A stretch of DNA of 35,131 nt, taken from the NCBI RefSeq assembly GCF_010365055.1, contig NZ_JAAFHA010000053.1:1-35131 (forward strand), given 5' to 3'. The stretch is from Rhodoferax sp. GTDB lineage: Bacteria > Pseudomonadota > Gammaproteobacteria > Burkholderiales > Burkholderiaceae_C. Below the pieces are notes generated by a model. It was not told the DNA's origin and searched no databases. It was given only the letters and a program-made list of their open reading frames with translations. The translations under genes were made by a program, and so were the position numbers. Shown here one piece after another: positions 1-35,131 of the stretch (the first letter of the stretch is position 1; each line of letters begins with the position of its first letter).

Positions 1-96
1 TTTCTGGAGTGTCCATGTGTCCACCTGAGTTGAAGTGGACACGATGCTCCTAAGAATTGCCGATCTCCGCAAGGTGACTTCGCCACCCGCTTACGT
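1..96. other. Foreign junction sequence upstream of the truncated biotin carboxylase
   Basis: The biotin-carboxylase reading frame stops resembling the family at about base 97 (residues E-F-F-F-I-E before the MNTRIQVEH motif), and a TGA lies in that frame at 31-33. The preceding bases hold an inverted repeat, GTGTCCAC (17-24) and GTGGACAC (35-42), and two close copies of GTGTCCA (10-16 and 17-23). This is the kind of structure found at ends of insertion sequences, so the block may be the terminus of a mobile element that removed the 5' part of the gene. I cannot name the element. Confidence 0.4.
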
Positions 97-651
97 GAGT
101 TCTTCTTTATTGAAATGAATACCCGCATTCAAGTTGAACATCCGGTCAGCGAATTGGTGACAGGCGTTGATTTGGTGCGTGAAATGCTGCGAATTGCGAT
201 GGGAGAGCCGCTCAGGTTCAAACAGGAACAGATCGTCCTCAAAGGGGCTGCGATCGAATGCCGCCTGAACGCGGAAGATCCAGAGCGCAACTTCATGCCC
301 AGCCCGGGAAAGCTGAGCGCGCTGCGCTGGCCAGGTGGACCAGGTGTACGGGTAGACACCCATGTGTACGCCGGATACACAATCCCGCCGTTTTACGATT
401 CTCTGTTGGCAAAACTAGCCGTATGGGACGAGGACAGGCCTGCCGCCCTGCAACGCATGCAACGAGCCCTGGCTGAAACAAGCATTGAAGGTGTCTACAA
501 CACCATTGCACTCCACCAGCAATTGCTGGCAGATCCGGCTGTCCAAAATGGGCAATTTCACACCGGCTACCTTGAGCAGTGGATGGCCCAGCGTGCGGCC
601 GAAAAAGCCCTGGCACTGACGTCCGAGCTGACAGCTGGATTGACTGTTTAA
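97..651 (+). pseudogene. Biotin carboxylase (AccC type), C-terminal fragment, 5' truncated
   Basis: The frame encodes the end of an ATP-grasp biotin carboxylase: EMNTRIQVEHPVSE (the loop with the conserved E, N and R of the ATP/bicarbonate site), AAIECRLNAEDP, then GPGVRVDTHVYAGYTIPPFYDSLLAKL, which holds the conserved catalytic-site arginine. Only about 180 of roughly 450 residues remain. The lost part includes the N-terminal domain and the ATP lid, so the product should be inactive. Any initiation would have to use the internal ATG at 115. In the intact operon the enzyme would carboxylate a biotin carrier and feed the two carboxyltransferase subunits encoded directly downstream. An alternative is that the 5' part lies elsewhere after a rearrangement. 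Confidence 0.8.
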
Positions 652-682
652 CCAACTTCGAGCCTTTACCTAAGGAACATCA

Positions 683-1567
683 ATGTCACTCCCTCCTGCA
701 CGATATTCATTTGGCGGCGACGAACACATCTTCGTGGAACTCAACCACGAGATGTCGCTGGAAGCGTTCTTCAAAGGCATGTCAATAACTAATGCCATTG
801 CGCAGCGAAAGATTGCCGGCGTGACTGAAATTTGTCCGGCCAATGCTTCCTATCAGGTCCGTTTTGACCCCGATCTGATTGCGCCGGACAGGTTGATGGA
901 GATTTTGAAATCAATTGAAATCGAGTTGGGCGACGGCGCGCTGGAACTCAATACACGCATCATCGAGATTCCCGTCTTTTACAACGACCCCTGGACCAAC
1001 GAAACGCAACAGCGTTTTCGTGAAAGGCATCAGGACCCCACTTCAACCGACCTCGAATATGGAGCACGCGTCAATGGCTACACGAATGTAGACGCGTTCA
1101 TCGCGGCGCATGCGGCATCGCCCTGGTTTGTCTCCATGGTTGGCTTTGTAGCGGGGCTGCCATTCATGTTTCAGATGGTTGAACGTGCCAAGCAGATTCA
1201 GGTCCCAAAATATCTCAGACCACGCACCGATACACCCAAACTCACGATTGGGCACGGCGGCTGCTTTGGCTGTATCTATTCTGTGCGCGGTGCGGGGGGC
1301 TATCAAATGTTTGGCATCACCCCGGCGCCAATTTTTGATCCGCAGCAAAGCCTGCCGTATGTCAAAGACTTCATGGTGTTTTTCCGCCCTGGAGACATTG
1401 TCAAATTCAAGCCCATAAACCGGTCTGAGTACGACGCTGCATTGGCAAAAGTGCAGGACGGAAGCTTCGACTTGCGCATCCGTGAGGTGAAGTTTTCACT
1501 GCAGGACTTTGTTAAAGATCCGAGCGCTTACAACCAACAATTGACGGAGACTTTGTATGGCAATTAA
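683..1567 (+). CDS. Biotin-dependent carboxyltransferase subunit, KipI/AHS1 (PxpB-like) family
   Basis: This 294-residue protein has the AHS1/KipI fold found in 5-oxoprolinase subunit PxpB and in the carboxyltransferase domain of urea carboxylase. Recognisable parts are GFVAGLPF (about residues 152-160), KYLRPRTDTP (about 175-184) and GGCFGCIYSVRGAGGYQMFGITP (about 191-214). It is longer than a typical PxpB (about 220-240) because of an insert containing DPWTNETQQRF near residue 100, which makes a urea-carboxylase-like N-carboxylase role more likely than plain 5-oxoprolinase. An AAGGAA ribosome site lies just before ATG 683. The end overlaps the next gene by 11 bp, implying translational coupling. 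The substrate is not evident from the protein alone. Confidence 0.85.
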   Translation: MSLPPARYSFGGDEHIFVELNHEMSLEAFFKGMSITNAIAQRKIAGVTEICPANASYQVRFDPDLIAPDRLMEILKSIEIELGDGALELNTRIIEIPVFYNDPWTNETQQRFRERHQDPTSTDLEYGARVNGYTNVDAFIAAHAASPWFVSMVGFVAGLPFMFQMVERAKQIQVPKYLRPRTDTPKLTIGHGGCFGCIYSVRGAGGYQMFGITPAPIFDPQQSLPYVKDFMVFFRPGDIVKFKPINRSEYDAALAKVQDGSFDLRIREVKFSLQDFVKDPSAYNQQLTETLYGN

Positions 1568-2534
1568 GGTACTACAACCTGGACTTGCAACCACCGTACA
1601 GGATGCCGGTCGAATTGGCTATTACCACTTGGGCATTCCGCTTTCAGGCGCGCTTGATCAGTACTCGTTCCGTGCTGCCAATCTCCTGGTCGGCAATCCG
1701 GAAGATGCCGCCACACTCGAGATCACGATGCTCGGCCCCAAGCTGGAGTTCATGCACGATGCCGCCATCGCACTGACTGGTGCGAACTTGCCAGCCAGGC
1801 TTGACGGCGTCTCCATGCCCGGCAACCAGGCCGTCGCTGTCAAGGCGGGCAGTGTCCTTAGTTTTGATTTTCTGAAAGACGGCGTGCGCGCATACCTCGC
1901 CGTAGCGGGTGGCATTGATGTGCCGGAGGTATTGGGCAGTCGCTCAACGTACACCTTGGGGGCCATCGGTGGTTTTTGTGGAAGAAAACTCCAAGCCGGT
2001 GATGTGTTGCCCGTGGGGGCTTTTCAGGGGCCATTGCACACAGGCAAAAAGCTGCCAGATCATTTGAAGCAAGCCTTGCCCAAGCAGGTGCAGGTTCGCG
2101 TTCTTCCCGGCTTGTATTTTCATTGGTTGACTCAGGCCTCTGGAAAGTCTTTTTTTGAAGATACATGGCGAGTGGGCCCCGAAGCGGACCGCATCGGCTA
2201 TCGATTCAAGCATGGCCGACCGCTGGAATTTGAACCCCGCGAACGCCCCTTTGGGGCTGGTTCTGACCCATCCAACATCGTCGATGCGGGTTATCCCATT
2301 GGTTCGATTCAAGTACCTGGCGGTCTGGAGCCCATCGTTTTGCATCGCGATGCCGTGTCCGGCGGTGGCTACGCCATGATTGGCACGGTCATCAGCGCGG
2401 ACATGGATGTTGTAGCGCAGTTGCAGCCAAATTTCCAGACTCAATTTGTCGCGGTTGACATGGCACAGGCCTTGAGTGCGCGCGCCAAACGCAATCAACG
2501 CCTAGCTGATTTGCGACGGGCCCTATTGGATTAG
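1557..2534 (+). CDS. Biotin-dependent carboxyltransferase subunit, KipA/AHS2 (PxpC-like) family
   Basis: This 325-residue protein carries the AHS2/KipA signature near its start (GLATTVQDAGRIGYYHLGIP then SGALDQYSFRAANLLVGN) and the later AYLAVAGGI and PLEFEPRERPFGAGSDPSNI segments. AHS1 and AHS2 proteins pair to form the carboxyltransferase half of urea carboxylase or the 5-oxoprolinase PxpBC subunits. Together with the upstream biotin carboxylase the layout is that of a split urea-carboxylase-like enzyme that carboxylates an amide nitrogen. Neither a biotin carrier protein (AccB) nor a LamB/YcsF subunit (PxpA) is in the window; both could lie further left. Length is normal and the gene looks intact. 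Confidence 0.86.
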   Translation: MAIKVLQPGLATTVQDAGRIGYYHLGIPLSGALDQYSFRAANLLVGNPEDAATLEITMLGPKLEFMHDAAIALTGANLPARLDGVSMPGNQAVAVKAGSVLSFDFLKDGVRAYLAVAGGIDVPEVLGSRSTYTLGAIGGFCGRKLQAGDVLPVGAFQGPLHTGKKLPDHLKQALPKQVQVRVLPGLYFHWLTQASGKSFFEDTWRVGPEADRIGYRFKHGRPLEFEPRERPFGAGSDPSNIVDAGYPIGSIQVPGGLEPIVLHRDAVSGGGYAMIGTVISADMDVVAQLQPNFQTQFVAVDMAQALSARAKRNQRLADLRRALLD

Positions 2535-2552
2535 GTTTTTTACATATTCCGG

Positions 2553-2571
2553 CAAGTAATGCCTTTACTTG
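2553..2571. terminator. Small hairpin between pxpC-like gene and the transporter genes
   Basis: CAAGTAA (2553-2559) and TTACTTG (2565-2571) form a perfect 7-bp stem with a 5-nt loop 19 bp after the upstream stop codon. No clear T-run follows, so it may be an attenuator or an mRNA-processing hairpin rather than a full terminator. Confidence 0.25.
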
Positions 2572-2635
2572 TCTTCCTCACCTTCGCGCTGGTGCGAAGT
2601 TTTTTCAACCTTGACTTTTGTTTACTGGAGCCTTC

Positions 2636-3706
2636 ATGAAAAAAATATCCGCACCCACCCTGCTCGCCGGTGTCTTGTTGACTGCCTCCTTCGCGGCCCA
2701 AGCGGCGAATTGGTACCCCTATGCGGCGGAGCAGACGGAGCCCGCGTTCTCTGACACAGGTGTGAAAAAACCTATCGACTACAGCCCACTGCCGAAGGCA
2801 TCAAAGAAATGGAAGCTCTGCGTTTCATTTCCCCACATGAAAGATGCCTACTGGCTGGGTGTTGACTACGGTGTGGTTGAGGAAGCCAAGCGTCTTGGTG
2901 TGTCGGCTCAGATACTCGAAGCCGGTGGCTATACCAACTTGAACAAGCAAATTTCGCAAATTGAGGATTGCGTCGCCGGCGGCGGTCAGGCTGTGGTTAT
3001 TGGCGGTATTTCTGCGGATGGCCTGGTCAATTTGGTCAAGTCACTCAAAGCCAAAAATATCCCAACCGTAGATGTCATCAACGGCATCAATTCTCCCGAC
3101 CTGACCGCAAAGTCGCTCGTCTCCTTCTACACGATGGGACAAGAGGCGGGCGCCTATTTGGCCAAAAAACATCCCGCTGGAGGCGCCAAGGCTGTAGTCG
3201 CGTGGTTTCCTGGACCAGCTGGCGCTGGTTGGGTTGAGGCCGCCAACAAAGGTTTCACTGAAGCTGTCAAGGGGAGCTCCCTGGAAGTGATGGCCCCGAT
3301 ATATGGTGATACAGGCAAAGAAGTCCAAGCCAAGTTGGTTGAGGATGCCTTGCAGTCGAACCCCGCCATCCGCTATATCGCAGGCACAGCAGTCACCGCC
3401 GAAGTGAGCCAAGGTATCGTGCGCGCGCGCAACTTGAAAGACAAAGTGCAAGTGATTTCGTTTTATTTGACCCCAGACGTCTACGCAGGCATTCAAAAGG
3501 GCACGATCATGGCGTCTCCCGCTGACGCGATGGTGATTCAAGGGCGCATAGCTATCGATCAAGCGGTGCGTGCCCTGGAAGGTAAGGACCTGATCAAGCA
3601 CGTCGGACCCAAGATTGTCACGATCGACAAAGCCAACTTGAAGCAGATTCGCCGTGACGACGTCTTGCCACCGGCATCATTCAAGCCATTGTTTGAAGTC
3701 AAATAA
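2636..3706 (+). CDS. TorT-like periplasmic sugar-type binding protein of an ABC importer
   Basis: A 356-residue precursor starting at ATG 2636 (GGAG ribosome site at 2627-2630). The first ~24 residues form a Sec signal peptide (MKKISAPTLLAGVLLTASFA, cleavage near AQA). The mature part is a type-I periplasmic binding protein related to TorT, with WKLCVSFPHMKDAYWLGVDYG near the start of the first lobe and a LNKQISQIEDCVAGG segment. TorT itself senses TMAO for the TorS kinase. Here no kinase is present, and the gene sits directly before a ribose-type ATPase and permease, so it most likely serves as the binding component of that importer. The ligand is unknown; the neighbours suggest a small amide or lactam. 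Confidence 0.82.
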   Translation: MKKISAPTLLAGVLLTASFAAQAANWYPYAAEQTEPAFSDTGVKKPIDYSPLPKASKKWKLCVSFPHMKDAYWLGVDYGVVEEAKRLGVSAQILEAGGYTNLNKQISQIEDCVAGGGQAVVIGGISADGLVNLVKSLKAKNIPTVDVINGINSPDLTAKSLVSFYTMGQEAGAYLAKKHPAGGAKAVVAWFPGPAGAGWVEAANKGFTEAVKGSSLEVMAPIYGDTGKEVQAKLVEDALQSNPAIRYIAGTAVTAEVSQGIVRARNLKDKVQVISFYLTPDVYAGIQKGTIMASPADAMVIQGRIAIDQAVRALEGKDLIKHVGPKIVTIDKANLKQIRRDDVLPPASFKPLFEVK

Positions 3707-3797
3707 AGAGAACCTGCCGTATGGGCAAGGTGCTTGTTGAGTTCACTTTTCTGGTGACATCAAAAATGACTTTGTTCAAACAGCAGGTTAACGTGAG

Positions 3798-5291
3798 ATG
3801 AGCGATGTTTTATTGACCATTGAAGGCCTGTCGAAGGAGTTTCCAGGTGTGCGCGCGCTGGATGGGGTGGACTTTGAACTGCTTGCAGGCGAGGTTCATG
3901 CCATATTTGGTGAGAACGGTGCTGGCAAGTCCACCCTGATTTCCATTATTGCCGGAGCGCAGCCGCAAGGCAGTGGAACAATCCGGATGCACGGCGAGGA
4001 ACTTCGATTTTCCTCCGTCGCTGATGCCAGGCGACATGGCATCAGCGCCGTTTTCCAAGAGTTCTCTTTGGCGCCTCATCTTACGGTTGAAGAAAATTTG
4101 TGTTTGGGGGAAGAACGACTTCATCAACGCTTCGGCCTGTTGCAGTTGTCAGCCATGTCGCGTCATGCAAGCGCGCTCCTGCAGCGACTGAATTTTGACA
4201 TTGATCCTCATAGAGTCGTTGCAACTCTGTCGCGCGCAGAGCAGCAGATGGTCGAAATCGCCAAGGCTTTGCGCGCAAAGCTGTCCGTGTTGATCCTCGA
4301 CGAGCCAACAGCATCGCTGACAGAAAGAGAAAGTGAGCAGTTGTTTGCAACGGTGCGAAGTTTGAAGCAACAAGGCGTAGGCATCATCTACATCACCCAT
4401 CGAATTCAGGAGATTAAACGCCTGGCCGATCGCGTCACTGTACTGCGTGACGGGAAACACATTGGTGTCGTCGATGCTGCGACGACCACTGAAGCCAAAC
4501 TCATTGAAATGATGGCTGGACGAACTGTCGAGAAAATTTATCCCTCCATTGCGGCAAATCCCGGACGCAATATTCTGGAACTTTCGCAAATGCGTGGCGG
4601 TGTCGGCATTGACGTAGACCACTTCGTTGCACGCGAAGGTGAAGTCGTTGGCGTTGCTGGCCTGGTCGGCTGCGGGAAATCAGAATTGCTGCGCATGGCT
4701 TTTGGTATTGAACCCATGAAGTCTGGCGTCGTCAAACTGGATGGGCAGACCATCAAAAAGCCGACGCCACGGCGCATGCTCGACGCCGGTGTTTTTTATC
4801 TTCCACCGGATCGTCGGGAAGAGGGCTTGATGCTGTCGGCCAGCACTGCCGACAACATCTCGCTCAACGCATTGACGCAGCAACCGATCCATTTCCGGTC
4901 CGGGTTTTTATCACTTTCCGCGGAGAGAACGGTAACTCGCGACATCGGTCGGCGGGTAGACATTCATCCGTCAAATTTGCCCCGTGCCACCGCGCTTTTA
5001 TCCGGCGGAAATCAGCAGAAAGTCTTGTTCGGCCGGGGTTTGACACGGTCCATCAAACTGTACATTTTTGATGAACCGACGGTGGGTGTCGATGTGGGTA
5101 CGCGCAGCGCAATTTATTACCTGATCAAAGAGTTGTGCGAAAAGGGCGCGGCGGTGATCCTGATTTCGTCTGATTTACCCGAAATTTTGCACCTGTCGCA
5201 CCGCGCCTACGTCATGCGCGCTGGTCGTATAGCAGCTGAAATCGATCGCAGTTGCCTCACCGAAGCGGCAGTGCTGCAGCATTTTTTTTAG
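3798..5291 (+). CDS. CUT2 (ribose/simple-sugar type) ABC importer ATPase, duplicated domains
   Basis: This 497-residue protein has the RbsA/MglA layout of two fused nucleotide-binding domains. The first has Walker A GENGAGKST (residues 38-46), a degenerate signature LSRAEQQMVEIAKAL and Walker B VLILDEPTASLT. The second has a Walker A variant GLVGCGKSE near residue 288, signature LSGGNQQKV near 399 and IFDEPTVGVDVG near 423. Imperfect sites in one domain are normal for this family. It powers uptake through the permease encoded 28 bp downstream. The start at 3798 follows TTAACGTGAG, a modest ribosome site. The substrate is probably not a sugar, given the metabolic genes on both sides. Confidence 0.9.
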   Translation: MSDVLLTIEGLSKEFPGVRALDGVDFELLAGEVHAIFGENGAGKSTLISIIAGAQPQGSGTIRMHGEELRFSSVADARRHGISAVFQEFSLAPHLTVEENLCLGEERLHQRFGLLQLSAMSRHASALLQRLNFDIDPHRVVATLSRAEQQMVEIAKALRAKLSVLILDEPTASLTERESEQLFATVRSLKQQGVGIIYITHRIQEIKRLADRVTVLRDGKHIGVVDAATTTEAKLIEMMAGRTVEKIYPSIAANPGRNILELSQMRGGVGIDVDHFVAREGEVVGVAGLVGCGKSELLRMAFGIEPMKSGVVKLDGQTIKKPTPRRMLDAGVFYLPPDRREEGLMLSASTADNISLNALTQQPIHFRSGFLSLSAERTVTRDIGRRVDIHPSNLPRATALLSGGNQQKVLFGRGLTRSIKLYIFDEPTVGVDVGTRSAIYYLIKELCEKGAAVILISSDLPEILHLSHRAYVMRAGRIAAEIDRSCLTEAAVLQHFF

Positions 5292-5319
5292 CCGGCCACG
5301 TCAATTAAGGTAATTCAGA

Positions 5320-6351
5320 ATGAGTTCAATCGTTCCCGAGAACAATCCGAGTCCAGCGCACAGATCCTCAGCTCGTGACTGGATCATGAAGATATTCTTG
5401 CATTGGGGTGTCATGCCCTTCCTGCTCGTGATAGCAGTCGTCACCTTCAGTCTGATGTCGTCCCGCTTTCTCACGCCCGAGAACTTGATCAATTTGTTTC
5501 GCCAGTCGGTGTATCTTGTACTGGTCTCCCTGGGTCAAATGCTGGCGCTGATTTCGGGCGGGTTTGACCTGTCAGTCGGCACCATTGTTGCCGTTTCATC
5601 CGTCGTATCCGCTTTGACGATGGGCGCTTTGGCCCTCAGTTTTCCTGATGCCATCTGGCTGGTGATCACTTTGGGGTGTCTGGCCGGTTTGGGGGCAGCC
5701 ATGTTGATTGGAATTGTCAACGGCGCAGGCGTGGCGGTGTTCGGCGTCTCGCCTTTCATCATGACACTTGGCATGCAGTCCATTGGTTTTGGCATCGCTT
5801 TGTTTTTGACGGCCGGTGTTCCTGTTTCGAACCTGCCGGATACCCTTGGAGATGTTTTCGGTTTTGGCGTGCTGCTTGGAGTTCCTGTGCCAATCTTGAT
5901 GATGCTGCTCATTCTGGCGTTGATGTTTGTTCTGCTGAATTACTCTGCGTGGGGCAGACATCTGTATGCCGTGGGTAGCAATCCAAAAGCAGCTTTGCTG
6001 TCCGGTATTCGAGTCAAGCCAGTCCTCATCAGCGCTTATGTTTTGTGTGCATTGATCGCCGGCGTATCAGGCTTACTGCTAACGGCAAGAACTGCGTCCG
6101 GGGATGCCAACCTGGGTGGGTCGATGGCACTTGAATCCATTGCCGCCTGTGTAATCGGTGGGGTTTCACTGCGGGGCGGCATTGGTCGACTGGAAAACGT
6201 CGTGTTGGGTGCGATATTTATCGGACTGGTGCAAAACGGAATGAATTTGGCGCAAATTGGCTCGTACCTGCAAATTGTCGTGCTCGGTGTGCTGCTGATT
6301 ATTGCCGTCGTCTTTGATCGTATTCGTCAGAAACGCCTATACCGGCTTTAG
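5320..6351 (+). CDS. CUT2-type ABC importer permease (RbsC-like)
   Basis: A 343-residue integral membrane protein with about ten hydrophobic segments and the family hallmarks SGGFDLSVGTIVAVSSVV (about residues 85-102) and MALESIAACVIGGVSLRGGIG (about residues 268-288). It would form the homodimeric inner-membrane channel for the preceding ATPase and the TorT-like binding protein. An AAGG element at 5308-5311 precedes ATG 5320. The gene ends 81 bp before the aminotransferase start, with no obvious terminator, so gabT may be cotranscribed with the importer. Confidence 0.9.
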   Translation: MSSIVPENNPSPAHRSSARDWIMKIFLHWGVMPFLLVIAVVTFSLMSSRFLTPENLINLFRQSVYLVLVSLGQMLALISGGFDLSVGTIVAVSSVVSALTMGALALSFPDAIWLVITLGCLAGLGAAMLIGIVNGAGVAVFGVSPFIMTLGMQSIGFGIALFLTAGVPVSNLPDTLGDVFGFGVLLGVPVPILMMLLILALMFVLLNYSAWGRHLYAVGSNPKAALLSGIRVKPVLISAYVLCALIAGVSGLLLTARTASGDANLGGSMALESIAACVIGGVSLRGGIGRLENVVLGAIFIGLVQNGMNLAQIGSYLQIVVLGVLLIIAVVFDRIRQKRLYRL

Positions 6352-6432
6352 GGCGACGCAACCCAGTAAGCCAACCTGGCAAAAGCGCACCATATTTATA
6401 TTGTTTTGAGTCTACCAACGCACTGGAATGAT

Positions 6433-7567
6433 ATGCAACGCGAATCTAACCTGAATAATGCTGCTTTGATGGCCCGCCGCCGGGCCACCATTCCACGCGG
6501 TGTTGGCCAAAGCCACGAAGTGTTCATTGCCCGCGGTGAAAACGCCGAAATCTGGGATGTGGAAGGCAAACGCTATATTGACTTTGCCGGCGGCATTGCC
6601 GTTCTCAATACCGGGCACTGCAACCCCACGGTGATCGCCGCCGTCAAGGCCCAGTTGGACCTCTACACCCACACCTGTTTCCAGGTGCTGGCCTATGAGC
6701 CCTATGTGGAGCTGGCCGAGCGCATCAACGCGCTGGCGCCCGGTGACTTCGCCAAGAAAACCATGTTTTTGAGCACCGGCGCCGAAGCGGTTGAAAACGC
6801 CATCAAGATTGCCCGTGCCTACACCAAGCGGGCGGCCGTTATTGCCTTTACCAGCGGCTACCACGGGCGTACGCTGCTCACGCTCGGCCTGACTGGCAAG
6901 GTGGCACCTTACAAGACCGGCTTCGGTCCGTTTCCGGCAGAAATTTTTCATGCTCAGTTTCCCAATGCGCTGCATGGTGTGAGCATCGATGAATCGATCG
7001 CCTCGATTGAATCGATCTTCAAGAACGATGTCGAGGCGAGCCGGGTGGCCGCCATCATTGTGGAGCCGGTGCAGGGTGAGGGCGGCTTCAATGTGGCGCC
7101 GCCCGAGTTTTTGCAGCGCCTGCGCGCGTTGTGTGATCAGCATGGCATCTTGTTGATCGCCGACGAGATTCAGACCGGCGCCGGTCGCACTGGCACCTGG
7201 TTTGCCATCGAGCAAAGTGGCGTGGAACCAGACTTGATCACGCTGGCCAAGTCGATGGCCGGTGGATTCCCGCTCTCGGCGGTGGTGGGTCGTGCTGACG
7301 TGATGGATGCTCCCGCGCCGGGTGGATTGGGCGGCACTTATGCGGGCAGCCCGATGTTGTGCGCCGCCGCCTTGGCGGTGCTGGAGGTGTTCAAGCAAGA
7401 AAACCTGCTGGAGCGCAGTTGCCAATTGGGCCTGCGCCTGAGCGCCAGCCTGAAACAAATGGCTGCCAGCCACCGCTGCATTGCCGATGTGCGGGGTCTG
7501 GGTGCCATGGTCGCGATCGAGTTGTGCAAGGGCGGCGATATCCATCAACCGGATGCTGACATGGCCA
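6433..7567 (+). pseudogene. gabT: 4-aminobutyrate aminotransferase, 5' part, interrupted by an insertion sequence
   Basis: This is a class-III PLP aminotransferase of the GabT type: FAGGIAVLNTGHCNP, FLSTGAEAVENAIKIARAYT (PLP phosphate region), IIVEPVQGEGGF, LIADEIQTGAGRTG and the PLP lysine in TLAKSMAGGFPLSAV (about residue 272). I prefer ATG 6433 (MQRESN) to the upstream TTG at 6406. The coding sequence is cut at 7567; the frame then reads into the element and stops at 7570-7572, giving a ~379-residue product. The missing 54 residues, found at 9508-9671, carry the small-domain arginine that binds substrate carboxylate. GabT transfers the amino group of GABA (or beta-alanine-like amines) to 2-oxoglutarate. 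The truncated protein is probably inactive. Confidence 0.93.
7564..7567. repeat. Left copy of the GCCA target-site duplication
   Basis: GCCA at 7564-7567 directly abuts the left inverted repeat and matches GCCA at 9504-9507 beyond the right inverted repeat. Keeping one copy restores the gabT frame as D-M-A-K-R-L-A. Confidence 0.75.
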
Positions 7568-9503
7568 CTTAAAGTCGACACTTCCCACCCCATTTTTCGT
7601 TCCTTGGCGGTCCCTGGGCAAATGAAATCAACGAGTTAGGCGAGTTTTTCGGCCGAAATTTTTTGAAAAGCTTGTAGTGGCACGTTTAGCATTAAAAGTA
7701 GTTTTTCTTTGATCTAATTTGCGATACACTTGCCGCCATGTTCATCAAAGTCACTCAATCAGGTGCCCGGCGTTATGCGCAACTGGTGGAGTCGTTCCGC
7801 AATGAGGACGGCAAACCCCGCCAGCGCACCGTGTGCACCCTGGGTCGCCTGGAGGATGGCGGCGAAGTCGACACCCTGATTGCCTCGCTGCAACGTGCCC
7901 GTGGCATCACGCCGGTCTCGTCTCCCCTTGATGGGTTGCGCTTTACCGAGAGTCGCCATGCAGGCGACGTCTGGGCCCTGTCTGAACTCTGGCGCTCTCT
8001 TGGGTTTGATGGCTTGGCGAGTGCTTGGCGCCGCTCTAAGACTGAGGTCGATGTGCTGGCGTGTCTGCGCGTCATGGTCTTCAATCGCCTGTGTGATCCA
8101 GGCAGCAAGCTCGGTGTGCTGCGCTGGCTGCAAACCGTAGCCCTGCCGGTTGGCGTTGTGAAAGACTTGCCGGAGCACCAACACCTGCTGCGGGCCATGG
8201 ATGTGCTCGACGAATACAGCGACACCCTGGGCGTCAGACTGGCAACACTCATGCGCCCCTTGATTGATCAAGACCTCTCCGTGGTGTTTTATGACCTCAC
8301 CACCGTGGAGGTCACCGGTCAGACTGACCTGGCAGATGATGTTCGAGCCTATGGCAGGGCCAAATCGGGTTTGGTGGAACGCCAATTCATGCTGTCTTTG
8401 GTGCAAACCTTCGAGGGTCTGCCCATCGCCCATGAAGTGCATCCCGGCAATACGGCAGAAGCCAAGACACTGCTACCCATGATCCGTGGTTTGCTTGAGC
8501 GCTACCCGCTCAAGCGCGTCGTGCTGGTGGCGGACCGGGGACTGCTCAGTGTCAGCAACATCGAGGAATTGGCCAAACTTCAGGCGAAGCTTAAAAAGGA
8601 CGGGCGTGATGTGGCGCTGGAATACATCCTGGCAGTGCCTGCGGCGCGATATGGTGACTTTGCCGACGACTTAAAACGTTTGAGTGCGGCACAAGCACCC
8701 GATCAAGAATGGTGTGCTGAAACAAAATGGCAGGACAACCGCCTGGTGGTGGCCCATGACCCTGTGGCGGCCGCGCGGCGCGGCCATGCGCGCGACAAGA
8801 CCATTGCGGAGTTGGTCGCCATGGGTCAGCAGTGCAGCGGCAAACTCGATGGACAAGATGCTGGCAAACGCGCCAAAGGGCGACCGATGTCGGACTCTGG
8901 CACCAAGGCGCGTTTTTATCACGCCGTCAAAGAAGTCCATATGGCGCATGTGATCAAGGTGGACTTGAAGGCAGAGCTGTTCAGTTACACGATTGACGAG
9001 GACAAGAAGCGTTATCTGGAGTTGCTCGACGGCAAGTTGCTGCTGGTGACCAATACGAATACACCGGCCACCGAGGTGGTGCAGCGCTACAAGAGTCTGG
9101 CCGATATTGAGCGCGGCTTTCGGGTGCTTAAATCCGACATCGAGATTGGGCCGGTGTACCACCGGTTACCCCAGCGGATTCGCTCGCACGCCTTGGTGTG
9201 TTTCATGGCGCTGATCCTGTACCGGGTGATGCGCATGCGGCTCAAGGCGGCCAATCGATCAGAGTCACCCAGCACACTGCTGGAACAGCTCAAACGCATT
9301 CACCAGCAGACCGCGCAAACAACGGACGGTAAAACTCTGACCGGGTTGACCGAAATGACGCCCGCTCAGAAGTCGCTGTTTGCCGCTCTGGAGTTGGCAC
9401 TACCCACACCCGCGGACCTGGTCAAACCCGTTTTGTAGTCTGCGCTTTGGACTCCGTTTCTAATGAAATCAAGGACTTGCGTGCAGGAAGTGTCGAACTT
9501 AAG
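7568..9503 (+). mobile_element. Complete IS1634-family insertion sequence inside gabT
   Basis: The 1936-bp element is bounded by terminal inverted repeats: left CTTAAAGTCGACACTTCC (7568-7585) and right, read inward on the minus strand, CTTAAGTTCGACACTTCC (9486-9503), matching at 16 of 18 positions. A 4-bp direct duplication GCCA flanks it. An 11-bp direct repeat AATGAAATCAA lies just inside both ends (7621-7631 and 9462-9472). One full-length DDE transposase fills the interior. The clean duplication, intact gene and exact restoration of the host gene on removal point to a fairly recent insertion. Family assignment is from the transposase sequence; a 5-6 bp duplication is more usual in this family, so the repeat boundary could shift by a base or two. 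Confidence 0.9.
7738..9438 (+). CDS. IS1634-family DDE transposase
   Basis: A 566-residue IS4-superfamily transposase of the IS1634 type. The N-terminus (MFIKVTQSGARRYAQLVESF) is typical of these proteins. Acidic catalytic motifs are visible: VVFYDLTTVEV (first Asp), VVLVADRGLLS (second Asp) and the YKSLADIERGFRVLKSDIEI block with the catalytic Glu (Y-(2)-R-(3)-E-(6)-K-like region). The frame is uninterrupted and full length, so the element may be active. It is read in the same direction as gabT and could supply read-through transcription to the downstream cupin and gabD genes. Confidence 0.95.
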   Translation: MFIKVTQSGARRYAQLVESFRNEDGKPRQRTVCTLGRLEDGGEVDTLIASLQRARGITPVSSPLDGLRFTESRHAGDVWALSELWRSLGFDGLASAWRRSKTEVDVLACLRVMVFNRLCDPGSKLGVLRWLQTVALPVGVVKDLPEHQHLLRAMDVLDEYSDTLGVRLATLMRPLIDQDLSVVFYDLTTVEVTGQTDLADDVRAYGRAKSGLVERQFMLSLVQTFEGLPIAHEVHPGNTAEAKTLLPMIRGLLERYPLKRVVLVADRGLLSVSNIEELAKLQAKLKKDGRDVALEYILAVPAARYGDFADDLKRLSAAQAPDQEWCAETKWQDNRLVVAHDPVAAARRGHARDKTIAELVAMGQQCSGKLDGQDAGKRAKGRPMSDSGTKARFYHAVKEVHMAHVIKVDLKAELFSYTIDEDKKRYLELLDGKLLLVTNTNTPATEVVQRYKSLADIERGFRVLKSDIEIGPVYHRLPQRIRSHALVCFMALILYRVMRMRLKAANRSESPSTLLEQLKRIHQQTAQTTDGKTLTGLTEMTPAQKSLFAALELALPTPADLVKPVL

Positions 9504-9507
9504 GCCA
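9504..9507. repeat. Right copy of the GCCA target-site duplication
   Basis: GCCA at 9504-9507 lies immediately outside the right inverted repeat and duplicates 7564-7567. Confidence 0.75.
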
Positions 9508-9671
9508 AACGGCTGGCCGCCGAGGCTACCCGGCGCGGGCTGATCCTGCTGACTTGCGGCACTTATGGCAATGTGGTTCGTATTCTGGTGCCGCTGACGG
9601 TCAGTGATGCCATCGTCGATGAAGGCCTGGCCATCATGGCGGCATCGCTGGCCGCGATTCAGGCCAGTTGA
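9508..9671 (+). pseudogene. gabT: 4-aminobutyrate aminotransferase, 3' part, separated by the insertion sequence
   Basis: These bases encode the missing GabT C-terminus: RLAAEATRRGLILLTCGTYG followed by NVVRILVPLTVSDAIVDEGL, ending at TGA 9669-9671. Joined to base 7567 the two parts give an uninterrupted 432-residue protein, the normal GabT size (about 425). A chimeric frame starting inside the right end of the element (from 9447) also reads into this segment, but nothing suggests that short product has a function. Confidence 0.93.
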
Positions 9672-9743
9672 CATTCTTGTACCCCTGGCATGTGACTGAC
9701 ATGGCGTCCCGTCGGCTGCCACCACCCACCCGTGATCCCCACC

Positions 9744-10058
9744 ATGACTCTTTCAAATCTATCAAAAGGCAAGATCGAACGCCCTCAGGCAGTGCCCACC
9801 GTGCAGGTGTCAAACGAGCACGTCGTCGTGACTGAATGGCGATTTGCTCCTGGCGCCGAAACTGGTTGGCATACTCATGGACACAACTATGTCGTTGTGC
9901 CTCAAACCAACGGTGAACTTCTGCTTGAAACGCCAGAGGGACAAATGATCGCGCCTTTGGTGGCCGGTCAGTCGTACGCGCGTACCGTCGGGGTTCAACA
10001 CAATGTCGTCAACTCATCCTCTCATGAGGTGGTCTTTGTTGAAATTGAAGTTCTGTGA
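9744..10058 (+). CDS. Small cupin protein, BauB-like (beta-alanine degradation family)
   Basis: A single-domain cupin of 104 residues from ATG 9744 (GTG 9732 is an in-frame alternative). It has the first cupin motif WRFAPGAETGWHTHGHNYVVVP (two metal-binding His and the following Tyr region) and the second motif around GVQHNVVNSSSHEVVFVEIE. The pattern resembles the BauB cupins that accompany beta-alanine/omega-amino-acid catabolic genes in Pseudomonas; their biochemical role is poorly known. Lying between gabT and gabD supports a part in the same pathway, perhaps as a ligand- or metal-binding accessory. Assignment to BauB is by remembered similarity, not a search. Confidence 0.75.
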   Translation: MTLSNLSKGKIERPQAVPTVQVSNEHVVVTEWRFAPGAETGWHTHGHNYVVVPQTNGELLLETPEGQMIAPLVAGQSYARTVGVQHNVVNSSSHEVVFVEIEVL

Positions 10059-10245
10059 CCGTCATTCTGGAAAACTCCAATACTTCCATTTGACCGAATA
10101 CTCCAATTCACTGACGCTGCCTGTGTGACGAATTTCGCTGCCACTTACGACAACGTCCTGATGATGCACCAGCCCGCTTTCTTAACCCGCCTGGCCCGCA
10201 AGCGATCCAACGGTCGTCAACATTTCAACCTTAACTCAGAGAATA

Positions 10246-11712
10246 ATGATCATGATGCAACTGAAAGACCCCTCGCTGTTTCGGCAGCAAGCTTATATCA
10301 ACGGTCAGTGGTGTAACGCCGACAGCGGCGAAACCTGCGCCGTCACTAATCCGGCCACCGGTGAAACCATCGGTACCGTGCCGAAAATGGGCACGGCCGA
10401 AACCCGCCGCGCCATCAAGTCGGCCGACAAGGCTTGGCGCAGTTGGCGCGAAAAAACCGGCAAAGAGCGCAGTGCCGTGATCCGTAAATGGAACGACCTG
10501 ATGCTGGCCAATGCCGATGATCTGGCCATGATCATGACGGTCGAGCAAGGCAAGCCGCTGGCTGAAGCCAAGGGTGAAATCGTTTATGCCGCCTCTTTTA
10601 TTGAATGGTTTGCCGAGGAGGCCAAGCGCGTCAGCGGTGACACACTGGCCTCGCCCTGGACGGACCGGCGCATCGTCGTCATCAAGCAGCCCATCGGCGT
10701 CTGCGCCGCCATTACGCCCTGGAACTTCCCGTCTTCGATGATCACCCGCAAAGCCGGCCCGGCGCTCGCTGCGGGTTGCCCGATGGTGTTGAAGCCAGCG
10801 CTGGCTACGCCCTATTCGGCACTGGCGCTGGCCGTGCTGGCAGAACGCGCTGGCGTGCCGCCAGGCATCTTCAGCGTATTGACCGGATCAGCCAGTGCCA
10901 TCGGCGGCGAGATGACCTCCAACCCCACCGTGCGCAAAGTTTCTTTCACCGGTTCCACCGAAATCGGCAGCATGCTGATGCAACAATGCGCCAAGACCAT
11001 CAAGAAGCTGTCGCTGGAGCTGGGCGGCAACGCACCGTTCATCGTGTTTGACGATGCCGATCTGGATGCGGCAGTGGAAGGCGCCATCATGTCCAAATAC
11101 CGCAACGCCGGCCAGACCTGCGTCTGCGCGAATCGTCTGTATGTGCAGGACGGTGTCTATGATGCCTTTGCGAAAAAGCTGGTCGTCGCCGTGGAAAAGC
11201 TCAAGGTCGGCAACGGCGTCGAGGCCGGCGTCACGCAAGGACCACTGATTGACGGTGCTGCCATCAAAAAGGTGGAACAGCACATCGCCGATGCGCTCTC
11301 CAAGGGCGGGCGACTTCTGACCGGCGGCAAGCGCCATGCGCTGGGACACAGCTTTTTCGAGCCGACCGTGATTGCCGACACCAGCCCCGACATGCTGGTC
11401 GCCCGGGAAGAAACCTTTGGCCCATTGGCCCCGCTGTTTCGCTTCAAGACCGATGCCGATGTGATCGCCATGGCCAACGATACCGAGTTCGGTCTGGCCA
11501 GCTATTTTTATTCGCGCGACATCGGGCGCATCTGGCGTGTCGCAGAAGGTCTGGAGAGCGGCATGGTCGGTATCAACACCGGCATTATTTCCAACGAAGT
11601 TGCGCCGTTTGGCGGGGTCAAACAATCCGGATTGGGGCGCGAAGGCTCAAAGTACGGGATGGATGACTACTTGGTGATCAAGTATCTATGCATGGGTGGT
11701 TTGGATAAGTGA
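10246..11712 (+). CDS. gabD: Succinate-semialdehyde dehydrogenase (NAD(P)+), GabD family
   Basis: A 488-residue aldehyde dehydrogenase closest in appearance to GabD. Motifs include ITPWNFPSSMITRKAGPALAAG (cofactor site), FTGSTEIG, SLELGGNAPFIVFDDADLD with the general-base Glu (about residue 258), and AGQTCVCANRLYV with the catalytic Cys (about residue 292) followed by a second Cys two residues later as in GabD. It oxidises the semialdehyde made by GabT to succinate. Three closely spaced ATGs (10246, 10252, 10255) leave the exact start open. The usual KPAS segment reads KPALATPYSALA here. It is separated from the cupin gene by 187 bp and may have its own promoter. Confidence 0.93.
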   Translation: MIMMQLKDPSLFRQQAYINGQWCNADSGETCAVTNPATGETIGTVPKMGTAETRRAIKSADKAWRSWREKTGKERSAVIRKWNDLMLANADDLAMIMTVEQGKPLAEAKGEIVYAASFIEWFAEEAKRVSGDTLASPWTDRRIVVIKQPIGVCAAITPWNFPSSMITRKAGPALAAGCPMVLKPALATPYSALALAVLAERAGVPPGIFSVLTGSASAIGGEMTSNPTVRKVSFTGSTEIGSMLMQQCAKTIKKLSLELGGNAPFIVFDDADLDAAVEGAIMSKYRNAGQTCVCANRLYVQDGVYDAFAKKLVVAVEKLKVGNGVEAGVTQGPLIDGAAIKKVEQHIADALSKGGRLLTGGKRHALGHSFFEPTVIADTSPDMLVAREETFGPLAPLFRFKTDADVIAMANDTEFGLASYFYSRDIGRIWRVAEGLESGMVGINTGIISNEVAPFGGVKQSGLGREGSKYGMDDYLVIKYLCMGGLDK

Positions 11713-12379
11713 GTATCTGGCCGGCAATCAGCTTGTTCTGAAGTTCTTCAACATTCGCCCGACGCTGCCCCTGATACACCGAGTTGTCACTGAGCGGGTT
11801 TGCTTTGAGCCCTCACATCGCCGTGGTGCGTTGCTCCACTTGTTTATCGGGAGCAAGGCCCACTGGAGCAATCACTCCAAAGGTAGATCTGGCAGGCTGG
11901 TTCCGGCTTAACGAGACCTTCAAATCACACACTAGATTGGCAGTTGAACTTCCGGGATTTTTGCCGCGTTGCTGATGGTCACACAATGAAGATACCGAAC
12001 TTGGCGATGTCAGCTTTCTGGAAATCATGCCAGTTCATTGACCGCAATCGAAAAACATTATCGGGGTCGGTTGATGGTCGTTGGCGGGTGCAGCGATCCT
12101 CGAAATCGACACCACATTGCTGACGGCCAGGGTACTGGGGTGAATGTCGGGTAACGAGCGAGCATTTTCGGCAGACCTATGTCAGCAACCGCTGCAGACC
12201 TGCCCGACGCGAGCATCAAAAAAAATTGCCAACCAGAGAGTCGCCCGCAGAGATAGGGGCGTGGGCCGCCGCCGATTTCTGGGCGTTTGACAGTATGAGG
12301 CGGGGGCCCACGCCCCAATCTCTGCCCTCAGGTCCTGCGCACGGCACTCAAAGAATTCAAATAAAAAACTTGCGCCGAA
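11713..12379. other. 667-bp stretch without a recognisable gene
   Basis: No open frame in this interval resembles a known protein and the longest frames are short and uneven in composition. It lies between the convergent gabD and corA genes. The only clear structure is the large inverted repeat at 12247-12325, plus an A8 tract near 12219-12226. It could be a degraded gene remnant or an old insertion scar. Confidence 0.5.
12247..12325. repeat. Large inverted repeat, possible bidirectional terminator or interspersed palindrome
   Basis: A 21-bp arm (12247-12267, containing AGGGGCGTGGGCC) and its complement (12305-12325, containing GGCCCACGCCCC) match at 20 of 21 positions around a 37-nt loop. 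It sits between the 3' ends of gabD and corA. On the minus strand an 8-T run follows about 20 nt after the stem, which fits only loosely with intrinsic termination. The long perfect arms would also suit a mobile palindromic repeat. Confidence 0.6.
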
Positions 12380-13366
12380 CTACTTCAACCAGCCGCGTTT
12401 TCTGAAGTACCACATGGGCACCAGCGCGCTGGCGACCATCAGCGCCAGCGCATAGGGGTAGCCCAGCGACCAGTCGAGTTCGGGCAGGTACTTGAAGTTC
12501 ATGCCGTAGATACTGGCAATCAGCGTGGGCGGCAGCAGCGCCACACTGGCGACCGAGAAGATTTTGATGATCTTGTTCTGGTTGATGTTGATAAAGCCAA
12601 CCGTGGCATCCATCAAAAAGTTGATCTTGTCGAACAGGAAGGCAGTGTGCGAGTCGAGAGAATCGATATCGCGCAGAATTTGCCGGGCATCCTCAAACTG
12701 TTCGCTGTTGAGCATCTTGCTGCGCATCATGAAGCTCACCGCGCGGCGCGTGTCCATCGCGTTGCGGCGGATGCGTCCGCTCATGTCTTCGTGGCGCGCA
12801 ATGGCGCCCAGCACTTCGCCGGCCATGGCGTCCGTCACATCGCCTGACAGCACCTTGTTGCTCACGGTTTCCAGGTTGTCGTAAATGCCCTCTAAAGTGT
12901 CGGCCGAATATTCCGCGTCGGCATCAAACAGCTTGAGCAGCACTTCCTTGGCGTCTTCAATCAGACCGGGGGCGCGGCGCGCGCGCATGCGTAAGAGCCG
13001 AAACACCGGCACGTCTTCGTCGTGAATCGAAAACAGCACGCCCATGCTCTTGAGCTCGTCATTGACCAAATTCAGGATGAAGGCGACGCGCACGGTGTGC
13101 GGCTCATCGTCGTCGGCCACCAAAAAGTCACTGCGAATGTGCAGGTCGCCGTTGTCTTCCCGGTAAAAGCGGGCCGATTCCTCAATGTCTTCGTCCATCG
13201 CGTCTTCGGGAATCGACAAGCCGTAGTGCTGCTTGATCCAGCGCTTTTCCTCCACGGTGGGAGACTCGAGATCGACCCAGATCGGCTGGAATTTAGACAG
13301 TTCTTCCAGCGAATCGATCTCTTCCTGGAACAGACGGCCATTGGCCAGCGTAAAGATGTTGAGCAT
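12380..13366 (-). CDS. corA: CorA-family magnesium/cobalt transporter
   Basis: A 328-residue CorA protein: a long acidic, helical cytoplasmic N-terminal domain followed by two C-terminal membrane segments joined by the signature YGMNF (residues 287-291). The first membrane helix is IKIFSVASVALLPPTLIASI and the second is PYALALMVASALVPMWYF, with the basic tail KRGWLK. It forms a pentameric inner-membrane channel for Mg2+ (also Co2+/Ni2+). Start at 13366 (MLNIFTL); a GGGAG element lies upstream on the minus strand. It appears to be monocistronic. Confidence 0.93.
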   Translation of the reverse strand: MLNIFTLANGRLFQEEIDSLEELSKFQPIWVDLESPTVEEKRWIKQHYGLSIPEDAMDEDIEESARFYREDNGDLHIRSDFLVADDDEPHTVRVAFILNLVNDELKSMGVLFSIHDEDVPVFRLLRMRARRAPGLIEDAKEVLLKLFDADAEYSADTLEGIYDNLETVSNKVLSGDVTDAMAGEVLGAIARHEDMSGRIRRNAMDTRRAVSFMMRSKMLNSEQFEDARQILRDIDSLDSHTAFLFDKINFLMDATVGFININQNKIIKIFSVASVALLPPTLIASIYGMNFKYLPELDWSLGYPYALALMVASALVPMWYFRKRGWLK

Positions 13367-13543
13367 GGCTCACTCCCGGGTAATGGTTTGCATCTGGCAG
13401 GGCTTGCGGGTTTTGGCTTCCAACCCCGATGCAGTCAAGGCGGGTTGAAAGCTAGCAACTGGGGCAGGGTTTCAAGGCGTGATTTTTTGGGAGTTGACCA
13501 GCAGAAATTATCGCATCGCCTAGCTGTTGAGTGACGGTCAACA

Positions 13544-13569
13544 GCGCCAAAAATATGCAATTTTGGCGC
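13544..13569. promoter_or_regulatory. Perfect inverted repeat in the corA/phnA divergent region
   Basis: GCGCCAAAA (13544-13552) and TTTTGGCGC (13561-13569) form a 9-bp perfect dyad with an 8-bp AT-rich centre between the divergently read corA and phnA genes. Placement suggests a regulator binding site rather than a terminator. The rest of 13367-13671 (305 bp) shows no further feature I can support. Confidence 0.35.
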
Positions 13570-13671
13570 CATGGCCCGAGTTTCATATACTTGTGGCCTT
13601 GCCTCGCGCACCGGCTGGCCGCCCAGGCTGTTGTGGGGGGCGTACGCTCCCTCTATTCAAACGATCACACC

Positions 13672-14028
13672 ATGTCCACTCCCGCCAATTTACCTGCTTG
13701 CCCCCAGTGCACGCTTGAAAATACCTATCCCGATGGCGCCAACTACGTCTGCCCCGACTGCGGCCATGAATGGCCGATGAGCGCAGCGGCTGAAGCGGGC
13801 GACGACGCCAAGGGTGTCATCAAGGATGCCAATGGCAACCCACTGGCAGACGGCGACACCGTGATCCTGATCAAAGACCTGAAGGTCAAGGGCTCGTCCA
13901 TCGTGCTGAAAAAAGGCACCAAAATCAAAGGCATCCGGCTGCCCGATGGCGCTGGCGACCACGAGGTGGACTGCAAGACCGATCAGGGCGCTTTCATGCT
14001 CAAGGCTGAGTTCATGAAGAAGGCCTGA
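13672..14028 (+). CDS. PhnA-family zinc-ribbon protein (YjdM-like)
   Basis: From ATG 13672 the product is 118 residues, the usual size for PhnA/YjdM; a longer in-frame extension from 13531 does not resemble the family. The N-terminus is a zinc ribbon with Cys10-Cys13 and Cys27-Cys30 (CPQC, CPDC). The C-terminal part (GVIKDANGNPLADGDTVILI, then KVKGSSIVLKKGTKIKGIRL) is the conserved PhnA domain with an SH3-like beta barrel. Despite the name, E. coli YjdM is not required for phosphonate use, and the cellular role is unknown. The creatininase-family gene starts 23 bp later, so the two may be cotranscribed. Confidence 0.9.
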   Translation: MSTPANLPACPQCTLENTYPDGANYVCPDCGHEWPMSAAAEAGDDAKGVIKDANGNPLADGDTVILIKDLKVKGSSIVLKKGTKIKGIRLPDGAGDHEVDCKTDQGAFMLKAEFMKKA

Positions 14029-14051
14029 AGCGTGGCGGCTCCTCAATCATC

Positions 14052-14912
14052 ATGGCTGCCATGACCCTGCGTTCACGCTACTGGGCCGACCTGTCCACAC
14101 GGGACTTTGCCCAGCTGATTTCCAGCGGACAATCTGCGAAAACCATCGCGGTGCTGCCGGTGGCTGCCACCGAGCAGCATGGCCCGCATTTGCCCCTGAG
14201 TGTCGACACGGCGTTGGTGGACGGCATCGTGGCGGCGGCTTTGCCGCACTTGGCAGCAGACTTGAACGTGCTGTTCCTGCCGACGCAAGCGATCGGTTTG
14301 AGCCCGGAGCACGCGCGCTTTCCCGGCACCTTGACGCTCAAGAATGAAACCATCCTGCGGCTTTGGGCCGACATTGGCGAGTCGGTCGCGGCTGCCGGCA
14401 TCCAGAAGCTGCTGCTGTTCAATAGCCACGGCGGCAATGTCAGCGTGATGGACCTGGCGGCACGCGACCTGCGCGCGCGGTTTGACATGCTGGTGTACAG
14501 CGCCAGCTGGTTCAACTTGCCGCTGCTTGATGCGCAGGGGCAGGACGTCAACGCCTTGTTCAGCTTGGAGGAGCATCGCTTTGGCATTCATGCGGGTGAC
14601 ATGGAGACTTCCATGATGCTGGCGCTCGACCCCGCACGGGTAGACATGGCACAGGCGCAAGACTTTCATTCCACCTCGCAAGACCGGGCACAACAGTTCG
14701 CCATTTTGGGCAATGGCAAGAGCGCCAAGCTGGGCTGGCAAATGCAGGACTACAACCGCAACGGGGCGGTGGGCAATGCGGCGGCTGCTACTGCCGAGAA
14801 GGGACGAGCGCTGCTGGATGCTGCCGGGCGCAGCCTGGCGCGGCTATTGGCTGAGATGGACCAGCTGCCGTTGAGCACGCTGGTGTCCGGGCCTGCGCCA
14901 AGCGGCCGCTGA
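14052..14912 (+). CDS. Creatininase-family metal-dependent amidohydrolase
   Basis: A 286-residue protein of the creatininase/creatinine amidohydrolase family. Metal-ligand motifs are present: TEQHGPHLPLSVDT (Glu41, His43, Asp52), the FNSHGGNV loop near residue 124 and HAGDMETSMML with the conserved Glu near residue 183. Family members open cyclic amides (creatinine) or act in peptide or pterin maturation such as MftE and ArfB. The exact substrate here cannot be read from sequence. Start may be ATG 14052 or ATG 14061; neither has a strong ribosome site. Confidence 0.88.
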   Translation: MAAMTLRSRYWADLSTRDFAQLISSGQSAKTIAVLPVAATEQHGPHLPLSVDTALVDGIVAAALPHLAADLNVLFLPTQAIGLSPEHARFPGTLTLKNETILRLWADIGESVAAAGIQKLLLFNSHGGNVSVMDLAARDLRARFDMLVYSASWFNLPLLDAQGQDVNALFSLEEHRFGIHAGDMETSMMLALDPARVDMAQAQDFHSTSQDRAQQFAILGNGKSAKLGWQMQDYNRNGAVGNAAAATAEKGRALLDAAGRSLARLLAEMDQLPLSTLVSGPAPSGR

Positions 14913-14958
14913 CCCCGATTTTTGCCCGCTTAAGCGCGCCCGCGGCCTCGCTGAACTC

Positions 14959-15855
14959 ATGCTGGTTTCTTACGATTTGTTCGCCCTGGGCGCAGCCGCC
15001 TGCTGGGCGCTGGGCAGCGTCACGTCGGTCACGCCCTCGCGCCATCTGGGCGCCTTTGCCTTTACCCGCTGGCGCATGCTGATGGTGGCGCTGATGCTGT
15101 GGGCGGTGGTGCTCGCCAGCGGCGGCTGGCGCACCTTTTCATCGGGTGCCTGGGGCGTCATGGCGGTCAGCGGCTTGATCGGCATTTTTGTTGGCGACAC
15201 CGCGCTGTTTGCGGCCATGAACCGGCTCGGGCCGCGCCGCGCCGGGGTCTTGTTTGCGACCCATGCGGTGTTCAGCGCGCTGCTGGGTTTCTGGCTCTTG
15301 CACGAGCGCATGAGCCTGCAGGCGCTGTGGGGCGGCGTCTTGACGCTGGTGGGCGTGATGACCGCGATCGTGCTGGGGCGGCGCAAAGAAGAAAACCACG
15401 CCTGGGAGGCCGATCGGGGTCACGTGGGCGCCGGCGTTCTGCTGGCGCTGCTGGCGGCGCTGTGTCAGGCGGTCGGCTCCCTCATTGCCAAGCCGGTGAT
15501 GATGACCGATGTGGACCCGGTAATGGCATCCGCCGTGCGGGTAACCGTCGCCACTTGCGCCCATTTTGTGTTGTTGGGTGCGGGCTTTCGGGCCGCGCGG
15601 GCACAGCGCCCGCCGACGCTGCGGGTGCTGGTGCAGACCGGGCTCAACGGTTTTATTGCCATGGGTGTGGGCATGACGCTGATTCTGCTGGCACTGCAAA
15701 AAGGCGATGTCGGCATGGTGGCGATCTTGTCGTCGGTGTCACCGGTGCTGGTGCTGCCCTTGCTGTGGCTGCACCTCGGGCGCGCGCCGGCGCCCGGTGC
15801 CTGGCTGGGTGCGGTCATGACGGTGGCCGGCACGGCGCTGATCTTGCTGCGCTGA
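14959..15855 (+). CDS. EamA/DMT-family inner-membrane transporter
   Basis: A 298-residue protein with ten predicted hydrophobic helices in two EamA repeats. The first includes LIGIFVGDTALFAAMNRLGPRRAG and the second GMTLILLALQKGDVGMVAIL; a charged loop (GRRKEENHAWEADRGH) joins the halves. EamA proteins export amino acids or other metabolites; the substrate is unknown. It is 46 bp downstream of the creatininase-family gene on the same strand. It is not closely similar to the second DMT gene at 19568-20515. Confidence 0.88.
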   Translation: MLVSYDLFALGAAACWALGSVTSVTPSRHLGAFAFTRWRMLMVALMLWAVVLASGGWRTFSSGAWGVMAVSGLIGIFVGDTALFAAMNRLGPRRAGVLFATHAVFSALLGFWLLHERMSLQALWGGVLTLVGVMTAIVLGRRKEENHAWEADRGHVGAGVLLALLAALCQAVGSLIAKPVMMTDVDPVMASAVRVTVATCAHFVLLGAGFRAARAQRPPTLRVLVQTGLNGFIAMGVGMTLILLALQKGDVGMVAILSSVSPVLVLPLLWLHLGRAPAPGAWLGAVMTVAGTALILLR

Positions 15856-15875
15856 CTATCATGGGCGCCAGCCAG

Positions 15876-15936
15876 CGCCTGAGACTAAAGCTATTGAACC
15901 TTAACGCTGGCGGGCTGACGGGCAGCGTCTCAGGCG
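15876..15936. terminator. Inverted repeat at convergent gene ends
   Basis: CGCCTGAGAC (15876-15885) and GTCTCAGGCG (15927-15936) are perfect complements, with further GCCAGC/GCTGGC pairing inside. The structure spans the short gap between the DMT gene (+) and the phosphatase-like gene (-), and its right arm covers the latter's stop codon. It may act as a bidirectional terminator, though no T-run is evident. Confidence 0.4.
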
Positions 15937-16610
15937 TGCGTGATCCACGACGCATGCTCCGGCTGATCCAGATGCGCCAGCGCGTTGAAGGTCAGCAGGC
16001 TGTGGCGTTTCGGGTTGAAGGCGAACTCGGTGACCGCGCTGTTGCGGATGCGCAGGTTGAGCTCGATCGTGGTCTCGGGCGCGGTGCCCAGCACGTGGCC
16101 GACGGCGGTGGCGATGGGGCCGCCGCTGGAAACGATCAGCACATGGCCGCTGCAATTCTTGCGGATATGGTCCAGCGCACTGACCACGCCGTGCCGGAAC
16201 TCCTGGTAGCTGGGCATGCCCACCGGGCTGACCACGCCGTTCATCCACTGCGTCAGGCCATCGCGCAGCAGGCGAAAGTGGTGCCGGTAGAGTTCTGGCG
16301 TGTCGGGCTTCTTCAGCGGGTAGGGGTGCACGGTGGCGATCAGCGCCAGACTGTCAAATTCGTTCAAGCCCGGCCAAAGCAAAGGCGCTGCCGCTGTGCC
16401 CTCGGCGCCATGCAGCCCCTCGCAGATGCCGGCGTAGGTCTGCGCGTGGCGCTTGAGTGTGCCGGTCAGCACGGTGTCAAAGGTCAGTCCTTTGTCGCGC
16501 CAGTACTGGCCCAGCCGCACGCTCTGCTGCCGGCCCATCGGGCTGAGCTGGTCGTAGACTTCTGCGCCAAATGAAGCCTGGCCGTGGCGTACAAGGTAAA
16601 GGTGTCCCAT
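15930..16610 (-). CDS. Histidine-phosphatase superfamily protein (phosphoglycerate-mutase-like)
   Basis: A 226-residue protein beginning MGHLYLVRHGQ, with the phosphohistidine motif R8-H9-G10 and LSPMGRQQSVRLG just after, as in the histidine phosphatase superfamily. Other expected parts are NEFDS (proton-donor region) and PSYQEFRHGVVSAL. The second active-site motif, normally containing a His (VSHGG), reads VSSGGPIATAVG here, so that histidine is apparently replaced by Ser. Activity may be altered; a similar Ser form seems to occur in some bacterial relatives. The substrate is unknown. Confidence 0.85.
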   Translation of the reverse strand: MGHLYLVRHGQASFGAEVYDQLSPMGRQQSVRLGQYWRDKGLTFDTVLTGTLKRHAQTYAGICEGLHGAEGTAAAPLLWPGLNEFDSLALIATVHPYPLKKPDTPELYRHHFRLLRDGLTQWMNGVVSPVGMPSYQEFRHGVVSALDHIRKNCSGHVLIVSSGGPIATAVGHVLGTAPETTIELNLRIRNSAVTEFAFNPKRHSLLTFNALAHLDQPEHASWITHA

Positions 16611-16617
16611 GCCGGTA

Positions 16618-16680
16618 ATTTATAAGAAATCGGGCTGTAGCCCTTGTCGCGTAAGCGACGCAAGCTACAAATAAAATAGC
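16618..16680 (+). repeat. Palindromic repeat, intergenic copy (copy A)
   Basis: The gap between the PhzF gene and the phosphatase gene is almost entirely this element. It begins TATAAGAAATCGGGCTGTAG at 16621 and ends AAGCTACAAATAAAATAGC at 16680, with inner dyads GGGCTGTAGCCC and GTCGCGTAAGCGAC. By hand alignment, 60 bases from 16621 match copy B (22227-22286) at about 43 positions without gaps. It resembles repeats I associate with Comamonadaceae genomes. Confidence 0.7.
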
Positions 16681-16682
16681 AT

Positions 16683-17663
16683 TCAGAGCCTGACGTGGCC
16701 GTCGATGCAGGTGACGGATTCGCCGCCGACCCAGACTTGGCCGGTGGCGTCTTGCTCAATGTGCACGCGCCCGGCGCGGCCCAGGCAAGTGCCTTGCGCG
16801 GCGATATAGCTGCTGGGCGCGAGGCCGTCGGCAATCAGCCACTGCGCCAGGCTGGCGTTGAAGCTGCCGGTGACCGGGTCTTCGTTCACCATCACATCGT
16901 TGGCAAAAAATCGCACTTCGACCTGCGCTTGAGCGCTTGGCGCGACATCGACTGCTGCGGGTGTGGCGAAGCCAAAAGCGCGCGCTTCGCGGTTGGATCG
17001 CTTGATCAGCCCGCTGCCGGTTGATGCACCCGCCACTGCCGCCATGCCGACACCGCTGATGCCCGCATCAATCATCCAGAGCCGCAGCGCTGCCAGATCG
17101 GGCTCAAGCTGCAGCACAGCGTCTGCGCTGCTCAGCAACAGACCGAAGTGGCGCGGGCCATTGGTGAGGTGTTGCGCGGCCAACAGCTGTTCGCGGCGCA
17201 GGCCTAGCGCCGCGGCCAGGCGCGCCAGGGCTTCGGGTTCGGGCTGGCTGCGCGTGAGGGCTGGGGCGGCGAAGGCCAGTTGCGTGGCGCTGCGGCGGAT
17301 GCGCACCAGTCCTACTTTGCACTGCTGGACGATCAGGTCGGGGTGCTGGGGCGCGCCGCCGTGCTCCAGCCAGGCGTGGCAACTGCCCAGCGTGGGGTGA
17401 CCGGCAAAAGGCATTTCGTAAGCCGTGGTGAAGATGCGCACCTGGTAGTCCGCACCGGCAGCAGCGCCCTCGGCACAGGGGGGCAGCACAAACGTGGTTT
17501 CCGACAGGTTGGTCCACTGCGCGAAATGCTGCATCTCGTCGTCGCTCAAGTCCGTGCCGTCGAGCACCACGGCCAGCGGGTTGCCCAGATAAGGCGTGTC
17601 GGTGAAAACGTCAACTTGCTTGAAAGGTCTGTCCTGAGCCGGTCGAAGGGGGCGGGTTTTCAT
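16683..17663 (-). CDS. PhzF-family isomerase/epimerase-like protein
   Basis: A 326-residue PhzF-fold protein (diaminopimelate-epimerase-like). Visible motifs are KQVDVFTDTPYLGNPLAVV, WTNLSETTFVLPP with the catalytic Glu (residue 55 here, 45 in typical members), EMPFAGHPTLGSCHAWL, and EDPVTGSFNASLAQWL near the C-terminus. Residues 5-14 (PLRPAQDRPF) are an N-terminal addition encoded by a short repeat (17626-17650), which accounts for the ten-residue shift of the Glu. Members catalyse proton shifts on small substrates; function here is unknown. It is 25 bp after GST on the same strand. Confidence 0.9.
   Translation of the reverse strand: MKTRPLRPAQDRPFKQVDVFTDTPYLGNPLAVVLDGTDLSDDEMQHFAQWTNLSETTFVLPPCAEGAAAGADYQVRIFTTAYEMPFAGHPTLGSCHAWLEHGGAPQHPDLIVQQCKVGLVRIRRSATQLAFAAPALTRSQPEPEALARLAAALGLRREQLLAAQHLTNGPRHFGLLLSSADAVLQLEPDLAALRLWMIDAGISGVGMAAVAGASTGSGLIKRSNREARAFGFATPAAVDVAPSAQAQVEVRFFANDVMVNEDPVTGSFNASLAQWLIADGLAPSSYIAAQGTCLGRAGRVHIEQDATGQVWVGGESVTCIDGHVRL
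17626..17650 (-). repeat. Short interspersed repeat within the 5' end of the PhzF gene
   Basis: Read on the minus strand, the segment contains CTTCGACCGGCTCAGGACAG. This closely resembles the CTTCGACAGGCTCAGG-type motif that I recall being scattered in many Gram-negative genomes. It lies inside the reading frame just after the ATG and encodes extra residues not expected in PhzF proteins. Confidence 0.55.
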
Positions 17664-17688
17664 GGGGCAGAGCTCGGGTGGGTGGTGG

Positions 17689-18306
17689 TCAGGACAGGGG
17701 CTGATCCAGCACCCCGCGAACGGCAGGGCGGGCGAGGATGCTGGCGTACCACCGTTCCAAATGGGGCAGCGCCGGGCGTGGCTGCGGCAAACCGACCCAG
17801 CGGTGAATGTCGCAGGCCACCGGAATGTCCGCCATGCTGAACTCGGCGCCGCCCATGTAGGCGCGATGTGACAGGTGCTGGTCCAGCAGCGCCAGCAGGG
17901 GTGCCATCGCCGCTACCGACTGGGCAATGGCTGCATGATCGCGCTGGAGTTCCGGGGTGCGAATCCACTGCAAAAAGGCGGCACCGCCCGCGCGGTTGAG
18001 CGTGGTTTGCTGCCAGTCCATCCAGCGCTCTGCATCAAAGCGCTGTGCCAGGTCCTGCGGGTACAGCGTGGGGGCGTAGCGCGCGCACAGGTAGCGCACG
18101 ATCACGTTGGACTCCCACAGCACCAGCTCGCCATCCTGCAGCGTGGGCACCAGCGCATTGGGGTTGAGGTTCAGGTACTCGGGTGTCTTCACCACGCCAA
18201 AGGTCATGCCGGCATCCGAGCGTGTGAAGGGCACGCCGGTTTCCTGCGCGGTCCACACGACCTTGCGAACATTGAGTGAGCTCAGTCGCCCCCAGATGTG
18301 CATCAT
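17689..18306 (-). CDS. Glutathione S-transferase family protein
   Basis: A 205-residue cytosolic GST. The N-terminal thioredoxin-like domain has GRLSSLNVRKVVWTAQE, the cis-Pro segment NALVPTLQDGELVLWES (Val-Pro and the Glu-Ser glutathione-binding pair) and IVRYLCARY. The C-terminal helical domain has FSMADIPVACDIHRW, the conserved N-capping-box region. Start is ATG 18306 or the following ATG at 18303. It follows the aminotransferase stop by 2 bp, so it is almost certainly in the same operon. The conjugation substrate is unknown. Confidence 0.9.
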   Translation of the reverse strand: MMHIWGRLSSLNVRKVVWTAQETGVPFTRSDAGMTFGVVKTPEYLNLNPNALVPTLQDGELVLWESNVIVRYLCARYAPTLYPQDLAQRFDAERWMDWQQTTLNRAGGAAFLQWIRTPELQRDHAAIAQSVAAMAPLLALLDQHLSHRAYMGGAEFSMADIPVACDIHRWVGLPQPRPALPHLERWYASILARPAVRGVLDQPLS

Positions 18307-18308
18307 GG

Positions 18309-19571
18309 TCAGGCTGTCTGACGTTCTTTAATGGCTGCAGCCAGCGCCGCCACACCTTCGTGGATCTCCGCCACGCTGGGTGTGACGAACGACAGGCGCA
18401 GCGTGCGCGGGTCACCATGATCGGCGTAGAACGGCGCGCCGGGCACAAAGGCCACACCCTTGTCGACTGCAAAGGGCAGCAAGTCCACTGCGCTCATGTT
18501 CTTGGGTAGACGCGCCCACAAAAACATGCCGCCTGCCGGGGTGTTCCAGGTCAGAGACTGGTCGGGCTGGCTATTGGAGTCCGGAAAGTGCTGCGCCAGA
18601 GCTTCCAGCATGGCGTCGCGCTGGGATTTGTAGAGCGCGCGGATGGTGGGCACATGGCGGTCCAGAAAGCCGTCTTTCATCACCTCGGCAATCATGCGCT
18701 GGTTAAAACCGGGGCTGTGCAGGTCGGCGGCCTGTTTGGCTTGCAGCAGTTTGGGGTAGACCGCTTTGGGTGCCACCAAAAAGCCCAGCCGCAAGCCCGG
18801 TGCCAGCACTTTGGAGAATGAACCCAAATAGATGCAGCCATCGGGGTTGCGGGCGGTCAAAGGCGCGGGCGGCGGCGCATCAAACCACAGGTCGCCGTAG
18901 GGGTTGTCTTCGATCAGGGGCAGGCCCAGTCGTGCGGCCTCGGTACTCAAAGCGGCGCGGCGTGCCTCGCTCATGGTGCGGCCGGTGGGGTTCTGGAAGT
19001 TGGGCAGCACGTAAAGAAAGCGGGCCGCCTCACCCGTTCCCGCGGCAACAGCGGCTTGCCCCAGCGCCGCTATGTCCACGCCGTCATCATCGCTGGCCAC
19101 GCTCACCACCTCAGGCTCCATCGGCGTGAACGCCATCACGGCGCCCAGGTAGGTGGGTGATTCGACCAGAATGCGGCTGCCTGCATCCACCAGCACCTTG
19201 GCCACCAGGTCCAGGCCCTGCTGTGAGCCGGTGGTGATCAGTACCTGGGCCGGGTCCACTTGCCAGGTCAGTCCGGCGGATGCGGCCTGAACGCGCAAGT
19301 TCTCGGCCACCATCTCGCGCAAGGGGCCAAAGCCTTCGCTGGCGGCGTATTGCAGGGCAGCTGCGGGGTCGTCGCGCAAGACCTTGGCGCAGGCCGCTTC
19401 AAACTCGGCCACGGGAAACGTCTTGCTTGATGGCAGGCCACCGGCAAAACTGATGATGCCGGGCCGCTCGGTTACCTTAAGGATTTCGCGGATCACAGAC
19501 GGGTTCATGCGCGCGGCGCGGCGCGCCAGTTGCCAGCCCGACGGGGCCGTGATGAGTGGGGGGTTGTTCAT
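18309..19571 (-). CDS. PLP-dependent aminotransferase, class I/II (2-aminoadipate-aminotransferase-like)
   Basis: I start this gene at ATG 19571 (MNNPPLITAPSG), giving 420 residues. A longer frame from 19856 is only an overlap with the upstream transporter gene. Motifs: SFAGGLPSSKTFPVAEF, TTGSQQGLDLVAKVLVD, YVLPNFQNPTGRTMS, LIEDNPYGDLWF and the PLP lysine in YLGSFSKVLAPGLRLGFL (about residue 253). This is the LysN/2-aminoadipate or aromatic/branched-chain type of fold-type-I enzyme. The ATG overlaps the stop of the DMT gene (ATGA), so the two are coupled. The substrate is probably an amino acid also handled by the neighbouring exporters. Confidence 0.92.
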   Translation of the reverse strand: MNNPPLITAPSGWQLARRAARMNPSVIREILKVTERPGIISFAGGLPSSKTFPVAEFEAACAKVLRDDPAAALQYAASEGFGPLREMVAENLRVQAASAGLTWQVDPAQVLITTGSQQGLDLVAKVLVDAGSRILVESPTYLGAVMAFTPMEPEVVSVASDDDGVDIAALGQAAVAAGTGEAARFLYVLPNFQNPTGRTMSEARRAALSTEAARLGLPLIEDNPYGDLWFDAPPPAPLTARNPDGCIYLGSFSKVLAPGLRLGFLVAPKAVYPKLLQAKQAADLHSPGFNQRMIAEVMKDGFLDRHVPTIRALYKSQRDAMLEALAQHFPDSNSQPDQSLTWNTPAGGMFLWARLPKNMSAVDLLPFAVDKGVAFVPGAPFYADHGDPRTLRLSFVTPSVAEIHEGVAALAAAIKERQTA

Positions 19572-20515
19572 GATGACTTGGCTCCAAGTGGTGGTGTTGG
19601 TTTTGATGTGGACAAGGTGTTGCGTACCGGCATGGTGCGGCCAACAAAGACGACGGTGACAACGGCGAGACCAAAGCCCACGGTGAGCGCGTCCAGTCGT
19701 TCGCCCAAAATCGGCACGGCAAACACCATGCTCAAAAAAGGCTGCAGCAATTGCACCTGGCTGACCCGCACCGTGCCGCCCAGCGCCAGCCCCCGGTACC
19801 AGGCAAAAAAGCCCAGCCATTGGGAGAACACCGCGACATAGAAAAAAGCCGCCCACGCTTCTATTTTGATAGCCTCTTGTGGATACTCAGCAAGGGCTAT
19901 GGGCAGATTGAGTGGTAAACCCAGGACCAGCGCCCAGCAGATCACATGGTCAGCGCGCAGGCGCTGCGAGAGCAGTGCCCCCACTCCATAGCCGACCGCC
20001 GCGCAGGCCATGGCCAGCAGCAGCAAGAGGTCAGCGCCCGCCAGCGTCAGACCGCTCCGGCCTGAGCGCAGCACGGCAAACGCCACCACCAGCGCGGTGC
20101 CCAAGCCGGCACAGGCCCAAAACCCGGCGGAAGGGCGCTGACGATGCAGCCAGGCGCCGACCGAGGCGGTCGCCAGCGGTAAAACACCCAGAATTACGCT
20201 GGCATGTACCGCTTCGACATGACGCATCGCCACCGATGAGAACAGGGGAAAGCCAAACACAACCCCTAGCGCCACGACGCCCAGCGGCAGCCAGTCCCCG
20301 CGCTTGGGGCCTGGCGCGCGGGTGGCCGCCAAAAACACGATGGCCAAAATGGCAGCCACCGTGGCGCGACCGGCTGCCACAAAAACGCCGGACATCTGCG
20401 GTGCTGCGGCGCTGCCAACCGCCAGCCGTGTCATGGGCAGTGTCAGGGCAAAAATCACCACCCCCAGCGTGCCCAGCAGCAAGCCGTTGCGAATGGCGTG
20501 CGGCTGTGTTGTCAT
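19568..20515 (-). CDS. EamA/DMT-family transporter
   Basis: A 315-residue, ten-helix EamA protein starting at ATG 20515, which overlaps the racemase-like stop codon (ATGA); the longer frame from 20551 is unlikely. The first repeat has RNGLLLGTLGVVIFALTLPM and the second FSQWLGFFAWYRGLALGGTV then VSQVQLLQPFLSMVFAVPIL. Residues encoded by 19858-19904 (ALAEYPQEAIKIEAW) lie in a loop between helices and coincide with a palindromic repeat. It is probably an amino acid or metabolite exporter in the racemase/aminotransferase operon. Confidence 0.9.
   Translation of the reverse strand: MTTQPHAIRNGLLLGTLGVVIFALTLPMTRLAVGSAAAPQMSGVFVAAGRATVAAILAIVFLAATRAPGPKRGDWLPLGVVALGVVFGFPLFSSVAMRHVEAVHASVILGVLPLATASVGAWLHRQRPSAGFWACAGLGTALVVAFAVLRSGRSGLTLAGADLLLLLAMACAAVGYGVGALLSQRLRADHVICWALVLGLPLNLPIALAEYPQEAIKIEAWAAFFYVAVFSQWLGFFAWYRGLALGGTVRVSQVQLLQPFLSMVFAVPILGERLDALTVGFGLAVVTVVFVGRTMPVRNTLSTSKPTPPLGAKSS
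19855..19904 (-). repeat. Palindromic repeat inside the DMT transporter gene (copy C)
   Basis: On the minus strand the segment reads ATAGCCCTTGCTGAGTATCC and ends GGCTATCAAAATAGAAGC. It aligns to the right-hand ~50 bases of copy A (16631-16680) without gaps at moderate identity, best over the TAGCCCTTG core and the GCTA...AGC end. It is within coding sequence and leaves the frame open. Confidence 0.55.
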
Positions 20516-21243
20516 GCTTTGTTTTCCAGTGGCGGGGTGGTCAGCGCCCATTGGGCTGCGCTTTGGGCATGCAATTGCGTGGTGTCAAACAGCGGCAGAT
20601 CGCAGTCGTGTGGGCCAATCAGCATGGCGATTTCGGTGCAGCCCAAAATGATGGCCTGCGCGCCGCGTGCGCCCAAGTCGGCAATCACCTGCAGGTAAGC
20701 GTCGCGCGAGGCCGGCAGCACTTGGCCCAGGCACAGTTCGTCATAGATCACCCGGTGGACCAGGTCCCGGTCGGCTGGTTGGGGTGTCAGCACCGTCAGG
20801 CCGTGCTCCTGTTCGAGACGGCTGCGGTAGAAGTCTTGCTCCATGGTGAAGCGCGTGCCCAGCAAACCGACCGTCGTGTGACCGGCCTGATTGATGGCCA
20901 CCGCCGTCGGGTCGGCAATGTGCAGCAAGGGGATCTGCACGGCGTTTGAAATGGCAGCAGCGACCTTGTGCATGGTGTTGGTGCACAGCACCAGCGCGTC
21001 GGCCCCGGCACCCTCCAGCTTCTGGGCAATGCCAGCCAGCATGGCAGCGGCTGCCTCCCATTGGTCGGTGGCTTGCAGCTGTTCAATCTCATGAAAATCA
21101 ACGCTGTACAAAATGATCTTGGCCGAGTGCAGGCCGCCCAACCGGGCTTTGACGGTTTCGTTGATCTCGCGGTAATACGGCACGGTGGATTCCCAACTCA
21201 TGCCGCCGATCAGGCCAAGCGTTTTCAGACCGGTGGTTCTCAT
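20512..21243 (-). CDS. Aspartate/glutamate racemase-family protein
   Basis: A 243-residue Asp/Glu racemase-fold protein of the YgeA/RacX type. It has KTLGLIGGMSWESTVPYYREIN at the N-terminus and the two catalytic Cys motifs LVLCTNTMHK (about residue 87) and IILGCTEIAML (about residue 200). PLP-independent racemases of this family interconvert L- and D-amino acids. Neighbouring genes (LysE exporter upstream, DMT exporter and aminotransferase downstream) fit D-amino-acid or amino acid conversion. It ends in an ATGA overlap with the DMT gene and starts 22 bp after the LysE gene. Confidence 0.9.
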   Translation of the reverse strand: MRTTGLKTLGLIGGMSWESTVPYYREINETVKARLGGLHSAKIILYSVDFHEIEQLQATDQWEAAAAMLAGIAQKLEGAGADALVLCTNTMHKVAAAISNAVQIPLLHIADPTAVAINQAGHTTVGLLGTRFTMEQDFYRSRLEQEHGLTVLTPQPADRDLVHRVIYDELCLGQVLPASRDAYLQVIADLGARGAQAIILGCTEIAMLIGPHDCDLPLFDTTQLHAQSAAQWALTTPPLENKA

Positions 21244-21265
21244 GTTGATGCCCCTCTTGTCAGCG

Positions 21266-21877
21266 TTAGAACGTGCTCATCCAGCCGGCGGTTGCCACCA
21301 GCACGGCGGCCATGCTGCGGTTGAACCAGCGCAAGCGCCTGCCCGCGTGTTCGGGGTCGGCCAGCCATTGGCGAAGCAGCGAGCCCACCAGCGCGTAGGT
21401 CAGGTTGCTGCACAGGCCAAACAAAAGCATCAGCGGCAAGATGATGGCAAAGCGGTGCAGCAGGTCGTCACGCCCGGCAAGCCAACCGGCCACCACGGTC
21501 AGGGCCAGCATCCAGGCCTTGATGTTCACAAACTGCAGCATGACACCTTGCAAGAACGTGACATTGAGCTGTGCGGCATCGGCCTGCGCCAGTGAGTTGG
21601 TTCTAAACAACTTCAAGGCCAGCCACAACAGGTACGCCACGCCAAGCGCTTGAACCGCTAGCCGGAGCACCGGCAGTGCCATCACCATCGCCCCCACGCC
21701 CCCCGCGCACAGGCTGAACAGCAGGCCCCAGCCGACCGGCACCGACACCACAAAGCGCAGCGCGCGCCGCAAACCGAGGTTGGCCGCCAGCGCGGTCGAC
21801 AAGGTCGTGTTGGGGCCGGGCGTGAAGCTCGCCGCCGTGCACAGTAGCAGCAAAGCGCTGAGTTCAGTGTTGTTCAT
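21266..21877 (-). CDS. LysE/RhtB-family amino acid exporter
   Basis: A 203-residue membrane protein with about six hydrophobic segments and the LysE/RhtB N-terminal motif ASFTPGPNTTLSTALAANLGLRRALRF. Later segments include FLQGVMLQFVNIKAWMLALT. These proteins export amino acids such as lysine, homoserine or threonine. It is read divergently from the MocR/PdxR-like regulator with a 134-bp gap that contains candidate operators. It appears to be the first gene of the minus-strand operon. Confidence 0.92.
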   Translation of the reverse strand: MNNTELSALLLLCTAASFTPGPNTTLSTALAANLGLRRALRFVVSVPVGWGLLFSLCAGGVGAMVMALPVLRLAVQALGVAYLLWLALKLFRTNSLAQADAAQLNVTFLQGVMLQFVNIKAWMLALTVVAGWLAGRDDLLHRFAIILPLMLLFGLCSNLTYALVGSLLRQWLADPEHAGRRLRWFNRSMAAVLVATAGWMSTF

Positions 21878-21923
21878 GGGGTCGCTGACTGGTGTTCATG
21901 GGGGCTCACTTTATCGTCAAAAA

Positions 21924-21971
21924 CAATACACTGGCAGTACACTTGTGAAAACATTTATCTGAGCTGTATTG
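21924..21971. promoter_or_regulatory. Candidate operator/promoter region between the LysE exporter and the MocR-type regulator
   Basis: The divergent gap has direct repeats TACACT at 21927-21932 and 21938-21943, spaced 11 bp (one helical turn), and an outer inverted pair CAATACA (21924-21930) and TGTATTG (21965-21971). MocR/PdxR regulators commonly bind direct repeats next to their divergent target, so this is a plausible binding site. No experimental footprint is implied. Confidence 0.45.
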
Positions 21972-22011
21972 CCTGCCATGGCAACACAGGTTTGGAAGAA
22001 AGGGCATCTGC

Positions 22012-23457
22012 ATGTTAGTCAAAGCCGCGTCGCAGTCCTTGGTCGAACAGCTCGCTGAGCGTTTTGCCGAGCGCATTCGCACTGGCTTGCTGGCGCCGGG
22101 CACACGTTTGCCGTCGGTGCGCCAGTGCGCGCAGCAGCAGGGCGTGAGCCCGTCGACCGTGGTCGCGGCCTACGACCAGTTGCTGGCGCAGGGGCTGGTT
22201 GAGGCCCTCAAGAATCGCGGGTTTTATATAAGAAACAGGGCGGTAGCCCTCGTCAATAGTGCGCAAGAAGCTATAAATTCAATAGCAAAAGGTGACGCGC
22301 CAACAAGGCTCAACACGACGCTGGAAGCCCAGCACGTGCCGGTGAATGCCACGGCTTTGATCCGCGGCATGTTTCAGGGCAGCAGCGAGCAGCCGCAACC
22401 CGGCATGGGGGCGTTTCCACCGGACTGGCTGCACACCACGTTCATGGCCGCTGCCGTGCGCCGCGTCACCAGCGGCAAGCAGTTGCAGGCGTTCTCGCTG
22501 CAATATGGCGAGCCCGCTGGCGACGCTGGCTTGCGCCAGTCACTCTCCACCAAGCTCAACGCCCTGGCCATTCACGCCGCGCCGCAGCAGATCATCACCA
22601 CCGTGGGCGCCACCCACGCGTTGGACATTGTGAGTCGCACGCTGCTGCGCGCCGGTGATTACGTGATGGTTGAAGAGCCCGGCTGGGCGATTGAATTTGC
22701 CCGGCTCGATGCCCTGGGCATGCGCATCTTGCCGGTGCCGCGCGGCCCGGACGGGCCGGACCTGGCGGTGATGGCTCGTTATTGCGAGCTGCACAGCCCG
22801 AAGCTGTTTGTCAGTGTCAGCGTGTTTCACAACCCAACCGGCTACTGCCTGACGCCGGGCAGCGCCCACCGCGTGCTGCAGCTGGCCAATCAGCATGACT
22901 TTTATATTGTTGAAGATGACACCTACAGCCACATTGCGCCCGAACTCGCCACTCGCCTGTGCGCGCTGGACGGTTTGCAGCGCACCATTTATGTCAGCGG
23001 CTTTGCCAAAATTCTGGCACCCGGCTGGCGGGTGGGCTTCCTGGCGGCCCCCACCGCGCTGGTGGATCGTCTGCTTGACACCAAGTTGCTGGCCACGCTG
23101 ACCACCCCCGCGCTGCTCGAAAAAGCCCTGGCCTGGTGCATTGACCAGGGCCAGCTACGCCGCCATGCCGAGCGCATTCGTACGCGACTCAATCAGGCCC
23201 GGGGGCGCAGTGCCCGGCTGGCGCTGGCGGCGGGCTGTACCTTTGCCGCGCCACCGGCGGGGCTGTTTGGCTGGGTCGATACCGGTGTGGACACCGAGCT
23301 GCTTTCGCAGCGCATGCTGGACGTGGGTTATCTGCTGGCACCGGGTGCCCTGTTTCATGCCAATCGTGCGCCCAGCACGCTGATGCGCATCAACTTTTGC
23401 ACCACGCAGGACGCGCAGTTCTGGCAGGTGTTTCAGGCTGTCAGGGCGGCGATGTAG
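22012..23457 (+). CDS. MocR/PdxR-type transcriptional regulator (GntR wHTH fused to aminotransferase domain)
   Basis: A 481-residue regulator. Residues 1-75 form a GntR winged helix-turn-helix (LAERFAERIRTGLLAPGTRL, PSVRQCAQQQGVSPSTVVAA). Residues from about 110 form a fold-type-I aminotransferase domain that binds PLP, with FHNPTGYCLTPGS, VEDDTYSHIAPE and the lysine in YVSGFAKILAPGWRVGFLAAP (about residue 332). The linker between domains (about residues 72-92, RNRAVALVNSAQEAINSIA) is encoded by a palindromic repeat. It is divergent from the LysE gene and likely controls it in response to PLP or an amino-acid-derived ligand. Confidence 0.93.
   Translation: MLVKAASQSLVEQLAERFAERIRTGLLAPGTRLPSVRQCAQQQGVSPSTVVAAYDQLLAQGLVEALKNRGFYIRNRAVALVNSAQEAINSIAKGDAPTRLNTTLEAQHVPVNATALIRGMFQGSSEQPQPGMGAFPPDWLHTTFMAAAVRRVTSGKQLQAFSLQYGEPAGDAGLRQSLSTKLNALAIHAAPQQIITTVGATHALDIVSRTLLRAGDYVMVEEPGWAIEFARLDALGMRILPVPRGPDGPDLAVMARYCELHSPKLFVSVSVFHNPTGYCLTPGSAHRVLQLANQHDFYIVEDDTYSHIAPELATRLCALDGLQRTIYVSGFAKILAPGWRVGFLAAPTALVDRLLDTKLLATLTTPALLEKALAWCIDQGQLRRHAERIRTRLNQARGRSARLALAAGCTFAAPPAGLFGWVDTGVDTELLSQRMLDVGYLLAPGALFHANRAPSTLMRINFCTTQDAQFWQVFQAVRAAM
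22227..22286 (+). repeat. Palindromic repeat inside the MocR-type regulator gene (copy B)
   Basis: The element runs from TATAAGAAACAGGGCGGTAG to AGAAGCTATAAATTCAATAGC, exactly 60 bases (20 codons). It contains the dyads AGGGCGGTAGCCCT and GCTATAAATTCAATAGC. It aligns gap-free with copy A (16621-16680) at about 43 of 60 positions and encodes the interdomain linker without breaking the frame. Confidence 0.7.
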
Positions 23458-23498
23458 CCTGGATCGCATCCGGACACGCCAGCGCTGCCCGGGTCAGG

Positions 23499-24734
23499 TC
23501 AGCCGATGTAATTGAAGAGCGAGAGTTTTTGCACTTGTGCGTATGACTGCAGCGCGGCCTGGTAGCCGGTTTGCTGGTTCTGGAAGTCCGAGATGCCTTT
23601 GACCATGTCGAGGTCTTCGGCGCGCGAGCGGTCGGCCTCCAACTGGATGCTGCGCGCCTCCTGGTTGGACGTGATGCGGTCGGCGCGGTTGAGCAAGTCA
23701 CCGGCCTGGCCGCGCACCGCAGAGACGCGGCCCATGCCGATGTCGATGTTGCCCAGCGCCTGGCTGACGGCCTGGCTGGCAGCGGCGTTGCTGGGAGCGC
23801 TGCCAATGTCGCGAATGGCGTCGTCGAGGATGCTGAAGAGGCTGGGGCTGGGGTCGACTTGGACCGTGTCACCCGCCGTGGGTGTGCCTGTGATGGTGAG
23901 GGACAGACCCGGCATCTCTGTCACACCGAGGCCTTGGCTCGTGGTGTAACTCTTGGCGTTAACCGTAGCAATTGTGGTGGCCCCGTCCATGATTGTGTAG
24001 TCCACCGTGGTCAAACCGGTGGTCGTATCTACCGTGGTCGAGCCGAAGGTGAGGGTGTAGGACGCGCCAGTCGCTGCGGTGGGCGGATTCAATGTTACGG
24101 GGCTGGTTTTCAGATTGGTCGTGCCACCGCCCAGACTGACGTTGTAAACCCCGTCGCGCTGGGTTTGCAGCATAAACGCGCTGTCGCCATCGAGGGTAAA
24201 TGGAATTGCCACTTCACTGCTGGACGTTTGCCCCGGCAGCCCGTTGAAGGTGTAGTCGGCTGCCGCTGCTTGCGGTCCCACAAAGGGCTTGAGCGCGCTG
24301 CCCAAAGCGCTGAACAGGGGTTGCCCATTGCTGTCCTCGCGGTTGGCCAGCGACAAGACCTGATCGCGCAGACCTTGCAACTGGATGGCGATGGACTTGC
24401 GCTCGGCGGGGCCGTGCACGCCATTGCCAGAACTGACAACCAGTTCGCGGAAGTTTTGCAGCGCATCGGTGACATCGCCCAGGGTGCTCTCGGCCATGGC
24501 AATCGAGCCGCGCTGTGCCTCAAGCGCGCGCTGGTCGGTGGCGATGCGGCTGATGCGGGTCAGGGCCCGTTCCGCCTGGGCCGCGCCAGTCGGATCGTCG
24601 CTGGCGCGCACCACTTTCTTGCCGGAAGTCAGGTTTTCCTGCAGGTTTGACAGCGCCGATTGGCGCGCTGACAGATTGCGCAAGGCGTTGTCGTAGGTGT
24701 TGGCGGAACCGAGTCGGGTCGTTGCATTTGTCAT
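23499..24734 (-). CDS. flgL: Flagellar hook-filament junction protein FlgL (HAP3)
   Basis: A 411-residue flagellin-like junction protein. The conserved N-terminal helix region (RLGSANTYDNALRNLSARQS then LQENLTSGKKVVRASDDPTGA) and the C-terminal helix (YQAALQSYAQVQKLSLFNYIG) pair as in flagellins. The central part is a variable Thr/Gly-rich domain (about residues 170-290). It sits at the hook-filament junction with FlgK. The gene follows flgK by 26 bp and is last in the flg operon; its end converges with the MocR-type gene across a 41-bp gap. Confidence 0.95.
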   Translation of the reverse strand: MTNATTRLGSANTYDNALRNLSARQSALSNLQENLTSGKKVVRASDDPTGAAQAERALTRISRIATDQRALEAQRGSIAMAESTLGDVTDALQNFRELVVSSGNGVHGPAERKSIAIQLQGLRDQVLSLANREDSNGQPLFSALGSALKPFVGPQAAAADYTFNGLPGQTSSSEVAIPFTLDGDSAFMLQTQRDGVYNVSLGGGTTNLKTSPVTLNPPTAATGASYTLTFGSTTVDTTTGLTTVDYTIMDGATTIATVNAKSYTTSQGLGVTEMPGLSLTITGTPTAGDTVQVDPSPSLFSILDDAIRDIGSAPSNAAASQAVSQALGNIDIGMGRVSAVRGQAGDLLNRADRITSNQEARSIQLEADRSRAEDLDMVKGISDFQNQQTGYQAALQSYAQVQKLSLFNYIG

Positions 24735-24760
24735 GGTGTTTGCTCCTGGACGGCGTGGCT

Positions 24761-26758
24761 TCAGCGCAGGGTTTGAATCAGGGTGTCAAAAATGCCTTGC
24801 GCGATCTGGATCATCTTGGCCGACGCCTGGTAGGCCTGCTGGTACTGCAGCAGCTTGGCCGCCTCTTCGTCCAGGTTGACGCCCGCGACGCCCGTGCGGT
24901 CGCGTTCCAGATTGGCGGCGATCGAGCCCGAGATTTCAGCCGAGTAGTTGGCGCTCTGCGCGCGGATGCCAATTTGCGCGATCAGACTGGCATAGCCGTC
25001 GGTGAGCGCTGCGCCGTCAAACATCTTCGCATCGCGCAGGCCCATCATGGCGCCGGCATTGCCGGCGTTGAGGTTGCGAAAAGCGGCAGGCTGCTGCTGC
25101 ACGGTAAAGGTGTCACCGGCCTTGGGGACGCCTTGCAGCGTCAGCGACCATTGGCTCAAGGGGCTGGTGGCTGGCGCAGTACCCTCAATCGCCTGGCCTG
25201 GTGTGTAAGCAAATGTGGTGGCATTGGCTGTTGGCAACTCGTCGCTGCGGGTGTAGCTGTTGGCGCCGGTAAAGGTCAACACAACGGGTGTCAACGCGAC
25301 CGGGTTGCTGCGGGCCAGCAGGCTGCTGAGCTGCAGGCTCCCGGTGTTGCTGGTGCCCAGGCTGCCAGCTACCGGGCTGGCCACGGCCAAAGCCCGCGGT
25401 GTCGAAAACTCGGCGCTGATGTTGCTGGCCGAGGTGCTGAAGGGTTTGAGCAGAAAGCGATCACCGGCGGCGGGTGTGCCTGCACCACCCAACAGATTCA
25501 AACCATCAATGGCCTTGCCTGTATAAGGTCCTCCTGTGGGGTTTGTCGCCTCCTGGAACGAAAATACGCCTGCTGCAAAGCTGAAGTTTGTTAAGGCTCC
25601 ATCCGAGCGCCGGGTTACGCTGCCCTGGGTTGCCGAGGTGAAATTCACCTCGTAATCAGACGCAACAAATTTGGTCGCGTCGCCGATGTCCAGATTGAGA
25701 GAAGCCGGGACTGCCGGTAGTGCTGGCTTCGCATTCGTGGTGGCTGGCAGGACGTTGTTGGCAGTGAACACCATGGGTGTGAACAGGGCGCCGCCCGGAT
25801 TGCCATCCAGGTCCAGCCCCAGCTGATGCTGGTTGTTCATGCTGGTGCTGACGGCTAGCGTGAGCCGACCCAGCAGGTTGCGTCCTTCGACCAGGTCATT
25901 GTTCTGGAACCGCAGCAAGCCGGCCACCTCGCCACCGCCCAGTGAGCTTTCATCGAGCGTGATGAACTGCCCGCTGCGGTTCATCGTCAGCTTGCTCTTC
26001 AGGGGGTCGCCAAAGTCGTCCTTGCCGATGGAAAGCGGTGACACGGTGTTGCCCAGTACCAGGGCCTGGCTGCCTGCCAAAAAGATACCGACGGTGCCGT
26101 CGCTGGCGGCAATCGAGCTGGTTTGCACATACTGGTTGAGGTCGCGCACCAACTGGTCGCGCTGGTCCAGCAGATCGTTGGGGGGTTGGCCAGAGCCCTG
26201 GGTGCGCGCTATCTTGTCGTTGATTTCGGCAATGCTGTGCGCCAGGCTGTTGATGGTGCTGACTTTCTGGCCGAGCTCTTGCGTGACGCCAGCCTGCAAG
26301 TCGTCCAGATTTTGCGCGGCAGCCCGCATGCGTTTGGCGGTCTCGTCCACGCGCGTCAGCGCCACCGTGCGCGCGGTGAGATCGGTGGGTGCGTTGGCCA
26401 CGTCAGAGAACGCATTGAGCATGTCGTTGATGGCCGCACCGAGTCCAGCCGCGCCACCCGGGAAGACACCTTCGAGCTGCCTCAATTTGTCGGCCCGGGT
26501 GCTGTCGGCGGCGGAGGTGGAGCCGGCCAGTGCCGACTGGCGGGTCAGGAAGGCGCTGAAATTGCGCTGAATCGTCTGGACATCGACGCCTTTGCCGATG
26601 TAGCCGCTGCCGGTGTATTGGCCCTGCGTGGTTTGCAGGACCGCGCTCTGGCGCGAGTAACCCGGCGTGTTGACGTTCGCAATGTTGTTGCCTGCGGTCT
26701 GCAGCAGGACCTGGTTGGCCTGCAAGGCCCGCGTGCCGACGCTGAGAAGTCCGCTCAT
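24761..26758 (-). CDS. flgK: Flagellar hook-associated protein 1 FlgK (HAP1)
   Basis: A 665-residue hook-filament junction protein. The N-terminus has the rod/hook signature (LLSVGTRALQANQVLLQTAG then NNIANVNTPGYSRQSAVLQT) and the C-terminus has GVNLDEEAAKLLQYQQAYQA then SAKMIQIAQGIFDTLIQTLR. The middle is the exposed variable region. It joins hook (FlgE) to FlgL. The start ATG 26758 overlaps the flgJ stop (ATGA), indicating translational coupling. Length is somewhat above the enterobacterial form (about 550), as in many betaproteobacteria. Confidence 0.95.
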   Translation of the reverse strand: MSGLLSVGTRALQANQVLLQTAGNNIANVNTPGYSRQSAVLQTTQGQYTGSGYIGKGVDVQTIQRNFSAFLTRQSALAGSTSAADSTRADKLRQLEGVFPGGAAGLGAAINDMLNAFSDVANAPTDLTARTVALTRVDETAKRMRAAAQNLDDLQAGVTQELGQKVSTINSLAHSIAEINDKIARTQGSGQPPNDLLDQRDQLVRDLNQYVQTSSIAASDGTVGIFLAGSQALVLGNTVSPLSIGKDDFGDPLKSKLTMNRSGQFITLDESSLGGGEVAGLLRFQNNDLVEGRNLLGRLTLAVSTSMNNQHQLGLDLDGNPGGALFTPMVFTANNVLPATTNAKPALPAVPASLNLDIGDATKFVASDYEVNFTSATQGSVTRRSDGALTNFSFAAGVFSFQEATNPTGGPYTGKAIDGLNLLGGAGTPAAGDRFLLKPFSTSASNISAEFSTPRALAVASPVAGSLGTSNTGSLQLSSLLARSNPVALTPVVLTFTGANSYTRSDELPTANATTFAYTPGQAIEGTAPATSPLSQWSLTLQGVPKAGDTFTVQQQPAAFRNLNAGNAGAMMGLRDAKMFDGAALTDGYASLIAQIGIRAQSANYSAEISGSIAANLERDRTGVAGVNLDEEAAKLLQYQQAYQASAKMIQIAQGIFDTLIQTLR

Positions 26759-27681
26759 ATATTTTGTGCAACGACTTGCGCGCGCTGCAGCCGTTGCGTG
26801 GTGTCGATGGCGCGGCTCAGTTTGGCCGCGTAGTGCGGGTCGGTGGCGTAGCCCGCTTTTTGCAGGCCACTGGCAAACGCGTGCGCCGAGCCTGTTTGTT
26901 GGCTGGCCTGGGCGTAGCGCGGGCTCTTGGTAATGAGCCGGGCGTAATCCTGAAATGACGCCTCGTAGGAATCGTAGGCGCGAAATTTGGCCATCGTCTT
27001 TTTCGCGACCCCATGGACGTATTCCGTCGTGCTCACTTCGGCCACCTTGCCAGTCCAGCCAGCGCCGGCCTTGATGCCGAACAGGTTGTACGACGGCGCG
27101 CCGCCCTTCATCTTGATTTCATGCCGACCCCAGCCGGTCTCGTGGCCGGCCTGGCCCACCATGAAGCTGGCGGGAATGCCACTTGATTTTTCGACCTGGA
27201 TCGCCGCTGCGGTGTGATGCTGGACAAATTGGCTCTGGCTCAGCGTGGGGGTACTGCGGGGCGCCGCGCTGTTGGCACCGTAGGCGGCCAGCGCTGACGC
27301 TTTGCCAAGGGCACCGAACGATAAAGCGCTTGTTTTCTTGGTGGCACCTTGCGCACCGGCCTCGCTGCCGCCCATCTGGCGTGACAGTTGGGCTGCAATC
27401 AGATCGGACAAGCCGCCAGGCTGGCCCGACATCTGCACCGCAAATTGCTGGTCCAGCAGGTCGGTACCCAGGTCCCCGCCCGAACTCTCAAGCATGCCGG
27501 ACTTCATGGTGGCCTCGCGCATGCTCTTCATCAGCTCGCGCATGAAGAGCGACTCAAACTGTTTGGCCGCTTCCTTAATGGCGGCGGGCGTGTCTTGACC
27601 CGCCTGCAGCTTCAGGTTGTTGAGCGAACGGGCATCGGCCGCCAGCGCACCGGACGACGTGGAGAGTTGGCCGTAGCTCAT
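26755..27681 (-). CDS. flgJ: Flagellar rod cap and peptidoglycan hydrolase FlgJ
   Basis: A 308-residue two-domain protein. The N-terminal rod-cap domain has EAAKQFESLFMRELMKSMRE and DLLDQQFAVQMSGQPGGLSD. The C-terminal glucosaminidase/muramidase-type domain has VGQAGHETGWGRHEIKMKGG with the catalytic Glu, then SYNLFGIKAGAGW and AGYATDPHYAAKLSRAI. It helps assemble the rod and opens the periplasmic peptidoglycan for it. The dual-domain form is typical of beta- and gammaproteobacteria. The gene is joined to flgI and flgK by ATGA overlaps on both sides. Confidence 0.95.
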   Translation of the reverse strand: MSYGQLSTSSGALAADARSLNNLKLQAGQDTPAAIKEAAKQFESLFMRELMKSMREATMKSGMLESSGGDLGTDLLDQQFAVQMSGQPGGLSDLIAAQLSRQMGGSEAGAQGATKKTSALSFGALGKASALAAYGANSAAPRSTPTLSQSQFVQHHTAAAIQVEKSSGIPASFMVGQAGHETGWGRHEIKMKGGAPSYNLFGIKAGAGWTGKVAEVSTTEYVHGVAKKTMAKFRAYDSYEASFQDYARLITKSPRYAQASQQTGSAHAFASGLQKAGYATDPHYAAKLSRAIDTTQRLQRAQVVAQNI

Positions 27682-28826
27682 CAGATCACCTCCAGCTCCG
27701 CGTTCAGCGCGCCGGCCGCCTTGATGGCCTGCAAAATGGCCAGCAGGTCTTGCGGCGTGGCACCCAAGGCGTTCAGGGCGCGCACCACGTCAGACAACTG
27801 CGTTGACTTGGGCAGCTGAATCAGCATGCCGGGTTCTTGCCGGATCTGGATATTGCTTTTCTCGGCGACCACGGTTTGGCCGCCGGTCGACAAGGGGTTG
27901 GGTTGGCTTATCACCGGCGTGGTGGTGATGCTGACGGACAAATTACCGTGGGCAATGGCGCACTCGCCCAGGGTCACCGCCTGGTTCATCACAATCGAAC
28001 CGGTGCGTGAATTGATCACGACTTTGGCCGAAGGGACGGACGATTCAAGCTGCAGCTCTTCCATCTCGGCGATGAAGGAGACGCGAGCGTTCGAATCAGT
28101 GGGAGCGGTCACATCGATGGTGCGCCCATCCAGCGCCCGGGCGGCGTTGGCGCCAAAGCGCCGGTTGATGGCCTCGGCCACTTTGCGCGCGGTTTGAAAG
28201 TCCGAGGCTTGCAACCCCAGCGTAATGCTGGCGCCTTCAAGCAGTGGCGTGGGAACAATCCGCTCCACCTGCGCGCCCCCCGGAATGCGCCCGGCGCTGA
28301 GATGGTTGATCTGCACCTTGCTGCCGCCCGCTGCAGCACCGGCGCCGGCCACGATCAGGCTGCCCTGTGCCAACGCATAGACCTCACCATCAGCGCCTTT
28401 GAGCGGTGTCGTGATCAACATGCCGCCCTTGAGCGATTTGGCGTTGCCCATGCTGGAGACGTTGACGTCAATGGCCTGGCCGGGCCGGGCAAAGGCCGGC
28501 AGCGACGCCGTCACCAGCACCGCCGCCACGTTCTTGAGCTGCAACTTGGACACTGCCGCGTCGGGCAGCGTGATGCCGAGCTGCTGTAAATAATTGGTCA
28601 GTCCCTGGGCGGTGTAGGGCATCTGGGTGGTCTGGTCGCCCGTGCCGTCGAGCCCCACCACCAAGCCAAAGCCAGTCAACTGGTTGCTGCGCACACCTTC
28701 AACCGCCGCCACTTCCTTGATCCGGCTGGCCTGGGCCGTGCCGCTCGCCAAAAGGCTCAAGCTCAGCCACAACGCCGCCAGCAGCCAGTGCGGGCGAGTT
28801 GAATGTGGCGTGTTGAAAAATTGCAT
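27681..28826 (-). CDS. flgI: Flagellar P-ring protein FlgI
   Basis: A 381-residue precursor with a signal peptide (hydrophobic WLLAALWLSLSLLASGTAQA, cleavage before SRIKEV). Conserved regions include GVRSNQLTGFGLVVGLDGTGD, QTTQMPYTAQGLTNYLQQLG, VSSMGNAKSLKGGMLITTPL and, near the end, TQLSDVVRALNALGATPQDL. It forms the periplasmic P ring around the rod with help from the FlgA chaperone, which is encoded in this window. It ends in an ATGA overlap with flgJ. Confidence 0.96.
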   Translation of the reverse strand: MQFFNTPHSTRPHWLLAALWLSLSLLASGTAQASRIKEVAAVEGVRSNQLTGFGLVVGLDGTGDQTTQMPYTAQGLTNYLQQLGITLPDAAVSKLQLKNVAAVLVTASLPAFARPGQAIDVNVSSMGNAKSLKGGMLITTPLKGADGEVYALAQGSLIVAGAGAAAGGSKVQINHLSAGRIPGGAQVERIVPTPLLEGASITLGLQASDFQTARKVAEAINRRFGANAARALDGRTIDVTAPTDSNARVSFIAEMEELQLESSVPSAKVVINSRTGSIVMNQAVTLGECAIAHGNLSVSITTTPVISQPNPLSTGGQTVVAEKSNIQIRQEPGMLIQLPKSTQLSDVVRALNALGATPQDLLAILQAIKAAGALNAELEVI

Positions 28827-28859
28827 GAATGTGTCCCCTCGGCACTATTCTCATCAGCT

Positions 28860-29591
28860 TTAGAAGGGTAGAAAGCTAAAAAAGAACCGTGTTAACCAGC
28901 CAACTGTTTGCGCTTCAGCCTGCGCGCCGCGGCCCCTGGATTCGATACGGGCATTGGCGACCTGGCTTGAGTTGATCCGGTTGCCTGGCTGTATCAGGCG
29001 CGGGTCGATGGTGCCCGAGAAGCGCAACACATCGACATGCTGGTTGACCCCAATCTGCTTGTCGCCGGCCACCACCAGATGGCCGTTGGGCAGCACATTC
29101 ACGACCGTCGCGGTAATGGTGCCGGTGAAGGCATTGGCACTCTCGGTGCCGCCTTTGCCGGAAAAGTCGTTGGCCGAGGAGGTGCCCACGCCGGCTTTCA
29201 GATTCACCAGGTCAGCTGGCGATACCAGGGGGAAGGCCGAGACGCTGGCCGCACCCGATGTGGTGCGATTGGCAGTTGATTTGGAGACCTGACTGGCGGC
29301 CACGGTTTCGACGATCCTGATGGTGATCACGTCGCCGACCATGCGGGCGCGCGGGTCTTCAAAGGCGGGGCGGTAGCTGACGTTTTGAAACAGGCTGCCG
29401 CTTGTAGCCTGAGGGGCGGCGGGTGCGGCGGCCACGGGCTGCGGCGTGGCGGGCTCGACAAAGTCGACGCTCACGGGTTGCGGCAAGGAACCACAGGCGG
29501 ACAAAGTCAGGCCCAGAACCCCGGTCACAACACCGCCCCACACAGTGCGGGCCAACGCGCGCAGGCGGGTCGAGTGCAAAGCGATGTTCAT
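28860..29591 (-). CDS. flgH: Flagellar L-ring lipoprotein FlgH
   Basis: I choose ATG 29591 (MNIALHST), preceded by GAGG at a suitable distance, giving 243 residues; a GTG at 29603 overlapping the flgG stop is an alternative. The signal peptide ends in a lipobox, LTLSACGS, so the protein is lipid-anchored in the outer membrane. Conserved segments are ARMVGDVITIRIVET, NVLPNGHLVVAGDKQIGVNQ and VLRFSGTIDPRLIQPGNRIN. It forms the L ring, the outer-membrane bushing of the rod, with the P ring made by FlgI. Confidence 0.95.
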   Translation of the reverse strand: MNIALHSTRLRALARTVWGGVVTGVLGLTLSACGSLPQPVSVDFVEPATPQPVAAAPAAPQATSGSLFQNVSYRPAFEDPRARMVGDVITIRIVETVAASQVSKSTANRTTSGAASVSAFPLVSPADLVNLKAGVGTSSANDFSGKGGTESANAFTGTITATVVNVLPNGHLVVAGDKQIGVNQHVDVLRFSGTIDPRLIQPGNRINSSQVANARIESRGRGAQAEAQTVGWLTRFFFSFLPF

Positions 29592-29599
29592 GCGGCGCC

Positions 29600-30382
29600 T
29601 CACAGCTGCCCGAGCTTTTGCAGCATCTGATCCGATGTCTGGATCGCCTTGGAATTCATCTCATAAGCGCGCTGCGTCTGGATCATGGTCACCAGTTCCT
29701 GCACCACGTTGACGTTGGAGGTTTCCACATAGCCCTGCATCAATGCGCCCATACCGTCGGCGCCCGGCGTGCCGCTGTTGGGTTGGCCCGATGCCGTGCT
29801 TTCGGCGTACAGGTTTTGCCCCTTGGGGTCCAGCCCGGCCGGATTGACAAAGCTGGCCAGGCTGATGCTGCCAATGCCCTGCGGCGTGGGCGAGCCCGGG
29901 ATCTGCGCGGTGACGGTGCCGTCGCCGGCAATGGCAATGCTGGTGGCGTTGGCCGGCACCGTGACGCCGTTGGCAATGGGCAGGCCGGTGGCGGTGACCA
30001 ACTGGCCGCTTGAATCAACCTGGAATGAGCCATCACGCGTGTAGTTGGTGGTGCCGTCGGGCATGGTGACCTGAAAGAAACCATTGCCCTGAATCGCGAC
30101 ATCGAGCTTGTTGCCCGACTGCTGCAAATTGCCTTGGGAAAATGAGCGGCTGGTGGCCACGGTGCGCACCCCCAAACCTACCTGCAGGCCCGTCGGCAGT
30201 TGTGACTGCTCGGAGCTGTTGGAGCCGACCTGGCGCAGGTTCTGGTACATCAGGTCCTCAAACACGGCGGTGGCGCGCTTGAACCCGTTGGTTGACACGT
30301 TGGCCAGGTTGTTGGAGATGACATCCAGCTGCATTTGCTGGGCTTCCATGCCGGTCTTGGAGATCCACAGGGAGTTGATCAT
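29600..30382 (-). CDS. flgG: Flagellar distal rod protein FlgG
   Basis: A 260-residue distal rod protein. It begins [20 protein letters not shown] followed by [24 protein letters not shown], the rod/hook signature, and ends [20 protein letters not shown] then [20 protein letters not shown]. The length is the FlgG standard (260), which helps to separate it from FlgF and FlgE. It forms the rod passing through the P and L rings. It lies between flgF and flgH in the operon. Confidence 0.97.
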
Positions 30383-30420
30383 GATGCTGTCCTTGGCTTA
30401 AGAATAAATGGAGAAGGGCC

Positions 30421-31161
30421 CTAGCCCTGCAGGCCCAGCAGCTGAGCGGCCGAGCGGTCGTTTGATTCGGCGGTCTGCAGCAGGCGCATTTGGGTTTCAA
30501 ACTGGCGCGCGGTCTGGATCATGCCGACCATGGCTTCGATCGCGTTGACGTTCGAGCCCTCCAGCGAGCCCACCTGCACGCGGGCGTTGGTGTCACTGGG
30601 CAAGGGGTCGCCAGAGGTGGCGCGAAACAGGCCATCGTGGCTGCGCTTCAAGGGATCGTCCGCGGTCGGGGTCACGAGTTTCAGGCGACCCACTCCGGTG
30701 GGCGGCTGGTTGCCGACCCGGGCGCTCAAATTGCCGTCAAAGCCAATGGCCACTTCAGCACCCGGGGGAATGTCGATAGGGCCTCCGCCGTCGCCCAACA
30801 CGGGCAGGCCGCTGCTGGTGACCAGCGTGCCTTCCGGGGACACCTCAAACGAACCACTGCGCGTGTAAGACTCCGTTCCGTCCAGACCCTGCACGGTGAA
30901 CCAGGCATTGCCCGTGGTCATGGCGTCCAGGCTGCGCCCGGTGCGCTGCGCCGACCCGGGCGTATCAACGTAACCGGCGGTCGCTTCGATTGCCATGACA
31001 CGGGTGCTGGCGCCGTCGCCGCGCACCGGCACGGCGCGAAAAGTCGACAGCTCGGCCCGAAAGCCATTGGTGGAGACGTTGGCAAGGTTGTTCGACAGCA
31101 CCGACTGTCGCTGGGCCGCGGCATTGGCGCCCGACATCGCGGTGTAAATCAGACGGTCCAT
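30421..31161 (-). CDS. flgF: Flagellar proximal rod protein FlgF
   Basis: A 246-residue rod protein starting MDRLIYTAMSGANAAAQRQS then [20 protein letters not shown], typical for FlgF. It ends GSLEGSNVNAIEAMVGMIQT and ARQFETQMRLLQTAESNDRS. It forms part of the proximal rod with FlgB and FlgC. It is on the same strand, 38 bp before flgG and 40 bp after flgE. Confidence 0.96.
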   Translation of the reverse strand: MDRLIYTAMSGANAAAQRQSVLSNNLANVSTNGFRAELSTFRAVPVRGDGASTRVMAIEATAGYVDTPGSAQRTGRSLDAMTTGNAWFTVQGLDGTESYTRSGSFEVSPEGTLVTSSGLPVLGDGGGPIDIPPGAEVAIGFDGNLSARVGNQPPTGVGRLKLVTPTADDPLKRSHDGLFRATSGDPLPSDTNARVQVGSLEGSNVNAIEAMVGMIQTARQFETQMRLLQTAESNDRSAAQLLGLQG

Positions 31162-31201
31162 GGCGGCTCCTGTTCAGTAGCGGGCTAAGGGTCAGGGGCT
31201 C

Positions 31202-32482
31202 TTAGCGCAGGTTGACCAGGGTCGACATCACCTGGTCCTGTGTCTTGATGGTCTGGGCGTTGGCCTGGTAGGCGCGCTGCGCGGTCATCATGTTGACCAA
31301 CTCCGCGGTGAGGTCCACGTTGGAGTCTTCCAGCGAACCCGCGCGGGCGGTGCCAAACTGGCCGCTGCCCGGGGTTCCGCCCACGGCGGCGCCAGAGGCA
31401 AAGGTGGCGGTCCAGTTGTTGCCGCCACTGGGGGCCAGTCCCTGCACATTGGCGAAGGTGGCGAGCTTGAGCTGCCCGGTGGGCACCTGCACGCCGTTGT
31501 CGTAGCTGCCGAGGATGACGCCCTTGTCGTCGATGTTGATGCTGACGAGCTTGCCAGGTTGATGCCCGTCCTGGCTCAGGCTCCCGACCGAGAACCCAGC
31601 ACCGAATTGCGATACCTTGGACAGGTCCAGCTTCGGGATCGTAGCCAGGGAGCCGTTGACCGAGGCCATAGAAATGTCAACCGGGTTTTCCCACGCGTTG
31701 CCCGTGAACAATGAGCCTGTGGCCGGGTCGAATTCCAGATCGGCGCCCAATCGGGTTGGGGACCCTGCAGGCACACTGGTTCCGGTCAGGTCGTTGGTCC
31801 ATACCTGCCATTTATTGAGGTCTGACTTGGTGAAGTACAAACTGACTGGAATCGGGATCCCCTGGCCGTCATAGGCGGTCACGGAGGTGCCATAGGTTGC
31901 CAGCGGCGGGACCAGTGTGGGTGGGCTGGCGGTAGGGTCGCCGGCAGGGGTGCTAAGTATGTTGTTGATGTCGGCTGCGGCATTCAGATTCAGTTCCGCC
32001 TTGATCGTCTTGGTGGACGCAGCAGGTATGCCCTCGCTCGACGTGAGTGACAAGGGTTCAAGTTTCCCTCCGGGAAGGATTGCCCCCGTCACGGGATCGG
32101 GCTTGATGCCCAGAACGCGGGCACCCCCGTTGGTCACGAGATTGCCCACATTGTCCAGTTTGAATTGGCCAGCACGCGTATACGCATTGGTCTTGTCCGG
32201 CATTTCCAGTTGGAAAAATCCGCCGCCGTTGATGGCGACGTCAAGATTGTTTCCGGTGACGGTGATGCTGCCTTGACTGAATTGCTGTGACACGGTCTCC
32301 ACGGAAACGCCGATGCCGGCGCCGGTTCCGCCGCCAACGCCCAAGGAGGATGCCACGACGTCGGCAAATTCAGCGCGCGAGGCTTTCATGCCGACGGTGT
32401 TGGCATTGGCGATGTTGTTGCCGATCACGTCCAGGTTGCGACTTGATGCGGCTAATCCTGAGAGACCTGTTTGAAATGACAT
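31202..32482 (-). CDS. flgE: Flagellar hook protein FlgE
   Basis: A 426-residue hook subunit. The N-terminus is MSFQTGLSGLAASSRNLDVI then GNNIANANTVGMKASRAEFA, and the C-terminus is LEDSNVDLTAELVNMMTAQR then AYQANAQTIKTQDQVMSTLV. The central region is the variable, surface-exposed hook domain (about residues 140-370). It polymerises into the hook under the FlgD cap. The gene is 31 bp downstream of flgD. Confidence 0.97.
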   Translation of the reverse strand: MSFQTGLSGLAASSRNLDVIGNNIANANTVGMKASRAEFADVVASSLGVGGGTGAGIGVSVETVSQQFSQGSITVTGNNLDVAINGGGFFQLEMPDKTNAYTRAGQFKLDNVGNLVTNGGARVLGIKPDPVTGAILPGGKLEPLSLTSSEGIPAASTKTIKAELNLNAAADINNILSTPAGDPTASPPTLVPPLATYGTSVTAYDGQGIPIPVSLYFTKSDLNKWQVWTNDLTGTSVPAGSPTRLGADLEFDPATGSLFTGNAWENPVDISMASVNGSLATIPKLDLSKVSQFGAGFSVGSLSQDGHQPGKLVSINIDDKGVILGSYDNGVQVPTGQLKLATFANVQGLAPSGGNNWTATFASGAAVGGTPGSGQFGTARAGSLEDSNVDLTAELVNMMTAQRAYQANAQTIKTQDQVMSTLVNLR

Positions 32483-32513
32483 GGTGGGTTCCTTTGAAAA
32501 TGCGCAGTGAAGT

Positions 32514-33167
32514 CTAGAGAATGGCCTTGACGCTGCTGTAAGCCACAGCAGCGCGCCCTTGCAGTTGTACCGTCATGGCGCCGTTGTCGCTGCCCACGGA
32601 CAACACCGTGTCGCGCGCCAGTGCCGTGCTGTCGACGGGATTGCCACCCAGCGTGGCAGTCACCTTGTAGCTGGGCTCGCCGGTGCCCTGGTAGTTTGAT
32701 GCATCCCAGTCAAACGAATGCCGCCCCGCGTCCAGCGCACCCAGATTGAGCGTGTCCAGCACCTGACCGCCGGGCGAGAGTATCTCGACCTTGACCGCAT
32801 CGGCCTTGCCCGCCAAATCAAGCGCGCCGCTGGCGACGCCGTCGTTGCGGGTCAAGGTGTTGCTTTCAACCAAGACGCCGTGGCCGACCATGGAGGCGCC
32901 CTGCAGCACTTGCAGCGAGGTGAACTGCTGGGCCATGCTCTTGAGCGTTTCGTTGACCTGCTGAATGCCGGTGACGGTGTTGATCTGCGCCATCTGGCTG
33001 GTCATTTGCGCGTTGTCCATCGGATTCATCGGATCCTGGTTGTTGAGCTGCGCGACCAGCAATTTCAGAAAACGATCCTGCGAGGCATTGGCATCGCTGG
33101 CGGCCGTGGTGCTGGGGGGCAACGTGGTGTTCGTCGCGGTGGTGGCAGAGGAGGTGGCGGAAATCAT
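32514..33167 (-). CDS. flgD: Flagellar hook capping/assembly protein FlgD
   Basis: A 217-residue hook cap. The conserved N-terminal motif is QDRFLKLLVAQLNNQDPMNP then MDNAQMTSQMAQINTVTGIQ, and the C-terminal part (VKVEILSPGGQVLDTLNLGA, GRHSFDWDASNYQG) forms the FlgD Ig/tudor-like domains. It is needed for FlgE polymerisation and is lost when the hook is complete. The Thr/Ser/Ala-rich first ~25 residues are variable. It is 19 bp downstream of flgC. Confidence 0.96.
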   Translation of the reverse strand: MISATSSATTATNTTLPPSTTAASDANASQDRFLKLLVAQLNNQDPMNPMDNAQMTSQMAQINTVTGIQQVNETLKSMAQQFTSLQVLQGASMVGHGVLVESNTLTRNDGVASGALDLAGKADAVKVEILSPGGQVLDTLNLGALDAGRHSFDWDASNYQGTGEPSYKVTATLGGNPVDSTALARDTVLSVGSDNGAMTVQLQGRAAVAYSSVKAIL

Positions 33168-33186
33168 GGTGAGGACCTTTTGGAAA

Positions 33187-33591
33187 TTACTGACCCATCT
33201 GCAGGGTTTTGAGCAGCAGTGTCTTGGCGGTGTTCATGACCTCGACGTTGTTCTGGTAGGAGCGTGAAGCCGAAATCATGTTGACCATTTCTTCGATGGG
33301 GTTCACGTTCGATTGCGTGATGTAGCCATCGGCGTCAGCCGACGGGTGGCTCGGGTTGTGCACTTTGCGCAGCGGCTCATTGTTCTCGCTGACGCGACTG
33401 ACGCGCACACCAGCCGCGTCGTCCGAGCCCATCGGCACGGTCTCGAAAACCACTTGCCGACCTTTGTAGCCCTGGCCGTCCGGCCCCGCCACGGCGTCGG
33501 CGTTGGCCAGGTTGCTGGCCACCACGTTGAGGCGCTGGGACTGGGCGCTGATGGCGCTGCCCGAGACATTGAAGATGGAAAACATGGACAT
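33187..33591 (-). CDS. flgC: Flagellar proximal rod protein FlgC
   Basis: A 134-residue rod protein: MSMFSIFNVSGSAISAQSQR then LNVVASNLANADAVAGPDGQ, with a C-terminus YITQSNVNPIEEMVNMISAS and RSYQNNVEVMNTAKTLLLKT. The internal GYKGRQVVFE segment is also conserved. It is part of the proximal rod together with FlgB, encoded 25 bp upstream. Confidence 0.97.
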   Translation of the reverse strand: MSMFSIFNVSGSAISAQSQRLNVVASNLANADAVAGPDGQGYKGRQVVFETVPMGSDDAAGVRVSRVSENNEPLRKVHNPSHPSADADGYITQSNVNPIEEMVNMISASRSYQNNVEVMNTAKTLLLKTLQMGQ

Positions 33592-33616
33592 GAGAAATCT
33601 CCGCAGTTGGCCCCGT

Positions 33617-34063
33617 TCATTGGCCCTGAATGGCGCTCAAGATGGTTTTGGCCTGGCCGTTGATAAAGCGCAGCGTGGCTTCAAAGCGCACGGCGTTGTC
33701 GGTGAAATTGGCGCGCTCACGGTCCAGATCCACGCTGTTGCCGTCCAGGCTGGGCTGGCTCTGCACCGCGTAGGCCAGGTGGGATGCTCCGCCCAGGCTG
33801 CCGCTGGTGCCGCTTGACAGCGCAATGTGATTGGCGTGCGTCATGCCACGGGCGCCACCGCCTTGAGAACTGCTGGCGCGCAAGCTGGAACTGCTGTCAG
33901 CGCCGGTGGCCTGCCGCATGGCCTCTTTGAAGTTCAGGTCGCGTGCTGCATAGCCGGGTGTGTCGGCGTTGGCAATGTTGCTGGCGATCACCTGTTGGCG
34001 TTCGGCACGCAGCACCAGGGCCTTCGCCTGGAAGTCCAAACCGCTGGTCATATTTGTGATCAT
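33617..34063 (-). CDS. flgB: Flagellar proximal rod protein FlgB
   Basis: A 148-residue rod protein and first gene of the flgBCDEFGHIJKL operon. The N-terminus contains LDFQAKALVLRAERQQVIAS then NIANADTPGYAARDLNFKEA, and the C-terminus contains DGNSVDLDRERANFTDNAVR then FEATLRFINGQAKTILSAIQ. It is the rod base, contacting the MS ring and export gate. It is read divergently from flgA across a 181-bp gap that probably holds promoters for both operons. Confidence 0.97.
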   Translation of the reverse strand: MITNMTSGLDFQAKALVLRAERQQVIASNIANADTPGYAARDLNFKEAMRQATGADSSSSLRASSSQGGGARGMTHANHIALSSGTSGSLGGASHLAYAVQSQPSLDGNSVDLDRERANFTDNAVRFEATLRFINGQAKTILSAIQGQ

Positions 34064-34127
34064 GAAACACCTCGACTTTCAGTTTTCTAGGCCCGGCCGC
34101 GTCAGCCCGGGGCTTTGATGTGAAGTG

Positions 34128-34155
34128 ATTATGAAAAGTACGCTGGTTTTCTAAA
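34128..34155 (-). promoter_or_regulatory. Candidate sigma-70-type promoter for the flgB operon
   Basis: On the minus strand CATAAT (34128-34133) lies 16 bp after TTTAGA (34150-34155). The -10 is good and the -35 weak, as expected if an activator such as FlhDC assists. The AAATAAC (34160-34166) and AAATAGCCG (34172-34180) elements just upstream loosely resemble FlhDC half-sites. All of this is pattern matching only. Confidence 0.3.
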
Positions 34156-34244
34156 CTTTAAATAACAAGGTAAATAGCCGCCACTTGCCTGTTTTGTCAC
34201 AGCCGGTGCTGCCTATAGTCAATCAAACGCTCAGGAGGGCTGCC

Positions 34245-34985
34245 ATGTTCAATCCATTTTTTCATTCAACCCGTCGTCTATTGCAGGCTCTGGGGCTGGC
34301 GGGCGCTGCCTTTTTCACCCTGGGGGCGCTGGCCCAGGTTGATGGCGTGCGGCCCGAGTTCATGGACAGCACGCAGCAGTGGCTGGACAAAGTGGTGGCG
34401 GGAACCCTCCCGGCCGGCAGTTCACCACTGCGCATGGAGATCGCCGTCGGCGCGCTCGACAGTCGGCTGCGGCTGGCGCCATGCGCCCGGGTTGAGCCCT
34501 ATTTGCCACCGGGCACCCGGCTGTGGGGCAAAACCCGCCTCGGGTTGCGCTGCCTGGAGGGTAGCGCTAAATGGAATGTGTTTTTGCCGGTGACCATCAA
34601 GGCCTATGGCCAGGCTTGGGTCGTCAAAGGTCAGGTGCCCGCTGGCGCCGCGTTGACGCAAGACGATGTGATGGAGGCGGAGGTTGACTGGGCCGAGCAG
34701 CGCGAGGCCATCATCAGCAACCCGGACCAATGGCTGGGGCAGGTGGCAAACCGCACCTTGAACAGCGGACAAGCCCTGCGCCAGGGCATGATCCGACCGG
34801 CCCAGGTGTTTCGGGCGGGCGCTCAAATTCGGGTGCTGGCGCAGGGCGCGGGCTTTGAGATCACGTCGGACGGACAAGCCTTGTCGGCCGGTGTGGTGGG
34901 CCAGCCAGCCCGGGTCAAAATGGGCAACGGCCATGTGATGTCCGGTGAGGTTTTGGACAGTCGTACGGTCAGGCTGGCAATATGA
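34245..34985 (+). CDS. flgA: Flagellar P-ring assembly chaperone FlgA
   Basis: I start this gene at ATG 34245 (MFNPFFHSTRRLLQ), preceded by AGGAGG at 34233-34238, giving 246 residues; the frame also opens upstream at 34185 but without a good ribosome site. A signal peptide ends near LGALAQ. The mature part has the SAF-type FlgA domains: RLAPCARVEPYLPPGTRLWG, VKGQVPAGAALTQDDVMEAE and the C-terminal KMGNGHVMSGEVLDSRTVRL. It is a periplasmic chaperone for P-ring formation by FlgI. It is divergent from flgB and upstream of flgM. Confidence 0.95.
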   Translation: MFNPFFHSTRRLLQALGLAGAAFFTLGALAQVDGVRPEFMDSTQQWLDKVVAGTLPAGSSPLRMEIAVGALDSRLRLAPCARVEPYLPPGTRLWGKTRLGLRCLEGSAKWNVFLPVTIKAYGQAWVVKGQVPAGAALTQDDVMEAEVDWAEQREAIISNPDQWLGQVANRTLNSGQALRQGMIRPAQVFRAGAQIRVLAQGAGFEITSDGQALSAGVVGQPARVKMGNGHVMSGEVLDSRTVRLAI

Positions 34986-35012
34986 GAATATTCGATCGCG
35001 CGCAATTAGGGC

Positions 35013-35039
35013 TAAAGCCCGGCCGATTTACGCCGATAG
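35013..35039 (+). promoter_or_regulatory. Sigma-28 (FliA) promoter upstream of flgM
   Basis: TAAAGCCC (35013-35020), an 11-bp spacer and GCCGATAG (35032-35039) match the FliA consensus TAAAGTTT-N11-GCCGATAA closely, with exact spacing and 7 of 8 bases in the -10. It lies 42 bp before the flgM ATG, the right place for late-class expression of the anti-sigma factor. The -35 overlaps a small dyad GGGCTAAAGCCC (35009-35020). Confidence 0.8.
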
Positions 35040-35081
35040 TGTGCATACGAGGCTACATTTACAGTAGTTTTGGAGAGCATC

Positions 35082-35131
35082 ATGAGAATAGGTCAACCTT
35101 CAGATAATCCAAGCCCAGTCAGCAGCAATGC
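35082..35131 (+). CDS. flgM: Anti-sigma-28 factor FlgM, N-terminal fragment cut by the window end
   Basis: The last 50 bases encode MRIGQPSDNPSPVSSN, a hydrophilic N-terminus like that of FlgM, which typically starts M-K/R-I and is disordered. A GGAGAG ribosome site lies at 35072-35077. The position after flgA and behind a sigma-28 promoter fits flgM, which holds FliA inactive until hook completion allows its export. Only 16 residues are visible, so identification relies mostly on context. Confidence 0.75.
   Translation, partial: MRIGQPSDNPSPVSSN

Follow-up and report, generated by a model that had tools for sequence, protein, structure and literature searches.

A split biotin-dependent carboxylase and a PxpA hydrolase probably act together to open a cyclic amide in the operon described here, and in the variant carried by Rhodoferax sp. 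the most likely product is GABA. Part of this operon lies in the window, that is, the whole stretch of 35,131 nucleotides that was analysed (contig NZ_JAAFHA010000053.1). The gene set appears to be widespread among bacteria yet little studied, and its enzymes appear to add CO2 to a ring-shaped amide before the ring is opened and its product enters central metabolism. In the mechanism proposed from the gene content, biotin carboxylase (BC) and BCCP would load CO2 onto biotin at the expense of ATP, and KipI/KipA, as a split carboxyltransferase of the urea-carboxylase kind, would transfer it to the ring nitrogen (or the lactim oxygen). PxpA would then hydrolyse the activated ring, and the resulting carbamate of the amino acid would fall apart. 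The omega-amino acid released in the window variant would most likely be GABA or a close homologue of it; GabT and GabD would convert GABA to succinate, and a TorT-like CUT2 transporter would import the substrate.

An operon cut by two insertion sequences

The genes lie collinearly on the + strand between positions 97 and 11712, and all those named in the earlier note were found there in the order it gave: the C-terminal part of BC, KipI, KipA, a TorT-like substrate-binding protein (SBP), a CUT2 ATPase, a CUT2 permease, GabT, a cupin and GabD. The window opens with the end of an insertion sequence (IS; 1..94), which interrupts the BC gene. The 3' part of BC follows (95..651), in which 97-627 match residues 285-462 of the intact homologue from locus L011. 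The carboxyltransferase subunits KipI (CT_C_D; 683..1567, with a conserved lysine at residue 176) and KipA (CT_A_B; 1557..2534) are encoded by genes that overlap by 11 bases. They are followed by the SBP (2618..3706, start possibly at 2636), the ATPase (3798..5291) and the permease (5320..6351) of the importer.

Downstream, gabT is split by an IS1634-family element (7573..9497, + strand, outer limits approximate), whose transposase at 7738-9438 matches NF033559 with 350 bits against a cut-off of 100. The 5' part of gabT occupies 6433..7572, where 6433-7563 match residues 1-377 of the intact 433-residue homologue from locus L058, and the 3' part occupies 9498..9671, where 9507-9668 match residues 379-432. 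The 5' piece passes TIGR00700 (518.8 vs 506.65) and does not reach four narrower GabT models (NF005985, NF005692, NF005272 and NF007308). The small cupin (9732..10058) stays below the Cupin_2 cut-off (21.8 vs 27.2), and gabD (10246..11712) passes the NADP-dependent succinate-semialdehyde dehydrogenase model NF008415 (860.5 bits vs 828).

The missing beginning of the operon is located at the end of another contig of the same genome, C147. Comparison with the L011 homologue places BC residues 1-286 at C147:28795-29652, and upstream of them are found LysR (93%), PxpA (94% to the PxpA of L011) and then BCCP (96%). Eight identical bases close the BC part on C147 and open the BC part in the window, and on both sides this duplication adjoins matching inverted IS ends. 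Neither the window start nor the end of C147 contains the body of the element. The first part of the operon (LysR, PxpA, BCCP and BC residues 1-286) is the end of C147, and a second IS cuts BC. With two IS breaks and the match on C147, the window therefore contains the 3' section of a single operon that has been cut twice. Both BC and gabT are interrupted, and the catabolic route is probably dead in this strain.

The SBP passes the TorT model NF008185 (418.2 vs 200) and falls below that of TIGR02955 (296.9 vs 310), with similarities of 177 bits to TorT and 512 bits to PDB 4yhs. All three proteins belong to the same binding protein family; the SBP of the window differs from the other two in that it sits in an importer operon, directly beside the CUT2 ATPase and permease, and no TMAO reductase system lies next to it.

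The conserved core and its carboxyltransferase

A class-wide sample intended for unbiased neighbour frequencies yielded only one genome besides the strain's own among 370, so the frequencies were drawn from the best 80 of 547 candidate loci, a set biased to close relatives, to which all counts out of 80 refer. Genes in relatives were called with a home-made codon-usage caller, which may err on starts and on small genes; the GabD of locus L050, for example, was missed by the caller and seen by tblastn. Single comparisons were made with hand-picked genome sets (n = 20, 15, 41 and 20).

KipI is accompanied by BC and KipA in 79/80 loci each, by PxpA in 76/80, by BCCP in 73/80 and by LysR in 68/80, and accB and pxpA are thus found beside BC in relatives, as had been expected. 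The arrangement is not due to chance, because this core recurs in 80 loci. The 11-base overlap of KipI and KipA is the same in all six loci of relatives that were measured, and BC and KipI overlap by 4 bases in three of the six. The biotin motif EVMK is present in 74/74 BCCPs called, and biotin genes occur nearby, namely bioB in 16/80 loci and BioY in 5/80 (one member of each confirmed). The KipI family is large, with at least 7526 matches at E 1e-30 or better among 8000 candidates scored, and its names are in conflict (urea carboxylase, allophanate hydrolase, 5-oxoprolinase subunit B family). A plasmid search returned one weak partial match. No description of the operon was found in titles or abstract openings among the matches listed from the CC0, CC BY and CC BY-SA literature, which does not prove its absence from print.

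The KipI of the window aligns over residues 4-276 with the urea amidolyase of K. lactis, and its K176 corresponds to position 1605 of chain 5i8i. Lys1605 is most likely the essential general base of that enzyme (PMC5770610). A lysine occupies this position in 83/83 KipI copies and in both urea-carboxylase-type proteins read, whereas arginine replaces it in 7/7 classical PxpB-type proteins. Judged by this residue and alignment, the KipI of the cluster is of the urea-carboxylase type, in agreement with the biotin-dependent carboxyltransferase supposed earlier. BC, a biotinylatable BCCP and the carboxyltransferase occur together in one operon, although BC itself is interrupted in the genome of the window. 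KipA passes TIGR00724 (288.2 vs 230.2), and the BC piece, KipI and KipA match parts of TIGR02712 with 152.7, 105.4 and 250.3 bits (whole-chain cut-off 1303.85).

Accessory genes and candidate substrates

GabT lies within the cluster in 9/80 loci, in several lineages, as well as in the window. Its surroundings include the order permease-GabT-cupin-GabD in L058, as in the window, permease-GabT-GabD in four Variovorax loci, SBP-ATPase-permease-GabT-cupin-PxpA in L060 (where no BC lies beside KipI) and CapB-CapA-cupin-GabT in L070. The cupin of the window is of the same family as those called in 5/80 loci beside GabT or CapA. The three cluster GabTs scored pass TIGR00700. Cluster GabTs do not form one clade in the GabT tree, which requires 5 label changes, at least 4 of them forced; in this tree and in the KipI tree, a quick tree without bootstrap, the changes may be gains or losses alike. 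The GabT closest to that of the window (87%) is a non-cluster GabT of another genome, and the core-importer part has a GC content of 53.6% against 60.5% for gabT, which suggests that the adjacency of core and gabT in the window may be young.

Homologous clusters without gabT, named in the earlier note as evidence against its own reading, are common: GabT is absent from the stretch read in 71/80 loci. Of the 18 SBP loci in which 2 kb or more can be read downstream of the importer, 8 have GabT and 10 lack it. The close relative Rhodoferax STA_46 carries other genes after the importer and has gabT-gabD on a separate contig. GabT and GabD as fixed parts of the operon are thus rejected; what stands of their proposed place at the end of the pathway is that they recur in tight operons with the core, and they are a recurrent accessory outside it.

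A lactam-type substrate, as proposed in the earlier note, is also indicated by other neighbours. CapA/CapB flank the core in 5/80 loci, and all eight of the proteins scored, out of ten, pass caprolactamase equivalog cut-offs. A further HyuA-type gene is present in loci L084 and L085, and Pfam identifies HyuA and HyuB in L084. If the substrate is a cyclic amide, about half of the probability falls to 2-pyrrolidone or one of its simple derivatives, and the remainder to delta-valerolactam, other lactams or other cyclic amides. The most specific form of the proposal, in which the core, as the first lactamase to depend on biotin, would N-carboxylate gamma-butyrolactam (2-pyrrolidone) for PxpA to open to GABA, is put forward tentatively and is rather doubtful as it stands.

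The same chemistry could serve a biotin-dependent 5-oxoprolinase, which would convert 5-oxoproline to glutamate and leave GabT/GabD incidental. 5-Oxoproline is present in all cells (PMC13274462), the PxpA of L011 passes the PxpA subfamily model NF003814 (297.7 vs 226), and no second PxpB-type protein was found in the genome of the window nor in 5/19 other hand-picked genomes tested. This reading is nevertheless unlikely, as KipI misses the PxpB equivalog cut-off (TIGR00370, 72.6 vs 145.55 bits) and KipA that of PxpC (NF045499, 236.3 vs 500 bits), 14/20 hand-picked genomes contain a further CT_C_D protein that scores 198 bits or more, and glutamate formation does not need GabT/GabD, yet these accompany the core in several lineages.

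Variation among the neighbours points in another direction, to a core acting on hydantoins, cyclic imides, pyrimidine-like compounds or other N-heterocycles, beside which gabT-cupin-gabD would have come to lie through a rearrangement, without being related to it. In 36/80 loci the place of the importer is taken by a permease with weak similarity to cytosine/purine permeases, of which the three members scored all stay below the cut-off, and this exchange makes it possible that the core has a wider substrate range. Molybdenum hydroxylase genes lie beside the core in a few loci, an amidase-family gene in 4/80 and a polysaccharide-deacetylase-like gene in 4/80, and the GC content and nearest relative of the window gabT agree with a rearrangement. 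The gene orders of L058, the four Variovorax loci, L060 and L070 are hard to ascribe to coincidence, however, and this explanation too is considered improbable.

The carboxyltransferase type and the GABA-converting neighbours would fit a carboxylase of the urea or guanidine type whose substrate is acyclic, for instance a ureido- or guanidino-butyrate, and yields GABA on carboxylation and hydrolysis. This reading is quite improbable in view of the core hydrolase, which is PxpA, and of the lactamase genes that recur beside the core; moreover, an allophanate hydrolase over the TIGR02713 cut-off was found in 6/20 hand-picked genomes, each time on a contig other than that of the cluster KipI, and none in the genome of the window. 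An ordinary acetyl-CoA carboxylase, suggested by the curated names of the intact L011 BC (NF009471, 797.8 vs 686) and BCCP (NF005457, 123.7 vs 87), is rejected as scarcely credible because the adjoining carboxyltransferase is KipI/KipA, with PxpA in 76/80 loci.

Significance and comparison with known systems

In 2011, the partnering of split urea-carboxylase-type carboxyltransferases with other biotin carboxylases was left open (PMC3199775), and the cluster operons are direct candidates for this question. Should small lactams prove to be opened by the core, lactam breakdown would gain a second chemistry in the form of biotin-driven carboxylation, with relevance to the monomers of nylon-4 and nylon-5. 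OplAB is described in PMC11033972 as strong on delta-valerolactam and not effective on gamma-butyrolactam; a biotin-dependent lactamase would provide a dedicated bacterial route for the latter compound, which OplAB barely attacks.

The PxpABC 5-oxoprolinase of B. subtilis and C. glutamicum (pxpTABC) shares with the cluster a PxpA and a KipI/KipA pair in one operon, and the opening of a cyclic amide at ATP cost, an activity proposed here from the genes. The cluster differs from it by the addition of BC and BCCP, by a KipI with the urea-carboxylase lysine, by KipI/KipA scores below the PxpB/PxpC equivalog cut-offs, and by the importer and GabT/GabD. Urea carboxylase/urea amidolyase likewise has BC, BCCP and a homologous carboxyltransferase with the general-base lysine, and activates an amide nitrogen before hydrolysis, as is proposed for the cluster; the cluster consists of separate proteins instead of one chain, with PxpA in place of allophanate hydrolase. 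The ATP-dependent lactamases CapAB/OplAB convert a lactam to an omega-amino acid, which passes to an aminotransferase and a semialdehyde dehydrogenase likened by the authors to GabT/GabD (PMC6061476). Their role is presumably the same as that of the cluster, whereas the enzyme family is unrelated, and it is the CapA/CapB genes themselves that neighbour the core in some loci. In the N-methylpyrrolidone pathway nmpABCDEF, a five-membered lactam is converted to succinic semialdehyde and succinate with the help of an amino acid oxidase and an enzyme of the N-methylhydantoin amidohydrolase type (PMC12866759). This is a comparable lactam-to-succinate route that uses enzymes other than those of the cluster.

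Structure and integrity of the operon

All the genes of the earlier note's list were recovered in the order it gave, on the + strand, and two of them are cut. The gabT gene (window 6433-9671) is split by an IS1634-family element, whose transposase has three further matches, one of them partial, in the same genome; its two pieces match residues 1-377 and residues 379-432 of an uninterrupted homologue of 433 residues. Since the next best matches to the window GabT in its own genome are at most 35% identical, GABA transamination may have been lost altogether. The second cut gene encodes the biotin carboxylase (BC), residues 285-462 of which begin at window position 97. The end of another contig of this genome (C147:26556-29652 of G000, within locus L108) carries LysR, PxpA, the biotin carrier (BCCP) and the first 286 residues of BC; its LysR, PxpA and BCCP genes share 93-96% identity with their counterparts in Rhodoferax sp. 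Chersky.3_6 (L011), in which the operon is uncut up to the contig limit. Identical 8 bases flank both sides of the BC break, beside matching inverted IS ends (C147 end and window 1-651), and the C147 end and the window start are separated by an IS bordered by an 8-base duplication. Thus, the pieces on both contigs, the IS ends and the split gabT identify the window cluster as the 3' part of one twice-broken operon, with the full order LysR / PxpA-BCCP-BC-KipI-KipA-SBP-ATPase-permease-GabT-cupin-GabD, where SBP is the TorT-like substrate-binding protein. The system is broken in the window's genome.

Because GC content is 53.6% at 1-6351, compared with 62-63% at 12380-35131 (60.5% in gabT, 58% in cupin-gabD), the core and importer appear to have come in by horizontal transfer. 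Other window genes include a creatininase-family amidohydrolase (PF02633, 240.9 bits; 14052-14912), 2.3 kb after gabD, and a flagellar block on the - strand (23499-34063; flagellin-domain protein and FlgK by Pfam, the rest by eye).

Distribution and probable biotin dependence of the core

KipI occurrence is patchy: among 299 genomes of the family, 4 have it at E 1e-30 or better, and among 370 genomes of the class, 2 have it at 1e-60, both counts including the window's own genome. At least 7526 of 8000 scored proteins match KipI at 1e-30, and relatives are encoded in at least 547 stretches of named genomes, the best 80 of which were compared. PxpA (76 of 80 loci) and BCCP (73), which the earlier note proposed to look for beside the cluster in relatives, are indeed there, as are BC (79), KipA (79) and LysR (68). 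The importer is of the TorT-like SBP type in 27 loci and a cytosine/purine-permease-like protein in 36, with both in none and neither in 17; the latter family name is tentative, since the three members scored all fall short of the Pfam cut-off of 23.5 bits (20.3, 22.4 and no match). The SBP matches PDB 4yhs with 512 bits and TorT with 177 bits.

The motif EVMK, which we take to be the biotin site, is present in 74/74 BCCPs called, and bioB and BioY lie near the core in 16 and 5 of the 80 loci, respectively (one member each confirmed). In loci of Burkholderia and Pseudomonas (L028, L059, L062-L068, L071, L072; L086, L087, L089), biotin synthesis genes adjoin the cluster.

Of the solved structures, the one that KipI matches best is K. 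lactis urea amidolyase, in its urea carboxylase part. Window K176 aligns with position 1605 of chain 5i8i (counted by hand), and Lys1605 is described as most likely the essential general base (PMC5770610). The motif PKY[LV][RS]PR occurs in all 83 KipI sequences, namely those of the 80 loci, of the window and of two further genomes. When nine additional CT_C_D proteins of these genomes were aligned with KipI, the lysine recurred, within TKY, in the two that lie in long frames (1302 and 1252 aa), and the classical PxpB-type proteins had Arg there (7/7). KipI and KipA score below the PxpB and PxpC equivalog cut-offs, respectively. Across 20 hand-picked genomes, PF02682 scores of the cluster KipIs range from 123 to 140 bits; further CT_C_D relatives, at 198-259 bits, occur once or more in 14 and are absent from six, the window's among them. 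Allophanate hydrolase exceeds its cut-off in 6 of these genomes, and on the cluster-KipI contig in 0 of 20.

Neighbours of the core

The earlier note's expectation that homologous clusters would carry gabT and gabD was not borne out generally: GabT adjoins the core in the window and 9/80 loci, being absent from 71 as read. Of the 18 SBP loci in which the sequence can be followed for 2 kb or more past the importer, 8 have it. Permease-GabT-cupin-GabD is seen in the window and L058, permease-GabT-GabD in L033, L044, L049 and L050 (the last by tblastn), SBP-ATPase-permease-GabT-cupin-PxpA in L060, where no BC is shown, and CapB-CapA-cupin-GabT in L070. On a tree of ten cluster GabTs and 13 others from 15 hand-picked genomes, the cluster label has to change 5 times, and well-supported branches force at least 4 of these changes; for the GabT label on the KipI tree (9 rows, L070 apart) the figures are 7 changes and at least 4 forced. 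We read these changes as GabT having probably joined the operon several times; some may be losses. Rhodoferax STA_46 (L012, KipI 91%) has other genes after the importer and gabT-gabD on another contig, and the nearest relative of the window GabT (87%) lies at a different locus of another genome, beside a polyamine-type transporter look-alike (by eye). A Rid-family gene (TIGR00004, 143.7 bits) follows GabT at L019:16914-17369.

In L061, L070, L074, L076 and L083 the core has a CapA/CapB caprolactamase pair at its side, and all eight proteins scored exceed the 1000-bit equivalog cut-offs; three of these loci are from related Hyphomicrobiales, so that the association represents about three independent events. 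CapA at 58% identity or more occurs in 10 of 41 hand-picked genomes, and within 10 kb of the cluster KipI in 5, a share raised by the genome choice, which included all five flanked loci (5 of the 36 other genomes have a close CapA elsewhere); by our own arithmetic, a gene of a 5-Mb genome would fall within a given 20 kb by chance about 0.4% of the time. AraC-type regulators stand beside CapA/CapB in L074 and L083, and a further gene of the HyuA type is present in both L084 and L085. In P. jessenii, caprolactamase is reported to act together with two enzymes that the authors liken to GabT and GabD, an omega-aminotransferase and a semialdehyde dehydrogenase, and the caprolactam-induced proteins include a cupin encoded elsewhere (PMC6061476).

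Molybdenum hydroxylase (xanthine dehydrogenase family) genes take GabT's place after the importer at L007:3975-7748 (genome G018) and L081:16256-20855, and could convert an N-heterocycle to a lactam. An amidase (L037, L041, L076, L085) and a polysaccharide-deacetylase-like gene (L037, L041, L076, L088) each lie near the core in 4/80 loci. CobW-type GTPase-like genes (by eye) were also noted in L037, L041 and L080. The ring that the core acts on may differ from host to host.

Proposed route and relation to known systems

The lactam idea of the earlier note is well supported as to substrate class, by GabT and the caprolactamase neighbours; its specific substrate, 2-pyrrolidone, is a good guess only. 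Counting against the reading are the loci that lack GabT, the placing of gabT-gabD in Rhodoferax STA_46, the kinship of the window GabT to one at another locus, the GC difference and the varied neighbours of the core. Of the proposed route, the gene content and the residues are observed. By analogy with urea amidolyase, we infer that BC would use ATP to form carboxybiotin on BCCP, KipI/KipA would pass the carboxyl group on to the amide, and PxpA would hydrolyze the activated ring; decarboxylation of the carbamate would then yield the amino acid, and GabT and GabD would complete the route to succinate. We regard it as a new, biotin-dependent and urea-carboxylase-like form of the cyclic amide hydrolysis known from PxpABC.
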